Source of the DNA: Phycisphaerales bacterium
GTDB lineage: Bacteria; Planctomycetota; Phycisphaerae; Phycisphaerales; UBA5793
DNA length: 64,000 nucleotides
Reading direction: 5' to 3'
Assembly: GCA_020852515.1 (NCBI GenBank)
Contig: JADZAS010000015.1
Span: 310,001-374,000 of the forward strand
Part shown: positions 1 through 64,000 of the stretch, piece after piece
Layout of the letters: each line of letters opens with the position of its first letter
Numbering within the stretch: the stretch's first letter is position 1
Position numbers and translations under genes: made by a program
The notes under the pieces: model-generated
Seen by the model: the letters and a program-made list of their open reading frames with translations, nothing else
Databases searched by the model: none
What the model was told of the DNA's origin: nothing

Positions 1-174
1 AGCGGCCTGACAGGGCCTGCGAAAGCCCGGTGGCGAATCTCCCGCCAATCCGGTCTATGGCTCTCCGACCGCGGTGCGCCAGCCCCGGGCCGGGACCATG
101 AAGCTCGACGTTCGCCGGCGCGGCGAACGGACCGTAGAATTGCGGTCAGGCCGGTCTCTCGCCCCGGCTGTTGG

Positions 175-1944
175 ATGGACACCGTGAACCAGACGCTTGC
201 GGGCAGCCCGGCGACGACACTGACGCCCCCGGTTCAAGTCGCGCCGATCCGGTCAATGGGAGAACGCCTCCGCCGCTGGCTCGTCGTTCTCGTCCTTGCC
301 GTCCAGTGCGTTTTTCCGATCTGGCTCAGCCTCAACGACCACCCGCTGTACGCCCCCGACGAGGGGCGCTATGGCTCAGTGAGCGAGACCATGCTCCGGA
401 CCGGCAACTGGCTCGTGCCGATGATCGACGGGCATCCGCACCTGACCAAGCCGCCGCTGGTGTACTGGCTGCAGGCGATCGCGCTGACCGCGATCGGCGA
501 CGCTGCAGTGCCCGAGCCCCACGGCCGAGGTGAGGATGAACTCGCGCTGCGCCTGCCCTCGGTCCTCGCCGCGACGTTGATCGTGCTGATCACCTTTGGG
601 CTTGGCGCCAAGTGGGGCGGGGCGCGGCGCGGCCTCATTGCCGCCGGGTTGCTTTCACTCATGCCGCTGCACGTGGCCGTCGGCCGGCTGGCGATCACCG
701 ATTCGGTGCTGTCGCTGTTCTGGACCGCCGCGCTCGCCGCGGGGTTCATGGCGGTCGATCGCGGCGGCGACTCCACCCGCCGCGCCTGGCCGTGGGCCGG
801 CGCGATGTGGCTGGCCGTGGCGCTGGGCCTGCTCGCCAAGGGGCCGTTGGCGCTGGCGCCCGTTGCGGTGCTGCTTATCTGGCTGGCGCTCACCGGCCGG
901 TGGACCCACGCGAGGCGGCTGCACCTTTGGGGCGCGCTGCTGGCGTGCCTGCCCGTGGGCGTCTGGGCCTGGCAGATCGTGCAGAGCCAGCCCGAGGCGC
1001 TCGCCGTCTGGCGCTACGAAATGCTCAATCGAGCGACAGGCAGCGGCGAGCACCCCGAGCCGTTCTGGTTCTACCTGCCGATCGTCATCTGCGGGCTGTT
1101 TCCCGCCACGGCCACGCTAAGCCTGCCGGGCATTGAATACTCCTGGCGCGCCGGCTGGAAGTGTTGTCGCACCCCCGGCATGGGCAGCCTGATGGCCATG
1201 GCCGTCGTGGCGCCACTCATCGGCTTCACCTTCATGAGCGGCAAACTTGCCACGTACCTCCTGCCCCTGGCGCCGCCCCTGGCGCTGCTCGCGGCCGGCG
1301 TATTGGAAGATCGGCTCATGTCCGCACGTGGCGACGCCCAGCAGGCAAAAAAGGCGCTTCAGTCGATCGCCACCGTCTGCATCAGTTCAGCGATCGTCCT
1401 CGTGATCATGCTCGTCGGCGTCGCGCGGCTCACGCTCCAGGTCTTCTGGGTCGCCGTTCTCGTATCGCTGCTCCCGCTGACGGCGCTGATGATCTGGCGC
1501 CTCTGGCCGCTCATCCGCGGCGACCTCCAGCGCTCGATGGCCGCCCTGGCGTTGCTGTGGGCTGCGGCGGCGACCGCGTGGTTCGGCGCCTTTGAATTCG
1601 AAGATTCCCTCACGACGGTCTACGGCACCGAGCAACTCATCGAACTCGTGCACGAGCAGCCCGGCCTGCAGGACCCACTCATCGCCACCCTCGGCTACGA
1701 CGATCCGACGCTGTTCCGCTACGTCCACGATCCCGCCATGGCACTCAAGAATTCGCAGATTGAACAGTGGATCGATTCACTCTCGACGGATGATCGCCGC
1801 CGCGCCGTGCTGCTGGCCAAGGAAGACATTTGGCGTCAGATCATGGCGCGCCGCCCGCAGGTGTCGGACCTCTTTGCCGATGTCGGCAAGGGCACCTACC
1901 GCTTCAACACGAGCGTGATCGTCCTGCGCCTCCATCAGCAGTAA
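175..1944 (+). CDS. ArnT/PMT-like membrane glycosyltransferase (GT39/GT83 type)
   Basis: A 589-residue integral membrane protein. After one N-terminal membrane segment it carries DEGRYG (around residue 62) followed by a KPPLVYW loop. These are the signatures of the dolichyl-phosphate-mannose mannosyltransferase/ArnT superfamily, in which the acidic residue of the first periplasmic loop is catalytic. About ten further hydrophobic segments follow, and a soluble C-terminal tail begins near residue 480. Family members transfer a sugar from a polyprenyl-phosphate carrier to protein or lipid on the outer face of the inner membrane. The acceptor cannot be told from sequence. The ATG at 175 is the first start that keeps the whole N-terminal helix. 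It converges with the diguanylate cyclase gene 9 bases downstream, with no obvious terminator between. Confidence 0.85.
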   Translation: MDTVNQTLAGSPATTLTPPVQVAPIRSMGERLRRWLVVLVLAVQCVFPIWLSLNDHPLYAPDEGRYGSVSETMLRTGNWLVPMIDGHPHLTKPPLVYWLQAIALTAIGDAAVPEPHGRGEDELALRLPSVLAATLIVLITFGLGAKWGGARRGLIAAGLLSLMPLHVAVGRLAITDSVLSLFWTAALAAGFMAVDRGGDSTRRAWPWAGAMWLAVALGLLAKGPLALAPVAVLLIWLALTGRWTHARRLHLWGALLACLPVGVWAWQIVQSQPEALAVWRYEMLNRATGSGEHPEPFWFYLPIVICGLFPATATLSLPGIEYSWRAGWKCCRTPGMGSLMAMAVVAPLIGFTFMSGKLATYLLPLAPPLALLAAGVLEDRLMSARGDAQQAKKALQSIATVCISSAIVLVIMLVGVARLTLQVFWVAVLVSLLPLTALMIWRLWPLIRGDLQRSMAALALLWAAAATAWFGAFEFEDSLTTVYGTEQLIELVHEQPGLQDPLIATLGYDDPTLFRYVHDPAMALKNSQIEQWIDSLSTDDRRRAVLLAKEDIWRQIMARRPQVSDLFADVGKGTYRFNTSVIVLRLHQQ

Positions 1945-1952
1945 CATCGGCG

Positions 1953-2984
1953 CTACGTCGCGGGGGTGGCCCTGACAGTCGCGCCGCAGGCCTCCGGTTC
2001 GCACAGGACCACCTGGCTCTTGCCGCCGCGCTTGGCGACGTAGAGCATTTCGTCGGCGATGCGGATGAGTTCCTCGCCCGAGGCCGCGCGGCTGGTGCGG
2101 GCGCAGGAGATGCCCATTGACATCGCCAGCGGCGTCGGAGTGCAGACGGTGCGTTTCACTGCGTCTTCGAAGTCTTCCTTGATGCGCCGCGCGAGGTTGA
2201 CGGCCGTCGCGGCGTCGGTTCGCGGGAGAATGACGACGAACTCGTCTCCGCCGTAGCGCGCCGCGAGGTCGGACTCGCGCCGGTTGGCGAGGATGACTTT
2301 GCCCGCCAGTCGCAGCATGTCGTCGCCGTGCTGGTGGCCGAGCGTGTCATTGAGCGTCTTGAAGCCGTCGAGGTCGACCATGATGCACGCGAGATCGCCC
2401 GCGTGGCGCATGGTTTCGGCAAAGAGGCGAGGCAGGTCTTCGTTGAGGTGCCGGCGATTGGACAGGCCGGTGAGCGCGTCCGTCAGCGCCATCTCTTCGA
2501 GCCGCGCCACCATCGATGTAAGTTGCGAGTGGCTCCGGCGCACCTGTTCGAGCGAAAGTTCCAGTTCGCGCTGCAGGCGCACGTTCTCCTGCTTGGTCCG
2601 CCAGCGCGAAAGGTTCTTCTCAACCATGAGCGGCAGGATTGAGAGAAACTCTCCGGCCTTGACGACGTAGTCATACGCGCCTTCGCGCAGTGCCTGCAGC
2701 GCGGTGCGATGGTCCGACTCGCCGGTGACCATGATTACCGGCAGCATCGGCTGCTTGGCGAGGAACTGCTGCAGCGCCGTGAGGCCCGTGCCGTCGGGCA
2801 GGTTGTAATCGCACAAGGCGAGATCGACTGAAGAGAGGTCGCCGCCGAGGGCTTGCGCAATGCTCGAATACACCCGAACGCAGTCGCATTCGAAGTGATC
2901 CTGCAGCACATCCCGGATGAGCGACGCGGTGTCCGGGTCGTCTTCGAGAACGAGCAGTCGTGGTGGCTGTGTCCGCTGCGTCAT
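1953..2984 (-). CDS. Response regulator with GGDEF diguanylate cyclase output
   Basis: A 343-residue two-domain protein. The N-terminal receiver domain has the acidic pair at D15/D16 and phospho-acceptor Asp59 (CDYNLPDG). A coiled-coil linker (about 120-165) leads to a GGDEF domain with an intact GGDEF at 245-249. An RxxD inhibitory site (R236 to D239) lies exactly five residues before it, so the enzyme should make cyclic di-GMP and be inhibited by its product. The ATG at 2984 is chosen over an upstream TTG at 3002. It is the last gene of a minus-strand cluster with a kinase and a single-domain receiver, so it is probably the output of that phosphorelay. No EAL or HD-GYP domain is present. 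Confidence 0.92.
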   Translation of the reverse strand: MTQRTQPPRLLVLEDDPDTASLIRDVLQDHFECDCVRVYSSIAQALGGDLSSVDLALCDYNLPDGTGLTALQQFLAKQPMLPVIMVTGESDHRTALQALREGAYDYVVKAGEFLSILPLMVEKNLSRWRTKQENVRLQRELELSLEQVRRSHSQLTSMVARLEEMALTDALTGLSNRRHLNEDLPRLFAETMRHAGDLACIMVDLDGFKTLNDTLGHQHGDDMLRLAGKVILANRRESDLAARYGGDEFVVILPRTDAATAVNLARRIKEDFEDAVKRTVCTPTPLAMSMGISCARTSRAASGEELIRIADEMLYVAKRGGKSQVVLCEPEACGATVRATPAT

Positions 2985-3045
2985 GAGCGCGTCATTCTCC
3001 AATGACCATGGTCTCGGGCGATCCTCGCCCCCGTGGTGAATCGGC

Positions 3046-3516
3046 TCAGGCCGCGGAAGTGGCCCGGGGCAACTGGCGATGCACCGTCGTCCAATAGACT
3101 GCCGCCGCCTCGATCCGGCGCAGCATGTCCTGCGTGTCCTGAACCTTGCACGTGTAACTGCTCGCGCCGTTGCTCAGGGCGCGGCGTTCGGATTCATCAT
3201 CATCCACGCCTGTCATGACCACCACCGGCAGATCGCGCAAGCGCTGGTCCGCCCGCACCCGAATGAGCACTTCGTGCCCGTCGGCGCCGGGCATCTCGAG
3301 GTCGAGCAGCACGAGGTCCGGCCGCGGAGAAGACTGATCCGAGCAGATCTGCTGCAGAAAGCGAATGCCGTCGCACCCGTCCACGCACTCGAAAACCTTA
3401 ATCGGGCGGCCGAGCGACTCGATCGCGTCGCGCACGAGCATCCGATAGTCGGGGTCGTCATCGACGAGCAGGATGATCGCTTCACTCACGTTGTCGCCTC
3501 GCGTTCTGGTTGACAT
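3046..3516 (-). CDS. Single-domain response regulator (Rcp1-like receiver)
   Basis: A 156-residue protein that is almost entirely a receiver domain. The acidic cluster DDD is at 19-21, the phospho-acceptor is Asp72 (LLDLEMPG), the switch Thr sits in VVMTG, and the conserved Lys is near 121. A long alpha4/beta5 region resembles phytochrome-partner regulators of the Rcp1 type. There is no DNA-binding or enzymatic output domain, so it likely relays phosphate or binds a protein target. An AGGAG sits 9 bases before the ATG at 3516. A GTG at residue 10 is an alternative start. It lies between the kinase gene and the REC-GGDEF gene, 43 bases from the next coding region, and is probably co-transcribed with both. 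Confidence 0.9.
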   Translation of the reverse strand: MSTRTRGDNVSEAIILLVDDDPDYRMLVRDAIESLGRPIKVFECVDGCDGIRFLQQICSDQSSPRPDLVLLDLEMPGADGHEVLIRVRADQRLRDLPVVVMTGVDDDESERRALSNGASSYTCKVQDTQDMLRRIEAAAVYWTTVHRQLPRATSAA

Positions 3517-3573
3517 CTGGCTGAACTCCTGGCCTTGTTCATTCGACGCGTTCCGGGGGCTCCGTGCAGTCGG

Positions 3574-5202
3574 TTACGCCGCCGACCGGCTCACGGGCTC
3601 GCCGAGATCGGCAGAGACGATACGGCTCGCCGGAATTGACACTTTGAACGTGCTTCCCACATCCACTTCGCTTTGCAGCGTTATTTCGCCGCCCCAGTGC
3701 TCCACCACCGCCCGCACGCTGGCCAGTCCGATACCTCGTCCCGGCACCCCGGCTGTGCCAGCCTCCGACCCGCGGCGGAAGACCTGAAAGACCCGCTGCT
3801 GGTCGGACGCCGCAATGCCCGGCCCGGTGTCCGCCACCGACACGTGCAGCGTCCGCTTCTCGATCGCGTGCGAAATCGTGATGCGCCGCGTGGGGCGCTG
3901 GCCCATGTACTTGGCCGCGTTGTCGATGAGGTTCAGGAACACCTGCCGGGCCAGATTTCGCTCGACCTGCACCGTCGGCAGCGCGCTTTCGAGGCGGCAC
4001 TCGATGCCGCGCTCGCCCAGTTCGTGTTCGAGCGCCTGGATGATCCCGGCGACCAGTTCGTGCAGATCGACCGGCTCGCACTCGCCGGGCCTCGTGCGGA
4101 TGCGGCTCAGTTCGAGCAGATCGTCGAGCATGGCGGACTCGAGTTGGACGTTGGCGGCGATGCGCTCGAGGCGATGCCTGACTTCCTCGGGCAGCGACTC
4201 GCCGAAGCGCCGCTGCAGCATGGCCGTCATCCCGGCGATGTTGCGCAGCGGAGCGTTCAGGTCGTGGCTGACGGTTCGAAGGAACTCGTTCTTAGTCTGG
4301 ATCTCGAGTTCGAGCCGACGGTTGGCGGAGTTGAGTTCGGCGGTCCGCTGCTCCACCTGCTGTTCGAGCGATTCGTTGGCGCGAATCAGTTCGCTGCGCG
4401 CCTGCGCCAGCGTGCCGGCGGTTTCAAGCACCGATCGCGCCAGCAATCCAAGTTCGTCGTTGCGCCGCAGGGGCAGGTGCGGCAGGCGCTCGCCGGACGC
4501 GAGCAGCGTGACGGCCCGCATGATCCGCCGCAGCGGCCTGGTGAGACGGCGCATGAGCAGTGCCGTGACCGGCACGGAAATCAGGCACGCCACGCACACC
4601 ACGCCGATGACCAGCGCCCGCATGCGCTGCACCGTCGCGCGGTGCACGGGATCGATGACCGCGAACGTAACGTGCCCGAGCAGATCGGCCCCGCCGAGAG
4701 CGCTGGTCGAAGAAAAGACCGGCGTGCGCAGAACGCGCGCTTCGGGCGCCGGCGCATAGTTGAGCAGCGTGGGCAGGCTCTGCGTCAGCGCCGCGTGCTC
4801 GTGCTCACCGAACCGTTCGAGGTAGTGCTGATAGAGATCCTCGTTGTTCACATGCTGCGACAGCGATGCACCGAACCGGTCCTCGACCTGAACGAAGGCC
4901 ACGGCCGAATCGATCGCGACCTCGTCGAGCCGGTCGCGCAGAGCCGATGCGCTGCGATGCTCAAGGGGCTGGCGAAACTCGTCGGCCAGATGCCCGCCGA
5001 TGCGCACCGTCTCGCGCGCCAGCGTCTCGTCGAGTTGCGACTCGATGAGCCGTTCGAGCATGAGGTTGCTCGTACCCACGGTGATGACCACCATGGCCAG
5101 CACGAGCAGCAGCACGCGAAACTGGAGGCGGTGCCGAAGCGGCACAAGATTCGAGTTGTCGCCATCGCGCTCTGCCACGGGTGCCGCCTCTGGACCGCGC
5201 AA
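3574..5202 (-). CDS. Membrane sensor histidine kinase (HAMP-HisKA-HATPase)
   Basis: A 542-residue kinase. A first transmembrane helix lies at about 28-50, a periplasmic sensor region at about 51-195, and a second helix at about 196-218. Then come a HAMP-like segment, a coiled coil (about 262-305), a HisKA domain with phospho-acceptor His313 in VSHDLNAPLRN, and a HATPase_c domain with N box NLIDNAAKYM, G1 DTGPGIA and a G2-like GRGIGLA. The HisKA sequence is of the phytochrome/bacteriophytochrome class, which fits the Rcp1-like partner downstream. The start used is TTG at 5202; a GTG at 5178 is a shorter option and neither has a strong ribosome binding site. It is probably the first gene of the three-gene signalling operon. 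Confidence 0.9.
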   Translation of the reverse strand: MRGPEAAPVAERDGDNSNLVPLRHRLQFRVLLLVLAMVVITVGTSNLMLERLIESQLDETLARETVRIGGHLADEFRQPLEHRSASALRDRLDEVAIDSAVAFVQVEDRFGASLSQHVNNEDLYQHYLERFGEHEHAALTQSLPTLLNYAPAPEARVLRTPVFSSTSALGGADLLGHVTFAVIDPVHRATVQRMRALVIGVVCVACLISVPVTALLMRRLTRPLRRIMRAVTLLASGERLPHLPLRRNDELGLLARSVLETAGTLAQARSELIRANESLEQQVEQRTAELNSANRRLELEIQTKNEFLRTVSHDLNAPLRNIAGMTAMLQRRFGESLPEEVRHRLERIAANVQLESAMLDDLLELSRIRTRPGECEPVDLHELVAGIIQALEHELGERGIECRLESALPTVQVERNLARQVFLNLIDNAAKYMGQRPTRRITISHAIEKRTLHVSVADTGPGIAASDQQRVFQVFRRGSEAGTAGVPGRGIGLASVRAVVEHWGGEITLQSEVDVGSTFKVSIPASRIVSADLGEPVSRSAA

Positions 5203-5391
5203 CCGGCGCGCAAGGTCCTGAAGTGACTTCGGCCATCGGCTCTCGGAGGTGCGGCCGGAGTTTCAGAACCCACCCCGGACGGGCGGGCCGGGCACGGCAA
5301 GTCGATCCAGATGGTGCAGAGCGCATAATCAGCACAGGCGGACCCTTCGAGGTGGACTGCATCCGCCACCACGTGCCTCTCGCCCGCAGCC

Positions 5392-5424
5392 CAGCGGCCC
5401 CCCAGCGGCCCCTCAGCGGCCCCG
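5392..5424. repeat. Three-copy 11-bp tandem repeat
   Basis: Three consecutive units of CAGCGGCCCC plus one variable base, at 5392-5402, 5403-5413 and 5414-5424. They end six bases before the candidate -35 element of the rplK promoter. Function unknown; replication slippage is the simplest origin. Confidence 0.8.
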
Positions 5425-5429
5425 GGGGC

Positions 5430-5459
5430 TTGCCCGCCTGCCCGGCAGCGGCCTATGAT
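5430..5459 (+). promoter_or_regulatory. Candidate sigma-70-type promoter of the rplK operon
   Basis: TTGCCC at 5430-5435 and TATGAT at 5454-5459 are separated by 18 bases. They would give a leader of roughly 100 bases before rplK at 5571. The match to the -10 consensus is good and to the -35 fair. This is inferred from sequence only. Confidence 0.45.
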
Positions 5460-5570
5460 CCGTTTCGTCAATTTGAACCGCTTGCACCACCGTGCGTCCG
5501 CTGACCCCTGGCCGGGTCCTCGGACTCACCCCGGCAGCCGCCGGGCAGCATCCGTGGGAGGTCCCTCTCG

Positions 5571-5996
5571 ATGGCCAAGAAGATCAATTCTCAATTTAAG
5601 ATTCTCGCGCCGGGAGGGCAGGCCACGCCCGCTCCGCCGCTTGGCCCCGCGCTGGGCGCCAAGGGCATCAACCCCGGGCAGTTCATCCAGAAGTTCAACG
5701 AAGCGACGCGTCAGTTCAACGGCAAGGTGGTCGGCTGCATCGTCACGCTCTACGACGACCGCAGTTTTGAACTCGAGATCAAGTCCTCGCCTGCGTCGGT
5801 GCTCATCAAGGAGAGGGCCGGGCTCGACAAGGGCAGCGGCCTGGTGGGCAAGGAGACGGTCGGCTCGATCACCCGCGCCCAGGCGGTGGAGATCGCCAAG
5901 GAGAAGATGGCCGACCTGACGGCCGCCGATCTCGACGCCGCCGTTCGCATCATCATGGGCACCGCCCGTTCGATGGGCGTGAAGGTGGAGGGCTGA
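5571..5996 (+). CDS. rplK: 50S ribosomal protein L11
   Basis: A 141-residue protein of standard L11 length. The N-terminal domain has the proline-rich PGGQATPAPPLGPALG segment that contacts the factor-binding region. The C-terminal domain binds the GTPase-associated centre of 23S rRNA and ends in the usual RSMGV region. The ATG at 5571 is preceded by GGGAGG (5550s) and matches the family start. It is the first gene of the rplK-rplA-rplJ-rplL operon, with four bases between its stop and rplA. Confidence 0.98.
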   Translation: MAKKINSQFKILAPGGQATPAPPLGPALGAKGINPGQFIQKFNEATRQFNGKVVGCIVTLYDDRSFELEIKSSPASVLIKERAGLDKGSGLVGKETVGSITRAQAVEIAKEKMADLTAADLDAAVRIIMGTARSMGVKVEG

Positions 5997-6000
5997 ACCC

Positions 6001-6681
6001 ATGGCCAAGTTGAGCAAGCGCGCCAGAGCCAACGCCGAACTGATCCCCGCCGATCCGCTTCCTCTCAAGGATGCGGTGACGGCGCTCAAGAAGTTCAAGG
6101 GCCCCAAGTTCGACCAGACGGTCGAGATCTGCTTTACGCTGGGCATCGACACGACCCAAGCCGACCAACTCGTGCGCGGCGCCGTCGCCCTGCCGCACGG
6201 CGTGGGCAAGAGCAAACGCGTCATCGCGTTCTGCGGCAGCGACGACGCCGCAGGGGCCAAAGCGGCCGGGGCGATCGAAGCCGGCGCCGATGACCTCGTC
6301 AAGAAAGTCTCCGACGGTTGGATGGACTTCGACGTCGCCGTTGCCTCGCCCGACATGATGAAGATCGTCAGCCGCCTCGGCCGGCAACTGGGTCCGCGCG
6401 GCCTGATGCCCACGCCCAAGGCTGGCACCGTGACCACCGACATCGCCAAGGCGGTGCGCGAGTATTCGGCCGGTAAGGTCGAGTACCGCAACGACAAAGG
6501 CGGCAACGTGCAGGCCGCCGTCGGCCGCATGAGTTTCAGCGAAGATCATCTCGCCGACAACATCGACTTCTTCATTCAAACCATCATGAAAGCCAAGCCC
6601 TCTTCAACCAAGGGTCAGTTCGTCAAGAAAGTCACTATCAGCGGCACGATGACGCCCGGCGTCCGCGTCGCCGTCTCATGA
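6001..6681 (+). CDS. rplA: 50S ribosomal protein L1
   Basis: A 226-residue L1 protein with the usual two-domain layout. The segment RQLGPRGLMPTPKAGTV (about 128-144) is the family signature. L1 binds 23S rRNA at the L1 stalk and in many bacteria also represses its own operon by binding the L11-L1 leader. It starts four bases after rplK, indicating translational coupling. The ATG at 6001 matches the family start. Confidence 0.98.
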   Translation: MAKLSKRARANAELIPADPLPLKDAVTALKKFKGPKFDQTVEICFTLGIDTTQADQLVRGAVALPHGVGKSKRVIAFCGSDDAAGAKAAGAIEAGADDLVKKVSDGWMDFDVAVASPDMMKIVSRLGRQLGPRGLMPTPKAGTVTTDIAKAVREYSAGKVEYRNDKGGNVQAAVGRMSFSEDHLADNIDFFIQTIMKAKPSSTKGQFVKKVTISGTMTPGVRVAVS

Positions 6682-6750
6682 CAGTCTTTCCCTGATGCCT
6701 GGTGCTTGGCGCCTGGTGCCTGATCCCTCTGCCTTCGAATCGAGTCTCCC
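6682..6750 (+). promoter_or_regulatory. rplA-rplJ leader containing imperfect GCCTGGTG repeats
   Basis: The 69-base spacer contains repeated TGCCTGGTG/GCGCCTGGTGCC units near 6695-6722. In many bacteria this position is where L10 binds its mRNA to repress rplJL. Whether this short leader folds that way cannot be told here, and the repeats may simply be a dispersed low-complexity sequence. Confidence 0.3.
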
Positions 6751-7296
6751 ATGAGCAAAGTCGTCAAAGACCTCATCATCAACGAGTACCGCAGCCGCTT
6801 CGACGGCGTGACTGATGCGCTGCTCATCGACATCCGCGAACTCAAGGCGGATCAGAACATCGAACTGCGAAAGGGCCTGCGCAACAAGGGCATCCGGATC
6901 ACCGTCGTGCGCAACGCGCTGGCGACCAAGGCCTTTGAAGGCACGGCGCTGAGCCCGCTCGACCCCCTGCTCACCGGCCCCAGCGCCGTGGTGTACGGCG
7001 GCGAGACGGTCATCGACGTCGCCCGCGAGGTCGTCGATTTCGCCAAGAAGCTCCGCAAGATGGAACTCAAGGGCGCCATCCTCGACGGCGAAGTCTTCAA
7101 GGGCAAAGCCGGCGTCGAAGCCCTGAGCAAGTACCCCACGCGCACCGAAGCGCTCGGCCAGGCCGTGCAACTCGTGCTCAGCCCGGGTTCAGCGCTCGTC
7201 GGCGCCGTCACCGGCCCGGGCGGCGCGCTCATGGCCATCGTCAAGAGCATCGAAGAGAAGCTTGAAAAGGGCGAGACGATCGCCAAGGTGGGATGA
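6751..7296 (+). CDS. rplJ: 50S ribosomal protein L10
   Basis: A 181-residue L10 protein, the base of the L7/L12 stalk. The N-terminal globular domain includes the typical segment NKGIRITVVRNALA near residue 47. The C-terminal helix that anchors L12 dimers is at about 150-178 and ends in a Lys/Glu-rich helix. The ATG at 6751 matches the family start. It is in operon with rplA upstream and rplL 129 bases downstream. Confidence 0.97.
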   Translation: MSKVVKDLIINEYRSRFDGVTDALLIDIRELKADQNIELRKGLRNKGIRITVVRNALATKAFEGTALSPLDPLLTGPSAVVYGGETVIDVAREVVDFAKKLRKMELKGAILDGEVFKGKAGVEALSKYPTRTEALGQAVQLVLSPGSALVGAVTGPGGALMAIVKSIEEKLEKGETIAKVG

Positions 7297-7425
7297 ACCG
7301 CCGGCGGGCCGCGCCCGCCACGCAACTGAACCAACCCGCGCGTCCGACGGGCCTGCAAAGGTTAAATGATCGATGGTCGATCACCTCTTGGACGCCGAGT
7401 CTGTCTGATTTGATTGGAGCACATC

Positions 7426-7833
<408 letters not shown>

Positions 7834-7865
7834 TCGGCCGTTTTGGCCTGCATATCGGTCCATCT

Positions 7866-7906
7866 GCAACGCCCGGGGTCATCCCCGGGCGTTGCTTCTT
7901 TTTCTC
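7866..7906 (+). terminator. Intrinsic terminator after rplL
   Basis: A perfect 13-bp GC-rich stem (7866-7878 with 7883-7895) and a four-base loop are followed by a T-rich tract, TTCTTTTTCTC. This is a textbook rho-independent terminator, closing the ribosomal protein operon 32 bases after the rplL stop. Confidence 0.93.
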
Positions 7907-8047
7907 GATAAACCCACCCTGATTCGCCGGTGCCGATCCGGAGCGCCCACAGTTTCGGGTATACTCGGCTCTGGCAGCTGTCTCGGCCAATCTCGGTCCG
8001 GGCCGCCAGATCATTTTGGAAAGTTCAAACGAGAGAAGGAGAAAGAA

Positions 8048-8875
8048 ATGAAAGCACGTCTCTGCACCGCGATCATCGCCATGGGCTGCGGCACAGCCGC
8101 CCTGGCGCAAACCGGCACGCTCGACCAGGTCTCGCCCATGACCAACGCCGGGTTCAACCTCAGCGCCTCGTCGCTGCAATGGCAGCAGCAGGTTCGCGTC
8201 GGCGTCGCCGGGCAACTTGAAGGCTTCGAACTCATGATCCAGGGCAACGCAGGCGCCCAGTTCAACGCGCGCGTCCGCGTCGGCGACGGCTGGAACACCG
8301 GCGCCATCGTCTTCCAGAACCTCTACACCAAGCCCAACAACGGCAACGAACTCATGTTCATCGACGTCACCTCGGCGAACATCAATCTCGGCGTCGGCGA
8401 CACCTTCGTCATCGAAACCCAGGGCAACGACACCGGCGCGGGTCTGGTCGGCAGCTACAACCCCGGCAGCCCGCTGTATCCTGAGAATCTCTACCTCAAC
8501 GGGCCAGGCTGCTTCTCCGACTGCGGCTGGCGGCATGGGTTCAACACCTACATGATCGAAGGAGGCGGCGGACTGGCGCTCGAACTCTCGGGCCCGTGCC
8601 CCGGCCAGGTCACCGTTGACATCAGCGGCGCCACGCCCGGCGGGCGCGTCGCCATCGTCTACGGCACCTGCAACGGCAGCACGACGATCCCGGGCGGGCA
8701 GTGCGCCGGCACCGTGCTCGACGTCGGCGGCGCCAGGCTGCTCCGAATCGTCACCGCGGACGGCAACGGCAACGCCAGCGCGAGCGGCAATGCCCCGCAG
8801 GGCGCCTGCGGCCGCATCTGCGTCCAGGCCGTCGACGCCACGACCTGCGAAACGAGCAACGACGAAGGACTCTGA
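8048..8875 (+). CDS. Secreted protein of unknown function
   Basis: A 275-residue protein with a clear Sec signal peptide (MKARLCTAIIAMGCGTAALA, cleavage before QTG). The mature part looks like a beta-rich extracellular domain: Gly/Asn-rich strands around 20-170, then a C-terminal segment with eight to ten cysteines (about 160-270) and repeats such as GPCPG, YGTCNG and GGQCAG. The C-terminal portion resembles short beta-repeat regions of other planctomycete surface proteins, but no named family is assigned. ATG 8048 follows a strong AGAAGGAG. A -10-like TATACT sits at 7960-7965. It is monocistronic between two hairpins. It does not match any subunit of RNA polymerase. Confidence 0.8.
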   Translation: MKARLCTAIIAMGCGTAALAQTGTLDQVSPMTNAGFNLSASSLQWQQQVRVGVAGQLEGFELMIQGNAGAQFNARVRVGDGWNTGAIVFQNLYTKPNNGNELMFIDVTSANINLGVGDTFVIETQGNDTGAGLVGSYNPGSPLYPENLYLNGPGCFSDCGWRHGFNTYMIEGGGGLALELSGPCPGQVTVDISGATPGGRVAIVYGTCNGSTTIPGGQCAGTVLDVGGARLLRIVTADGNGNASASGNAPQGACGRICVQAVDATTCETSNDEGL

Positions 8876-8911
8876 TCCCTCGCTCGCTCGCCCGCTGATC
8901 GCATCACACCC

Positions 8912-8941
8912 CACGACCCCGCGCCCCCGCGCGGGGTCGTG
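8912..8941 (+). terminator. Terminator-like hairpin after the secreted protein
   Basis: A perfect 13-bp stem (8912-8924 with 8929-8941) with a CCCC loop, 36 bases after the stop of the secreted protein. No T tract follows, so it may act as an mRNA 3'-end stabiliser or a weak or rho-assisted terminator. Confidence 0.6.
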
Positions 8942-9017
8942 TGCGTTGGGGCACACATGCGCCGAGCCGGCATGGTGCCCCTGTTCCGCCTCGTCGCCCG
9001 TCCGTACACTCCCTCCC

Positions 9018-9578
9018 ATGGCCTCCTCAAAGACCATCCACCGGGCGATCTACTCCGGCTCGTTTGACCCCGTTACGCTGGGGCACCTGGACGTCATTGC
9101 GCGGGGCAGGCGGATGTTCGATGACCTCATCGTCGCCATCGGCCGCAACATCGCCAAGCGCGAACTGTTCTCCATGAAGCAGCGCCGCCAGATGGTCGAG
9201 CGCCTCATTGCCGACATGAAAAACGGCGAACCGGGCGCGGGCAACGTCCGCGTGGAAACCTACCAGGGCCTGACGGTCGATTTCGCGCGCAGCGTGGATG
9301 CGACCATCATCCTGCGCGGCATTCGCAACATCAGCGACCTCGCCTACGAGTGCCAGCTGGCCATGACCAACCGCCAGGTCGCCAACATCGAGACGGTGTT
9401 CATCGTCACCGACCAGGCGTTCAGTTACACGAGTTCGAGCCTGATCCGCCAGATCGCGGCCCTGGGCGGCGACCTCGATTCGCTCAGCGCCATCGTGCCG
9501 ACGATTGTCGTCGAAGCGCTCAAGGAAATGAAGGCCGCGCGCGGCTTCGAGTATCTCCTCGAAGACCACGTGGAGTGA
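9018..9578 (+). CDS. coaD: Phosphopantetheine adenylyltransferase
   Basis: A 186-residue CoaD, which converts 4'-phosphopantetheine and ATP to dephospho-CoA, the penultimate step of coenzyme A synthesis. The nucleotidyltransferase motif TLGH (from SGSFDPVTLGHLDVI) is at about 19-22. The substrate-binding loop RGIRNISDLAYE is at about 103-114. The SSSLIR motif, equivalent to ISST-K/R, is near 144-149. The ATG at 9018 is used, giving a slightly longer N- and C-terminus than the roughly 160-residue enzyme of E. coli. Confidence 0.96.
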   Translation: MASSKTIHRAIYSGSFDPVTLGHLDVIARGRRMFDDLIVAIGRNIAKRELFSMKQRRQMVERLIADMKNGEPGAGNVRVETYQGLTVDFARSVDATIILRGIRNISDLAYECQLAMTNRQVANIETVFIVTDQAFSYTSSSLIRQIAALGGDLDSLSAIVPTIVVEALKEMKAARGFEYLLEDHVE

Positions 9579-9754
9579 CGAAGCAGCCCCCAGCGTCACA
9601 CCCGCGAGGGCGGCATCCACGAGCGTTCGTGCATGGGCGTTATTGATTGCGTCGCCGGGCGCCCCTGCACGTTCGTGGTTGCCTGCCTGCGCAGGCATGA
9701 CGGCGGTCGCGCACCATTGGCCGGACCCTCAAAAGCGCAGTTCGTTCCCCCATG
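9579..9754. other. Convergent spacer with small hairpins
   Basis: The gap between coaD and the convergent membrane protein gene contains CACGA-GCGT-TCGTG (9618-9631) and the 12-bp palindrome GCCTGCGCAGGC (9685-9696). These could act as transcript ends or be remnants of dispersed repeats. No coding region is supported. Confidence 0.45.
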
Positions 9755-10771
9755 CTACCCCTCCTCGGGCAGGCGGCCGATGCTCATCGCCGCGAGGGCG
9801 TCGAGGTTGGGCGTCATCGCCGCGGCCTGCGAGGCCCGGGCGCGGAGCACGTCGATGCGCTCGCGGACTTCCTCGGCCATGCGGGTGTTGGGGAACTCAT
9901 CCATGATCGTCTCGCCAACCTGCACGGCCGTAGCCCAGTCGTGATCCTGCACGGCGAGCTTGAACTGCAGGCCGATGTTGGCCCGCGCCTTGTTGATCAC
10001 GCCGCGCGCCACTTCCTGCAGCGGCGCCGCCTCATCGGGCGTGAGGAAGACGTCGAGGTCCTTGAGCAATTGCATCGCGTGCTCGACATGGCCGGCGCCT
10101 GCGGCTTCGAGGAACTCGCGCTCGAGCGACTTCTTGTGCGCCTCCCACGCCTTGCGGACGCGCTGCTCGAGGCCGCGCGTGCGATGCGAATCCGGAAAGA
10201 GCCGGGCGATGCGCGCTGCCTCGGCGTACGCCGCACCCCAGTCGCGCGCGTCGAGCACGGCCTGGAAGTGGTCGAGCGCCTCGGTGATGCGCCGGTTGAG
10301 CCCGTCGGCGCGGCTGCGGTCGATGCGCGCGAGGAACTCCTCGGCCTCTTCGCGGTAGCCGAAGCGCTCGCGCATTTCATCGACCAGCACCATCGCGGCC
10401 TGCCAGTCTTCGTTGGCGATGTCTTCCTCGATGGCGCGCTGGAGCATGGCCCGCTCCTGCCGGCGGTAGGCGATGTGCCGCGCCGAATCCGACAGCAGCG
10501 TGTGCTCGTTGATCTTCTCGAGCAGTTCGAGCTGCTGGCGGGACATTTCGGCCACCGCCGCGCTCTCGCGCCGCGTGTGCACAAGCGCCAGCGTCAGTGG
10601 GATGGTCGCGGAGACGAGCATGAAGCAGACCACCCCGGCGGCGACCATGGCGTCGCTGCCGCCATCGGTCACGGTATCGCCGCGTCCCAGCAGCACCACC
10701 GCCACGCTCAGCCCGAGCAGCACCGCGTAGGAAAGCGCGATCCAGAGATTGGTCTTGGACGAAGGACGCAT
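9755..10771 (-). CDS. Membrane-anchored helical protein of unknown function
   Basis: A 338-residue protein with two N-terminal transmembrane helices (about 10-30 and 41-63), then a long, mostly alpha-helical cytoplasmic region rich in Glu, Arg and Ala. The region has short tandem helical units such as EDWQAAMVLVDEMRERF, RDWGAAYAEAARIARLF and HDWATAVQVGETIMDEF. These resemble TPR-like repeats and suggest a protein-interaction scaffold. The ATG at 10771 is preceded by GAGGAGG at ideal spacing and is preferred to an upstream start. No catalytic motif is seen. It lies just after the cupin gene on the same strand. Confidence 0.8.
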   Translation of the reverse strand: MRPSSKTNLWIALSYAVLLGLSVAVVLLGRGDTVTDGGSDAMVAAGVVCFMLVSATIPLTLALVHTRRESAAVAEMSRQQLELLEKINEHTLLSDSARHIAYRRQERAMLQRAIEEDIANEDWQAAMVLVDEMRERFGYREEAEEFLARIDRSRADGLNRRITEALDHFQAVLDARDWGAAYAEAARIARLFPDSHRTRGLEQRVRKAWEAHKKSLEREFLEAAGAGHVEHAMQLLKDLDVFLTPDEAAPLQEVARGVINKARANIGLQFKLAVQDHDWATAVQVGETIMDEFPNTRMAEEVRERIDVLRARASQAAAMTPNLDALAAMSIGRLPEEG

Positions 10772-10825
10772 GTGAATCCTCCTCGTTGTCGCGCCCGGCG
10801 CAAGCGCCAGGCGCACCGCGGCGCT

Positions 10826-11194
10826 TCAGGAGCCGGGCGTCGGCTTGCCGCAGTCAAAGGTCGTCGGCACCATGCACAGGAACTGCAGCGACTCGCCCGC
10901 ATCGGCCCGGAACTGGTGCTCCGTATTGGGCTCGATGAACAGCGAATCGCCCGAGCGGATCGCGCGCGACTGGCCCGCGACCTCGACGGTTCCGGCGCCG
11001 GCGACGACGTAGACGCCGTGTTCGTAGTTGTGCTGATGGCGAGGCGTGTGGCCGCCGGGCGAGACGGTGAAGTGCCGCATGGCGAAGGTCGGGGCCCCGT
11101 CGCTTCGCCCCAGCAGCAGGCGCATGCCCACCGCCTCCGCGCCGGGCATCGACACGGGAACTGCGGGCATTTCCTCAATACGGCGAAGCAGCAT
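10826..11194 (-). CDS. Small cupin-fold protein
   Basis: A 122-residue single-domain cupin. Cupin motif 1 is visible as GGHTPRHQHNYEHGVYVVAGAG (about 47-68), supplying the metal-binding His residues and Glu. Motif 2 is PNTEHQF (about 89-95) with a further His. Small cupins of this type bind a metal and act as dioxygenases, isomerases or sensors; the substrate cannot be deduced. The ATG at 11194 has a purine-rich AGAGGGG upstream. It precedes the membrane helical protein on the same strand with a 54-base gap. Confidence 0.88.
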   Translation of the reverse strand: MLLRRIEEMPAVPVSMPGAEAVGMRLLLGRSDGAPTFAMRHFTVSPGGHTPRHQHNYEHGVYVVAGAGTVEVAGQSRAIRSGDSLFIEPNTEHQFRADAGESLQFLCMVPTTFDCGKPTPGS

Positions 11195-11286
11195 GATAAA
11201 CCCCTCTGCGGGCGCGCCCGTCTCCCTATTCTAGTTTACGAAGCGACCGGCGTTGCGGGTGCTTCAAAACACCGGAGATTCGCCCG

Positions 11287-11946
11287 ATGCCGCCTCAGAA
11301 CCCTCCCAGCCCCACGATCCGGTCCTGCACCCTCGGGCCGTGGGAAACCAACTGCTACGTCGTCTCCACGCCCGGCAGCGACGAATGCTGGATTATCGAT
11401 GTGGGATTCGACCCTGAAGTCCTCATCCAACTCGTCCGCCGCGCCAATCTGCGCCCGGTGCGCATCGTCCTGACGCACGCGCATCTCGACCACATTGCCG
11501 GAGTCAGGCAGGTGCTTGACGCATTCGGCCCTGTTGTGCTGGCGATTCACGAGGCCGAGGCGGATTTCCTGCTCGACCCCAATCTCAACCTTTCTTCGTT
11601 CGTCGAGATGAACATCACCACGCCCCCCGCCGATGAACTGCTGCGCGACGGGCAGGTGCTGACGCTGGGCGATGCGCAGTGGAAGGTGCTGCACACGCCC
11701 GGCCACAGCCCCGGCGGCATCACGCTCTACCACGCGCCCTCGAACCAGGCGATCGTCGGCGACACGCTCTTTGCAGGCTCGGTCGGGCGATACGACTTCC
11801 CCACCAGCGACGGCGCGCTGCTGTTCCGGTCGATCCGCGAGAAGCTGCTCACGCTGCCTGACGAAACGCGCATCTATCCGGGACACGGGCCGGAGACGAC
11901 CATCGGCCGCGAGCGCCGCACCAACCCGTTCCTCGCCGACCAGTAG
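11287..11946 (+). CDS. Metallo-beta-lactamase-fold hydrolase (glyoxalase II-like)
   Basis: A 219-residue protein of the MBL fold. The metal-binding motif HAHLDH lies at about 60-65, with further ligands in GHSPGG (about 139-144), DTLFAGSVG (Asp at about 159) and PGHGPET (about 198-204). The overall layout is that of glyoxalase II/YcbL-type hydrolases, which usually cleave thioesters such as S-lactoylglutathione or similar substrates. ATG 11287 follows GGAG at nine bases. It is convergent with, and almost touches, the last gene of the secretion operon. Confidence 0.93.
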   Translation: MPPQNPPSPTIRSCTLGPWETNCYVVSTPGSDECWIIDVGFDPEVLIQLVRRANLRPVRIVLTHAHLDHIAGVRQVLDAFGPVVLAIHEAEADFLLDPNLNLSSFVEMNITTPPADELLRDGQVLTLGDAQWKVLHTPGHSPGGITLYHAPSNQAIVGDTLFAGSVGRYDFPTSDGALLFRSIREKLLTLPDETRIYPGHGPETTIGRERRTNPFLADQ

Positions 11947-11952
11947 CGGCGG

Positions 11953-13278
11953 CTAGCGCGGGCTGCGCTGCAGGTCGGCCTGGTTGAGTTGGGCCGCGGC
12001 GGCGCGGACGGCCTCTTCGCCCGCCAGGCCCATCGCCCAGAGGTTCAGCTGAAAGAGAACCTTGGTGTCCATGGCGATGAGCACGAACGGATGAGCCGGG
12101 TTGCTCGTGGCGCAGGGCACGCCTGAACCCTTGAAGAGTTCGACGGGCGCGCTGCGGTCGCGCAGGAACTGGTAGTAGACGCGGCTGAGGCTGCTGTAGA
12201 TGATGCCATCGCCCGTGTGCCAGGCGGCGGCGATGCTCGGAGAAGGCAGGCCGCGCACGCGCTGTCCCTCGGGCCAGCGGGCGTCGTATTCGAAGATGCG
12301 CTGCTGTCCGCTGTGGAAAAAGAGAATGCGCGGCGAGCCGTCGGGCGCCGCCGGCGACTGGATCCCCGCCAGCGCCTGGAACGCCATGAACACCGTGCCC
12401 GCATCCGTCAGCCGCTCGCGCTGCAGCGGCTGGCGCATGGCCTCGGCCGAGCGCGTGTCGAAGACGACCAGATCGAGCGCCTGGTCGGCCCCGAGGTGGA
12501 AGGCAAAGAGCACGTTCTCATTGCCGCACCAGATCGGGAACATGAGATCGCCGGTTCCGTCGCCGGCGCGGTAAACTTCGTTCTCTCCCTGCACGAACAA
12601 TTCGAAGTGCGATTCATTTCCCTCGCCCACGCGCTGGCACCACGCGAGGCGCCCGGAGGGCGAACGCGCGGCGAAGGCGTTGACGCCCGAGTTGAGTAGC
12701 CACGTCGTTTCGCCCGTCTCCCATTGCACAAAGCCGATGCGGCGCATGTCAGGCCCCATCGGAGACTCGATAAGAAATCCTGACTCATCGGCGCCGCGGC
12801 CGAGGACGCCGGCTCCCTTGAGCCGCTTGTATTCGACGAGCCGCTGGCCCGGCTTGTCACCCTGGGTGTGCTCGATGCGGTAAATGATGATGTCGAGTTT
12901 GGGCGCGGTGACGGTTGCGTCGGCGAGGATGCAGTCCCAGACCTCATCATCCGCCAGCGCCGGAACCGGCGCTTGTACCGCCATGTACTGCCCGCCCGGG
13001 CTCACGAGCGGCAGCAGGTGCCGGTCGTATTCGATCGTGCCCAGCGATGCGATCCAGGCGGTGACGGCGGAGTTACTCGTGCTCAGGCCGTTCGGGACGT
13101 AGGTGTCGAGCACGCTGGTGTCGCGCGGCGTGTCGGGGCGCACCACGTCGGAATAGGTCAGGCGGGGCTTGTTGGCCTTTTCAGTCACGCAGCCGGTCGC
13201 GCACAGCGATGCTGCCAGCAGCGTCAGGAAAGTGGTCCGGCTCCACCGGGGCGATCGAATTCGAGCGCAATTTATCAT
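11953..13278 (-). CDS. Lipoprotein of unknown function at the end of the secretion operon
   Basis: A 441-residue predicted lipoprotein with a basic N-terminus, a hydrophobic segment and a lipobox ending ATGC (lipidated Cys near residue 26). The rest is predicted to be beta-rich with repeated Trp and aromatic-containing strands (for example GFVQWETGETTW, FFHSGQQRIFEYDARW, DGIIYSS). This suggests a beta-propeller-like fold, but no named family is assigned. The ATG at 13278 starts seven bases after the gspD stop, so it is almost certainly co-transcribed with the type II secretion genes. A role as an outer-membrane accessory or pilotin-like factor is only an inference from position and lipidation. 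Confidence 0.8.
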   Translation of the reverse strand: MINCARIRSPRWSRTTFLTLLAASLCATGCVTEKANKPRLTYSDVVRPDTPRDTSVLDTYVPNGLSTSNSAVTAWIASLGTIEYDRHLLPLVSPGGQYMAVQAPVPALADDEVWDCILADATVTAPKLDIIIYRIEHTQGDKPGQRLVEYKRLKGAGVLGRGADESGFLIESPMGPDMRRIGFVQWETGETTWLLNSGVNAFAARSPSGRLAWCQRVGEGNESHFELFVQGENEVYRAGDGTGDLMFPIWCGNENVLFAFHLGADQALDLVVFDTRSAEAMRQPLQRERLTDAGTVFMAFQALAGIQSPAAPDGSPRILFFHSGQQRIFEYDARWPEGQRVRGLPSPSIAAAWHTGDGIIYSSLSRVYYQFLRDRSAPVELFKGSGVPCATSNPAHPFVLIAMDTKVLFQLNLWAMGLAGEEAVRAAAAQLNQADLQRSPR

Positions 13279-13285
13279 GAGCGAT

Positions 13286-16057
13286 TCAGTCCTTTGGCGG
13301 CTGCTCCCACGGCAGATCCGATTTCCGCTCGGCGAGGCTGAACTTCGCGCCGCTGCGCGGCTTGTCCTCGCGATCGGCGGCGCCCGACGGGGTCTGCATC
13401 CACGGCAGGCTGCCGCGGCCGTCATCGAGCGGATCGCCCTCCGGCTGCGGCTCGCGCTCGCGATAGTAAGGCTCGTTCCAGTGATCGAGACTCGCGGGAC
13501 TCTCTTCGACATCCGCGCCTTCGAGTTTGCGCCGGCTCTCGTTGAGCAGGCGATAGTCATCCTCGCCCAGTGAGCGAATCTTGTCATCCGAGTCGAGAAT
13601 GATTGGGCGGATGAACGCGACCAGTTCGGTGCGCGATTCGGACTTTTCGGTCGAGCGGAACAGGCCGCCGATGAGCGGAATGTCGCCCAGCAGCGGAACC
13701 TTGCGCACGATGTCATTGAGCACGGTGCGCCGGATGCCGCTGATCACCACCGTCTGCCCGTCGCGGATCGTCACCTTTGTCGTCGTCTCGCGCCGGTCGA
13801 GGATCGAGCCGCCAAAGAGCGTCTGGCCCGGCACCACGCTGGACAACTTCAGGTTCACGCGCAGATCGACGTTGCCTTCCACGGTGATGTGCGGCCGCAC
13901 GCTGAGTTGGATGCCCACGGCGAGGTACTCGAAGCTCTGCGTCACGCCGCCCACGTCCGTCGTGGTTGAATCGGTGATGAACGGAATGTCCTGGCCGTCA
14001 AAGAAGTTCGCTTCTTCGTTGTCGCTTGTAACGACCTTGGGCCGGAAAAGCACGTTGACATCCGTCACCTGCGAGAGCGCCTGCAGCGCGACGTTGAGAT
14101 CGACGTTGACGCCCAGAGTGGAGGTGTCAAACAAGGCGTTGATGAGTTCGTTTTTCTCGCCCTCGATGTTGCTGTTCACGACGATGCGGTTGTCTTCGTT
14201 GGGTCCGCTGGCGACGTTGCCGCTGCCCCAGCGAATGCCCAGCGAAGTGGCGTCATCGACGCTGACCTCCGCGACGATCGCCTGGATGAGCACCTGCCGG
14301 CCCGGCGCATCGAGCATCTCGATCAGCGTACCCATGGCCTCGCGCAGTTCCGGCGGCGCGATGACCATCAGGCCGTTCATGCGCGGATAGGGCATGACGC
14401 GCACCTGGCCGATGAGGTTCGAGATCTTGCGCGCATCGGGGTCGGGTGAGCCCGACTGCCACGGAAACGCCATCTCTTGGCCTTGTTCTGGTGTCTGCTG
14501 CTGCGTCTGCTGCTGCTGGTTGCCGATCTGCGAGACGTTGGATCGCTCCGTCAGTTCCTGGGTGGTCCGCTCCACCGCGGCCCCGCGGGCGCCTTCCTCG
14601 GCCAGCAGCGCGTTGATGCGGATGGCCAGGTCCTCGGCGTCGGCGTATTTCAGTTCATAAATCTGCGGCTTGTTCACGTCGCCGGGCACGTCGAGGCGGT
14701 GAATGAACTCCTCCACGAGCGGATACATCGTGGGAATCTGCGATGTAACGAAGAGCAGGTTCTTCGTGTTGTCCGCCTTGAACGACAACTGCCCCGCGAG
14801 CGCGGAGAGTTTCGGTCCTTCGCCTTCCTGGTTGCGCGAGGTGTTCTGCTGCTGCCGCGCCGCGTTGCCGTCGAAGAAGAAGCCGCTCTCAAATGTCTGA
14901 ACGTCCTCGCTCTCCTGCGCGAAGATTTCGTTGAGCATCTCGGCCATCTTCACCGCATCGCTGTTCTCCAGGCGGATGACGATCGGCAGCGGCTCGCCGT
15001 GCTTGATGTCCCACTGATCTTTGATCTGATTGCGCACCTGCTCGATGATGTCGCGCTCGGCCCGCACCGTAACTGAGTTGAGCGACTTGTCCGTCACCAC
15101 CGACAGCTGCGTCGAAGTGGTCAGCCCTTCGTCCTGGCCGGGACGGGGTCGATTCCCGCCAAAGATGTTCTGGTTTCGACCGCCCTGCTGCTGCTCTTCC
15201 TCCTGACCGAAGATGCCGACGATGAGCTTGGCCACGCGGTCGGCGCTGGCATACTTGAGATAAAACGTCTCGAGTTGCAGGTTGCTGCCGGCGATGTCGA
15301 GCTTGTCGATCTGCTCCTGCAGGCGCTGGAGCGTGCCGATGTTATAAAGCGCGATGATCCGGTTGGAGGTGTCATCGACTTCGATCTTCATGTTCGGCGG
15401 GCCCTGGGCCTGGATCTTGTCCTTGATCGTCGAGGCCTTGCCGTACTTGATCTCGAACACCTTCTCGATCACCATACCCGTGTCGTTGCGGCCGAGCACG
15501 GGCTTCTCGGGCCCCCACACGGGCACCATGCCCTCCTGAATGTTGGCGACGTTGAGCACGGCCAGATGCGTGCCGCGATCGATCACCGCGATGCGGCTGG
15601 CAAAGAGCGTGTCCACGAGCAGGTTGAGCGCCTGCTCTCGGGTGAGCGGCGTCGAGTTGATGATGGTGATCTTGCCCTGCTGGCTGAGCATGAGCGGATC
15701 GGGCTGCACCGGCCGGCCCGAGAGGCGCTGGAGCAGCAGCATGGCCTGGTCGATGGGCATGCCGTTGAGCGAGAGCAGTTCGGTATCGCCCTGAGGCTGG
15801 GCGCCTGCGGCTGCGCCGGGCTGCGCCTGGGGGTTGTCGAGCGGCTGAGGCTCGCCGAATTCAAGGCCGCCGTCGTCGCCGCCCTCGAGGCCGAAGTCGA
15901 AGATGGGCTGATCATCTTCATTGCCGGTCTGCGTCTGGTCCGGCGGGGCGCCGAAGTTCAGCGGTGAATCCGGGGCGTCCTGCGCTCCCGGCGCGCTGGC
16001 GGGCGCGACGAGTGCGGATGCAGCCAGGGCCAGGCACGTTCGGCGATAGTGTTTCAT
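13286..16057 (-). CDS. gspD: Type II secretion system secretin
   Basis: A 923-residue outer-membrane secretin. A signal peptide (cleavage near AQD, residue 25) is followed by an acidic, Gln/Asn-rich linker, N-terminal periplasmic domains (N0-like at about 90-170, repeated N1-N3-like modules at about 190-570) with two Gln-rich insertions, and the C-terminal secretin domain (about 600-830). The late signature VPLLGDIPLIGGLFRS near 790-805 is diagnostic of GspD/PilQ-family secretins. A Pro/Glu/Arg-rich tail of about 80 residues follows. ATG 16057 is preferred over an upstream in-frame ATG at 16090, because only the shorter form starts at the signal peptide. The length is greater than E. coli GspD (about 650 residues), owing to the N-terminal linker, Gln-rich insertions and tail. 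Confidence 0.93.
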   Translation of the reverse strand: MKHYRRTCLALAASALVAPASAPGAQDAPDSPLNFGAPPDQTQTGNEDDQPIFDFGLEGGDDGGLEFGEPQPLDNPQAQPGAAAGAQPQGDTELLSLNGMPIDQAMLLLQRLSGRPVQPDPLMLSQQGKITIINSTPLTREQALNLLVDTLFASRIAVIDRGTHLAVLNVANIQEGMVPVWGPEKPVLGRNDTGMVIEKVFEIKYGKASTIKDKIQAQGPPNMKIEVDDTSNRIIALYNIGTLQRLQEQIDKLDIAGSNLQLETFYLKYASADRVAKLIVGIFGQEEEQQQGGRNQNIFGGNRPRPGQDEGLTTSTQLSVVTDKSLNSVTVRAERDIIEQVRNQIKDQWDIKHGEPLPIVIRLENSDAVKMAEMLNEIFAQESEDVQTFESGFFFDGNAARQQQNTSRNQEGEGPKLSALAGQLSFKADNTKNLLFVTSQIPTMYPLVEEFIHRLDVPGDVNKPQIYELKYADAEDLAIRINALLAEEGARGAAVERTTQELTERSNVSQIGNQQQQTQQQTPEQGQEMAFPWQSGSPDPDARKISNLIGQVRVMPYPRMNGLMVIAPPELREAMGTLIEMLDAPGRQVLIQAIVAEVSVDDATSLGIRWGSGNVASGPNEDNRIVVNSNIEGEKNELINALFDTSTLGVNVDLNVALQALSQVTDVNVLFRPKVVTSDNEEANFFDGQDIPFITDSTTTDVGGVTQSFEYLAVGIQLSVRPHITVEGNVDLRVNLKLSSVVPGQTLFGGSILDRRETTTKVTIRDGQTVVISGIRRTVLNDIVRKVPLLGDIPLIGGLFRSTEKSESRTELVAFIRPIILDSDDKIRSLGEDDYRLLNESRRKLEGADVEESPASLDHWNEPYYREREPQPEGDPLDDGRGSLPWMQTPSGAADREDKPRSGAKFSLAERKSDLPWEQPPKD

Positions 16058-16178
16058 GTATCTCGCGTTCCTGTTGGGCCGCACTCTCACGCGGCCGCGT
16101 TTGTCTCTCTGCTCGTGAGGTGACGATCCCTCAAGCGGCGCTCCGGTCCACCACGACCGGCCGCCGACACTTCATGGT

Positions 16179-16865
16179 TCAGTTGTTGTCGCCAGTGGCA
16201 GCTTCCTCTGAAGCGACGTCGTCGCCGAAGTCCAGCCCGGCGCCGCCCGCCGCGGTCGAAGCCGGGTTGCCGAAAAGGCTCGCCGCGGGCGCGGCGCCGC
16301 CCGGCCCGCCGCCGAAGTTGACCACGGGCAGCGCCTCGAGCCGGTCGAACAGGTTCAGTTCAAACTCCGCGCCCGACCAGCGCACCTTCGCCTTCCACGG
16401 CTTTTCGATCCCCAGCAGTTCGAGGCTGCCGCCCTTGTCGCCCACGCGAAGAAATGGGCTGCTGTTGAAAACATTGGAATCGAAGACGGCGCCTTCGCTG
16501 CCGGCAAAGCCAATGAGTTTCGGCCCGCCGTAGGTGCGCGGCGGCGTGGCCGGCCTCGGCTGAGTGTCCACGATCACCGGCTCCCGCTCCACGCGCGGCC
16601 GGGCCGGCGTGAAGAACGGCGAGCGCTTGCTGATGAAATCCACATCCGACTTGACGGCTTCGTTGTACGCAAGCGCCGCGGCATCACCCGAATCGACCCC
16701 TTGCGTCACTTGGTACAGCGAGCCGGCAAACAGAGCCGAAAGCACCTTGGGCGACACCCAGAGCAGCACCACCGCCGCCGCCGCGAGAAGGCCGATGGCC
16801 GCGCGGGAAATCCCCGGCAGGCCGCGCCACGTGCTGTAAAGTGCATTGGCGTTCATGACGTTCAT
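16179..16865 (-). CDS. Inner-membrane protein in the GspC/PilP position
   Basis: A 228-residue bitopic protein. It has a short cytoplasmic N-terminus, one transmembrane helix (about 20-40), and a periplasmic part with a Pro/Arg linker followed by a small beta-rich domain (about 110-185) and a Gly/Ala-rich tail. The layout and gene order just before gspD match GspC or PilP, which link the inner-membrane platform to the secretin through a homology-region domain. Similarity is by architecture rather than clear motifs. The ATG at 16865 overlaps the upstream stop as ATGA. A second ATG at 16856 is better spaced from AAGGA and may be the true start. Confidence 0.7.
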   Translation of the reverse strand: MNVMNANALYSTWRGLPGISRAAIGLLAAAAVVLLWVSPKVLSALFAGSLYQVTQGVDSGDAAALAYNEAVKSDVDFISKRSPFFTPARPRVEREPVIVDTQPRPATPPRTYGGPKLIGFAGSEGAVFDSNVFNSSPFLRVGDKGGSLELLGIEKPWKAKVRWSGAEFELNLFDRLEALPVVNFGGGPGGAAPAASLFGNPASTAAGGAGLDFGDDVASEEAATGDNN

Positions 16866-17455
16866 TCCTTACTGAGGTACCACGCGTCGGCGACGAGCGT
16901 GACCTCGACTTCGGCCCGATCGGTGAGCCGCCGCACTCGCACGGAAGCAATCTCCGCGATGGACGGCACCATTTCCAGATCGCCGATCACCGCCATGGCA
17001 ATATGAGGCTTGGCGGTGAATTTCACTTCGATCGGACCTCTTACATATTCGACGCCCGACTTGGCCGCGTCCGTCTTAAGTTTAGTTGAAGACCGCTCGG
17101 TCATCGACGCGCGGTCTTTTGTGAGGTCATACTTCGACAGCACTTCGCTGATAGCCACTTTCGCCTCGAGCACGCGCGACTGGTCAGCGCCCGGCGGCAG
17201 GACGTTGCCCCACTTTTTGTGCCCGTCGGCGATGATGTCGCGGTTCGCTTCATCCGGCTCGCTGTACCTGGCGATGTTCATCACCGCCTGGTCGGCGCGG
17301 GCTCGCTGCTGCGCCATGAGCACGAGCAGCGGCTCGATCAGAATAAAGTACAGCGCCAGCGCGATGACGAGCCAGACGAGCCACTTCATGGCGCGCGGCA
17401 ACTGGCGGTACGTCGCGCTCAAGCCGCCCCGGGTTGTGGTTCCAGTGCTGTTCAC
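16862..17455 (-). CDS. PilO/GspM-like inner-membrane protein
   Basis: A 197-residue protein with a basic N-terminus, one transmembrane helix (about 22-43), a coiled-coil segment (about 45-105) and a ferredoxin-like periplasmic C-terminal domain (about 115-195) with alternating strands. This is the architecture of PilO/GspM assembly-platform proteins, and the gene order (after a GspL/PilMN-like gene, before a GspC-position gene) agrees. GspM pairs with GspL in the inner-membrane platform. The four-base overlap with each neighbour indicates translational coupling. Sequence identity to named GspM is too low to be certain from inspection. Confidence 0.75.
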   Translation of the reverse strand: MNSTGTTTRGGLSATYRQLPRAMKWLVWLVIALALYFILIEPLLVLMAQQRARADQAVMNIARYSEPDEANRDIIADGHKKWGNVLPPGADQSRVLEAKVAISEVLSKYDLTKDRASMTERSSTKLKTDAAKSGVEYVRGPIEVKFTAKPHIAMAVIGDLEMVPSIAEIASVRVRRLTDRAEVEVTLVADAWYLSKE

Positions 17456-19326
17456 GGTTCGAAATCATCTCCATCGGGCGAGGGCTGGCTGCTCAACTGC
17501 CGCTTGCGCTCGAGCAGTTTGTTCCATTCTTCCTGCAGGCGCGGATCGGAATACTTGATGGCCGCGCGGGCGAGCAGCGCCTTCTGCACTTCGTCTTCGT
17601 TCATCGCGCCGATCTGCTCATCCGTCAGTGGAGGCGGCGGCCCCTTGGGCGGACTGCTCGAGCCGCTGCCGCCGGCGGTACCGCTGCCGGTCGTGCTGCT
17701 GGCGCCTGTGCTGCTGCGCGCAGCGCCGGGCGAGGCGCCGCTGGAGTTTCCCACGGGCGGGAAAACGAAACCACTGCCGTCCGAACCGCCGCTGTCCTGT
17801 GGCGAGCGATTCCGCGGGGAGCGCGACGGCGGACTGAAGCCTCCGAGGCTGAAACTGCTAAAGTTATATTCGCCCGGGACGACTTCCTCGGGCGGCTGGT
17901 CGTAGAGCACCGTCGCGAGCGGCTCATCGCTGGGTCGCTTGACCTTCGCCGTCGCGTTAGCCACGACGGCCTGCAGTTCGAATTCGATCTTGTTCTCGCC
18001 CCAGGTGAAGTTCGGCGCCTTCACCTCGGCAAAGAGGCTCGACTCGTTGAGCCGGCTGTGAAACTCCAGCACCTGGCTCTGCTCGGTCAGGGGCGCCGAG
18101 CCGCTGACCGTCACCATCGACGAACTGTCGATGTTAATAGAATCGAAGGCGATGTCATACGGCGCCATGCCCGCGATGTCGGCAAGGATCTTGGTCATCG
18201 GCCAGCGATGGCTGCGCAGGGTGCGGAAGAAGTCCGCTTCCGCCTGGCGATCCTTGAACACCTTCTCGACTTCCTGAAGACCGCGCGTTTTGTATTCGAG
18301 GATGGCCAGGCGCGTCCACCCGCCGAGGATCGGCGCCGCCAGGATAACCAGCAGCGCCACAATCGCCACGCGCCTGGCGCGGGCGGGGTCGCTGAGCCAG
18401 TTGAGCGCCGAAACGAGCGGCCCGCGCACCACCTCGGGCGCCTCGGGCAGCAGTTCCGCCATACCGCGCCGCGGCCCCATCGCGGCCAGCGCCGCACCCG
18501 CGCACAGGCCGAATCGATTCCACCACGCGCCGTCGGCGCCGGCGCCCGAGACGGACTTGCCCAGGCGCTGCAGGACCTCGGCTTCGACGACGAGAACCTG
18601 CCGCTGCGCGCGGGCGGCGTTGCTCACGCGCAATTCGAGATCGGCCAGCGCCTCATCCGAAGCGCCGGCGCTCATGGCTGTTTCGACGGCGATGCGGGCC
18701 GCGTCGGTGGACCACTGCGCTTCGCTGAGGCGCGCCGTGCGAACCGCCGTCACCCCCTCCAGGTGCGCCGCGAGTTCCATCGACCGCTGATCGCGATCAA
18801 GCGAGGCAATCGTGCCCTGGTTGATGCCGCTGTGCACGAGCAGTTCCAGCAGGGCCGCCGCCTCGGCGCAGCACGTCACGTTCTCGATGCTCGAGGGCCA
18901 GTCGGCGGCCTGCTCGCCCGGCCAGCCGAACGCGATCGCGATGCGGTTGTCCACCGGCGTGCGCCAGGGCATGAGCGCCACGGCGCGGCGGTGGCCGGGC
19001 AGCATGGCGGGCAACTCGGCCTCAGCCTGCAACTGGGCCGCCTCCGCGGCCGCGGCGTCGTCAAGCGGCGGAATCTCCAGCACCCGGCAAACCACCGAAC
19101 CGCCGGGCAGCACGCGCACGACGCGCTCGGCCGCCCACCGGGTCAGCAGGGCCGCGAGGCGGTCGGCGTCGCGGGCCGGCAGCGTCTGGTGTTCGACGAC
19201 ATGAATGCGCCCGCTGCGCACTTCGGCGAGCAGCGCGCTGATCTGATCGCCCTGGCGGTGCACCGCGGCGACGCGGCGTGGCGCGTCATGGTCGTTGAGT
19301 CGGGTTGAAGTGTTGAGTCTCGTCAT
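17452..19326 (-). CDS. GspL/PilM-PilN-like assembly platform protein
   Basis: A 624-residue protein. The N-terminal half (about 1-300) looks like a degenerate actin-fold PilM/GspL cytoplasmic domain. A transmembrane helix at about 320-340 is followed by a coiled coil and a PilN-like ferredoxin-fold periplasmic region (about 345-460). The C-terminal 160 residues are low complexity (Ser/Gly/Pro-rich linker) and then a short helical segment rich in charged residues. In type II secretion, GspL connects the GspE ATPase to the platform. A fused PilM-PilN arrangement is equivalent. Both ends overlap neighbouring genes by four bases. The low-complexity tail is unusual for GspL. Confidence 0.75.
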   Translation of the reverse strand: MTRLNTSTRLNDHDAPRRVAAVHRQGDQISALLAEVRSGRIHVVEHQTLPARDADRLAALLTRWAAERVVRVLPGGSVVCRVLEIPPLDDAAAAEAAQLQAEAELPAMLPGHRRAVALMPWRTPVDNRIAIAFGWPGEQAADWPSSIENVTCCAEAAALLELLVHSGINQGTIASLDRDQRSMELAAHLEGVTAVRTARLSEAQWSTDAARIAVETAMSAGASDEALADLELRVSNAARAQRQVLVVEAEVLQRLGKSVSGAGADGAWWNRFGLCAGAALAAMGPRRGMAELLPEAPEVVRGPLVSALNWLSDPARARRVAIVALLVILAAPILGGWTRLAILEYKTRGLQEVEKVFKDRQAEADFFRTLRSHRWPMTKILADIAGMAPYDIAFDSINIDSSSMVTVSGSAPLTEQSQVLEFHSRLNESSLFAEVKAPNFTWGENKIEFELQAVVANATAKVKRPSDEPLATVLYDQPPEEVVPGEYNFSSFSLGGFSPPSRSPRNRSPQDSGGSDGSGFVFPPVGNSSGASPGAARSSTGASSTTGSGTAGGSGSSSPPKGPPPPLTDEQIGAMNEDEVQKALLARAAIKYSDPRLQEEWNKLLERKRQLSSQPSPDGDDFEP

Positions 19327-20774
19327 CGTTCGAGGTAATCGATTATCTGAATGGGAAGCGAAGAACGGTCGATCGTAACCACCAGTTCAACCTCAGTCCT
19401 GCCGGGCAGTCCCACGCCCAGGCTCGTGATCGTGTACACGTTGCTCTTCACGTCAATGAGCGGCGCCATCGCCGCGAGCATCTCCCGGCTGATCGTCGGA
19501 AGCTCGAGCAACTCGATAATGTTCGTGATGCCGTCTGACTTGCTGTTGCGCAGCAGATCGATCTGGTCCGCCAGCGCCTCATCGACCTCGGGAAGCAATT
19601 CAAGCACCTCGACGGGTGCTTTGTTGATGTTGATGCGCCCGGGCACAGAGGCGTACGTCGTGCCGATCGTGCTCTGGGCGAGCACGCGGCCGATCTGCTC
19701 GTCGGTCAGATCGCGCGCGCCGAGCGTCTGCTGTTGCTGCTGCTGCTGGTTGCGTTGATTGCGCCGGCCTTGCGTTCCTCCGGTGGTGGCGCCGCCGGTT
19801 TCGCCGTCCCCACTCGCGCCCGCCGGCTGGCCCGAGCGCGTGATGGTGCTCAGGGGCGTGGTGATCAGGCCCGCCAGCGTGTTGCCTTCGGCGCGGGAAT
19901 ACTGGAACAGCGCGTTGGCCTGGGCGATATCCACACCGAGCGCGCGACTGATCTCCGAAACGGCGGAGGTGCTCAGCGAAATCTTGCCCGCCTGCGGCGC
20001 CAGCGGGCCCGGCTCGCGCGAGGCCGCGGTGAGCAGCGCCGACCAGCCCGCATCGAGCCGGCCGTCGCCGTTGTCATCGGGCAGCGAGGCGTCGCCGTCG
20101 TCTTCATTGGGATCAAGCAGGCCGTTGAAGTTCCAGTCTTCTTCGCGAAGCAGCTCAGGCGTCACGCCGTAGACGAGTTCGAGTTCCTGGATCGACTTGA
20201 ACGGCGCGTTGCGCGGGCTGTAGGGCTTGAGGTCGTTGTTGTAATACCCGGCCTCGGCGCCGCCTTCGCGCACGTCGCCATCCGGATCGACCCAGTCGAG
20301 GATCGACGCGACGATCTCGGGTGTGATGTCTTCGAGTTTGTTGAGCGCATCCTCGTCGAGCGTGTTGATGTTCGCCCTGGCGTGGGCGTCGGCCGGGCCG
20401 TCAACGACTCGATCGTCGTACCAGTGCTGAATGTGGTACTCCGCCACGAGCAGTCCGTTGGAGTCGGTGATCTCGCCGTGCGCGAGTTGCTCCATGTCCG
20501 CTTCGAAGTTTGGCAGGTCGATTTCCTGCTCGGTGTCGATGAGCCACTCGAGGTAGGCCATGTACGACTCAACGCCGGCGCGGGCGGCCCACTTGGCGCG
20601 CACGCGGCCGAGCGCTTCGCGGCCGGACATCGCCTGGCGCTGGGCGGAGAGTTGCAGGGGGATGACGATGAGCGAGGCGATGGTGACGACCCACAGCACG
20701 AGCATGAGCGTCGAGCCGCGCCGTCTGCCGCGCATCGCGCGCGCCGCCGGGATGTTGTGGCGCGCTGGGATCAT
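19323..20774 (-). CDS. gspK: Type II secretion minor pseudopilin GspK
   Basis: A 483-residue protein with a class III-type prepilin leader RRRG followed by STLMLVLWVVTIASLIV. As is typical of GspK, the residue at +5 is not Glu. The large globular region contains a helix-hairpin-helix-like T2SSK segment (PGRININKAPVEVLELLP at about 383-400), which is the family hallmark. A Gln-rich insertion lies at about 325-350. GspK caps the pseudopilus tip together with GspI and GspJ. It overlaps gspJ upstream and the gspL-like gene downstream by four bases each. Confidence 0.92.
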   Translation of the reverse strand: MIPARHNIPAARAMRGRRRGSTLMLVLWVVTIASLIVIPLQLSAQRQAMSGREALGRVRAKWAARAGVESYMAYLEWLIDTEQEIDLPNFEADMEQLAHGEITDSNGLLVAEYHIQHWYDDRVVDGPADAHARANINTLDEDALNKLEDITPEIVASILDWVDPDGDVREGGAEAGYYNNDLKPYSPRNAPFKSIQELELVYGVTPELLREEDWNFNGLLDPNEDDGDASLPDDNGDGRLDAGWSALLTAASREPGPLAPQAGKISLSTSAVSEISRALGVDIAQANALFQYSRAEGNTLAGLITTPLSTITRSGQPAGASGDGETGGATTGGTQGRRNQRNQQQQQQQTLGARDLTDEQIGRVLAQSTIGTTYASVPGRININKAPVEVLELLPEVDEALADQIDLLRNSKSDGITNIIELLELPTISREMLAAMAPLIDVKSNVYTITSLGVGLPGRTEVELVVTIDRSSLPIQIIDYLER

Positions 20775-21718
20775 CCGTCTCCTCTCGGCCGGCCGCCGCC
20801 GCTGCGTCCGCCACCGTCGCCGCCGCGCGTGCCGCCGCCCTCTCCTCCGCGATCTCCGCCGCGGTCGCGCGGCCGGCGCCGAGGCCCGCTTCCACCGCCG
20901 CCGAAGTCGCCTCCACCACCGCCGCCTCCGCCAAAGTCGATCGTCGGCGCTCCCGAGCCGTTCTCCGAATCGAAGAACTCGAGATTCTCGATGTCACTCG
21001 ACGGGTCATAGGTCTCATCCACCGCGGGGTCGAAGGGCAGGGGTATCCGGTCGATGGCGACGGTCAGGCGCGACGCGACTTCTGCGCCGGTTGATGGAAT
21101 GACGCCGCGACACGTGACGCGCAGCGCGTGCGGCAGGCCGTCGGTGTCGCTGTCCCACGTGCTCAGCCAGGTCGTGCCGTCGAACGCTTCGAAATCGAGC
21201 GAGCGGATGTTGATACCCATCGGCACCGCGACTCCACCGCCTTCGTAGTTCTCATCGACGATGGGATCGGCGCGGCGCCAGACCACGCCCGTGACGACCG
21301 GGTCAGTCTTGAGACGGTAACTCACTTCGTGAATCGTCGACTCGCGGTAGGTCGGGTCATCATCGTTCGCGGGGCGCACCGGCCGCATCGAGCGGCAGAA
21401 GAGCAGGATCTCATCGTGCTGATCGGCGCCCGAACTGGTCGTGTCTTCGATGCGCACGATCGTGTCGAGCAGCCGGGTGTCGCGGACGATGTTTGCCATG
21501 TCGCGCGCGATCGAGCGCGTGATCGAATTGACCGACTCGACGGCCGCCTGCCTCTGGGAGGATCGGTCGCGCCCGTCGGCCAGGCGGCGGATGGAGATCG
21601 TCGCCGCGCCCGCGAGGATGGAGGCGATCACGCTGGCGACGACAAGTTCGATGAGCGTGAAGCCGCGCCGCGCGGCCGCGCGCCGTGGCGCCCGTGATGT
21701 GCGGTTGATCTGCCTCAT
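20771..21718 (-). CDS. gspJ: Type II secretion minor pseudopilin GspJ
   Basis: A 315-residue pseudopilin with leader ARRG and methylation segment FTLIELVVASVIAS, including Glu at +5. The globular domain (about 60-240) fits GspJ. The C-terminal 75 residues are extremely Gly/Arg/Asp-rich (GGGGGGGGDFGGGG, RRRPRDRGGDRGG) and probably disordered, an extension not found in the E. coli protein. It overlaps gspI and gspK by four bases each. GspJ forms part of the tip complex that starts pseudopilus growth. Confidence 0.88.
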   Translation of the reverse strand: MRQINRTSRAPRRAAARRGFTLIELVVASVIASILAGAATISIRRLADGRDRSSQRQAAVESVNSITRSIARDMANIVRDTRLLDTIVRIEDTTSSGADQHDEILLFCRSMRPVRPANDDDPTYRESTIHEVSYRLKTDPVVTGVVWRRADPIVDENYEGGGVAVPMGINIRSLDFEAFDGTTWLSTWDSDTDGLPHALRVTCRGVIPSTGAEVASRLTVAIDRIPLPFDPAVDETYDPSSDIENLEFFDSENGSGAPTIDFGGGGGGGGDFGGGGSGPRRRPRDRGGDRGGEGGGTRGGDGGGRSGGGRPRGDG

Positions 21719-22158
21719 GGCCGCTCCACGGGCTGAGTGGGTTCGCGTTCGGGATCGGGTTCTTCGCCCAGCCGGCGGGCCATGAGCGTCTGCACTTCAG
21801 CCGTCTGCTCGCCCGCGCCCGTCTGCCACCACACGCGCGCGGTCACGCGAAACGGCTCGTTGGGCGCCGTGTCGTCGATGCTGATGCGGAAGGTGAAGCG
21901 GTCAAGCGGCGGCTCGACCGTCCCGCTCATCTCGCCGGCCTTGAGGTATTCGGCCGGTCCCAGCGCCAGCACGTCGTTGAGCAGTGAATCGAGCACCATC
22001 GCGGCTTCCTCGATCTGCTGCCCGCGCGCCTGCGCATTGAGCGACCGGCTGGCGATGCCCAGCACGGCGACCAGGGCGCCCGAGAGCACCATGCCCGCCA
22101 CGAGCACGTCCATCAGCGCCAGGCCGCGGCGGATCGGATTGGCTTGGCGCCTCACCAT
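21715..22158 (-). CDS. gspI: Type II secretion minor pseudopilin GspI-like protein
   Basis: A 147-residue protein with a short prepilin leader ending in IRRG, followed by LALMDVLVAGMVLSG. The residue at +5 is Asp instead of the nearly invariant Glu, a conservative change that could affect assembly. The globular part fits a small minor pseudopilin, and its place between gspH and gspJ fits GspI. It overlaps gspJ by four bases and gspH by seven. The assignment rests on leader, length and gene order. Confidence 0.8.
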   Translation of the reverse strand: MVRRQANPIRRGLALMDVLVAGMVLSGALVAVLGIASRSLNAQARGQQIEEAAMVLDSLLNDVLALGPAEYLKAGEMSGTVEPPLDRFTFRISIDDTAPNEPFRVTARVWWQTGAGEQTAEVQTLMARRLGEEPDPEREPTQPVERP

Positions 22159-22790
22159 CGCTCGTCTCCGGCGCCTTGCGCGTTGAGGTCTTCGGGCGTG
22201 AGGCGCAGCCGCGTCGCTTCCTCGCTCAGCGTCATCGAGCGCATCTCGCTGGGCAGCAGCGTGACGGTTTCGACCGTGTCGCCGAAGGCGATGTCGAGTT
22301 CTATGTTCGGCCGCATGCGGTTGGGCGCGACTTCGACGCGGAACGAGCCGCGCTCAAGTTGCCCGTCAAACAGCGCCGCTTCAAGGGTGATGTCGCGCTC
22401 GAAGGTGACCGGCGGCGTGAGGTTGTCGCGCTTCCACTGGCCTTCGGCCGGCCGCGTATCAGGGGTCAGTCCCATCGCAATCGTCGACTCGAGGCGCTCG
22501 ACCCACAGCTGGTTGAGACCCGAGTCGTACACGAGCGCCACGGGCGCCTGGCTGGCCACCTGCCGGTGCGCGAGCGTGTCGAGCACGTTCTGCACGCGCT
22601 GCACCATCACCCGGCCGCGGCGCGGCAGTGTGTTGGTCATGCGCACCGTCGTCACACCCGCGAGGACCGAGAGGATCACGATCACGACGATCATCTCGAC
22701 GAGCGTAAAGCCGCCGCGACGCTGCGCGGATGGCTGGTTCGAGATGGTGGCGGTGCGGTTCATGATGCGATCCGTGCGGGTTGAGACCAT
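22152..22790 (-). CDS. gspH: Type II secretion minor pseudopilin GspH
   Basis: A 212-residue pseudopilin with leader RRGG and processed N-terminus FTLVEMIVVIVILSVLA, with Glu at +5. The globular domain follows. The start at 22790 overlaps the gspG stop as TGATG, so re-initiation is likely. A second in-frame ATG at 22763 would shorten the leader. GspH is a minor pseudopilin of the pseudopilus tip region. Confidence 0.87.
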   Translation of the reverse strand: MVSTRTDRIMNRTATISNQPSAQRRGGFTLVEMIVVIVILSVLAGVTTVRMTNTLPRRGRVMVQRVQNVLDTLAHRQVASQAPVALVYDSGLNQLWVERLESTIAMGLTPDTRPAEGQWKRDNLTPPVTFERDITLEAALFDGQLERGSFRVEVAPNRMRPNIELDIAFGDTVETVTLLPSEMRSMTLSEEATRLRLTPEDLNAQGAGDERW

Positions 22791-23227
22791 CAGCCGATGA
22801 TGTCGGCGTTGTCGCCTTCGCCGCCCTCGCGGCCATCGGCGCCGTAACTGACGATGTCGTAATCGACGTGGACGGTTGGAGGAATGACCAGGGCGTAGTC
22901 ATTGCCCCAGGGGTCCTTCAGATCGGCTTCCTTGTTGATGCCCTTCTGCCATGTGTCCGGCGCATCCTTGGGTTTGTCCCACAGCATGGCGCGCAGCGTG
23001 TCGCCGCTGTCGGGTTCGCGCCCGAGGTCGGTATAGACCAGATCGAGCGACGTGCGCAGGCTCGCCATCGACGCCTTGGCCGCGGCGACCTTGGACTGGC
23101 CGATGCGGCCCATCAGGCGCGGCGCGACCACGGCGGCGAGCACGCCGATGATGATGACCACGACGATGGCTTCGATGAGCGTAAAGCCGCGCCGCGGGCG
23201 ACGTTGAGAACGGTTTCTGGTTGGCAT
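22790..23227 (-). CDS. gspG: Type II secretion major pseudopilin
   Basis: A 145-residue major pseudopilin. The leader ends RPRRG and the mature protein begins FTLIEAIVVVIIIGVLAAVVAPRLMG, the classic type IV pilin helix with Glu at +5. The C-terminal region contains DPWGNDYALV and a GADGREGGEGDNADIIG segment that matches the calcium-binding loop of GspG. It forms the pseudopilus that pushes substrates through the secretin. ATG 23227 is chosen because GGAG lies nine bases upstream; a TTG at 23242 is less likely. No prepilin peptidase gene is seen in the window. Confidence 0.96.
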   Translation of the reverse strand: MPTRNRSQRRPRRGFTLIEAIVVVIIIGVLAAVVAPRLMGRIGQSKVAAAKASMASLRTSLDLVYTDLGREPDSGDTLRAMLWDKPKDAPDTWQKGINKEADLKDPWGNDYALVIPPTVHVDYDIVSYGADGREGGEGDNADIIG

Positions 23228-23255
23228 GGTTCGAATCTCCAAATGGGCGGCCGGT

Positions 23256-24524
23256 TCAGCCGATCGCAGCCTGAAGCGAGAGCATGGGAAGAATGACGGA
23301 CAGAATGACGAAGCCGATGATGATCGCCATGAACACGACGATGACCGGCGGCAGCGCCGAGGTGAACATTTTGAGAGAAGCGGTCGTGCGCCGGTCGAAC
23401 GAGTGCGCCGCCTGCGTGAGCATGGTGTCGAGCCGGCCGCTGCGCTCGCCGAGGTCGATGATCTGAATGAGGATCGGCGGGAAGTAGCCGCTCTTTTCCA
23501 TGGGTTCGGCGATCGACTTGCCCGAGCGAATTTTGTCGGCCACTTCGTCGATGACCTGCTCCATCGCCTTGTTGCCCAGCGTGTCGCGCGTGATGACGAT
23601 CGCGTCGATGATCGGAATGCCCGAAGCCATCAGCGTGCCCAGCGTTCGCGTGAAGCGGCCGACCGCCACATCGCGCGTCAGTGCGCCGACGATGGGAATG
23701 CCCAGCAGCATGCGGTCGCGCTCGTAGCGGATGTGCGGCTGGGCCATGGCGGACCTGTACGCCGCGAACGCCAGGCCGATGCCCGCGAGCACGAGCCACC
23801 AGTAGGCGCCCATGAAATCGGCAAAGCCCTTGACGATCACCGTCGGCAGCGGCAGCGTGATGTTCTGCCCTTCGAGGCTCGAAAGCACGCGCGGAATGAT
23901 GAACGTCACGATCACGGCGATGCCCACGGCCAGCACGCAGATGAGAATCGCCGGGTACATCAGCGCCGCCGCGACGGAGCGCTTCGTCTCGAGTTCACGA
24001 TCGAGCAGGTCGGCCAGTTGCATCATGACGACTTCGAGCCGGCCCGACGCTTCGCCGGCGCGGAGCATGCCCACGATCATGTCATCAAAAGGCTTGCCCC
24101 ATTCGAGCGCGGCCTGCGCGAGGCTGCGGCCGGCTTCGATGCGGCTCATGAGGTGTTCGATAACCGCCCTCTGCCGCTCGCTGGACGCCTGCTTTTCCAC
24201 GGCGCGCAGCGCGCTCATGAGCGGCAGGCCCGCTTCCAGGGCCGTGGCAATCTCGCGGATGAAACCCGCCAGTTCGCTGCGGCGCATCGTGCCCTTGACG
24301 CCGCTGGTCGCTCGGCCGATGTCGGCGCTCGCCGCGCCGGGCGCCGAGCGGAACGACGGAGCCGAGCGGCCGGCGGCAATGTGCCCGTTGAGCGGCGCCA
24401 GTTGCGTGGCCGTCTCGCCGCGCTGCCGCAGCGCGCGGATCGCTTCAGCGCGATCGTTCGCGTCGATCGTGCCAGCCATCGACTGGCCAGCGCGGGTCAC
24501 GGATTGGTATTGAAAAGTCGGCAT
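23256..24524 (-). CDS. gspF: Type II secretion inner-membrane platform protein
   Basis: A 422-residue GspF/PilC-family protein. The N-terminal FQYQSVTRAGQ segment is followed by a cytoplasmic helical domain, a membrane helix near 175-195 and a repeat of the domain, with helices near 230 and 390-415. The first domain signature LPLMSALRAVE (about 125-135) matches the T2SSF family. GspF anchors the pseudopilus and interacts with the GspE ATPase. It lies 17 bases after gspE and 28 bases before gspG. Confidence 0.95.
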   Translation of the reverse strand: MPTFQYQSVTRAGQSMAGTIDANDRAEAIRALRQRGETATQLAPLNGHIAAGRSAPSFRSAPGAASADIGRATSGVKGTMRRSELAGFIREIATALEAGLPLMSALRAVEKQASSERQRAVIEHLMSRIEAGRSLAQAALEWGKPFDDMIVGMLRAGEASGRLEVVMMQLADLLDRELETKRSVAAALMYPAILICVLAVGIAVIVTFIIPRVLSSLEGQNITLPLPTVIVKGFADFMGAYWWLVLAGIGLAFAAYRSAMAQPHIRYERDRMLLGIPIVGALTRDVAVGRFTRTLGTLMASGIPIIDAIVITRDTLGNKAMEQVIDEVADKIRSGKSIAEPMEKSGYFPPILIQIIDLGERSGRLDTMLTQAAHSFDRRTTASLKMFTSALPPVIVVFMAIIIGFVILSVILPMLSLQAAIG

Positions 24525-24541
24525 GCGTCAGGTTCCGACGG

Positions 24542-26152
24542 TCAGGACGCCTTCGTCCCACCGGTCATCTGCAGTTCTTCCTCGGCGTCCTGCGTGGCGC
24601 GCAGCACTTCGTCAATCGTGGTTCGACCGGCGGCGGCCTTGATGAGCCCGTCCGTTCTCATGCGCAGGTGCGTATCGTGCGCTTCCTTGAGGATGTCCAG
24701 CGCGCCCAGGCGCTGGCTGATGGCGCGGCGCATCGAACCGTTGATCTCGAGCACCTCGAAGAAACCGATGCGCCCGCGATAGCCCGAACCGTTGCACTTC
24801 TCGCAGCCGGCGCCTTCGTAGCACTTGCCCTCGAACATCGCCATCTCGGCCTGCGACAGGCGGTGGCTGACCGCTTCGGGGATCGGCACGTGCCGCCGGC
24901 AGTGCGGACAGATGCGCCGCCCGAGACGCTGGGCGATCACCCCCTCAAGCACCGACGACACCAGGAACGGCTCCACGCCCATGTCGATCAGGCGCGTCAC
25001 CGCCGACACCGCGTCGTTCGTGTGGATCGTTGAAAACACAAGGTGGCCCGTGAGCGCCGAGCGCACGGCGATCTCCGCCGTCTCGCCGTCGCGGATTTCG
25101 CCGACCATGATGATGTCCGGGTCCTGACGCAGGATGCTGCGCAGCCCGCTGGCGAAGGTCAGCCCGCGCTTGGGATTCACCGGAATCTGGTTCACGCCGT
25201 GCAGTTCGTATTCGACGGGGTCCTCGATCGTGATGATCTTGAGTTCAGGCGAGTAGATCTTCTGCAGTCCGGCGTAGAGCGTCGTCGTCTTGCCGCTGCC
25301 CGTCGGTCCGCTCACCAGCAGCATGCCGTGCGGCACATCCAGCAGGCGGTCCATGACCTTGACGTCCTTCTCGCTCATTCCCAATTCGGTCAGATCGAGC
25401 GGCAGCGTGCCCTTGTCGAGGATGCGCAGCACGACCGACTCACCGTAGAGCGTCGGAACGGTGCTCACGCGCAAGTCAACCTTGCGGCCTTCGAAGCGCA
25501 GCGTGATGTGGCCGTCCTGGGGCACGAATCGCTCGGCGATGTTCATGCCCGCCATGATCTTGATGCGCGAGATGATCGCCGGTTGGAGATGGCGCGGCGG
25601 AGGGGTCTGCTCATTAAGCACGCCGTCGATGCGATACTTGATCTTGAGTTCGGTTTCGAAGGGCTCGATGTGCACGTCCGAAGCGCGGCCCTTGATCGCC
25701 TCGAGGATGATGAGGTTGACCAGGTTGATCAGCGTGGGCTGCTCGGCCATGCGGTGGAGGTCATCCGCCTCGATGGCTTCGATGTTGCGATCGAGGATGT
25801 CCTCGCCGCCGCCGTCGCCGCGCAGGCTCTCGGCCATGCGCGCCGCCGTCGTGCCGTATTGCGCTTCGAACAGCTTCTTAAATGGCGCGGCGCTCATGCC
25901 GCAGCGCACGACCGGCCGCTGGGCGAGCACCGCCACCTCGTCGGCCGCGGCCAGATCGAGCGGATCGAGCATCACCACGACCACCGCGTCACCTTCGAAG
26001 CGCACCGGCACGAGACGATGGTCGATGGCTTGCTCGGCGGGAATGACCGACGCGACGGCCGGATCGACCTGCTCAAGCGGTTCGTCGTACCACTCGATGC
26101 CCAGCCGCGTGCAGCGCTGACGCACTTGGTTTTCGACGGTGGTTTCACTCAT
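24542..26152 (-). CDS. gspE: Type II secretion hexameric ATPase
   Basis: A 536-residue traffic ATPase. The N-terminal T2SSE_N domain (about 1-130) docks on GspL. The catalytic core has Walker A GPTGSGKT (282-289), an Asp box, Walker B-like DIIMVGEIRD (about 346-355) and a His box. A four-Cys zinc motif of the GspE type (CPHC and CEKC) lies near 417-460. It powers pseudopilus extension. The ATG overlaps the stop of the upstream exported protein as ATGA. Cyclic di-GMP-binding MshEN motifs are not evident in this copy, in contrast to the orphan protein at 30225-30698. Confidence 0.97.
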   Translation of the reverse strand: MSETTVENQVRQRCTRLGIEWYDEPLEQVDPAVASVIPAEQAIDHRLVPVRFEGDAVVVVMLDPLDLAAADEVAVLAQRPVVRCGMSAAPFKKLFEAQYGTTAARMAESLRGDGGGEDILDRNIEAIEADDLHRMAEQPTLINLVNLIILEAIKGRASDVHIEPFETELKIKYRIDGVLNEQTPPPRHLQPAIISRIKIMAGMNIAERFVPQDGHITLRFEGRKVDLRVSTVPTLYGESVVLRILDKGTLPLDLTELGMSEKDVKVMDRLLDVPHGMLLVSGPTGSGKTTTLYAGLQKIYSPELKIITIEDPVEYELHGVNQIPVNPKRGLTFASGLRSILRQDPDIIMVGEIRDGETAEIAVRSALTGHLVFSTIHTNDAVSAVTRLIDMGVEPFLVSSVLEGVIAQRLGRRICPHCRRHVPIPEAVSHRLSQAEMAMFEGKCYEGAGCEKCNGSGYRGRIGFFEVLEINGSMRRAISQRLGALDILKEAHDTHLRMRTDGLIKAAAGRTTIDEVLRATQDAEEELQMTGGTKAS

Positions 26153-27393
26153 TGGCGGCGGTCACCTTCATTTTCAAAACTCACCCCTCGCGTCAGTGCC
26201 TGCAACTGGTCGGGCCTGAGCACCGTGCGGATGCTTGCGAGCGTGGACTGAACGAGCGACTGGCGCGAACTCAGCAGCGACTGCGCCCGCGCTTCGAGAG
26301 CCCCCGGATCGCCCGCCCCACCCTGCTCCACCCGGCCGTCGCCCTGCTGCGTCGGCGGGTTGAGGCGCTGCATTTCCCTCGTCAACTCGACTTCAACCAG
26401 TTCGCGGTTAATAGGTTCCAGACGGGCGTGGTAGTCGCCCACCATCCCGCTCAGGGCGCTGTCCTGCTCGGGCGTCAAAGCGGCCAGCTGGCGCACCCGC
26501 GCCACGTCCGCCGCCACCGGGTCCGAGCCGAACACGCGCGGCCAGACCCTCTTTTGAAACGATTCGCGGAAGCGCCGGCCCTCTTCGGGCGGCAGCTGCT
26601 CGGCAATCCGGTCAAGGTACTGCAGGTTCAGATCCCGCAGTTGAATGTGCAGACGAATGAGCCGCTGCTGGAGCGAATCCATCCGGCTCGGGTTGTCCTT
26701 GGCATCCGCCTGATAGGAGAGCGCATCGAGCTGGTCCGCCACGCGGAGGCGTTCGGCCAGCGGCGTATCAAAGTCGATCGCGTACTGGTCCACCACGCCC
26801 TGGCAGTGCTGCCGCACTTCATCAGGCAGATCGAGGTCGTCGAGCAGGGCCACGAGATCGACGCGCTCGGGCATGAGACGCGCCCCCAGCAGCACCCCGA
26901 CGCGCCGCAGCCGGTCGCGCTCGAAGCGCGGCCAGCGGGCCGCCTGATCTTCGGTCACCAGATCTTTCACGTCGGCGAAGAAGCTGGTTTCGTAGGCGCT
27001 GGACTGGCGGCCCCATTCGGCCCGCTTGCGCTCGTAGTCGCCGATCAACTGGTTCAGCGTGCCGATGTCCTCGCCCTTCTGCACCGACGCCTCGCGGAGG
27101 CGAGCCAGTTCGGCGTGGGCTTCATCGGCCGAGGCGTTGAACGCGCTGCGGTAACCCTGGTACATGGCGCGCACGAGGTCTTCCTGGCTTTCGTCGAGGT
27201 CGAGCGTCTCGACGAGCGCTTCGACATCCTCGCCGGTGACGGTGGGGATGCGTCCCTGGTAGAAGGTGCGCATGGCGATCTGCGCCGCGGCGCTGCGACC
27301 CAGCCCGAGAACCGCGGCCGCGCCGAGCACCAGCAGCGCGCACCGCAGCACGATGGACGGGCGGGTGATCAGACTGGCGCGCGATCGTGGCAT
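26149..27393 (-). CDS. Exported helical protein, first gene of the secretion operon
   Basis: A 414-residue protein with a signal peptide or N-terminal anchor (hydrophobic stretch at about 15-35, ending SAAAQ). The remaining sequence is almost entirely alpha-helical and charged. It contains repeated L-T/D-x-x-Q style helices (DLDESQEDLVRAMYQGY, ALTPEQDSALSGMV, VLRPDQLQALTRGV) reminiscent of the LTXXQ motif of periplasmic Spy/CpxP chaperones, but larger. No known Gsp subunit matches. ATG 27393 is chosen because the signal peptide begins there. Its stop overlaps the gspE start as ATGA, so it belongs to the operon. It may be a periplasmic accessory factor; this is inference. Confidence 0.75.
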   Translation of the reverse strand: MPRSRASLITRPSIVLRCALLVLGAAAVLGLGRSAAAQIAMRTFYQGRIPTVTGEDVEALVETLDLDESQEDLVRAMYQGYRSAFNASADEAHAELARLREASVQKGEDIGTLNQLIGDYERKRAEWGRQSSAYETSFFADVKDLVTEDQAARWPRFERDRLRRVGVLLGARLMPERVDLVALLDDLDLPDEVRQHCQGVVDQYAIDFDTPLAERLRVADQLDALSYQADAKDNPSRMDSLQQRLIRLHIQLRDLNLQYLDRIAEQLPPEEGRRFRESFQKRVWPRVFGSDPVAADVARVRQLAALTPEQDSALSGMVGDYHARLEPINRELVEVELTREMQRLNPPTQQGDGRVEQGGAGDPGALEARAQSLLSSRQSLVQSTLASIRTVLRPDQLQALTRGVSFENEGDRRQ

Positions 27394-27705
27394 GGCGCTG
27401 CGTTTCCTGCTCTCAGAACGCGGGTTTTTGCCTTCCAGACCCGCGGGACCATAGGATGATCGTAGACGAGACAGCGGACGACGCTGCCCGCGCCACGGCC
27501 AAATTGCCCAGGTCGGACTTGTACTCTGGAATCGGGTGGCTTCCTCGGCCCCACCTCGGATCACCCTACCGCTCCGGACATCCATCAAGACGTACCAACG
27601 TCGGCGATCCGGCCCCGATTGCAGTGCAATTGGCGCGCTCCGGGTTATCGCTCCGCCCCCCCGCTCATCCGCCGCTCACACCCGCCACGCTACCATCTCT
27701 CGACC
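27394..27705. other. Divergent intergenic region between the secretion operon and pgsA
   Basis: This 312-base region must hold promoters for both the long minus-strand secretion operon and the plus-strand pgsA-pgpA pair. A short hairpin can be drawn at about 27419-27445 (CGCGGGT pairing with ACCCGCG). No strong -35/-10 pair and no coding region stand out. Confidence 0.5.
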
Positions 27706-28341
27706 ATGTCCACCGCCGTCAAGCGAGCCCTGCCCAACCTCATCACACTGACGCGGCTTGTGCTCGCTATCGCCTTTTTCGTCCTGCTGGCGTGGTATCG
27801 CTACCCCGACTCGCCGCGCTGGATCATTAATACATCCATCGCCCTGTTCCTGTTCGGCGTGCTGACCGATGCGCTCGATGGCTACCTCGCCCGCCGCTGG
27901 CAGGCGGTTTCCGTCTTCGGCCGGGTGATGGACCCGCTATGCGACAAGATACTCATTCTCGGGGCCCTCATCATGCTCACCGGGCCCGGCTTTGTCTGGA
28001 TCGACCTCAGCCAGCCGGCCCAGCCCCGTCACGTGCTCATCACCGGCATCTACCCCTGGATGGTCGTCATCATCCTCTTTCGCGAGATGCTGGTGACCGG
28101 CCTGCGCAGCCTGGCCGAGAGCCGGGGCATCGAGTTTTCCGCCGCGCTCTCAGGCAAGGCGAAGATGATCCTCCAGTCGGCCGTCATCCCCATCGTCCTG
28201 CTGCTGGTGGGCAACTTCGACCCGCGTGAGCAGCAATGGGCGGCCGTGGTGCGCGATGTGCTGGTCTGGAGCATGCTCGTGGTCACGATCATCAGCGGTG
28301 TGCCGTATGTGCTGCGGGCCCGGCTGCTGCTCAAGGCGTAA
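27706..28341 (+). CDS. pgsA: CDP-diacylglycerol-glycerol-3-phosphate 3-phosphatidyltransferase
   Basis: A 211-residue membrane enzyme of the CDP-alcohol phosphatidyltransferase family. It has the complete signature DxxDGxxAR(x8)GxxxDxxxD (from DALDGYLAR to DPLCD, about residues 52-77). It makes phosphatidylglycerophosphate, the precursor of phosphatidylglycerol and cardiolipin. Several transmembrane helices surround the motif. ATG 27706 agrees with the family start. pgpA, the next enzyme of the pathway, follows 25 bases later, which supports the substrate assignment over other CDP-alcohol transferases. Confidence 0.95.
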   Translation: MSTAVKRALPNLITLTRLVLAIAFFVLLAWYRYPDSPRWIINTSIALFLFGVLTDALDGYLARRWQAVSVFGRVMDPLCDKILILGALIMLTGPGFVWIDLSQPAQPRHVLITGIYPWMVVIILFREMLVTGLRSLAESRGIEFSAALSGKAKMILQSAVIPIVLLLVGNFDPREQQWAAVVRDVLVWSMLVVTIISGVPYVLRARLLLKA

Positions 28342-28366
28342 TCGAATCGCGACCGATGGACTCAGG

Positions 28367-28909
28367 GTGTGGCGCAAATGGATCATCACGGTCGGTGGAC
28401 TGGGCCTGCTGAGGCCGGCGCCGGGCACGTGGGGTAGTCTGCCGCCCTGCGCTCTGGCATTCATCGCCGTCTGGCTCGGGGCTGAGGCGCTCACCATCAA
28501 CCTGATGCTGCTCGCGCTCGCGGCTGCGTCGAGCGCGGCGTGCGTGGCGCTCGGGCCCTGGGCGGAGCGGCAGTTTCAGGGCAAGGATCCCGGCGTGGTC
28601 GTGCTCGACGAGACGGCAGGCATGAGCCTGGCGCTGCTGCTCGTGCCGCTGGCGCGCCGGATGGCAGAAGGGGCGGCCGACAGCGCGGCGGCGGGCGCGG
28701 ACAGCGCCTCGATCGGCTTTGCCTTCATCGTGATCGCGGCGGCGTTTCTGCTCTTTCGCATCCTCGACATCATCAAGGTGCAGCCGGCGAACCTCATCCA
28801 GCAGTTCCCCGGCGGCTGGGGCATCCTCCTCGACGACCTCGTCGCCGGCCTGTACGCCAACCTGATCCTCCAACTCTTCCTGCGCCTCGGCCTGCCGATG
28901 CTGGCGTGA
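28367..28909 (+). CDS. pgpA: Phosphatidylglycerophosphatase A
   Basis: A 180-residue membrane phosphatase that removes phosphate from phosphatidylglycerophosphate. Signature segments are PAPGTWGSLPP near residue 20, KDPGVVVLDETAG near 75-88 and DDLVAGLYANL near 155-165. The in-frame reading extends back into pgsA, but the GTG at 28367 gives the normal family length and is taken as the start. It forms a two-gene pathway unit with pgsA. Confidence 0.93.
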   Translation: MWRKWIITVGGLGLLRPAPGTWGSLPPCALAFIAVWLGAEALTINLMLLALAAASSAACVALGPWAERQFQGKDPGVVVLDETAGMSLALLLVPLARRMAEGAADSAAAGADSASIGFAFIVIAAAFLLFRILDIIKVQPANLIQQFPGGWGILLDDLVAGLYANLILQLFLRLGLPMLA

Positions 28910-28930
28910 GCAGGCGATAATGAGTCACCG

Positions 28931-29860
28931 TCATCGTCTTTTGCGGGGATACAGCATGAGGCTGAGAATCACAAGAATCATGCCGCTACCTGCACTCGGG
29001 ATTGGGGATACGATCCGAAACGATACCCTGTTCAGATTCAGCGTTCCGCCGAAGTATGCGCCCTGCCAGTCGCGATGTGCTTTGTCGTCGTACAACCTCA
29101 CCCCAAAGAAATCTGAGCCTCGTGTAACGTAGGCGATGCCATACGGTTCGCCGTCCGTGTACCATGACGCAAGAATCTCTCTAGCGTTTCCCGCCATGTC
29201 GTAGACACCCCAAGGGCTGTATGTGAGCGGGATCGAGCCCACCGGCTCGGAATAGACAGCGTCGTAGATGGCACTGTTGCGAGGATCGGCGTCCATCCGA
29301 AACCACGTGTCCGGCTCGTCATCATGGGTCGTGGGATAGGTCCAGTATCCCGCCTCGCCCGCGCCATAGCGGTTCGGGTCGAAGTACGCCGCCTTGTACC
29401 ATTCATCCTCGCTGACCAGCCAGAACCTTGCATTCGGCTCGTGGCTCATTGAATCGGTGTACAGTCCGTTCTGGTCAAACCCCCACTGGCTCGTGTCGTA
29501 TGCGCCGTAGTCGGTCGTGGATAGGTCATTCTGCATCCCGTTGTGCAGCCAGTTCATCATGCGGAAGAAACTTCGGTGCGTCACGCGGACAACGGGATTA
29601 TTCTGCTTGCCGGCCACAACTTCATAGCGGTATCCGCCGCGCCCGTTGTCGAAACGTCGAATCTCATCGGGCCACCTTGGCTGGATCGACGGCAGCCAGA
29701 GTTCGTGAGGGTCGCTTTCAACCGCCACCGAGTTGAGAAAGGCCGCGTACTGCGCGTTCGTCACTTCGTGGGAACTAATCGAATAGTTGTAACCAACGCG
29801 ACCCCATCTGCGGTAGTACTGGTCCGGAGTGTCTGCCTGGTTGCCCGCGGCTCGGACCAC
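28931..29860 (-). CDS. SUMF1/formylglycine-generating-enzyme-like domain protein (frameshifted gene, main part)
   Basis: A 309-codon frame encoding a SUMF1/FGE-sulfatase-modifying-factor-like domain. ISSHEVTNAQYAAFLNSV near the start, FWLVSEDEWYKAAYFDP (about 147-163), PWGVYDMAGNAREIL (about 217-231) and SFRIV (about 281) are the usual landmarks. The C-terminus has a short hydrophobic helix (GSGMILVILSLML) followed by PRKRR, similar to PEP-CTERM-type sorting tails. In planctomycetes such proteins are common secreted proteins rather than true sulfatase activators, and the cysteines needed for activity are not evident. The first codon here is GTG at 29860, but this is not the true start. The signal peptide lies upstream in another frame (see next feature). 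The surrounding DNA is less GC-rich than its neighbours. Confidence 0.75.
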   Translation of the reverse strand: MVRAAGNQADTPDQYYRRWGRVGYNYSISSHEVTNAQYAAFLNSVAVESDPHELWLPSIQPRWPDEIRRFDNGRGGYRYEVVAGKQNNPVVRVTHRSFFRMMNWLHNGMQNDLSTTDYGAYDTSQWGFDQNGLYTDSMSHEPNARFWLVSEDEWYKAAYFDPNRYGAGEAGYWTYPTTHDDEPDTWFRMDADPRNSAIYDAVYSEPVGSIPLTYSPWGVYDMAGNAREILASWYTDGEPYGIAYVTRGSDFFGVRLYDDKAHRDWQGAYFGGTLNLNRVSFRIVSPIPSAGSGMILVILSLMLYPRKRR

Positions 29861-29964
29861 CGCGAATTGGGGTCCAGCGGCCCGGTCCAGTATTCGCCGC
29901 TTTGAGCCGCAGCGCTGTACGTCGCGGCTCCGAGCGTCAGTACAAGAAGCATCCGTTGCATCAT
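29861..29964 (-). pseudogene. Signal-peptide portion of the SUMF1-like gene, separated by a frameshift
   Basis: ATG 29964, with GAGGA five bases upstream, begins a strong signal peptide (MMQRMLLVLTLGAATYSAAA) and reads GEYWTGPLDP up to a run of four C on the coding strand (29869-29872). The downstream domain is in the -1 frame relative to it. Adding one C to that run joins PLDP to QFAVVRAAGN, which matches the usual start of this family. The break is therefore a one-base deletion in a homopolymer: a true mutation, an assembly error or, less likely, recoding. Confidence 0.7.
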
Positions 29965-30224
29965 CGCGGTCCTCACTGATGCGATGCGGGCGTGCGACGG
30001 CGATACTGCGGCCATACCAGTTGATCCGCTGGCCTCGCGCATCTCACGGCGATCATACCGGCGTCGACGTTGGGACTGCAATCTTAGACGCATAGGACAA
30101 CGGGCCGCTGATCTGCTCATCGGCCCGCGCACCTTGGACTCGCCTGGTTTTTCATCGATCGCGCTGCCGCTGCTGCGCCGCAGGTGCTCACGCGTCCGCC
30201 TCGCGCTCACACCCGCTCACCCAC

Positions 30225-30698
30225 TCACCCCGCCAGTCCCATCACCCTTCCGCTGCCCAGGTTCATTCCCGGCAGGCTGTAGTGCACCTTGAGCATCGCC
30301 TCGACACTCGCGGGCGTGGCGATCACAAACGACACCGGCTCATCGATGTGCCACGTGACGAAGCGCACAGCGCGCGGCAGGTGCTCGACGGTCGTGCCCA
30401 TGAGCAGTTCATTGCCATGCCGGCGCAGCGGGATGATGCCGAACTGCCAGGCCTGGCGGCGGCTGAGCAGGCTGCCCACCTCGCGGTCGATGCGCTCCCT
30501 GCCGAGGTCCACCGTGCCGGTCATCATTTCGTACTGTTTCGCCCAGGCGCCTTCGATCTCGCTGACGCTCAGGCCGAAGAGTTTTTCGGCGAGGTAGCCG
30601 AAGGGCCGGCCGCCCTGCCGCTGGGCTTCGAGGATTTCCTCGACCTGTTCTTCGGTGAGGTGGCCGAGTTGCACGAGCAGTTCGCCAAGACGGAGCAT
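30225..30698 (-). CDS. Orphan MshEN-like (GspE N-terminal) domain protein
   Basis: A 157-residue protein resembling the N-terminal domain of GspE/PilB/MshE ATPases, without the ATPase. Residues 3-26 match the cyclic di-GMP-binding MshEN consensus RLGxxLVxxG...L..Q (RLGELLVQLG then LEAQ). A second, degenerate copy (FGYLAEKLFG ... AWAKQ) follows at about 38-61. The remainder (about 65-140) is a small alpha/beta region as in T2SSE_N. It is likely a stand-alone cyclic di-GMP receptor or regulator; the target is unknown. The C-terminal few residues (GSGRVMGLAG) are non-conserved. ATG 30698. It stands alone, with no ATPase partner adjacent. Confidence 0.8.
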   Translation of the reverse strand: MLRLGELLVQLGHLTEEQVEEILEAQRQGGRPFGYLAEKLFGLSVSEIEGAWAKQYEMMTGTVDLGRERIDREVGSLLSRRQAWQFGIIPLRRHGNELLMGTTVEHLPRAVRFVTWHIDEPVSFVIATPASVEAMLKVHYSLPGMNLGSGRVMGLAG

Positions 30699-31061
30699 GA
30701 TGCCCTCCCATCCCGCAGTTCAGACGCCGCCCGCCGGCGGCCGATTCCCGATCGGCCCGCCGCAATCAGACAGCGCTGCACCTTCGTGGCCTGCCATCGA
30801 CTGCATTCGAGGAATAATCGAGAGCGGACGGCAGGAAATGCGCCCGGGCCCGCCGCCTTCACGCCCTGCGCCGTCTGGCGCGTGTGGGCGCGAAGGGTCG
30901 CGCGGTTTTGAGCCGGCGGGGTTTGACAGGCGCTTATGGGAACTGCGGCGCCGGCGCGCCATCCGGCTTCATGCGCCGGCGGCCATTATCAGCCCCTGCC
31001 CCGCGACCGCCCGCGTATCATCCACCGATCGCCCGCCCGCGGGTGAAGATGGAGACGAGTC
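30699..31061. other. Intergenic region without recognised features
   Basis: A 363-base divergent gap between the MshEN-like gene and the bifunctional-nuclease family gene. It is GC-rich. No hairpin terminator, tRNA, riboswitch or coding region with a ribosome binding site was recognised. It presumably carries the two divergent promoters. Confidence 0.5.
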
Positions 31062-31469
31062 ATGGCCGTGCGGATGGAACTCAGCCGCATCTTCATTCGG
31101 GAACTCAAAGACCTGCAGTTCATCGAACTGCAGGAGGTGGACGGCGAGCGGAGTTTCCCCATCGCCATCGGCCTGCCCGAGGCCCAGGCCATCGAGCGCC
31201 GCCTCAAGGGCCTTGAGCCGCCGCGGCCCCAGACGCACGACCTGCTGGCCTCGACGATTGACGCCCTGGGCGGCGAACTGGAACACATCGTCATCCACGA
31301 CCTGAGCGACAACACGTTTTTTGCCAAACTGGTCGTCAAGCAGGACGGCCGGGAGATCGAGATCGACAGCCGGCCCAGCGACGCCATCGCGCTGGGCGCC
31401 GCCACGAACGTGCCCATCTTCGTCGAAGAAAAGGTGCTCGAGCAGGCGGGCAGCGAGGAGCCGACGTGA
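31062..31469 (+). CDS. Bifunctional nuclease (BFN/DUF151) family protein
   Basis: A 135-residue protein of the DUF151/BFN family. It shows the family features: an N-terminal strand-rich half, the segment LPIxIGxxEA (here FPIAIGLPEAQAIERRL, about 32-48) and the RPSDAIALA-like RPSDAIALGAATNVPIFVEE (about 103-122). Plant and bacterial members have been reported as DNase/RNase; the role in bacteria is unclear. It overlaps truD by four bases (GTGA), so the two are coupled. Confidence 0.9.
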   Translation: MAVRMELSRIFIRELKDLQFIELQEVDGERSFPIAIGLPEAQAIERRLKGLEPPRPQTHDLLASTIDALGGELEHIVIHDLSDNTFFAKLVVKQDGREIEIDSRPSDAIALGAATNVPIFVEEKVLEQAGSEEPT

Positions 31470-32743
31470 ATGAGACCTTCGTCGGGATTCCACGCCGTTT
31501 CCTGACGACGGACGAGCCCGGCATCGGCGGCCGGCTCAAGGCCCGCCCCGAGGATTTCCTCGTCGAGGAACTGCCCCTCTACCAGCCGTGCGGCAGCGGC
31601 GAGCACATCTACCTCTTCATCGAAAAGATCGAGCGGCCGACGCTGAGCGTCATTCGCGACATCGCGCGCAGCCTGCACGTGGGCGTCGGCGCCGTCGGCT
31701 ATGCGGGGATGAAAGACAAAGTGGCCGTCACGCGGCAACTGCTCTCCGTCCACCTGCCTCAGGGCGATGCGCACCGAGTCGCCGAAGAAATCAACGTCAG
31801 CGGCGTGCGCGTCCTGTCGGCCGAGCGGCACCGCAACAAACTGCGCGTCGGCCACCTGCGCGGCAACCGCTTCTCCATCCGCATCCGCGACGTGAACATC
31901 AGCGACGTCACGCGCGCCGGGCGGATCCTCACGCGGCTCGAAAGCGGCGGTGTGCCCAACTTCATCGGCGAGCAGCGCTTCGGCTACCACCAGTTGAATC
32001 ACGAGATCGGGCGGCTCTATCTACTGCGCGACTGGAAAGGCGTGTGCGACCTGCTGCTGGGCCCCACCGCGGGCGAGGATGATCAGGCGGCCGAGGCGCG
32101 CGCGGCCTACGCGCGAGGCGATCTCGATGCCGCCATCAAGACCTGGCCTTCGGCCGGATCGCACGAGACGCGCGTGCTCGCGTCGCTCGCCGCCGGCCGC
32201 TCGCACCAGCAGGCCGTGCACGACGTGAACGAAGCGGCGCTGCGCTTCTTCGTCACCGCGTTTCAATCGGCGATCTTCAACCGCATCCTGGCGCAGCGTC
32301 TCGACGCCGGGCGCTTCGATCAACTCCTGCCCGGCGACATCGTGGGCCGGACCGATGACAGCCACAACCTCTTTCGCATCGGCCCGGAAGAACTCGCCGA
32401 CGAATCGGTCCTCGAACGGTTTGCCAGCCTCGAACTCTCCGCCACCGGCCCGCTGTGGGGAACCGAGATGCGCCGGGCCGAAGGGCCAGTCGATGAAGCC
32501 GAGCTGGCGGCGCTGCACGCCACGGGCGTGAGCCTCGATCACTTCGACGAATCCGCCGTGGACGTGCGCGGCACGCGGCGCTCACTGCGCCTGGCGGTGC
32601 GGGCGTGCGAAGTCTCGGCCGGCAGCGACGAGCACGGGCCGTACATCCGCGTGGACTTCGAGTTGCCGCGCGGCGGCTTTGCCACGACGGTGCTCGACGA
32701 GGTGATGAAGTCGCCGCAGCGCGACCACCCGTGGGGCTCGTGA
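31466..32743 (+). CDS. truD: tRNA pseudouridine synthase TruD
   Basis: A 425-residue TruD-family pseudouridine synthase that modifies U13 of tRNA-Glu. The catalytic Asp is in YAGMKDK (about residue 78). The FIGEQRFGYHQLN motif (about 168-180) is the other family hallmark. The N-terminal RPEDFLVEELP stretch is also diagnostic. The length exceeds E. coli TruD (349 residues), mainly by an insertion near 200-235. The start is GTG at 31466, overlapping the stop of the BFN-family gene. Confidence 0.95.
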   Translation: MNETFVGIPRRFLTTDEPGIGGRLKARPEDFLVEELPLYQPCGSGEHIYLFIEKIERPTLSVIRDIARSLHVGVGAVGYAGMKDKVAVTRQLLSVHLPQGDAHRVAEEINVSGVRVLSAERHRNKLRVGHLRGNRFSIRIRDVNISDVTRAGRILTRLESGGVPNFIGEQRFGYHQLNHEIGRLYLLRDWKGVCDLLLGPTAGEDDQAAEARAAYARGDLDAAIKTWPSAGSHETRVLASLAAGRSHQQAVHDVNEAALRFFVTAFQSAIFNRILAQRLDAGRFDQLLPGDIVGRTDDSHNLFRIGPEELADESVLERFASLELSATGPLWGTEMRRAEGPVDEAELAALHATGVSLDHFDESAVDVRGTRRSLRLAVRACEVSAGSDEHGPYIRVDFELPRGGFATTVLDEVMKSPQRDHPWGS

Positions 32744-32829
32744 CGCCGATCGACCGCCACCGCCGGGCCGAGCACCGGGCCCGAGCGTGGTAGAATTACC
32801 TCTTTGCACCCCTCACAAGGACTCCGCCC

Positions 32830-33945
32830 GTGCTCCGCACTCCTTTCTATCAGTTCCACGTCGATCGCGGCGCCAAGCTCGTTGAGTTCGCCGGCTGGGA
32901 AATGCCCATCATGTACACCTCGATCATCGAGGAGCACCAGCAGGTCCGCACCGCGGCGGGCATGTTCGACGTCTCGCACATGGGCCGCGTCCACTTCAAG
33001 GGGCCCGAAGCGCGCATCTTCCTCGAGCGGCTCTGCACGCGCCGCGTCTACGACATGGCCGAGGGCCAGTGCCGCTATAGCCTCGTGTGCAACGAGCACG
33101 GCGGCGTCAAGGACGATGTGCTCATCTACCGCTACGGCGAGCAGGATTTCATGCTCGTCGTCAACGCCTCCAACCGCGCCAAACTCATGCAGCATTTCAA
33201 CGCCGTGCGCGGCGATCTCAAACTCGACATCGACGACCGCACCGAGAAGACCGCCATGCTCGCGCTGCAGGGGCCGCGCGTCATCCCGCTCGTAGCCGAC
33301 TTCAGCAGCGAGATCCCCGCACTTAAGAACTACCGCTTCTGCGTCAAGAGCCTGCTCGTGTTCAAGGTGACCATCAGCCGCACGGGTTACACCGGCGAAG
33401 ACGGCATCGAGATCATCCTCCCGGCCAACATGGCGAGCAAAGCCATCGGCATGATGCTCGACAAATCCGGCTCGGCCAAAGACATCGTCAAGCCCATCGG
33501 CCTGGGCGCGCGCGACACGCTTCGCCTCGAGGCGGGCATGCCGCTGTACGGCCACGAGATGGATGAAGAGACGGACCCCGTCTCCGCCGGCCTCAACTTC
33601 GGCATCAACCTCGACAAGGACGAACTCGAAGGCGGTGAAAACTTCATCGGCCAGAAGGCCCTCAAGGAAATCGCCCGCGTCGGCCCGAAGAACAAGCTCG
33701 TCGGCCTCCTGCTCGACGGCAAGCGCACCGCACGCCAGGGCATGGCGATCAAGCACGGCGACCGGAACGTCGGCCGAGTCACCAGCGGCTGCATGAGCCC
33801 GACGCTCGGCCGCCCGATCGCGATGGGTTACGTCCCGGCTGAACTGAGCGAACCCGATACCGTGGTGCAGGTCGATCTCGGCCGCGCGACCGTGGATGCG
33901 ACGGTGACGAAGATCCCGTTCTATAAGCGGCCGAAGAAGAGTTAG
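32830..33945 (+). CDS. gcvT: Glycine cleavage system aminomethyltransferase (T protein)
   Basis: A 371-residue T protein that takes the aminomethyl group from lipoylated H protein, releasing ammonia and making methylene-tetrahydrofolate. Signatures are MFDVSHMGR (about 45-53), the catalytic-region LEAGMPLYGHEMDEETDP (about 234-251) and the C-terminal GCMSPTLG barrel segment. GTG 32830 follows AAGGA at eight bases. A -10-like TAGAAT is at 32791-32796. The other glycine cleavage genes (gcvH, gcvP) are not in the window. It is followed by a long inverted repeat before smpB. Confidence 0.95.
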   Translation: MLRTPFYQFHVDRGAKLVEFAGWEMPIMYTSIIEEHQQVRTAAGMFDVSHMGRVHFKGPEARIFLERLCTRRVYDMAEGQCRYSLVCNEHGGVKDDVLIYRYGEQDFMLVVNASNRAKLMQHFNAVRGDLKLDIDDRTEKTAMLALQGPRVIPLVADFSSEIPALKNYRFCVKSLLVFKVTISRTGYTGEDGIEIILPANMASKAIGMMLDKSGSAKDIVKPIGLGARDTLRLEAGMPLYGHEMDEETDPVSAGLNFGINLDKDELEGGENFIGQKALKEIARVGPKNKLVGLLLDGKRTARQGMAIKHGDRNVGRVTSGCMSPTLGRPIAMGYVPAELSEPDTVVQVDLGRATVDATVTKIPFYKRPKKS

Positions 33946-34034
33946 CCGCAAAGAGGCACAAAGGGCGCAAGATGGGATGGTCGGTAATGACTTCTGATTC
34001 GAACCGTTTGTGCCTTCTGTGCCTTTTTGCGGCT
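33944..34034. repeat. 27-bp inverted repeat between gcvT and smpB
   Basis: Arms at 33944-33970 and 34008-34034 are complementary at 23 of 27 positions. The four mismatches are all transitions, which leave G-U pairs in one RNA strand. The left arm begins AGCCGCAAAGAGGCACAAAG. The right arm includes TTTTTGCGG and ends 10 bases before the smpB ATG. It may serve as a transcript end for gcvT, or it may occlude the smpB start. The sequence resembles a widely dispersed CGCAAAG/GGCACAAAG-type repeat family. Confidence 0.85.
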
Positions 34035-34044
34035 TTTCAGTAAC

Positions 34045-34533
34045 ATGGCCAAGGGCAAGAGCAAGCCATCTTCGACGCCTGAGATCAACAATCGCAAGGC
34101 GCGGCACGAGTACCACATCCTCGAGACGCTCGAGTGCGGCATCGTGCTCGTGGGCAGCGAGGTCAAGGCGGTGCGCGCCGGGCAGGTCTCGCTCAATGAA
34201 GGCTTCGCCCGCGTCGATGAACGCACCGGCGAGTTTTTCCTTTACGGCGTGCACATTTCCGACTACGCCCCGGCGCGCGGCAGCGTGAATCGCCACGCCC
34301 CGGCCCAGGTGCGCAAACTGCTCGCCCACAAGCGCGAAATCCGCAAACTCGCTGCCGAGACCCGCGTCAAGGGCACGACGATGGTTCCGCTCAAGATGTA
34401 CTTCAAGGACGGGTACGCGAAAGTCCTCATCGGCCTCGCCACCGGCAAGGGACAGTCCGACAAACGCGAAGATGTCAAGAAGCGCGATGCCCAGCGCGAC
34501 ATGCAGCGCGCCATGACGCGCAAGCGCATCTGA
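34045..34533 (+). CDS. smpB: SsrA-binding protein SmpB
   Basis: A 162-residue SmpB, which binds tmRNA and directs it to stalled ribosomes in trans-translation. Signatures are NRKARHEYHI (about 13-22), LVGSEVKAVRAGQVSL (about 33-48), the core MYFKDGYAKVLIGLATGKGQSDKR region and a basic C-terminal tail that enters the ribosomal channel. ATG 34045 matches the family start; no clear Shine-Dalgarno precedes it, and the inverted-repeat stem ends just upstream. The tmRNA gene was not seen in the window. Confidence 0.96.
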   Translation: MAKGKSKPSSTPEINNRKARHEYHILETLECGIVLVGSEVKAVRAGQVSLNEGFARVDERTGEFFLYGVHISDYAPARGSVNRHAPAQVRKLLAHKREIRKLAAETRVKGTTMVPLKMYFKDGYAKVLIGLATGKGQSDKREDVKKRDAQRDMQRAMTRKRI

Positions 34534-34535
34534 AC

Positions 34536-34582
34536 AGCATTCACGGAATCCCTCAGCGCACTCGGCGATCTCTGCGGTAAAC
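34536..34582. repeat. Possible dispersed-repeat half element after smpB
   Basis: The stretch reading CCTCAGCG-CACTCGGCGATCTCTGCGGT resembles the CTCTGCGGT-type dispersed repeats known from many bacterial genomes. It is related in style to the inverted repeat before smpB. Only one copy is present here, so this is a weak call. Confidence 0.35.
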
Positions 34583-34632
34583 CCGCATTTGCACGGGCGC
34601 ATGCGTCACGCGCGGATGAAGGGCAGCGCCGG

Positions 34633-36198
34633 TCAATGCCTGAAATGCCGCACGCCCGTAAGCAGGCACGTCACGCCGCGCTTCTGGCACAGATCGATCG
34701 TTTCCTGGTCGCGTTTTGAGCCGCCGGGATGGACGATGCACTTCACGCCTGCGTCAATGAGCACCTGCGGCCCGTCGGGGAACGGGAAGAACGCGTCGGA
34801 CGCGGCAATCGCGCCGCGGGCCCGCTCGCCGGCCTTGCCCACCGCCAGCCGGCACGAGGCAACGCGATCCATCTGCCCCGCACCCGCGCCGTACAGACGG
34901 CCGCGACCGCCGATGGCGATCGCGTTGCTCTTGAGGTGCTTGGCGATGGTCCACACCACGGCTGCGTCGGCCAGCAGAGCCTCGTCGGGCGCGGGGCCCG
35001 CGGCGTGCTGCCACGTCTCGGGCTGCGCCTTTCGGCGGTCCTGGTCCTGCACCAGCAGACCGCCGGGGATCGAGCGGATCTCGATCTTGCGATCGGTCGT
35101 CGGCGTGTGATCTCCCACCGCCAGCAGGCGCACGTTGGCCCAGCGCTGCGCCAGCATCTCGCGCGCGGCCGGCTCGAACGCCGGCGCGATGACGACCTCG
35201 AAGAACTTCTGACCATCGACCACGTGCCGCGCCGTCGCTTCATCGACGGTGCGGTTGAACGCGACGATCCCGCCGAAGGCCGCCAGCGGATCGCCTTCGT
35301 ACGCAGCCGTGAACGCATCGGCGGGCGACTCGGCGACGGCGGCGCCGCACGGGTTGGCGTGTTTGATCACCGCCGCGGCGCTCTGGCTGAATTCGCGCAC
35401 GAGCAGCAGGGCCGCGGCGCTGTCGCCGACGTTGTTGTAACTCAGCGCCTTGCCGTGCAGCAGATCGGCATTGACGATGCTCGGCCCGCGCGACGCCGGG
35501 TCGCGATAGAGCGCCGCCTGCTGGTGAGGGTTCTCGCCGTAGCGGAGATCGCTGACCTTGGTGAAACTGATGCGGAGCTGGTCGGGGAACGTTCCGACCT
35601 GGCGGCGGTTCATCCACGCCGCGATCATCGCGTCATACTCGGCCGTGCGGCTGAACGCCGCCGCCGCCAGATCGGCGCGCAGTTGGCGCGTCGTCGCGCC
35701 GTCGTGGCTGTCGAGCTCATTGGCCACGCGGTCATATTGGTCGGGAGAGGTCACGACGGTGACGAACTGGTGGTTCTTGGCCGCCGAGCGGATCATGGCC
35801 GGCCCGCCGATGTCGATGTTCTCGATCGCTTCCTCGAACGTCACATCTTCGCGCCGAATCGTCCTGGCAAAGGGATAAAGATTGATGCACACGAGATCGA
35901 TCGGCTCGATGCCGTGCTCGGTCATCGCCTGCACGTGCTGCGGCTGGTCGCGCCGGGCCAGCAGCGCGCCGTGTACGGCCGGGTGGAGCGTCTTGACGCG
36001 GCCATCCATGATCTCGGGAAAGCCGGTCATATCAGAGACGGCGGTCACGGCGATGCCGGCTTCGGCGAGCGCGCGGGCCGTGCCGCCCGTGGAGACAATC
36101 TGCACGCCGCGCCGCGCCAGCACGCGCGCAAAGGGAATCAGGTCGGTCTTGTCGCTCACGGAGATGAGCGCCCGACGGATAGGCACTTGGTCGGTCAT
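34633..36198 (-). CDS. purH: Bifunctional AICAR formyltransferase/IMP cyclohydrolase
   Basis: A 521-residue PurH for the last two steps of de novo IMP synthesis. The N-terminal IMP cyclohydrolase domain has SVSDKTDLIPFA (about 13-24), STGGTA (36-41) and KTLHPAVHGALLARRD (about 68-83). The C-terminal formyltransferase has SYNNVGDS near 253, the catalytic KHANPCGA (about 275-282) and the terminal HPGGSKRDQETI. All are intact. Start ATG 36198. It is separated by 72 bases from the beta-propeller lipoprotein gene upstream on the same strand. Confidence 0.97.
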   Translation of the reverse strand: MTDQVPIRRALISVSDKTDLIPFARVLARRGVQIVSTGGTARALAEAGIAVTAVSDMTGFPEIMDGRVKTLHPAVHGALLARRDQPQHVQAMTEHGIEPIDLVCINLYPFARTIRREDVTFEEAIENIDIGGPAMIRSAAKNHQFVTVVTSPDQYDRVANELDSHDGATTRQLRADLAAAAFSRTAEYDAMIAAWMNRRQVGTFPDQLRISFTKVSDLRYGENPHQQAALYRDPASRGPSIVNADLLHGKALSYNNVGDSAAALLLVREFSQSAAAVIKHANPCGAAVAESPADAFTAAYEGDPLAAFGGIVAFNRTVDEATARHVVDGQKFFEVVIAPAFEPAAREMLAQRWANVRLLAVGDHTPTTDRKIEIRSIPGGLLVQDQDRRKAQPETWQHAAGPAPDEALLADAAVVWTIAKHLKSNAIAIGGRGRLYGAGAGQMDRVASCRLAVGKAGERARGAIAASDAFFPFPDGPQVLIDAGVKCIVHPGGSKRDQETIDLCQKRGVTCLLTGVRHFRH

Positions 36199-36270
36199 GT
36201 CCCATGATAGTCCGCGAGGGCATTCCGCCGCGCCGCGGAGCCGACCGTGATTTCACGACTCCCGCCGCGT

Positions 36271-37437
36271 TCAGGGAATCAGTTTGATGATCCGTCCCGT
36301 GCGGCTCATGCCGTAGATCGTGCCGTTTTCGATGCGATCTGAGCGGACGATGGAGATGTCGGGGCAGTGCGCCTGGCCCAGCACCGAACCGTCGCGCTCG
36401 AGCACACGGTAGAACGTCGAGCCCTGGGCGCCGCGGGTATCGTCCTTGTCCCAGACGATCAGCTGGCCGTTCTTGCGCGCTACGACGGTACCGCCGCGCA
36501 CGGGCGTGGCGAGCCATTTCTCCACGCCGGTCCTCGAATCGATCGCGTGGAGCCCCTTGCCCGGCTCCGCCTGGTACACGATGCCGTCAATAAGCTTGGG
36601 GTCGTCGGTGAGCGGCTGCTGGCAGCGGAAGCGCCACACCATCTTGCCATCCGCGATGCGAAACGCCCAGAGCGATTGGTCGAGGCCGGCGACGTAGATC
36701 GCATATTCGCCGATGGCGGGCGTGGCGCTCACGGGGTCGCGCACCGCGGCCGACCAGATGCGCGAGTTGTTCACGCCGTCCATGAGGTGGATGCCGCCCG
36801 ACTGCGTGATGACGGCGAATTCATTGCCCAGCACGATCGGCGGATGGGTGACAGACTGCGCCGACTCGAGCCGGTAGGCCATCTGCATCAGGCCGACGGC
36901 CAGGTGGTGATACACGATGCGGCCGTCCGAGGTGCCGTAGATGAGATACGGTCCGAAGATCACGCCGGAAGTCAGCGCGGCGTCCTTGGGCGAATAGCGC
37001 TGCTGCCGCTGGAGCCGGCCGGTGGCGACATCGAGGTAGTACAGATCGGACTGCGTCGAGGCGAGGATCTCATCGCCCATCCGGTTCACCCCGCGCAGGT
37101 GCTCCAAGCTCGAGCCGACCTGGTACTCCCACGCCGAGCGCCCGTCGCGCGCCGTCAGCGCGGTAAGGATGTTGCGTCCGGTTTCGGAGGCGAGGACGTA
37201 ATCACCAAAGGGATAGATCTCCAACGCCCGCCCCTGCCCGCTGAGGGCGATCGCCGACTCCCAGGCAATGTTGTAGTCGATCTGGTCGCTCTGCTCGAGG
37301 GTGACGAGATACGTCGTCTCGATCGGGCCCTTGCCGCCGGAATCGCACCCGACAGCCGCGAGCATGAGCATCGCCAGCGGCAGCACGGCCGACAACCGGC
37401 GAATCCAGTCAATACACCCGGGGCTCCGTCGATTCAT
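36271..37437 (-). CDS. Beta-propeller (PQQ-like repeat) lipoprotein
   Basis: A 388-residue predicted lipoprotein. The N-terminal hydrophobic segment ends in a lipobox AVGC, with the lipidated Cys near residue 30. The body is a series of PQQ-like/YVTN-type beta-propeller blades with recurring patterns such as LTARDGRSAWEYQVG, LDQSLWAFRIADGKMVWRFRC and IDSRTGVEKWLATP. The fold resembles BamB, the lipoprotein of the outer-membrane beta-barrel assembly complex, or related quinoprotein-like scaffolds. No quinone enzyme residues are evident. ATG 37437. The function is inferred to be scaffolding in the periplasm. Confidence 0.82.
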   Translation of the reverse strand: MNRRSPGCIDWIRRLSAVLPLAMLMLAAVGCDSGGKGPIETTYLVTLEQSDQIDYNIAWESAIALSGQGRALEIYPFGDYVLASETGRNILTALTARDGRSAWEYQVGSSLEHLRGVNRMGDEILASTQSDLYYLDVATGRLQRQQRYSPKDAALTSGVIFGPYLIYGTSDGRIVYHHLAVGLMQMAYRLESAQSVTHPPIVLGNEFAVITQSGGIHLMDGVNNSRIWSAAVRDPVSATPAIGEYAIYVAGLDQSLWAFRIADGKMVWRFRCQQPLTDDPKLIDGIVYQAEPGKGLHAIDSRTGVEKWLATPVRGGTVVARKNGQLIVWDKDDTRGAQGSTFYRVLERDGSVLGQAHCPDISIVRSDRIENGTIYGMSRTGRIIKLIP

Positions 37438-37598
37438 GTGGCTTTCCTTCCGAGGCAGGCTGTGACGGCGCGCACCACCTCCGGGGGAGGAAGCTGCGCT
37501 GCCGAGACAGCCAGTATTGAGGCGAATCGTCCCTGCGTCAAGCGGCGGCGGGCCCTGGGCCCTTGCTGCCCGCCCGCTGCGCGGCGTAAGGTTCAGCC

Positions 37599-38198
37599 AT
37601 GTTCACAGGCATCATACAGCACAGAGGGCGCGTGCTCGAATCCCGGTCCACCCCGGCCGGCCGCTCGCTGCTCATTGATGCGCGGGGCTGGGGCCGGTCG
37701 GTCCAGCCTGGCGAAAGCATTGCCGTCAACGGCTGCTGCCTGACCGTGGTCGAGCCCGAGCCGCTGCGATTCGACGTCATCACCCAGACGCTCAATGTCA
37801 CGACCCTTGGCGATTTGTGCGCCGGGGCCGCGGTCAACCTCGAACCGGCCGTGACGCCCGCCACCCTGCTCAGCGGCCACCTCGTGCAGGGACACGTGGA
37901 TGGTGTGGGCGTCATCCGCAGTATTCAGACATCGCCCGAAGACGTGCGCGTGCGCATCGAGGCGCCGCCGGAGCTGATGGATTTCATCGTTCCCAAGGGA
38001 TCGATCACGGTGGACGGCATTTCCCTCACCCTCGCCGAGGTGCTCTCCGATGGGTTTGTCGTCGCCCTCATCCCCACTACACTCGAACTGACAACGCTCG
38101 GCGAGGCGAAACCGGATCAGCGGGTCAACCTTGAGACCGACCTGGTGGTCAAGACCATCGTGCACCAGATGCGGCGGATTGGCACAGTTCCTTCTTGA
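37599..38198 (+). CDS. ribE: Riboflavin synthase alpha subunit
   Basis: A 199-residue riboflavin synthase that dismutates two 6,7-dimethyl-8-ribityllumazine molecules. The start MFTGIIQ and two tandem lumazine-binding repeats are visible: SIAVNGCCLTVV at about 42-53 and SITVDGISLTLAEV at about 134-147, with HLVQGHVDGVG between. No FMN riboswitch was recognised in the 161 bases upstream, and no other rib gene is adjacent. Confidence 0.95.
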   Translation: MFTGIIQHRGRVLESRSTPAGRSLLIDARGWGRSVQPGESIAVNGCCLTVVEPEPLRFDVITQTLNVTTLGDLCAGAAVNLEPAVTPATLLSGHLVQGHVDGVGVIRSIQTSPEDVRVRIEAPPELMDFIVPKGSITVDGISLTLAEVLSDGFVVALIPTTLELTTLGEAKPDQRVNLETDLVVKTIVHQMRRIGTVPS

Positions 38199-38265
38199 CC
38201 GGGCCGATTCAGACGATGATGGTTCACCGGGCGCCGCCACTGAGCCGGCCGGACAGGAGGACGCG

Positions 38266-38727
38266 ATGAACGACCTGCGCGTCGATCTCATTGATCCGAA
38301 AGACACTGCGCTGATCTCTCACCTGCACAACAGCATGTTCAGGCCCGAGCGCGCGCCCGAATCCTTCGAACGGCGCTTCCGCGGCCGCTACAAGGTCCTC
38401 TGCCTGGTCGCGTCGGTCAAGAACGACGCCGTCGGCTTTTACATCGGCTTCGAACTCAAGCCGTCCGTTCACTTCGGCTGGATGGTTGGCGTGGCCTCCG
38501 ACTTCCGCCGCATGGGAATCGCCGGCCGGCTCATGCACAAAGCCCAGCACTGGGCCAAGAAAGAGGGCTACACCTCGCTGCGCTTTGAGTGCAACAACAC
38601 CCACCGCCCGATGCTGCACTTTGGCATCTCCGAGAACTACTCCATCGTGGGCATCCGCTGGGATCCGGACACGGCTCAGAACATCATCATCTTCGAGCGC
38701 CTGCTCGACAACCTGACGGACGACTAG
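38266..38727 (+). CDS. GNAT-family N-acetyltransferase
   Basis: A 153-residue single-domain GNAT protein. The acetyl-CoA pyrophosphate-binding motif A is seen as VASDFRRMGIAGRLM (about 79-93), followed by a helix and the usual beta5 and C-terminal strand. Substrate unknown. ATG 38266 is preceded by an AGGAGG at six bases, which settles the start; the open frame extends further back. It is 67 bases after ribE on the same strand. Confidence 0.88.
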   Translation: MNDLRVDLIDPKDTALISHLHNSMFRPERAPESFERRFRGRYKVLCLVASVKNDAVGFYIGFELKPSVHFGWMVGVASDFRRMGIAGRLMHKAQHWAKKEGYTSLRFECNNTHRPMLHFGISENYSIVGIRWDPDTAQNIIIFERLLDNLTDD

Positions 38728-38740
38728 CCGCGCCCGAGAT

Positions 38741-39448
<708 letters not shown>

Positions 39449-40090
39449 TCAGGAATTCACCCGCTTGAGCAGTTCGGGTTCTTCCAGTTGACCGCTTCGT
39501 CTTGCGCCCGGCGTGGCGGGCGATTCAGCGACCGGAGCCGCCAGCGCCGCCGCGGACGCAAAGTAGAAAACGACGAGCAGGCCGAAGGTAATGATCATGA
39601 CCGTCCTCGCCGTCGGATGATCGGCATCGAACGCGGCCTTGGCCGTCTCCGCCTTGTCGATCTCGCCCGCCTGCGCCGCCGTCCAGTACACGCCGAGGTT
39701 GTGATACATCCGCGGCGCGAGCACAAATGTTTTGTACGACACGAGCAGCAGCAGCAGCGCCGCCACGAGCAGGCGCAGCACATTGGCCTTGGCGCGCATC
39801 GACAGTTTGAACGCCACGAAGTGACCGATGAGAATGAGGATGACGCCCGTCATCGCGAGCAGTTCGATCACATCCTGCACGAAGAACACGCTGGACATGA
39901 CGCGCCCGGCCACGAGCGTCGAGTGCAGACCGGTGTACTGCTCAAACTCGGGCACGACCGGCGCGATGTCCTTCATGAGCGAAAAGACGAGCCCCGCCGC
40001 CGCGCCCGACAGCACGAGCGAGCCGATCCACAGGCCCAGCAGCAGCCAGTAGATGCCGTTGGCCAGCGCGAACCACCCCGTGCGCGTCAT
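39449..40090 (-). CDS. DUF4149-like four-helix membrane protein
   Basis: A 213-residue integral membrane protein with about four transmembrane helices (about 10-32, 60-82, 85-110 and 165-185). It has a cytoplasmic tail rich in Pro/Ala/Glu and ends exactly at the nth start. Architecture and the LANGIYWLLLGLWIGSLV N-terminus resemble the DUF4149/TMEM205 family. Function unknown. ATG 40090 lies in a GGAGGAGGGG-rich ribosome binding context and overlaps the moaE stop as ATGA, so it is coupled to moaE. Confidence 0.75.
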   Translation of the reverse strand: MTRTGWFALANGIYWLLLGLWIGSLVLSGAAAGLVFSLMKDIAPVVPEFEQYTGLHSTLVAGRVMSSVFFVQDVIELLAMTGVILILIGHFVAFKLSMRAKANVLRLLVAALLLLLVSYKTFVLAPRMYHNLGVYWTAAQAGEIDKAETAKAAFDADHPTARTVMIITFGLLVVFYFASAAALAAPVAESPATPGARRSGQLEEPELLKRVNS

Positions 40091-40563
40091 GGCCCCTCCT
40101 CCCACGCGTACTCCTCCTCCGCGTAGACCTCGGGCGGCACGTTCTGCCCGCGCGACCACGTGGTGCCGTCGGCCCACACCTCGCTCTTCCAGATCGGAGC
40201 CTCGGCCTTGAGCCGGTCGATGAGCATGCGGCAGGCGGCGAATGCCTCGGCCCGGTGCCCCGTCACGACCTGCACGAGCACGCTCGCCTCGCCGATGGGC
40301 ACATCACCTACGCTGTGATGGATCCGCACGAACAGCGCGCCGTGCTGACTGACCGCATCCCGCGCCAGCGCCTCGAGGATGCGCCCGGCCATGCTCTCGT
40401 ACGCGGTGTAGCGCAGCAGTTGTAGCGACCCATGCTTCTCGTGCACCTCCGCGCGGCTCCGGCCGAGAAAGGCGCATTCGCCTCCGCCGGGGGAAATCAT
40501 CGGCGGCGGCACGTACTGCACCGGACCGGGCGTGAAGAGGATGTCAACCGCAACTTCGCTCAT
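40087..40563 (-). CDS. moaE: Molybdopterin synthase catalytic subunit
   Basis: A 158-residue MoaE, which converts precursor Z (cPMP) to molybdopterin using MoaD thiocarboxylate. The conserved HHSVGDVPIGEASVLV (about 82-97) and the catalytic EAPIWKSEVW (about 123-132) with its Lys are intact. The C-terminal tail is acidic. ATG 40563. MoaD and other molybdenum-cofactor genes are not in the window. Confidence 0.92.
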   Translation of the reverse strand: MSEVAVDILFTPGPVQYVPPPMISPGGGECAFLGRSRAEVHEKHGSLQLLRYTAYESMAGRILEALARDAVSQHGALFVRIHHSVGDVPIGEASVLVQVVTGHRAEAFAACRMLIDRLKAEAPIWKSEVWADGTTWSRGQNVPPEVYAEEEYAWEEGP

Positions 40564-40662
40564 GCTCAACGTTTCACCGCAATCGTAGGGGCAGGCCGGC
40601 TCCAGGGGCGCTGGGGACGGCCCGCGCGCCATCTCGTCCGCCGGGCACCCTACCATCGCGGC

Positions 40663-41400
40663 ATGCATGCATTCACCCGGCTTGCGCCCGCTCCGACGCT
40701 GGCGCCGCTCGCGCGCGACGGCGATCCGCGCGCGGCGCTGCAGCACATCGCGCAGTCGGGCTTTCGCCACGTGCAACTCTCCGCGGCCCTGCCGGGCATG
40801 CGGCCGCGCGACCTCGACCGCTCGGCGCGGCGAGATCTGCTGGCGCGCCTGCGGCGCATCGAACTGACCGTCGCGGGAATCGACCTGTGGGTCCCGGTCG
40901 AGCACTACACGCTCCCCGAGCACGCGGACCGCGCGGCCGCTGCCGTCCTCGAAGCGATCGAACTCGCTGCCGACCTTGGCCGCGTGCCGCTTTCGATCCG
41001 CCTGCCCGACGGCGTGGGCGAGGAGATCGTCAGCGCCTGGCGCAGCCGGGGCGAGACGTGCGGCGTGATCATCGCCGACCACGCGCCGCAGCCGAACGCG
41101 CTGCTCGGCTCAGGGATCGACCCGGCGGCGCTGCTCGCGGCCGGACTGGATCCAGTTGCGCTCACGTCCCGGGCCGCGAATCTCGTCGCCGCGCGCTTCA
41201 GCGACTACCGCGATGAATCGCGCACGACTCCCGGCGCCGGCCGGCTGGATGTGCTCGCCTACCAGGTCGCGCTCGTCTCGCGGTCGTTCGAGGCGCCGGT
41301 GGCGCTGGATCTGCGGCGGGTGGCCGACCCGATGTCCGCGCTGGGCGCGGCTCTGAGTGCCTGGGCGGCCACAGGCCTCCTCCTCGCCGCCGAGCAGTAG
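40663..41400 (+). CDS. Sugar-phosphate isomerase/epimerase-like TIM-barrel protein
   Basis: A 245-residue protein with the pattern of a xylose-isomerase-like TIM barrel: RHVQLSAALPG, ELTVAGIDLWVPVEHY and LSIRLPDG are alternating strand/loop segments. The metal ligands expected in the family are not clearly visible, so activity is uncertain. ATG 40663 is the start for the conserved portion; upstream in-frame starts extend into the moaE promoter region. A palindromic terminator-like repeat follows its stop. Confidence 0.6.
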   Translation: MHAFTRLAPAPTLAPLARDGDPRAALQHIAQSGFRHVQLSAALPGMRPRDLDRSARRDLLARLRRIELTVAGIDLWVPVEHYTLPEHADRAAAAVLEAIELAADLGRVPLSIRLPDGVGEEIVSAWRSRGETCGVIIADHAPQPNALLGSGIDPAALLAAGLDPVALTSRAANLVAARFSDYRDESRTTPGAGRLDVLAYQVALVSRSFEAPVALDLRRVADPMSALGAALSAWAATGLLLAAEQ

Positions 41401-41414
41401 CAGTCCGCGCAAAA

Positions 41415-41451
41415 TTACCCATCTTAACAAAAGGTACCTGGTACCTTTTTT
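41415..41451 (+). repeat. Palindromic terminator-like repeat, copy 1
   Basis: A 37-base element beginning TTACCCAT and ending in a KpnI-type palindrome, AAAGGTACC-T-GGTACCTTT plus T run. It lies 14 bases after the isomerase-like gene, where it can fold into a hairpin with a T tail and end transcription. It shares 34 of 37 bases with the element at 51117-51153. Confidence 0.85.
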
Positions 41452-41544
41452 CGCTGACTGCCGCGGCGCGGTACGCTGGGCGGGTGCGGGACGGCGAAGC
41501 GGGCTGTTGGCCGGTGGGGGCCACCTATCATTGCCCTCTCCACC

Positions 41545-42510
41545 ATGAGCCAGCGCGACTACTACGACGTCCTCGGCGTGTCCCGCGATGCGTCGGCCGA
41601 TGAGATCAAAAAGGCCCATCGCCGCCTCGTGCGGCAGTGGCACCCCGATCGCAACAAGGCCCCCGACGCGGCGACGAAGTTCGCCGAGATCCAGGAAGCC
41701 TACGACAACCTCTCCGACCCCGAAAAACGCAAGAACTACGACCGCTTCGGCCACACGCGCGGACCGGCCGGCTTTGGCGGCGGCGCACCCGGCGGCGGAC
41801 GCACCTACACCTGGTCGTCATCGGGCCAGCCGGGCGGCTTCAACGTCGAGGACGTGGACTTCGGCGGCGGCGGGGACGTCGGCAGCATCTTTGAGGAACT
41901 CTTCGGCCGGGCCCGGCGCGGCGGGGCCGCCGGCGGGCGGCGCGGACGCGGCGCTGCACCTGCCGCGCGCGGCCAGGACATCAGCCACACCATCGACATC
42001 ACCTTCGACACCGCCATCAGAGGCGGCAAAGAGCCGCTGCGCCTCTCGCGCGGCGACCAGACCGAGACCATCGAAGTCACCATCCCGCCTGGCATCGCCG
42101 ACGGCGCCAAACTCCGCCTGCGCGGCAAGGGCCAGCCTTCGCCCATGGGCGGCGAAAGCGGCGATCTCATCCTGACCATTCGCGTCGGCAAACACCCGTA
42201 CTACCGCCGCGAGGGCAACGACATCTATCTCGACCTGCCCATTACGATTGCCGAAGGCGTGGAGGGTGCGACGGTGCAGGTCCCCACGCCACAGGGCCCC
42301 GTGTCGCTCAAGGTGCCGCCGGGCGCCAACACGGGTCAGAAGTTGCGCATCACCGGCCGGGGGGTAAAGATGAGCGATGGACGCAGCGGCGACTTCTACG
42401 CGGTCATCGCGGTGCAGACACCCAAGGGACTCTCCGCCGACGATCGCGAATTCATCGTAAGCCTCGGCGAGCGCCTGCCAAACCCGCGCCGCGGCCAGCC
42501 GTGGGAGTGA
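41545..42510 (+). CDS. DnaJ/CbpA-type J-domain chaperone without zinc finger
   Basis: A 321-residue Hsp40 of the CbpA/DnaJ type. A J domain (about 4-68) contains the HPD motif in WHPDRN. It is followed by a Gly-rich region (about 70-125) and the two C-terminal substrate-binding beta domains (about 140-310). The cysteine-rich zinc-finger domain of DnaJ is absent, as in CbpA. It would stimulate DnaK ATPase activity. ATG 41545. dnaK and grpE are not nearby. Confidence 0.94.
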
Positions 42511-42574
42511 GTGGCGAAGAGGGATAAAGCGATCAGCGCAATCGCCGGGCCGCGCCCAGAGCGGCGGTCCCGAC

Positions 42575-43162
42575 TCACGCGCGCCACTCCCGCCAACGGA
42601 TGTACACCACGCCCAGCACCGCGCCGATCAGATCCGCACACAGATCCAGCGCCGTATTCTCGTAGCCGCCCACGCCCGAATCCGGCACGATCTCCTGCGC
42701 GATGAACTCGACGATCTCATTGAGCGCGCCCATGCCCAGGCCGGCCATGATGAGCACAAACCCGACGGCGATCCAATGCTTGCCCGGCTCGTGCAATGCG
42801 CGGCGGAGCAGGCAGTGGGCCACGAGCGTGCAGGCGCCAAAGCCCCAGATGTGCACCACCTGGTCGTAGCGGATGATTGGATATGCGTCGGTGAGGCGCA
42901 CGACCATGATGTCGTAGAGACGCCCGTCGCCGATCGGCACGCCGCCCCCGGCCAGGTGCATGGCTGACCAGACCGTCAGGCCGATGAGCGCATCGAGCGT
43001 GTAATCGACGTAGCGCACCGTGGCCCACACCACGCCGAGCAAACCGATGATCACCGCGACGTAAATGATGAACTCGTAGTTGCGGCGACCGATGAACAGC
43101 ACACCAAAGCCGATGATCAGCACCAGGTTGATGAGCAGGAGGATGAGGTGGGATCGTTTCAT
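42575..43162 (-). CDS. DUF2238/YjdF-like membrane protein
   Basis: A 195-residue protein with about five transmembrane helices (about 5-22, 30-50, 56-78, 100-120 and 130-150). It has conserved DQVVHIWGF (about 98-106), GALNEIVEF (about 146-154) and NTALDLCADLIGAVLG (about 169-184) segments characteristic of the DUF2238/YjdF family. Function unknown. ATG 43162 is chosen as the start of the first helix; the frame stays open further upstream. It precedes a repeat-rich stretch. Confidence 0.75.
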   Translation of the reverse strand: MKRSHLILLLINLVLIIGFGVLFIGRRNYEFIIYVAVIIGLLGVVWATVRYVDYTLDALIGLTVWSAMHLAGGGVPIGDGRLYDIMVVRLTDAYPIIRYDQVVHIWGFGACTLVAHCLLRRALHEPGKHWIAVGFVLIMAGLGMGALNEIVEFIAQEIVPDSGVGGYENTALDLCADLIGAVLGVVYIRWREWRA

Positions 43163-43274
43163 GGCGTCATCATCGGCTGACGATCCGATTCTAGGATTGC
43201 GCATGAGGCACTCACCGGCGCAAACGTCGCTCGTACGCGTCAGCTCTCGCCCCGAATGGGGCGCAATGACGTAG

Positions 43275-43318
43275 CCACGGGTGCAGCCGCGTGGCTCTGG
43301 ACGCGGCTGAACCCGTGG
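43275..43318. repeat. REP-like 18-bp palindrome
   Basis: Arms 43275-43292 and 43301-43318 pair at 17 of 18 positions around an eight-base loop (GGCTCTGG). The arms contain CCACGGGT-CAGCCGCGT. Immediately upstream is a CGCCCC-GAAT-GGGGCG hairpin (43248-43263). This resembles the REP elements mobilised by RAYT transposases. Confidence 0.8.
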
Positions 43319-43364
43319 AAAGTGATCGCGAGGGTCCCAAGCCCCGGCAGAGGCGGCAGAGGAT

Positions 43365-43450
43365 CGAATCGTGCTCAATCACGTAGCGGGCGTCGTACTC
43401 CACGCCGTGCGCTTCGAGGAATCGGATCAGTTCGGTGTTGCAAGACTGTT
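43365..43450 (-). pseudogene. Remnant of a REP-associated tyrosine transposase (RAYT) C-terminus
   Basis: On the minus strand this stretch encodes NTELIRFLEAHGVEYDARYV. This closely resembles the C-terminal end of IS200-like RAYT transposases, which commonly end in a helix followed by HGVEYDxRYV. There is no catalytic HUH or Tyr domain, and REP-like hairpins flank it on both sides, so it is a degraded relic. Confidence 0.55.
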
Positions 43451-43507
43451 GCGCGCCCGTGCGACTCTGTCGCCCCTGCCGGGGCGAAAGTGTTCTCGGA
43501 GACTTGT

Positions 43508-43552
43508 CCACGGGTTGCGCTTCACCGCGCTGCGGCTGCGCTCCACCCGTGG
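43508..43552. repeat. Second CCACGGGT-bounded palindromic repeat
   Basis: CCACGGGT at 43508-43515 pairs with ACCCGTGG at 43545-43552, with internal GCGC/GCAGCG-type self-complementarity. It is the partner of the element at 43275-43318 and is followed by a CGCCCC-GGGGCG hairpin. Together they bracket the transposase remnant. Confidence 0.7.
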
Positions 43553-43587
43553 CTAGGCGCTGGCGCCCCTTCGGGGCGATGTAATCA

Positions 43588-45048
43588 TCACGCCACCTTC
43601 GCCCGGGCGGCGATCTGGTCGTCGCGGCCTTCGCGCATGGCGATGTGCTGCAGGCCATTGACCGCCGCGAGGCGGAACGTCTCGCTGAGCGTCGGGTAGT
43701 TGAACACGTTGTGCACGAAGCGATCGATCGTTCGATCGCTCTCGACCGAGCCGAGCACCATCTGCGCGATGTGAATGAGTTCAGTTGCTTCATCGCCGAT
43801 GACCTGCGCGCCCAGCAGCCGCCGGCTCGGATATTCGAAGACGAGCTTGACAAAGCCCACGTTGGGCGCGTTGTCGGCCTCGAGAATGCGGCCGCGCGCC
43901 GTCAGCGCCAGCGCCGCCTTGCCGACCATCACGTCGTAGCGCGCCTCGCGCGCCTGCTGCTCGGTCAGCCCAACGGTCCCGATGGGCGGAATGGTGTACA
44001 GCCCGATGGGAAAGATATCCGAGACCGCCTTCTTGTAATCAAGCCCGAACATGCGACACGCGGCCACGCGCCCCTGCTCCATCGACGTGGACGCCAGCGC
44101 CGGAAAACCGATGACATCTCCTGCGGCATACACGCCGGCGCACGTCGTCTGGTACGAATCGTCCACGGTGAGGTAACCGCGGTTGTTGGGGGCAATTCCG
44201 ATGTTCTCAAGTCCGATGCCTTCCGTGTTGCCGCAGCGGCCGGCCGCGTAGAGCACGTGCGATGAGCGGATCTCGGCGCCGTCGTTGAGCACGACGCACA
44301 CCTCTTCATCGCCGGCCGGTGAAATGATCCGATCCACCCCCCGCCCCGTTTCGATCGTGATGTTCGAGTCTTCCATCGAGCGCAGCAGCGCGCCTCGAAT
44401 CTCTTCATCGAGGAAGCCGAGCACGACGTCGCGCGGCTCGACGAGCGTTACCTTCACGCCCATCTCGCCGAACACGCACGCGTATTCACATCCGATGACG
44501 CCCCCGCCGATGATCGTGAGCGACTCGGGCAGGCACGGCAATTGGAGCAGCTGATCGGAATCGACGATGCGCGGATGGTCGTAGCCCATCGCCTTGAGAT
44601 CCGTCGGCCGGCTGCCCGTGGCGATGAGAATGTGCTCGGTCTTCAGTTCGACGGTCGATCCGTCGGCCTGCGTGACGCGCACCGTGTGCGGATCGACGAT
44701 GCACCCACGGCCGCTGTGCACGTCGATCGTGTGCCGGTCGATGGCGGACTCGACGCGGTCGTGCTCGACCTGCTGCACCGCGAGCGTGCGCGCCATGAAC
44801 GAGAAGATGGAGACATCGCGATCGACCTGGAGGCGGATGCCCGGAACGGTGCGGCGTCGAAAGGCCGAAAGCAGCAGCGCCGTTTCGCGCAGCGTCTTGG
44901 ATGGGATGGTGCCGGTGTTGATCATCGCGCCGCCCGGGCGCGGCTCAAACTCCACCACCGCCACGCGGCGCTTAAAGTACGCCGCCTGCGTGGCCGCCTT
45001 CTCGCCGGCGGGGCCGCATCCGATGCAGACAAGGTCATAGCGCGTCAT
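43588..45048 (-). CDS. sthA: Soluble NAD(P)(+) transhydrogenase
   Basis: A 486-residue flavoprotein of the pyridine nucleotide-disulfide oxidoreductase fold. The N-terminal FAD-binding motif GCGPAGEKAA (about 9-18) and the second dinucleotide site GGGVIGCEYA (about 181-190) are present. As in SthA the redox-active disulfide is replaced: GTIPSKTLRE (about 46-55) stands where CxxxxC lies in dihydrolipoamide dehydrogenase. It moves hydride between NADPH and NAD. The C-terminal dimerisation domain has HNVFNYPTLSETFR. ATG 45048. It follows a small membrane protein gene on the same strand. Confidence 0.93.
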   Translation of the reverse strand: MTRYDLVCIGCGPAGEKAATQAAYFKRRVAVVEFEPRPGGAMINTGTIPSKTLRETALLLSAFRRRTVPGIRLQVDRDVSIFSFMARTLAVQQVEHDRVESAIDRHTIDVHSGRGCIVDPHTVRVTQADGSTVELKTEHILIATGSRPTDLKAMGYDHPRIVDSDQLLQLPCLPESLTIIGGGVIGCEYACVFGEMGVKVTLVEPRDVVLGFLDEEIRGALLRSMEDSNITIETGRGVDRIISPAGDEEVCVVLNDGAEIRSSHVLYAAGRCGNTEGIGLENIGIAPNNRGYLTVDDSYQTTCAGVYAAGDVIGFPALASTSMEQGRVAACRMFGLDYKKAVSDIFPIGLYTIPPIGTVGLTEQQAREARYDVMVGKAALALTARGRILEADNAPNVGFVKLVFEYPSRRLLGAQVIGDEATELIHIAQMVLGSVESDRTIDRFVHNVFNYPTLSETFRLAAVNGLQHIAMREGRDDQIAARAKVA

Positions 45049-45062
45049 GGTGCCGTTATCGG

Positions 45063-45557
45063 TCAGGTCGCGGCGACGGTTGAGGCCGCATCGATCCCGA
45101 CGCGCGACTGAATCTCGCCGATCCACCGCGGCGCGACGGCCCGCGCGTCGGCCAGCGCCTGCGCGGGCCACTTCCAGCCCACCCAGATCGCCGCCAGAAT
45201 GCACAGCGGCGGCTGCCACCACCACGAGTAGATCTCGATGAACAGTTCCGTACTCCACGGACCGATCACCGCGCACGCCAGGTTCGCCGCCACCATCCAC
45301 CACACCGCCCGCAGGTGCACTTCAAGTCCGAAGGCGATGCGGCCCGGCCCACCCCCGGATTCCACCCTGATCTCGCCGAGCAGGTCGGTCGTGACCGGGC
45401 GCGTGGGCAGCGCGATGCGAAAGCGAGAGTCCGACTCCCAGTGAATCTCGGGCAGCCGGCCGCGGCGATTGGCGCCGAGCAGGCGAGTGCGGATTTCCTC
45501 CGCATCCAGCGGCGTTTCGATCGCTTCGAGCGAAATGGTCGGTCCGGCGGGGGGCAG
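45063..45557 (-). CDS. Small membrane protein, apparent CTG start
   Basis: A continuous reading frame of 164 codons. Residues about 1-85 are soluble with typical coding composition (SLEAIETPLDAEEIRTRLL, PEIHWESDSRFRIALP, LLGEIRVESGGG). Residues about 87-150 hold two hydrophobic segments with many Trp. The only ATG/GTG/TTG in frame is GTG at 45365, which would discard the soluble half. CTG at 45557 has a perfect AAGGAG (45564-45569) six bases upstream, and a stop lies nine codons further 5'. It therefore probably starts at CTG, or the true start is ATC/ATT nearby. Function unknown. It lies 14 bases before sthA, so is probably co-transcribed. Confidence 0.65.
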   Translation of the reverse strand: MPPAGPTISLEAIETPLDAEEIRTRLLGANRRGRLPEIHWESDSRFRIALPTRPVTTDLLGEIRVESGGGPGRIAFGLEVHLRAVWWMVAANLACAVIGPWSTELFIEIYSWWWQPPLCILAAIWVGWKWPAQALADARAVAPRWIGEIQSRVGIDAASTVAAT

Positions 45558-45676
45558 CGGCCTCTCCTTCAGATTGATCGGTCACCCCCCGGTCGAGCGA
45601 AGGATAGCCAGATGCCTGCGACTGGGACTGCGTCTTCGCGGGTGGCCCATGAGACGCGCCCCAGCCCGGCCTAGCG

Positions 45677-46303
45677 TTGTTCATGATCGACGAACCCGAT
45701 CTCGCGTTTGAAATCATTCCGGCCGATCCGTGCGCGCTGCTCGGGCAGTGGCTTGAGCACGCCCGCGAGCAGTCCGCCCAGCCGAACTGGAACGTGATCT
45801 ACCTCGCCACGGTCGATGGGCATGGGCGGCCGGGCGTGCGGCCGGTGTTGCAGAAGTACTACGACGCCATGACCGGCCGGATCACCTTCTTCACCAATTA
45901 CCACAGCCGCAAGGCGCGCGACATCGAGGCGTGCCCGAATGTCTCGGCGGCCATGCACTGGGACCACCTCGAGCGCGTCGTGCGCGTGGACGGCGCCGTG
46001 GAGAAGGCGTCGGAAGAGGTGTCGAACCGCTACTTTGCCACGCGCAGCCGCGAGAGCCAGCTGGGCGCTTGGGCGAGCGACCAGAGCGCCGATCTGCCCG
46101 ACTGGGAGACGCTGCTGGAGCGCGTGTTCGAGGCGTCATCGCGCTTCGCCGGCGGGCCGGTGCCGCGCCCGCCGCACTGGGGCGGCTACGTATTGACGCC
46201 GCAGTCGATCGAATTCTGGGCCGGCCGAGAGAGCCGCATCCACGAGCGGGTGCTGTACGTCAAAGACGACGGCCGCTGGGTGAGCCGGAGGTTGTACCCG
46301 TAA
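45677..46303 (+). CDS. pdxH: Pyridoxamine 5'-phosphate oxidase
   Basis: A 208-residue FMN-dependent oxidase making pyridoxal 5'-phosphate from pyridoxine or pyridoxamine phosphate. Signatures include GRPGVRPVLQKYYDAMTGRITFFTNYHSRKARDIE (in the first half, FMN and PLP binding), RESQLGAWASDQS (about 117-129) and the C-terminal PHWGGYVLTPQSIEFWAGRESRIHERV region. All are intact. ATG 45677. Confidence 0.96.
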   Translation: MFMIDEPDLAFEIIPADPCALLGQWLEHAREQSAQPNWNVIYLATVDGHGRPGVRPVLQKYYDAMTGRITFFTNYHSRKARDIEACPNVSAAMHWDHLERVVRVDGAVEKASEEVSNRYFATRSRESQLGAWASDQSADLPDWETLLERVFEASSRFAGGPVPRPPHWGGYVLTPQSIEFWAGRESRIHERVLYVKDDGRWVSRRLYP

Positions 46304-46342
46304 ACAACAGGCGGCTGCCACCGAGGGCTCCTCCCGGTCGAT

Positions 46343-47671
<1,329 letters not shown>

Positions 47672-47864
47672 CTGACTGCCCCATCTGGGTCACTGGCCGC
47701 CTGCCGGCTTTGGCCCGGTGCGAAATCCGGTCGAAGGTAAGGCCGGGCCGCAGGCCCGGTCAAGCGAGAGCGACGCTTCTGCGCCGCCGGCGGCTGAATT
47801 GATCGGGCAAAACGGCCGATGATGGCTCTGCCGGCGCGTGCGGCGCGATGAACTGGAGAATGCC

Positions 47865-48059
47865 GTGGCCGATCATCTCATTCGCATCATGTGCCCGAAT
47901 CTCGCCTGCCGACGCATCCTCGCCGTGCCCATCACGGCGCGCGGCAAGGTCGTCAAGTGCAGCGGCTGCGGCAAGAACGTCCGCGTTCCCCAGACCACCG
48001 CGCACGCCACGCCCGCTCCGGCTGACCCCACCAAGAACTCGCAGGACGCCGCCGCCTGA
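47865..48059 (+). CDS. Small zinc-ribbon protein
   Basis: A 64-residue protein with CPNLAC and CSGCGKNVRVP, giving a C-x4-C ... C-x2-C zinc ribbon of the MJ0042/zinc-ribbon type, followed by an Ala/Pro/Thr-rich disordered tail. GTG 47865 is preceded by GGAG at six bases, so it is preferred over an upstream GTG at 47838. Such short ribbons are common in planctomycetes and usually bind zinc in larger regulators. Its exact role is unknown. It converges with an FHA-domain gene and shares a bidirectional hairpin. Confidence 0.7.
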   Translation: MADHLIRIMCPNLACRRILAVPITARGKVVKCSGCGKNVRVPQTTAHATPAPADPTKNSQDAAA

Positions 48060-48084
48060 GATCCGCAGGGCCGCCCGCCAGCCA

Positions 48085-48113
48085 CAAAAAAGCCCGCGCG
48101 TTCAGCGCGGGCT
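48085..48113 (-). terminator. Intrinsic terminator of the FHA gene (bidirectional hairpin)
   Basis: A perfect 9-bp stem AGCCCGCGC/GCGCGGGCT (48091-48099 with 48105-48113). On the minus strand it is followed by six T (A at 48085-48090 on the plus strand). It ends the FHA-domain transcript and can also slow transcription from the zinc-ribbon gene. Confidence 0.9.
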
Positions 48114-48140
48114 CGTTGGTTCACATTCTGACCGGCCGCG

Positions 48141-48686
48141 CTACTTCTCGTCCTCTTCGATGTCCAGCGCAAAGAAGCTGTCGCTCTCATCGGGCATGTC
48201 GATGTCGGAGGGCGCGCCGGGTGTCTCTTCGTTCAAATCGATCGAATCAGCCTCCGCAGACTTCGCAGACTTCGCGGCCGGCTTGGGCTGGCGCGGCGCG
48301 TTCACTGGCCCGGTCTTGGGCGACTCCGCCGAGGCGTCCTCCTCTTCGGGCTTGAGGATTGCCAGCGGCTTGAGCTTCTCGGGCTGGCCGTTGATTACCA
48401 CCTGCAGCGGCACGGGGCCGATGAGAATCACGTCGCCGGGGCACAGGCCCATCGTCGTAACCTGCTCAGCGTTGACAAACGTGCCATTGCTCGAGCCAAG
48501 GTCTTCGACCACGAACTCCTCATCTTCATCGTCGTAGTAAACGGCCGCGTGCTCGCGCGAGACGCTCGTAAGCGGGATGCGCAGATCGCAGGTGTCTTTT
48601 CGGCCGATGACGTAGCGCCGGCCGGTCTTGATCTCGAAGTCCCGCCGATGACCGTCGGGTGTGAACATGACGAGTGAAGCACGCAT
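48141..48686 (-). CDS. FHA-domain protein
   Basis: A 181-residue protein with an N-terminal forkhead-associated domain (about 5-98). The phosphothreonine-binding residues are visible: RYVIGRK (Arg), SVSREHA (Ser/His) and DLGSSNGTFVN (Ser/Asn). The remainder is an acidic, Pro/Ala/Glu/Ser-rich tail (about 110-181) with many Asp and Glu at the C-terminus. It probably binds a phospho-Thr protein from a Ser/Thr kinase pathway. The ATG at 48686 is chosen because the FHA domain begins there. Confidence 0.88.
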   Translation of the reverse strand: MRASLVMFTPDGHRRDFEIKTGRRYVIGRKDTCDLRIPLTSVSREHAAVYYDDEDEEFVVEDLGSSNGTFVNAEQVTTMGLCPGDVILIGPVPLQVVINGQPEKLKPLAILKPEEEDASAESPKTGPVNAPRQPKPAAKSAKSAEADSIDLNEETPGAPSDIDMPDESDSFFALDIEEDEK

Positions 48687-48756
48687 GGCTAGCCTCTGTC
48701 GAAGAAGATCGCAAACGCGGCGGTCAACCGCAATCGAGTGAGCGCAGGGAATCCAC

Positions 48757-50001
48757 TTGAGCCGGACACTCCACCCTACCATACTCGGCGCCGAACGGCA
48801 AGAAATCTACGGGCAAAGTGCCGAGCTGGTTCCACTTCTGACCGGGCTCATCCCACCGGCCCGGCCCCGTTCACTCTACGTACACACCCCGTTCTGCTTC
48901 CACAAGTGCCACTACTGCGACTTCTACAGTATCGTGGACACGCGCGATCGGCAGGAGGAGTTCGTCCGCCGCCTCTCAGGTGAATTATTGAGCCTCCAGA
49001 CCCTCGTGTCGCATCCCATGGACACGATTTTCGTCGGCGGCGGGACGCCGACCCTGCTCGAACCGGCTCTCTGGGAGCGGCTTTTGGATACCCTCGCTGC
49101 CTTCGCCCTCCCCGACCGCCAGACCGAATTCACCGTCGAAGCCAATCCGGAAACCGTCACGCCGGAATTGCTCGAAATCCTTGCCGCCGGCGGGGTGAAT
49201 CGGCTGAGTATCGGAGCCCAGTCGTTCCAGCCGCGGCATCTCACTGCGCTCGAGCGGTGGCACGATCCGGCCAACGTCGGCCGGACTTTCGACCTCGCAC
49301 GGGCCGCCGGGCTGACCAACCTCAGCCTCGATCTCATCTTCGCCATCCCCGGCCAGAGCCTGGAAGACTGGCTCACCGACCTCGATGCCGCGCTCGACCT
49401 GGCGCCGGCACACATCAGTTGCTACGCGCTCACCTACGAGCCCAACACCCCGCTCGCGGCCCGGCTCGCGGCGGGACAGGTGGAGCGGATCGATGAAGAC
49501 CTCGAAGCGGAGATGTTTCTCGCGACGCGGCAGCGCCTCAGCGCCGCTGGTTATCAGGCCTATGAGATCAGCAACTTCGCCGGCGGCGGATTCGAGTGCC
49601 GCCACAACCTCGCCTACTGGCGCAACGAAGACTGGCTCACCGCCGGGCCCAGCGCCTCGGGCCACGTCGCCGGCTGGCGCTGGAAGAACGCACCTCACCT
49701 GGGCCGCTACCTCGCCTCGACGGGCCTGGCGCCGCTGAGCGAGTGCGCCCAGCCGCAGGAAGCGACGCGACTGGCCGAGCGCCTCATGATGAGCCTGCGC
49801 CTGGCCGAAGGCGTCGGCGCTGGCGAAATGCTGCAGCATGCCGATCGGCTCGGAAGGACGGATCACCTCCGCCGGGCCGTTGAGCTGCAACTGCAGTCAG
49901 GAGCGATCATCGAGCGCTCCGGGCGCTGGTCAATCAGCGAAGAGTCCCTGCTGTTGGCGGATTCGATCATCGGCGCATTGATGCGCGCCGTCGATCCGTG
50001 A
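48757..50001 (+). CDS. hemW: HemW-like radical SAM protein (coproporphyrinogen III oxidase-like)
   Basis: A 414-residue radical SAM protein. The CxxxCxxC cluster motif is CFHKCHYC (about 48-55) inside LYVHTPFC, followed by FVGGGTPTLL (SAM-binding Gly motif) and DLIFAIPGQSLEDW. The C-terminal HemN-like region is present. HemW is a heme chaperone; it lacks the extra N-terminal tripwire of HemN, so oxygen-independent coproporphyrinogen oxidase activity is not assumed. The start is TTG at 48757, preceded by AGGGAA. The first 36 residues before LYVHTPFC are longer than usual, so a later start cannot be excluded. Confidence 0.88.
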   Translation: MSRTLHPTILGAERQEIYGQSAELVPLLTGLIPPARPRSLYVHTPFCFHKCHYCDFYSIVDTRDRQEEFVRRLSGELLSLQTLVSHPMDTIFVGGGTPTLLEPALWERLLDTLAAFALPDRQTEFTVEANPETVTPELLEILAAGGVNRLSIGAQSFQPRHLTALERWHDPANVGRTFDLARAAGLTNLSLDLIFAIPGQSLEDWLTDLDAALDLAPAHISCYALTYEPNTPLAARLAAGQVERIDEDLEAEMFLATRQRLSAAGYQAYEISNFAGGGFECRHNLAYWRNEDWLTAGPSASGHVAGWRWKNAPHLGRYLASTGLAPLSECAQPQEATRLAERLMMSLRLAEGVGAGEMLQHADRLGRTDHLRRAVELQLQSGAIIERSGRWSISEESLLLADSIIGALMRAVDP

Positions 50002-50205
50002 ACGGCGCGCGAGCGGGCGCCACACCTCGCCGCTCTGGGCGATGTGTGCGGTATGCTCCGACGGACGAATCTTCCTCCACCAACGCGCGTGCCCGTGCGC
50101 CTGGCCCGAGAGTTGGGCCAAACCCGACGCCCGAGGCATCGACACGGCCCCGGCCCGGCCTTAAGATCAGGCGGCGGCATGACCGCTTCCGGAATGGAGT
50201 TGAGC

Positions 50206-50715
50206 ATGGCAGCCGAGGCGGCGAAACCTACCGACACGTTGAGCGATCGCCAGTGCGCGGGCTGCCGCCTGCTCATCGTCGATGACAATCCGCAGAACGT
50301 CGAACTGCTCGAGGCCTATCTCGCGTCGCTCAAGTGCCGCGTGAGCAGCGCCGCCGACGGCATCGAGGCCCTCGCCGCGGTGCAGCGGGAGCAGCCCGAT
50401 CTCATCCTGCTCGACGTGATGATGCCGCGCATGTCCGGCTTTGAAGTCTGCCAGCGGCTCAAATCCGACCCGGCCACGCGCGACATTCCGATCCTCATGG
50501 TCACGGCGCTCAACGAAGTGGGCGACGTCGAGCGCGGCGCCGAGGCCGGCACCGACGATTTCCTCTCCAAGCCTTTCAACAAGGTGGAACTGCTCACGCG
50601 CGTGCGATCGCTGCTGCGGCTGCGCCTGCTCAAGCGCGAACTCGACCAGCAGATGGGCCGCAGCGATGTCGATCGGCAATCGGATCTTGATCAGCAGACG
50701 AGCCCGGGCTTCTGA
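50206..50715 (+). CDS. Stand-alone response regulator receiver
   Basis: A 169-residue protein consisting of one receiver domain (about 20-140). It has VDDNPQN, phospho-acceptor Asp in LLDVMMPR (about 72), the switch Thr in MVTA and Lys in SKPFN. A short C-terminal coiled coil rich in Gln, Asp and Arg follows. There is no known output domain, so it may act through protein contacts. ATG 50206 is preferred because GGAG lies six bases upstream; in-frame ATGs at 50179 and 50194 are alternatives. It follows hemW by about 200 bases. No kinase is adjacent. Confidence 0.88.
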   Translation: MAAEAAKPTDTLSDRQCAGCRLLIVDDNPQNVELLEAYLASLKCRVSSAADGIEALAAVQREQPDLILLDVMMPRMSGFEVCQRLKSDPATRDIPILMVTALNEVGDVERGAEAGTDDFLSKPFNKVELLTRVRSLLRLRLLKRELDQQMGRSDVDRQSDLDQQTSPGF

Positions 50716-50728
50716 ATCGCAATTGGGT

Positions 50729-50890
50729 TCAGCGGTCTCGGCGGCGGCGCTTTGGCGCGGGCTGATCCGGCCGCGCTTCGGCGGGCAGCGGTTGCTGGTG
50801 CGCCCGCGCGGCGGGGCGGGCGTCGTGCGCGAGGGCGTTGAGGCGCATGACAATGCGGCGGAAGTTCTGCTCGAATCGGACCTGGTCCAT
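50729..50890 (-). CDS. Possible 53-residue basic protein
   Basis: ATG 50890 has GGAG five bases upstream. The product begins MDQVRFEQNFRRIVMRL and ends in PKRRRRDR, with an Ala/Pro/Arg middle. It could be a small nucleic-acid-binding protein, but composition alone does not prove it is made. It lies on the strand opposite the response regulator and just 3' of it. Coding status is uncertain. Confidence 0.4.
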   Translation of the reverse strand: MDQVRFEQNFRRIVMRLNALAHDARPAARAHQQPLPAEARPDQPAPKRRRRDR

Positions 50891-51116
50891 GGCCGCTCCC
50901 CTGCTCGGCGAATTCTCCGGCAGAGAGGGAGCAAGCAGCGCGCCGCAGGCGAGGCAATCGCCCGCGCCGATAAGACCCGCCGCGGCGCTGCGAAAGCGGG
51001 TGACCAGCCGCTCGAAGCGGACGTCGTCTGAGCTGTGACGATCGCGAAGGCGCCGGATGTTGCCGGCCGGCCGCAGCCGCGCTGCCGCGCGGACAACCGG
51101 GCAGGGAAGCCGCCGC

Positions 51117-51153
51117 TTACCCATATTAACAAACGGTACCAGGTACCTTTTTT
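51117..51153 (+). repeat. Palindromic terminator-like repeat, copy 2
   Basis: A 37-base element, 34 of 37 identical to 41415-41451: TTACCCAT, then AACGGTACC-A-GGTACCTTT and a T run. It lies immediately 3' of the NPCBM-like gene (which ends at 51155 on the minus strand). Its T tail faces the plus strand. Confidence 0.85.
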
Positions 51154-51154
51154 G

Positions 51155-52351
51155 TCAGTTGAAGAGCAGCATGGGGCGCTGGAGGAGGATGACATCCTGG
51201 ATCGGGCCGCGCCGGCCCTCGTCTATGCGGATGGTCAGCGTCGAAGCGCCGCTCAGCGCTACGTCGATCTCGCGCCGCGAGCGGCCGGCCCCGTCCATCT
51301 CCGCCTCGAACTCGACCCGGCCGTCCACGAGGACCACGAGTTCCAGATCGGCCCAGTCGGACGCAAAGCGCGGCACGATCGCAGTCGTCACGAATCGCGC
51401 CGCGCCCGGCGGCAGTTCATATTCCGCCACGACTGGGCCGCGCATCTGCACGTCCGACAGCCCCACCGCCCGGCCCGGATCGACCACCCTGGGCGCTTCG
51501 ACCACACTGAGCCACGCCGAGTCATGGCTGACGGCCGGACGCAGGTCGGCCAGCGGCATGACGCGCTGGGCCGCAAAGTTGACGCCGCGCAGCATGTCCG
51601 GCTCCACGCTGCACTGGCGCGACTCGACGGCCGTCGTAAACTGAAACGACGCCGGCGACCAGCGGCACTGCGTGATGCTCAGTACGCTCCCATCCGCCAG
51701 CCAGATCATCGTGCCACTGGCGCGCTCCGCCGGATTCACCAGCGCCAGCGACGCGACCTGAGCCAGAGGCAGGCGCGTCACCTCGCTCGATCCCGTTACT
51801 TCGAACTCGACCTGCTCATCGATCGCGACCAGAAGACCCGAGAGAACGTCGCCGTTGGCGAGCACGAGGCGATCTTCCGCGGCGTTGGGTTCAAGTCTGG
51901 GCAGCGGCGCCTCGGCCTGCAAGCGGGCCCGCAGCACGTTGTCCAGCGGCGCCGACAGCACGCCGACGCGATCGATCTTCCAGTCAAGATGGTCCGGCAG
52001 CGACTCAGGCGCCGGCGCGCCGACCCATCGCTGCCCGTCGGCCAGCTCGAGGACGCGATCCTCCGCGGCAAAACGCCCCGGATCGGCTGCATCAGTCTTC
52101 ATCAGCACGAGCAGATCGCTCGTGGGCCGGCGGTCGATGAGCCCGGCGCGCAGGCACTCCACCCAACCGTCCTCGATGCCGACGAGGTCAACGACATCCG
52201 CCCGCAGATCGCGGTCGATGAGCAGGAATGGCGCACCCGACTGGGCCTGCGCCGCCGAGCTGGGCAGCGAGCATGCGGCCGCAGCAGCGAATGCGAGCCG
52301 CGCCGCGCGCCGCCTGATCCCGCCGCTCGTTGTGTGGCCTGGTTGCTTCAT
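51155..52351 (-). CDS. Secreted NPCBM-like domain protein
   Basis: A 398-residue protein with a signal peptide (about 10-36, ending AQAQ). The middle region (about 40-260) is beta-rich and has no named domain. The C-terminal 110 residues resemble the NPCBM carbohydrate-binding module: VAEYELPPGAARFVTTAIVP, ELVVLVDGRVEFEAEMD, REIDVALSGASTLTIRID and the final DVILLQRPMLLF. It may bind surface glycans. ATG 52351 matches the start of the signal peptide; an upstream in-frame ATG is unlikely. It is the last gene of the minus-strand operon, 23 bases after the prenyltransferase-repeat gene. Confidence 0.75.
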   Translation of the reverse strand: MKQPGHTTSGGIRRRAARLAFAAAAACSLPSSAAQAQSGAPFLLIDRDLRADVVDLVGIEDGWVECLRAGLIDRRPTSDLLVLMKTDAADPGRFAAEDRVLELADGQRWVGAPAPESLPDHLDWKIDRVGVLSAPLDNVLRARLQAEAPLPRLEPNAAEDRLVLANGDVLSGLLVAIDEQVEFEVTGSSEVTRLPLAQVASLALVNPAERASGTMIWLADGSVLSITQCRWSPASFQFTTAVESRQCSVEPDMLRGVNFAAQRVMPLADLRPAVSHDSAWLSVVEAPRVVDPGRAVGLSDVQMRGPVVAEYELPPGAARFVTTAIVPRFASDWADLELVVLVDGRVEFEAEMDGAGRSRREIDVALSGASTLTIRIDEGRRGPIQDVILLQRPMLLFN

Positions 52352-52374
52352 GGCTGACCGTGTGTCCGCGCTGT

Positions 52375-53463
52375 TCACTTCTGGAAGATCGGCAGATAGC
52401 GCTTGGGCATCTGCAGAACGATGAGCGCCATGGCAGTGGCGTAGGGACCACCGGCGTTGGGATCGCTCCACGAGCCGCTGGCGGGGTCCTGTCGCGCGAT
52501 GACTTCATCGCGCGCTTCAGGCCACCACCTCGCCCAGTGCTCTCCGCCGGCGAGGTACATCGCCTGCGCCGTGTAGTAGATGCCGTAGAAGTAGTGCGCC
52601 TGCTGGCGCGCGCGGCCGGGCGGCGCGTTGTCGTGCAGGTACTGCAGCGCTTTTTCGAGCGCCTCGTCTTCGTAGATGCCCGCGTAATTCAGGCTCGCGA
52701 TGCCCGCAGCCGAGCGCGGCCAGGCCGAAGCGCCCGGCACGGACATGTACCGGAAACCGCCATCGGGATTCTGGCACAGCCGCACGTACTCCACGGCGCG
52801 GTCGATCGTCTCCTTGGGCACCTTGATGCCGGCGTTGCGCGCCGAGCGCAGCGCCATGATCTGGCAGATGGTCACCGAGACGTCGGCGTCTTCGGGCAGT
52901 GGGTTGTAGCGCCAGCCGCCTTCGGGGTTCTGGCAGTTGACGATGAGGCGCACGGCCTTGACGAGCGACTCGCGCAGGCGGGCATCATCTTCGACGGCGC
53001 CCATGCCGTAGATCTCACCGAGAAACAGAGTGGCAAACCCGTGGCCGTACATCGGCCCGTGCGATTCGCCGCCGACGATCAGGCCGGTCTCGGTGCAGTT
53101 GTCCAGGACGTAGTCGAGCGCCTTTTGCACCTGGGGGCCGTACTTGCCGCGGCCGGGCAGATGGCCGTCGGACATGAACGCCAGGCCGCACAGCCCGGTG
53201 ACGCCGACGTTTTTGCTGAAGCGGTTGTCGGGGCCGAACGAACCGTCGGAGTTCTGCTGCGAGGCCAGGAACTCCAGGCCGAGGCGCACCGATTCGTACA
53301 GGCGTTCGTTCATCTCCGGCTCGGTCCGGATCGGCGCGTTGGCGGCGCCGCCATCGACGGGCGGAGCCGATTGATCCACGCGCACGCCCGCGCCGGCGAG
53401 CAGCGCGGCCGAAGCGAATGCCGCCGCGGGAGCCATGAGACGATTCAGGGCTGCGCGCCTCAT
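52375..53463 (-). CDS. Terpenoid-cyclase/prenyltransferase-repeat secreted protein
   Basis: A 362-residue protein with a signal peptide and repeated alpha-helical units of the squalene-hopene cyclase/prenyltransferase class: QNSDGSFG, QNPEGGWRYNPLP, QNPDGGFRYMSVPG and QDPASGSWSDP are spaced about 45-50 residues apart. No DxDD cyclase motif is seen, so it is probably a non-catalytic binding toroid as in many planctomycete exported proteins. ATG 53463 has GAGGAG upstream and overlaps the stop of the Gln-rich gene as ATGA. It belongs to the MoxR-type-like operon. Confidence 0.82.
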   Translation of the reverse strand: MRRAALNRLMAPAAAFASAALLAGAGVRVDQSAPPVDGGAANAPIRTEPEMNERLYESVRLGLEFLASQQNSDGSFGPDNRFSKNVGVTGLCGLAFMSDGHLPGRGKYGPQVQKALDYVLDNCTETGLIVGGESHGPMYGHGFATLFLGEIYGMGAVEDDARLRESLVKAVRLIVNCQNPEGGWRYNPLPEDADVSVTICQIMALRSARNAGIKVPKETIDRAVEYVRLCQNPDGGFRYMSVPGASAWPRSAAGIASLNYAGIYEDEALEKALQYLHDNAPPGRARQQAHYFYGIYYTAQAMYLAGGEHWARWWPEARDEVIARQDPASGSWSDPNAGGPYATAMALIVLQMPKRYLPIFQK

Positions 53464-54179
53464 GGCTGCGACTCCTCGGCGAGGCGCTGGTAGTAGATCT
53501 CGGTCAGGCGCTGGTACAGCCGCGCCGCGGCGTCGCCGCGCCCCTGGCGCAGCAGGTCGCGCACGCGCGGCGGGAGGTTGCCCCACTCGCTGCGCGTCTC
53601 GTCGATGGCGCCGTCGAGGTTCCGCTGCTGCAGCGCCATGTTGTGGTCGCCAACCTGGCTCGTGTTCGTCTGACCCGATGGGTTGGTCGGCTGGCCTTCC
53701 TGCTGCTGGGGCGCCTGCTGCTGCTGGCTCTGCTGGTTCTGCGGCTGACTTTGCTGCTGGCTCTGCTGCTGGGCCTGGGCGATGAGCGTGTCCAGTTTGA
53801 GCATCGCCTGCTCCTGGTAGCGCTGCGTGGCCAGGCCCGCGCTGCGCTCATCGAGCAGCAGGCTCGCCGACTTGCCCATGCTGTCCACCGCCTCGAGGAA
53901 CATGGCCGCAATGTCCGCGCCCGCGGCCGGCTGCTCCTCACCGGTCAACTTTTCGATGATTTCGGACGGCTCCTGCTCATCGGCCGGTTTGTCCTTCTTC
54001 AGGCCGAGCAATTCATCGAGCGACGGCGGCGGGGATGTCTCCGGCTGCTTTGAAGGCGGCGGCGGCGCGGGCGTCTCGGCCGGCGGCTGCGGATCCTGCG
54101 CGGCGGCGATCATCAGTGCGGCGACACCGATCGCCCCCGTCGCCAGGCTACGCGCAAAGATGCTGGCGTTCGATCTCAT
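53460..54179 (-). CDS. Exported Gln/Pro-rich helical protein
   Basis: A 239-residue protein with an N-terminal hydrophobic segment (signal peptide or anchor, about 10-28), a Pro-rich linker (PPAETPAPPPPSKQPETSPPP, about 32-52), two helical segments (about 70-125) and a run of more than 30 Gln/Ser/Asn residues (about 130-165). A C-terminal helix follows (PPRVRDLLRQGRGDAAARLYQRLTEIYYQRL). It matches no named family. It overlaps both neighbours by four bases (ATGA), so it is part of the envelope operon and probably a partner of the giant coiled-coil protein. Confidence 0.7.
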   Translation of the reverse strand: MRSNASIFARSLATGAIGVAALMIAAAQDPQPPAETPAPPPPSKQPETSPPPSLDELLGLKKDKPADEQEPSEIIEKLTGEEQPAAGADIAAMFLEAVDSMGKSASLLLDERSAGLATQRYQEQAMLKLDTLIAQAQQQSQQQSQPQNQQSQQQQAPQQQEGQPTNPSGQTNTSQVGDHNMALQQRNLDGAIDETRSEWGNLPPRVRDLLRQGRGDAAARLYQRLTEIYYQRLAEESQP

Positions 54180-57100
54180 GGCTGTGGCTCCTCGGGTTCG
54201 CCGGGCCGCTCGGGGGCGCCGGAGTCGGGCATGCCGCTGCCCTGCTGCATCATTTCAATCAGCCGCTGGGCAAGATCCGTAAGTTCCTGCTGGGCGGCGC
54301 CGAGCTCATCCAGGCGCGTCGAGCGGGCCGCGTCGTCGAGAGACGCCCCTGATTCGTCGAGCAGGCGCGTGGAGCGGTAGACCGACTCCTGCAGGCCGCG
54401 CAGCAGTTTCAGTTGCGCGATGGGCGGCACGAGTTGCTGCTGACCTCCACCTCCGCCCCCGCCGCCCTGCTGCGAGTCGCCCGGCTCTTCGAACTCGCGA
54501 TTCGACTCCGAATCCTGCAGCGCCGTCGCCAGCGCGAGGAGGCGGTCGGCGATGTCCTGCTCGCGCATCAGCGCCGCGGGGCCCACCCTGGCGTTGCGCA
54601 GATCCTCCACCACCTGCCCCGCCAGCGCGTGGATCTGCGAATGGCTTGCTTCAAAGACGAACGACTCGGCGAGTTCCTGCGTCTGGTCGAACAGATCGCG
54701 CGCCTCGGTGCGGATCTGCGCCTGCTCGTTGCCCAGTTGCCGCGCCTGCACGCGCTGGCGGCGGTCGAGTTCAGCGCCCGCGAGGTTCTGCGTCTCGGCT
54801 TTGAGCCCGACCTGCCGCTCGTGCAGATCGAGATAGGCGCGGATGAGTTCCTGCTTGCGGCGCTGCTGCTCCTGCTGCTGGAGCTTTTCCTGCATCTCGG
54901 CCGCGAGGTCTCGCGCCTCTTTGAGCCTGGCGAGGCTTTCTTCTTCGCTCTGGCGGGCGCTGGTGGCATCAATGGAGGCCGCGCGCAGCGCCGTGATCGC
55001 CGATTCTTGCGAACCTGCCGCCGCTTCGATGAGCCGCGCGATCTCCGCCAGGTCTCGCCCGCCCTCCACCGCCAGATCAAGCACGGCGTAGGTGTTGCGG
55101 CTCAACTGGAGCATGGCGTTGTCCAGCCCGCTGTACTGACCCTCGGCTGCGAGCAGCGCGCCCAGTTGCGTCTCCTGCGCGGCGATGAGCGCATCGAGCG
55201 ACTGGAGCAGGCTCTCGATCTGGCGCGCCAGCCGCTGGGCCCGGGCCCGTTCGGTCTTCTCGAGCTGATCGAGCATGTTCTGCAGCGCCTGCATGGCCTG
55301 CTGCTGCTGCTCGGAAGCGCGCTGGCCCTGGTTCTGCTGCAACTGCTGGGCCGCTTCATCCATCTTTTGTTCGAGTTGCTGCTGCTGCGCCTGCCGCGCC
55401 GCCTCATCCATCGATTGCGACAGATCGGGATCGCTCTCGCGGATCTGATCGGCACGATTGCGCAGGTCATCGACGAGATCCTGGGCCCGCCGCGCCAGTT
55501 CTTCCTGCTGGCGGGTGAGTTCGTTGAGCGATCGGCGCTCTTCATCGGTGAGTTGCGACGGGTCCTGCCCGCGCGTGCGGTCGGTCGTCTGCCGCGCCTC
55601 CTGCTCGAGCGCCCGCTGGTCGTTGAGCAACTGCTCGACCTGCCGCCGCATGACCCATGAATCCTGACCGCGATCGAGCATCTCGATGAGCGCCGCGAGT
55701 TCATCGGACACGCGCTGCTGCGCGGCGCGGCGCTGCTCGCTCTGCTCCCGTGCCTGCTGTTCGTTCTCGGGCGGGTTCTGCTGCGCCTCGGCGAGCGCTT
55801 CAGACGCGGCGTTGGACGCCTGGCCCGCCTGTTCGAGCACCTCGGCCGCCTCGGCGAGCAGCTCTTCGATGCCGCGATCGCCCAGTCGATTGTCGCGCAC
55901 GCGGTCGCTGATCTGGCTCAGCGCTTCGCGCTGTCGCTCGATCTGCTGGCCGACGCGCGACTGGTCGCGCAGATCGCCCGGGCGGCTCTGGCCGTTGTCC
56001 AGCCGGTCGCGCAGGTCGCCCTGCTCCTGCTCGATGCGGATCGCGCTGTCGCGCACGGCCGACAGGTTCTGGTAGACCTGCTCGACAAACTCCGCCTCGC
56101 TGATGATGCGCAGCCTGCGCGGCGAAGACTGCACGGCCTCGTGCGTCGCGCCCTCGAACGCGTACGTATCGCTCGCCGCCGCCACGAGCGTCACCGTGTC
56201 GCCGGGCTCGACCTCGAGCATCGAACAATCGAGCATCTCGTCGAGTTGGACCTGCGTCCCCTGCCCGCGCTGCGACATGATGTCGCGCGGCTCCTGGTCA
56301 TTCACCGCCGCGTGCAGCGCCAGCGTCTCGACGAGCACGTCGTCGCGCGCCTCGGCCTTGAGCGGCACATACGCCTGCGGCAGACACGTACGATCCGTGG
56401 CGGGATCGATGATCGTCGCCGTGGGCGGCGCATCGGGATGCGCTTCGATGCGGTACGACACGTCATCCGGGCCGGTCAGGCCGTATTCATCCACGGGAAT
56501 CGGCTGCAATCGCGTCGTGGCGCCAAGCGTCCAGGTGATGGTCCACTCGGCGGCCCGCCCTTCGTCATCCACGGCTGCGAGCAGTTTGGCGTCGTCGCCG
56601 ACGTAGCGTTCCTCTGACTCGTCCACGCGCCAGTTGAGCAGCGACTTCCACGCGTCACTGCTTACATCCGTCGGCACCGGCTTGTTGAACATCAGCGCCA
56701 GCGATGCTTGCGAGCCGGCCAGCGCCGGCGGACTGAGCGCGGCCCTCTCATCCGTGCCCGGACCGAGATCGACCGTCGCCTGGTCGATCACGCTCGCGGC
56801 GTAGGCCGGGGGCGTGATGAGCAGTTCGGCACGCTCGATGCGCGGCGCCGGCACGAGGCGAATCGACTCGACGGGCGTCTCGTCATCCTGGGTTGAGAAT
56901 CGAATCTCGATCGAATCGGCACTGGGCTCGATGAGGCGCTCGAAGAGATCATCCTGCTGGCGCGTGAGGACCACCTGCTCCCACGCGCCCGCCTCGCCTT
57001 CGCGCACGAGGCGGTAGTGCGCCATGACGCGCATCTCCTCGCTCAGGCCGCGCGTGACGCGGGCCCGCAGCGGCAGCGCCTTGCCCAGAGGATGCACGTC

Positions 57101-57685
57101 GCCGGCCATGGCGGACTCGACGCCGGTGCGCTTGAGCCAGCGCGCATCGCCCAGCGGGTTGAACCAGCGCTGGGCGGCGATCGACGCCGAGCCCGGCATC
57201 GTGATGCACAGTACCGCCACGAGCCCGGCGGCAAGCACGAACACGCTCAGATCGCTCAACGTCCGCTTCGGCGCCACGAGCGAGCGCAGATTCTCCCGCC
57301 CGACGCGCTGCTGGGCCTCGGAAACGGCCTGGGCGGCCAGCGGCGACTGCTCCGCCTCATGGCCGAGGATGAAATCGACGCCCGACGCCAGGTGGCCGCG
57401 CAACGCCGGAATCGACCGCTCAAAGCGAAGGGCCATGTCAGTCAGACTCGGGCGGAACCGGACCGCCGGAGCGATGTAGCGCCACAGGGCGGCGAGAATG
57501 GCGATGGCCGCCACGATATCCAGGCCGAGCCGCGCCGGGCCGGGGAGGCGGAAGAAGTAATCGAACACGACCAGCGTCAGGGCGATGCCGATGACCCACG
57601 CCGCCAGCACCGCCGCCCGCTGGGCCAGCAGCATGAGCCGCGCGCGGCGGCGGATGGACTCGATTTCCCTGAGCACTTCGTGCAT
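54176..57685 (-). CDS. Giant coiled-coil membrane protein (DUF4175-like)
   Basis: A 1169-residue protein. Two N-terminal transmembrane helices (about 18-60) and one near 145-170 are followed by a beta-rich, Ig-like region (about 180-500). A very long Gln/Glu/Arg/Ala coiled coil (about 510-1060) contains phrases such as QQQQLEQKMDEAAQQLQQ. The tail is Gly/Gln-rich (about 1090-1169). The layout resembles DUF4175-type membrane proteins found with MoxR/BatA systems. It probably spans the envelope as a scaffold. ATG 57685 is preferred to TTG 57712. It overlaps the Gln-rich exported protein as ATGA; 226 bases separate it from the upstream gene. Confidence 0.75.
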   Translation of the reverse strand: MHEVLREIESIRRRARLMLLAQRAAVLAAWVIGIALTLVVFDYFFRLPGPARLGLDIVAAIAILAALWRYIAPAVRFRPSLTDMALRFERSIPALRGHLASGVDFILGHEAEQSPLAAQAVSEAQQRVGRENLRSLVAPKRTLSDLSVFVLAAGLVAVLCITMPGSASIAAQRWFNPLGDARWLKRTGVESAMAGDVHPLGKALPLRARVTRGLSEEMRVMAHYRLVREGEAGAWEQVVLTRQQDDLFERLIEPSADSIEIRFSTQDDETPVESIRLVPAPRIERAELLITPPAYAASVIDQATVDLGPGTDERAALSPPALAGSQASLALMFNKPVPTDVSSDAWKSLLNWRVDESEERYVGDDAKLLAAVDDEGRAAEWTITWTLGATTRLQPIPVDEYGLTGPDDVSYRIEAHPDAPPTATIIDPATDRTCLPQAYVPLKAEARDDVLVETLALHAAVNDQEPRDIMSQRGQGTQVQLDEMLDCSMLEVEPGDTVTLVAAASDTYAFEGATHEAVQSSPRRLRIISEAEFVEQVYQNLSAVRDSAIRIEQEQGDLRDRLDNGQSRPGDLRDQSRVGQQIERQREALSQISDRVRDNRLGDRGIEELLAEAAEVLEQAGQASNAASEALAEAQQNPPENEQQAREQSEQRRAAQQRVSDELAALIEMLDRGQDSWVMRRQVEQLLNDQRALEQEARQTTDRTRGQDPSQLTDEERRSLNELTRQQEELARRAQDLVDDLRNRADQIRESDPDLSQSMDEAARQAQQQQLEQKMDEAAQQLQQNQGQRASEQQQQAMQALQNMLDQLEKTERARAQRLARQIESLLQSLDALIAAQETQLGALLAAEGQYSGLDNAMLQLSRNTYAVLDLAVEGGRDLAEIARLIEAAAGSQESAITALRAASIDATSARQSEEESLARLKEARDLAAEMQEKLQQQEQQRRKQELIRAYLDLHERQVGLKAETQNLAGAELDRRQRVQARQLGNEQAQIRTEARDLFDQTQELAESFVFEASHSQIHALAGQVVEDLRNARVGPAALMREQDIADRLLALATALQDSESNREFEEPGDSQQGGGGGGGGQQQLVPPIAQLKLLRGLQESVYRSTRLLDESGASLDDAARSTRLDELGAAQQELTDLAQRLIEMMQQGSGMPDSGAPERPGEPEEPQP

Positions 57686-57911
57686 GAATGGCGACTCCCG
57701 CAACCCGCTCAATGGTACGGCTCGGAGGGCGGCCCCGTTCCGTTCCCACTCCTATAACATCGGCCCAAGGCGGCGTTGCGTTGGCAAATGTGCTGCTTCC
57801 CCGCAAGGAACTTCCCTACCGGACGCTCTGGCCCGCACGATCCGCCCGCTTTCGAGCCCGCTGCGGCCCGGCGCCTGGTCGCATCATGACATTGGGCCGG
57901 CGCTGCCGGGT
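57686..57911. other. Spacer inside the envelope operon
   Basis: A 226-base gap between the coiled-coil gene and the VWA/GATase-like gene on the same strand, the only sizeable gap of the operon. It could hold an internal promoter; none is clear. No coding region is supported. Confidence 0.4.
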
Positions 57912-60209
57912 TCAATTCAAGCGGATCAGTTTGCGACCGATCCACTCGAAGGTCAGCAGCACGATCACGAGGATCAGGCACAGGGGCGTATCCCAGAGCG
58001 GCTCGATGAGGTCCATCGGAGTGATGATCGAGCGGTCCGGCAGGTTGCTCAGGGCCGTGAGGTTCTGCGGGTCGAGCACCTGGCCGCCGGTTTCTTCGGC
58101 GAGGCGGGCGAGCAGGTCGTGGTCCGCGGCGGGGTCGCGCATCTCGTCATCGGGCCGCGTCACTTCGAACTGCTGGCCCAAGTCGAAGGGCGCCAGCGCC
58201 GGATCGACCATGCGAACTTCGAGAGTGCCGGCGCGATCGGGCACGTACGCCGCCTCGTAGCGCGTTGAACTCTCGTCCACGGCGGTGAGTGAAAGCGAGA
58301 TGACCGAGCCGTCGGCGGTATCGACGAGTTCGATGGGAATCTCGGAGACGGCGCGCTGAGCCAGTTGGGCGTCGAGCAGGCACAACTGCACGACCACCGG
58401 CTGGCCGACTTCGGCGCGGCGCGGGTTGATCGTGAGCACTGCCGGCTGACCCGAGAGCGTGAGCCGGTCGCGGCCGAGCATGCGGATTAACTGGTTCCAG
58501 AACTGCTCGGGCAGCGTATCGCCCAGCCCGTAGCGCCAGCGCCAGGTTTCATCCGTCGCCACGAACGCCGTCTGCCCGGCGCCGAATCGCATGAACGTAA
58601 CCAGCGGCAGCGATTGATCCCCATCGAGCGGCTCGCTCGTCTCGGCCAGGACTTCGACGGCGGGCTTGAGCGAACTCTGATCGAGCCGCAGCGCCCATTG
58701 CAGATCCGCCCAGGGTTGAAGCGGATCGTTGAGAATGTCCCACGCGTTCTGCTCGCCAAGCATGAGTTGCAGCACGCTCAGGCGATGGGCGAGATCGGTG
58801 GGCGTCATCCGCACCGGCCGCTCGATGAGCGGCAGATTAAGGTTGCCGCGGATCGGCAGCAGCGCGGCGAGCGGACTGTCGGCGTAGGCCGAAGGATTGG
58901 CGCGCGGGCCGGCGATGAACAGCAGCCCCGCGCCGCGCTCGGCCACCTGGCCGCGAATCATCTCCTGCTGCGGAATCGAGAAGAAATCCGCGTGGACGTC
59001 GCCCAGCACAATTACGTCATACGGTTCCCACTCCTCGGGCGAATTGGGCAGCCGCGTAATCGGCGTGTTGCCCTCCTGCGCAAAGCCGCGATCGGCTGAC
59101 AACAGCATCACGCTCGAATCGATCGTCTGCTCGCGGACGATCATGTCCTTGATCCAGCGGTATTCCCAGCGCGGCCGGGCCTCGACGTAGAGCACCTTGA
59201 GCGGGCGATCGACGAGTTCGATGTCGAATTCGCGCTGGTTGTTGTCGATGATGAGATCGATGTCTTCGCTGTCGATCTCGACGCGCCAGGTCGAAGTGCC
59301 GGGCAGGCGCGGCCGGGCCAGCAGCGTGAGCCGATCGCGCCCGTCGCCGGGCTCGAGTTGCTCTCGATCGAACACCTCGCCGGTGAGGGCGTCGACGAGT
59401 TTCACTTCCGCGCTGCCCGAGGCGTCCATCGAGCCCACGCGGTCGATGGCGATCTCCACGGGCACGATGTCGTGCGCGAAGGCGCGGCTGGGCGCCTCGA
59501 CGCGCCCCACCGCCAGATCGCCCACCGGCTCACCCGAGCCCAGCGGCACGACCAGAAGCGGCACCGCGGCCGCTTCGAGCTGGCGCAGGATCGCGCGCGT
59601 CGGCGGCTGGGGTGTGCGGCCATCCGTGAACAGCACGACTGAATTGACCGGTCGGGCCGAGAGACGCCGCAGCGCCTGATCGAGCGACGCTGCCAGCAGC
59701 GTGCGCCGACCGTCGGCGCTGCTCAACTGCGGCTGGCCGGCGCCCTCATCCATCGGCAAGTCGTAGGCGCCTTCGTCAAAGCCCAGCCAGAGCGTTTCGT
59801 GTTCGACCGCGACGCTCTCGAACACCGGCTGCGCTTCGGCCAGTGCGCGGCGGAGCTGTTCGTCACGGCTCGTGCGGCCGGGCAGATCAGGAATCGTCAT
59901 CGACGTCGATCGATCCAGTAGGTACACCACCCAGTCGCGCTCAACCAGGTCGCGCGGCACCACGATCGCCGGTCCGGCAATGAGCGCGACCAGCAGCAGC
60001 AGCAGCCCGAAGCGCGACACGGCGAGAAGGCCGCGGCCGCGGCGGTTGCCGATGAGTCCGCTGTAACTCCACACCGCCAGCAGGCCGAGCACAATGATCG
60101 CCAAGGCCCAGCCCCAGCCGGGCAGCGGCCGCTGCCAGCCGAAGTGCATCGTCTCCGCGTCGGCGGGCAGGCGGTCGAGGTTGAGCAGCCAGTTCCACAG
60201 CGCGCTCAT
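57912..60209 (-). CDS. VWA and glutamine-amidotransferase-like membrane protein
   Basis: A 765-residue membrane protein. Three or so N-terminal transmembrane helices (about 8-75) are followed by a VWA domain with a MIDAS-like DRSTSM (about 95-100). A class I glutamine-amidotransferase-like domain follows at about 330-480 (VLYVEARPRWEYRWIKD, YDVIVLGDVHADFF, GAGLLFIAGPRAN). It lacks a clear catalytic Cys triad, so enzymatic activity is doubtful. A last helix is near 745. This combination occurs with BatA/DUF58/MoxR genes in planctomycetes and related bacteria. It overlaps the BatA-like gene by four bases. Confidence 0.8.
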   Translation of the reverse strand: MSALWNWLLNLDRLPADAETMHFGWQRPLPGWGWALAIIVLGLLAVWSYSGLIGNRRGRGLLAVSRFGLLLLLVALIAGPAIVVPRDLVERDWVVYLLDRSTSMTIPDLPGRTSRDEQLRRALAEAQPVFESVAVEHETLWLGFDEGAYDLPMDEGAGQPQLSSADGRRTLLAASLDQALRRLSARPVNSVVLFTDGRTPQPPTRAILRQLEAAAVPLLVVPLGSGEPVGDLAVGRVEAPSRAFAHDIVPVEIAIDRVGSMDASGSAEVKLVDALTGEVFDREQLEPGDGRDRLTLLARPRLPGTSTWRVEIDSEDIDLIIDNNQREFDIELVDRPLKVLYVEARPRWEYRWIKDMIVREQTIDSSVMLLSADRGFAQEGNTPITRLPNSPEEWEPYDVIVLGDVHADFFSIPQQEMIRGQVAERGAGLLFIAGPRANPSAYADSPLAALLPIRGNLNLPLIERPVRMTPTDLAHRLSVLQLMLGEQNAWDILNDPLQPWADLQWALRLDQSSLKPAVEVLAETSEPLDGDQSLPLVTFMRFGAGQTAFVATDETWRWRYGLGDTLPEQFWNQLIRMLGRDRLTLSGQPAVLTINPRRAEVGQPVVVQLCLLDAQLAQRAVSEIPIELVDTADGSVISLSLTAVDESSTRYEAAYVPDRAGTLEVRMVDPALAPFDLGQQFEVTRPDDEMRDPAADHDLLARLAEETGGQVLDPQNLTALSNLPDRSIITPMDLIEPLWDTPLCLILVIVLLTFEWIGRKLIRLN

Positions 60210-62437
60210 GCGGGCCGCCCTTCCGCCGCAAGGGTCGAACTGAGCGAGTACCGATCGGTCTCCAGACCGCCGACTTCGAGGTCGCGGCGCAGGCCATGGC
60301 TGAACCAGCGCGCCAGCAGCGTTTCAAGCAGGGCCAGCGCCAGCGCCGCGACCAGCAGCGCCAGGCTGATCTCGCCCCAGGTCGTTTCGCCGGCCAGCGC
60401 AGCGCCGCTGTCGAGCGCATCGAGCCACTGCCACGAGCCGGCGGCGCTGAGCCAGTCGCTGACCTGCACGGCGCCGAGCGCTTCGGTGCGGCCGGCGTCG
60501 GGCTCGACGTTGACTCCCAGCAGGCCCAACGAGACATCACGATCGTCGAGCGCCTCGTACACACCGGCTTCGCGAATCGGCCGATCGAGCGTGGCGCCGC
60601 CGTCGCGTGTGAGCACGGTGTAGCGAGACGAGTTCGGCCCCACGAGCGTCGCCGCCCCCGCAGGCAGCGCGCCCGCCACGACCTGTCCAGGCGTGAGTTC
60701 GCGCTGCTCGCGGCTGCGGCCCACGCCCTGGCGCACGACTTCGTGCGCCAGCGCGACCATGAACGGCTTGGCGGGCAGGCTGGTCCAGTCGAGGTGCACG
60801 GCGCTGGCGAGATAGACGATCAATCCGCTGCGCCGATCGCCGCCGGCCGTGGTCCACATCATCCACGGGGCGCCGTCGGCGAGTTTGAGTACGACGGAGT
60901 CTTCTTCGAGGCCTTCCTCGACGGGCAGAATGCGGGTGACGCGCACTGGTTCAGTGAGTGACTGCAACTCGCCGCCGAGCAGGCTGAGCAGTTCGCCCGG
61001 CGGCTGCTCATCGGCGAGCGCCACGCCCGATTCATCCTGCCCGATTTCGATTGCTTCGCGCGCCCAGCGCCAGTTGATGCCCAGCGCGTCGGCGGCGCGG
61101 TCAGGCCACGTGGCGACCTCGTCCTGCTCGGCCGGCTCAAGCCAGAGCAGCCCGCCGCCATCGACGAACTCGCGCAGTACGCCCCAGCCCTCTTCGGTAA
61201 CGAGATCCGGTCGCGTGAGCACCGCCGCCTGCAGCCGCCGCATCGCGGCGCGGTCGATCGAAGCCGGATCGATGTCGATGACGCTGATGGCCGAACCCTG
61301 CCCCGGATCGAGCGCGCGGCGGAACCACGCGCCGCTGGGAAAGGACGCGAGATCGCCTGGTCTGCCAAATTCCCGCCGGTCGAGCACACCCACGCGCAAC
61401 ACATCGCGCACGTCGAGCACGCTGTAGCGCGCGTTGTCGGCGCTGAGTGCGTCGCGGTCAATCGCCGCCGTGACGACCACTTCACCCGGTTCGACGCCGC
61501 GCACGTCTAGGCGCATGTCCACCGCCGCCTCGCTCTGCCCGCGCGCCCAGTGCACCGTGATGGGCTCGGGACTGGGCAGCGGCTCGGCGCTGAGCCGCAC
61601 CGTGCTCACGGCTTCGCCCGTTACGTCTCCCACGCGGCGCAGATGTATGGTGAATTGCCCGCTCAGATCGGTCGCCCCGGCCAGCGCCACGCGCCGTTTC
61701 GAGTCGATCGATTCGACCTGCACGTTGAGCGGCGCCTGCGCCGACGGCTCGGAAGCGATCAGCCTGATGCTGCGATCATCATCGATGAACCGGGCCGAAA
61801 GCGGTCGCGTCAGATCCGCCGAACCGGCGAGAAATTCGCTGATCAGATACACGAACACAGGGCTCGGATCGTCCTGCCGCAGCGAGATCGACTCGCGCAC
61901 GCGCGACAAAGCAGCGTCGATGTCTGTGGACGTGTGCGACGCCCTGAGATCATCCAGGTTGGCCAGCACCGCCGCGTGATCGACTGCCGGCGGATCGATG
62001 ATTGCATCAATGGGCTGCGCTGCAGCAACGAGCGCCACGCGATCCGACGCCTTGAGCGAACCGACGATCTGGCTGGCCTGCTGCACGTGCCGCTGCAGCG
62101 CGGTGCGGCCGTCGGCGCCGGTGGCCGTCGAAGCCACGCCGTTGTCGATGACGAGATACACCACGCGACTGCCCGGACCCAGCGGCAACGTCGAGTTGCT
62201 CAGCAGCGGCCGGGCCAGCGCCATTCCAAGCAAAGCCAGCACGAGACAGCGGATCGCCAGCAGCAGCCACTGCTCGAGGCGCATGCGATGGCGGCTGCGC
62301 CGATACGCCTCGAGCAGGAAGCGCATCGCACCCCACTCGATCGGCCGGCGCCGCTGGCGGAACAGCAGGTGAATGATGATGGGAATCGCCACGGCGGCGA
62401 GACCCGCGATCGCCAGTCCCATGTGCACGAAGTTCAT
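60206..62437 (-). CDS. BatA-like aerotolerance membrane protein
   Basis: A 743-residue protein that begins with the BatA/aerotolerance regulator N-terminal region: PIIIHLLFRQRRRPIEWGAMRFL (about 20-42), a second helix LAIRCLVLALLGMALARPLL (about 61-80), a VWA-like region (VVYLVIDNGVAS, MIDAS incomplete) and a long beta-rich extracytoplasmic part. The C-terminal helix is near 690-715. It is about twice the length of standard BatA. It overlaps both neighbours by four bases. A role in metal-dependent protein assembly or envelope stress is inferred from the family. Confidence 0.82.
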   Translation of the reverse strand: MNFVHMGLAIAGLAAVAIPIIIHLLFRQRRRPIEWGAMRFLLEAYRRSRHRMRLEQWLLLAIRCLVLALLGMALARPLLSNSTLPLGPGSRVVYLVIDNGVASTATGADGRTALQRHVQQASQIVGSLKASDRVALVAAAQPIDAIIDPPAVDHAAVLANLDDLRASHTSTDIDAALSRVRESISLRQDDPSPVFVYLISEFLAGSADLTRPLSARFIDDDRSIRLIASEPSAQAPLNVQVESIDSKRRVALAGATDLSGQFTIHLRRVGDVTGEAVSTVRLSAEPLPSPEPITVHWARGQSEAAVDMRLDVRGVEPGEVVVTAAIDRDALSADNARYSVLDVRDVLRVGVLDRREFGRPGDLASFPSGAWFRRALDPGQGSAISVIDIDPASIDRAAMRRLQAAVLTRPDLVTEEGWGVLREFVDGGGLLWLEPAEQDEVATWPDRAADALGINWRWAREAIEIGQDESGVALADEQPPGELLSLLGGELQSLTEPVRVTRILPVEEGLEEDSVVLKLADGAPWMMWTTAGGDRRSGLIVYLASAVHLDWTSLPAKPFMVALAHEVVRQGVGRSREQRELTPGQVVAGALPAGAATLVGPNSSRYTVLTRDGGATLDRPIREAGVYEALDDRDVSLGLLGVNVEPDAGRTEALGAVQVSDWLSAAGSWQWLDALDSGAALAGETTWGEISLALLVAALALALLETLLARWFSHGLRRDLEVGGLETDRYSLSSTLAAEGRPA

Positions 62438-63384
62438 CCGCGCCCCCTGCGGCCCTGGGCCATGCGCCGGGCGAGAAAGTGGCTCAGCACCGGTCCGAGC
62501 GAGTCGTGCGTGTCGATCCGCTGGTAATCGAAGTGGAAGCCGCGCGCGAGTTTTTCGAGCGCGCGGCAGTGTTCGCTCAGCACTTCGAGATACGCCTGCC
62601 GCAGCGAGCGCGGGTCAAGATTCAGTTTGCCTTCGAGTTCCAAGCCTTCAAAGGGCGCGGGTGTGCGGAAGTCGAACCGCATCTCCTGCCGGTCGAGCAC
62701 CTGCAGCAGGACGAGGTCGTGGCCGCGGTGGCGCACGCGGGCCATGGCGCTGCGGATCTGGTCGAGATCATCGAAAAAGTCACTGATGATGACGAACAGC
62801 ACGCGGTTGGTCACCTTGCCCAAGGCCTGGTCCACGCACCGGCCGATGCTCGTCGCCTCCTTCACCGGGTGGGTGTTGAGCGCCGCGACGATCTGCCGCC
62901 AGTGCCCCCGGGCGCTGCTGCGATTGACCAGCGAGCGCACGCCGTCGGCGAAGACGACCATGCCCACGCGGTCCTGCTGCTGCAGCGCCAGGAACGACAT
63001 CGCGGCGCCCAGGGCGGTGGCGTGGTCGAACTTGCGCCAGGTGCGCTTCGTGCCGTCGTCGCCAGTGACCTCGAGCGTGCCGAAGCGCATCGAACCGGAT
63101 GAATCGACGAGCAGCACGACGTCGAGATTGGTCTCCTGCTCGTACTGCTTGAGATACAGCTTGTCGCTGCGGCCGAAGACCTTCCAGTCGAGGTGGCGAA
63201 TGTCGTCGCCCTGCACGTACTGCCGATGCTGGGCAAACTCGACGGAGAAGCCGTAGTACGGGCTCTCGTGCATGCCCGAGCGAATGCCCTCGATGATCAT
63301 CCGCGCGCGCAATTCGAACGCGCCAAGCCGCGCCAGTGTCGCAGGCGAGAGGTAGTCGTCAGTCTGGAGAGGTGTGTCGGGCAT
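62434..63384 (-). CDS. DUF58 (von Willebrand A-like) protein
   Basis: A 316-residue DUF58 protein. The signature YYGFSVEFAQHRQYVQGDDIRHLDWKVFGR (about 43-72) is diagnostic, and a VWA-type MIDAS motif, DSSGSM (about 92-97), follows. DUF58 proteins are partners of MoxR AAA+ ATPases and usually follow moxR directly. ATG 63384 overlaps nothing upstream. It is the first gene of the envelope operon, and no moxR gene lies within the 600 bases before it in this window. Confidence 0.9.
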   Translation of the reverse strand: MPDTPLQTDDYLSPATLARLGAFELRARMIIEGIRSGMHESPYYGFSVEFAQHRQYVQGDDIRHLDWKVFGRSDKLYLKQYEQETNLDVVLLVDSSGSMRFGTLEVTGDDGTKRTWRKFDHATALGAAMSFLALQQQDRVGMVVFADGVRSLVNRSSARGHWRQIVAALNTHPVKEATSIGRCVDQALGKVTNRVLFVIISDFFDDLDQIRSAMARVRHRGHDLVLLQVLDRQEMRFDFRTPAPFEGLELEGKLNLDPRSLRQAYLEVLSEHCRALEKLARGFHFDYQRIDTHDSLGPVLSHFLARRMAQGRRGRG

Positions 63385-63471
63385 GGTGTTTCAACTGCGA
63401 GCGTGCAAAGCATTGCCTGCCGTTGGTGGCAAAGTAAGATGGGTCTGATCTTTGAAGTCGGGATCGTGGCG

Positions 63472-63756
63472 ATGGGTTCGTTCTTTCAGAGAATCAAGCA
63501 GGCTGTTTCGGCAGACCGCTACGTCATCGGGGTCCATGCCGCCCAGAGACTGCGGGAACGAAGAGTTCCGCAATGGCAAGCGGTCGCGGGCCTGGCCGAC
63601 GGAGTCCTGATTGCTGAACGCCCGCGATCGAAGCCTAACGCCTCGGTCGAGGTGGAACAATCGCTGCCGGACGGAACAGCCGTCAAGGCCGTCTGGTCGT
63701 GGCTCCCCTATGATCAAGCGGCGAAACTGGTAACGGTCCACTTCCTGGACAGGTGA
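63472..63756 (+). CDS. DUF4258-like small protein, possible toxin
   Basis: A 94-residue protein with the DUF4258-type pattern of an N-terminal His/Arg helix (YVIGVHAAQRLRERRVPQWQAVAGLADG) and three C-terminal strands (VWSWLPY ... LVTVHFLDR). DUF4258 is related to the BrnT/RelE-like toxin fold. ATG 63472 is taken as the start; an in-frame ATG at 63439 would add 11 residues. It is divergent from the DUF58 gene and four bases upstream of a second small gene, an arrangement typical of toxin-antitoxin pairs. Confidence 0.7.
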   Translation: MGSFFQRIKQAVSADRYVIGVHAAQRLRERRVPQWQAVAGLADGVLIAERPRSKPNASVEVEQSLPDGTAVKAVWSWLPYDQAAKLVTVHFLDR

Positions 63757-63759
63757 GCG

Positions 63760-63993
63760 GTGAAACTCGAAGGCCAGCACGTCAAGCAGACTTTGTGGTT
63801 CGAAAGCGGCGATTCCGTCGTCCGCATTATCGTCGATGCGGTTATCCCGAGGGATGATCCATCCGAACCGTGCTTTGAGCCCGAGACCGTCCGGTTCCTC
63901 AGCGAGGTGCAGCAGCGCGCCAACGCCGGTGACATCGAGTGGCTCAAGACCGTTGGCGACGTCTACGTGCTTGCGCATTCCCGATCCGCCTGA
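63760..63993 (+). CDS. Small partner protein of the DUF4258-like gene
   Basis: A 77-residue protein starting at GTG 63760, three bases after the DUF4258-like stop. It has an N-terminal beta-strand region (VKQTLWFESGDSVVRIIVDAVIP) and a helical C-terminal half (RFLSEVQQRANAGDIEWLKTVGDVYV). No named antitoxin domain is recognised. Size, strand and spacing suggest an antitoxin or co-regulator. The sequence is complete, ending just before the window edge. Confidence 0.6.
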   Translation: MKLEGQHVKQTLWFESGDSVVRIIVDAVIPRDDPSEPCFEPETVRFLSEVQQRANAGDIEWLKTVGDVYVLAHSRSA

Positions 63994-64000
63994 ATGCCGC

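Follow-up and report, generated by a model that had tools for sequence, protein, structure and literature searches.

A conserved type II secretion operon of Phycisphaerales with an exported Spy-like protein and a predicted propeller lipoprotein as candidate components

A cluster of 13 genes from a Phycisphaerales bacterium is a type II secretion (T2SS) operon conserved in that order. Its first and last genes encode an exported helical protein (S) and a lipoprotein (P), and each is a good candidate for a part or helper of the secretion machine that has so far gone unrecognised. The cluster lies in a 64-kb window (G000:C15:310001-374000), the whole stretch of DNA that was analysed, from a genome of 4.7 Mb in 39 contigs. 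All 13 genes are on the minus strand, running from position 27393 to 11953 of the window in the order S-E-F-G-H-I-J-K-L-M-C-D-P, where letters other than S and P are those of the gsp genes (Table 1). The operon had been recognised and correctly placed in a first-pass annotation of the window, and the gene order given there is also that of relatives. The arrangement is not due to chance, because the 13-gene order recurs in at least four families of Phycisphaerales.

Eight of the 12 junctions in the operon are overlaps. Six of these are of 4 bases (S/E, I/J, J/K, K/L, L/M and M/C), with a 7-base overlap at H/I and a single-base overlap at G/H; short gaps separate E from F (17 nt), F from G (28 nt) and D from P (7 nt). 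The first-pass statement that almost every junction is a few-base overlap thus comes down to eight of 12. At C/D the gap is 88–121 nt, depending on whether GspD starts at ATG 16057 or GTG 16090. This interval (16058-16178, minus strand) is the sole sizeable gap of the operon, and a second promoter is possible there. In a crude scan, none of the gene boundaries of the operon showed a minus-strand terminator. About 2.8 kb upstream, on the same strand, a gene at 30225-30698 encodes a stand-alone 157-aa MshEN (GspE N-terminal) domain protein, a possible c-di-GMP-type regulator. Another minus-strand gene (28931-29860) encodes an FGE-sulfatase/SUMF1-like protein whose C-terminal tail, a hydrophobic stretch followed by RKRR, resembles a sorting signal.

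Table 1. Genes of the operon and the two genes that bound it (window coordinates)
Feature	Position	Strand	Assignment and supporting matches
CDP-alcohol phosphatidyltransferase gene	27619-28341	+	Divergent; bounds the cluster at the S side
S, exported helical protein, 414 aa	26149-27393 (ATG at 27393)	-	Three predicted CnrX/Spy-like (Metal_resist/LTXXQ) modules
gspE, ATPase with MshEN N-domain	24542-26152	-	T2SSE 452 bits, MshEN 42 bits
gspF, platform protein	23256-24524	-	T2SSF 1.1e-56
gspG, major pseudopilin	22790-23227	-	TIGR01710 109 bits, exceeding the cut-off of 88.85; T2SSG match
gspH-position minor pseudopilin	22152-22790	-	N_methyl above cut-off; gspH profile 27 bits
gspI-position minor pseudopilin	21715-22158	-	Assigned by position only
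gspJ, minor pseudopilin	20771-21718	-	T2SSJ 7.4e-6 and gspJ 1.2e-8, both under cut-off
gspK, minor pseudopilin	19323-20774	-	T2SSK_1st 53 bits, above cut-off; NF037980 70 bits, below cut-off
gspL-type protein	17452-19326	-	GspL/PilM-like cytoplasmic part and PilN-like part
gspM	16862-17455	-	T2SSM in 6/23 and T2SSM_b in 5/23 homologues; best 9e-7 (weak scores)
GspC-position protein	16179-16865	-	N-terminal membrane helix, Pro-rich linker and small conserved domain (YGGP...VFF...VGE...W), from homologue alignment
gspD, secretin	13286-16057 (ATG) or 13286-16090 (alternative GTG)	-	Secretin 4.5e-44, Secretin_N x3
P, lipoprotein, 441 aa	11953-13278	-	Predicted seven-bladed beta-propeller; lipobox Cys30
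Metallo-beta-lactamase-fold gene	11287-11946	+	Convergent; bounds the cluster at the P side

Order-wide linkage shows that S and P belong to the operon. In a set of 61 relatives, gspD orthologues (E below 1e-90) were present in 32 genomes, and their loci were retrieved. The complete gene order is kept in families f1, f3 and f4 and in part of f2, with S directly upstream of E in every f1–f4 locus long enough to judge. The divergent systems of families f5 and f6 keep the core genes, and P is present in four of five genomes; S was not found in these operons. At four such loci (L072, L073, L074 and L076) P is the next gene after gspD. By hand count P follows gspD in 29 of the 32 genomes, the exceptions being G036, G054 and G035. 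A second set of 80 named contigs, drawn with a GspK alignment and overlapping partly with the first, gave a similar picture: S is directly 5' of gspE in all 50 testable named loci, and P is directly 3' of gspD in 40 of 43 (37 by automatic count; L098, L105 and L173 were added by hand, as their mechanically called P frame starts too far upstream). On these counts the flanking genes do not sit in unrelated contexts in most relatives, which the first-pass annotation had named as an outcome that would speak against its proposal.

The spacing of the two genes from their neighbours differs. The gspD–P junction is a 4-nt overlap in 22 of 71 loci, and P starts within 20 nt of the gspD stop in 36 more (about eight of the 71 loci are counted twice). 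S and E are more loosely spaced, with a 4-nt overlap in 10 of 75 loci, at most 20 nt in a further 28 and at most 150 nt in 31.

P occurs once per genome in the 61-relative search, and its full-length form was found there only in genomes with this gspD type. When 392 genomes of the phylum were surveyed, P and S at full length proved practically limited to Phycisphaerales; elsewhere the matches are to generic propeller repeats and to parts of S, including single-module LTXXQ-type proteins of about 175 aa. The lone full-length P outside the order is in G096, on a 3060-base contig (G096:C232, L192:997-3059, minus strand) that carries P and the end of gspD, overlapping by 4 bases; transfer or a binning error could account for it. 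P is not strictly required, because it is absent beside gspD in G036, G054, L119 and L140 and is unlinked in G035. In the latter genome (L093:1577-3028, minus strand; L054:1501-2940, plus strand) another lipoprotein-like ORF follows gspD, and P is on a different contig beside an integral-membrane gene. In G054 a small 165-aa lipoprotein, possibly a replacement, is encoded after gspD (L075:15742-16239, plus strand). Comparison by eye of gspD C-terminal tails from genomes with and without P revealed no motif that tracks P.

Purifying selection acts on both S and P, at a strength close to that on the C and L genes (dN/dS versus G004: S 0.19, P 0.15, C 0.13, L 0.13 and E 0.04). Together with the order-wide linkage and the start–stop coupling of D and P, this supports the first-pass proposal that the two are candidate components. 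It is somewhat unlikely that P, S or both are instead co-transcribed T2SS cargo, with P a lipoprotein delivered to the surface and S a helical protein that is exported. T2SSs elsewhere do export lipoproteins encoded beside the system, such as pullulanase, and the cargo reading would fit both the tandem duplication of S in f2 and f3 and the evolution of S and P at rates above those of E, F and D. Those rates are, however, about the same as for the GspC- and GspL-position proteins, and a single P per genome, in a fixed place after the secretin gene and with 4-nt overlaps, is more typical of a stoichiometric partner.

S is predicted to be composed of three consecutive CnrX/Spy-fold modules, at about residues 50–165, 174–286 and 298–408. 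The AlphaFold model, based on 27 homologues, is all-helical (pLDDT 84). Structure comparison with VIA-align matched CnrX to residues 174–286 (Z 11.6, rmsd 2.4, 109 aligned), NccX to residues 38–164 (Z 9.9, rmsd 3.4, 123 aligned) and Spy to residues 59–165 and 298–408 (Z 8.0 and 7.8); values under about 13 are modest for helical proteins, yet the top nine matches for S all belong to one family. The best structural neighbours of residues ~38–165 are NccX, STV and Spy. Foldseek gave no significant E-value for S. The Pfam Metal_resist and LTXXQ scores (19.3 and 16.3 bits) are under the gathering scores of 29.2 and 24.3, and homologues reach 7e-7. The model, the structure comparison and these homologue matches agree with the earlier description of the first gene product as Spy/CpxP-like. 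S shares the exported helical hairpin fold and LTxxQ-like motifs of Spy/CpxP/ZraP and CnrX/NccX (the LTXXQ and Metal_resist families), but it packs three modules into 414 aa and heads a T2SS operon, whereas the relatives matched outside the order have a single module.

Copies of S vary in number and place. Two or three tandem copies precede gspE at L082, L085, L087, L089 and L092, and several genomes of f2 and f3 carry S duplicated in tandem. In G005 the gene is split across two frames (L081:1887-3198, plus strand), through either a sequencing error or a recent break. The source genome has four stand-alone paralogues, two of them in tandem (L208:7159-10385, plus strand; L209:7672-9147, minus strand; L210:7700-9124, plus strand), with no operon core genes among their neighbours. 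The stand-alone f1 paralogues fall inside the f1 part of the S tree, in which paralogues of other families are hardly sampled; this position is consistent with their being copies that left the operon. On the basis of this nesting we rejected the view that S, being found elsewhere, is unrelated to the operon.

S may nevertheless be an accessory protein, because it has stand-alone paralogues, is absent from f5 and f6 and often lies 30–150 nt from gspE outside the genus; it may also be a regulator. A specific form of the latter, in which S is a CnrX- or CpxP-like sensor or regulator that tunes the operon to periplasmic or metal stress and is not a chaperone, is distinctly unlikely. S heads the operon, and its nearest folds are the metal sensors CnrX and NccX. 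The partner of CnrX, however, is a membrane anti-sigma factor and that of CpxP a sensor kinase, and no partner of either kind is coupled in the operon; moreover, three tandem modules suggest a binding surface.

P is a predicted lipoprotein whose model folds as a beta-propeller of seven blades. Of 28 homologues, 27 retain the lipobox cysteine, and in none does Asp come directly after it; this bears out the earlier designation of the last gene product as an uncharacterised lipoprotein. The AlphaFold model (28 homologues, pLDDT 84) has seven blades by strand count, and its nearest solved folds are seven-bladed WD40-type propellers (Z about 20, rmsd about 4, 280 aligned). The PD40 family of Pfam is matched by six of the 28 homologues, and a profile match to TolB (1.8e-5) covers the propeller repeats only; both matches appear to reflect the repeats, not orthology. 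The motif LLGRxADxxGFLVESPRPDGxRWIG, strongly conserved in f1–f4 and missing in f5/f6, may be the place to seek a candidate binding face.

P resembles BamB and TolB in being a predicted envelope beta-propeller. BamB, moreover, is a lipoprotein of the outer membrane that partners a complex for membrane-protein assembly. The TolB match and the survival of P on another contig in G035 would suit a general envelope lipoprotein of this kind, present in the operon by history and serving another process. That origin is very unlikely, given that, among the 61 relatives, full-length P was found only where this gspD type is present and that none of the 28 members has a Pfam match to the PQQ repeats of BamB.

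Our preferred reading, which we hold tentatively, is that, within a conserved Phycisphaerales T2SS operon, P and GspD work together at the outer membrane and S serves as a periplasmic helper. It is drawn from the place, fold and sorting signal of the two proteins. As a candidate machine part P is the stronger of the two, because paralogues of S stand alone and two families have P but no S. The lack of Asp after the lipobox cysteine suggests that P would be anchored in the outer membrane, by a lipoprotein sorting rule that comes from E. coli. There its propeller might serve to hold the ring of GspD secretin or to assemble it, or to dock substrates at the ring, and P would fill the place taken elsewhere by pilotins or collar proteins. 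Like the secretin pilotins (GspS/AspS, PulS, PilW and TadD), P is encoded next to the secretin gene and has a lipobox, and on these grounds it is a candidate for a pilotin role; known pilotins, however, are small or TPR-type helical proteins, in contrast to the predicted 441-aa beta-propeller. S would be a soluble helper with three Spy modules, located in the periplasm and keeping secretion substrates, or secretin subunits, there ahead of export. For Spy itself, protection of outer membrane proteins through complex formation has been reported (PMC8546600). Against this reading, propellers and Spy folds serve many jobs. A stronger version, which we consider rather doubtful, would make P the first member of a new class of outer-membrane lipoproteins that associate with the secretin, with a beta-propeller replacing the pilotin or collar in Phycisphaerales T2SSs, and S a T2SS-dedicated periplasmic chaperone of three Spy modules.

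The T2SS identity given in the first-pass annotation is confirmed by the profile matches of E, F, G, K and D. Of the features of a T2SS, the following are present: GspE and GspF, GspG, a GspD-type secretin, GspL and GspM (with weak scores), and a prepilin peptidase in the genome. The best PDB profile matches of gspD are GspD structures (5.8e-43), and its score against TIGR02517 is 328 bits, somewhat under the cut-off of 351. The gspL product, described at first as PilM/PilN-like, is a single protein of GspL/PilM–PilN type, with weak scores against the PDB profiles of PilN (6e-5) and GspL (8e-4) and a PilN match in 11 of 22 homologues. The gspM product, first called PilO-like, matched T2SSM rather than PilO; hhalign gave no match to E. 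coli K-12 GspM. No pseudopilin profile matched the gspI-position protein in the Pfam search.

The call of GspC for the gene between M and D is made from position and shape only: its place and topology fit, but all sequence tests failed, with no GspC or PilP match in Pfam, in the PDB profile search or in hhalign against E. coli K-12 GspC. As had been noted, the operon contains no gspO; the single recognisable prepilin peptidase of the genome is on another contig (G000:C21:42352; A24_N_bact 1e-33 and Peptidase_A24). GspN, GspS, GspA and GspB were not seen in the analysis; for this reason, and because of the GspC call, the first description of the system as 'complete' is overstated. T2SSE ATPases sharing one 493-aa open frame occur on three contigs (G000:C37:93349, C39:20003 and C29:20886), as repeated systems or mobile copies. 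A type IV pilus is an extremely improbable alternative: the PilN-like and PilM-like parts of gspL and the GspC call without sequence support would fit one, but GspG is above its equivalog cut-off, GspK, GspJ and T2SSM are matched and the secretin is nearest to GspD.

The operon shares with proteobacterial T2SSs (Gsp/Xcp/Eps) the E-F-G-H-I-J-K-L-M order, the major and putative minor pseudopilins and a GspD-type secretin. It differs in having C and D at the 3' end, where proteobacterial operons have them at the 5' end, and in a GspC-position protein without detectable homology, a gspL with a PilN-like part, a prepilin peptidase on another contig and the additional S and P. It is therefore a known machine with new lineage-specific attachments and not a new kind of system.

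To our knowledge, T2SS components are known almost entirely from proteobacteria, and a search of the open-access literature found no paper on planctomycete T2SS accessory proteins. That two envelope proteins stay with the T2SS across a planctomycete order points to parts or helpers missing from proteobacterial models. Two questions arise: by what means the secretin assembles when its gene has no known pilotin gene next to it, and whether the periplasm contains chaperones dedicated to secretion substrates. Each is now tied to named genes and hence is testable.
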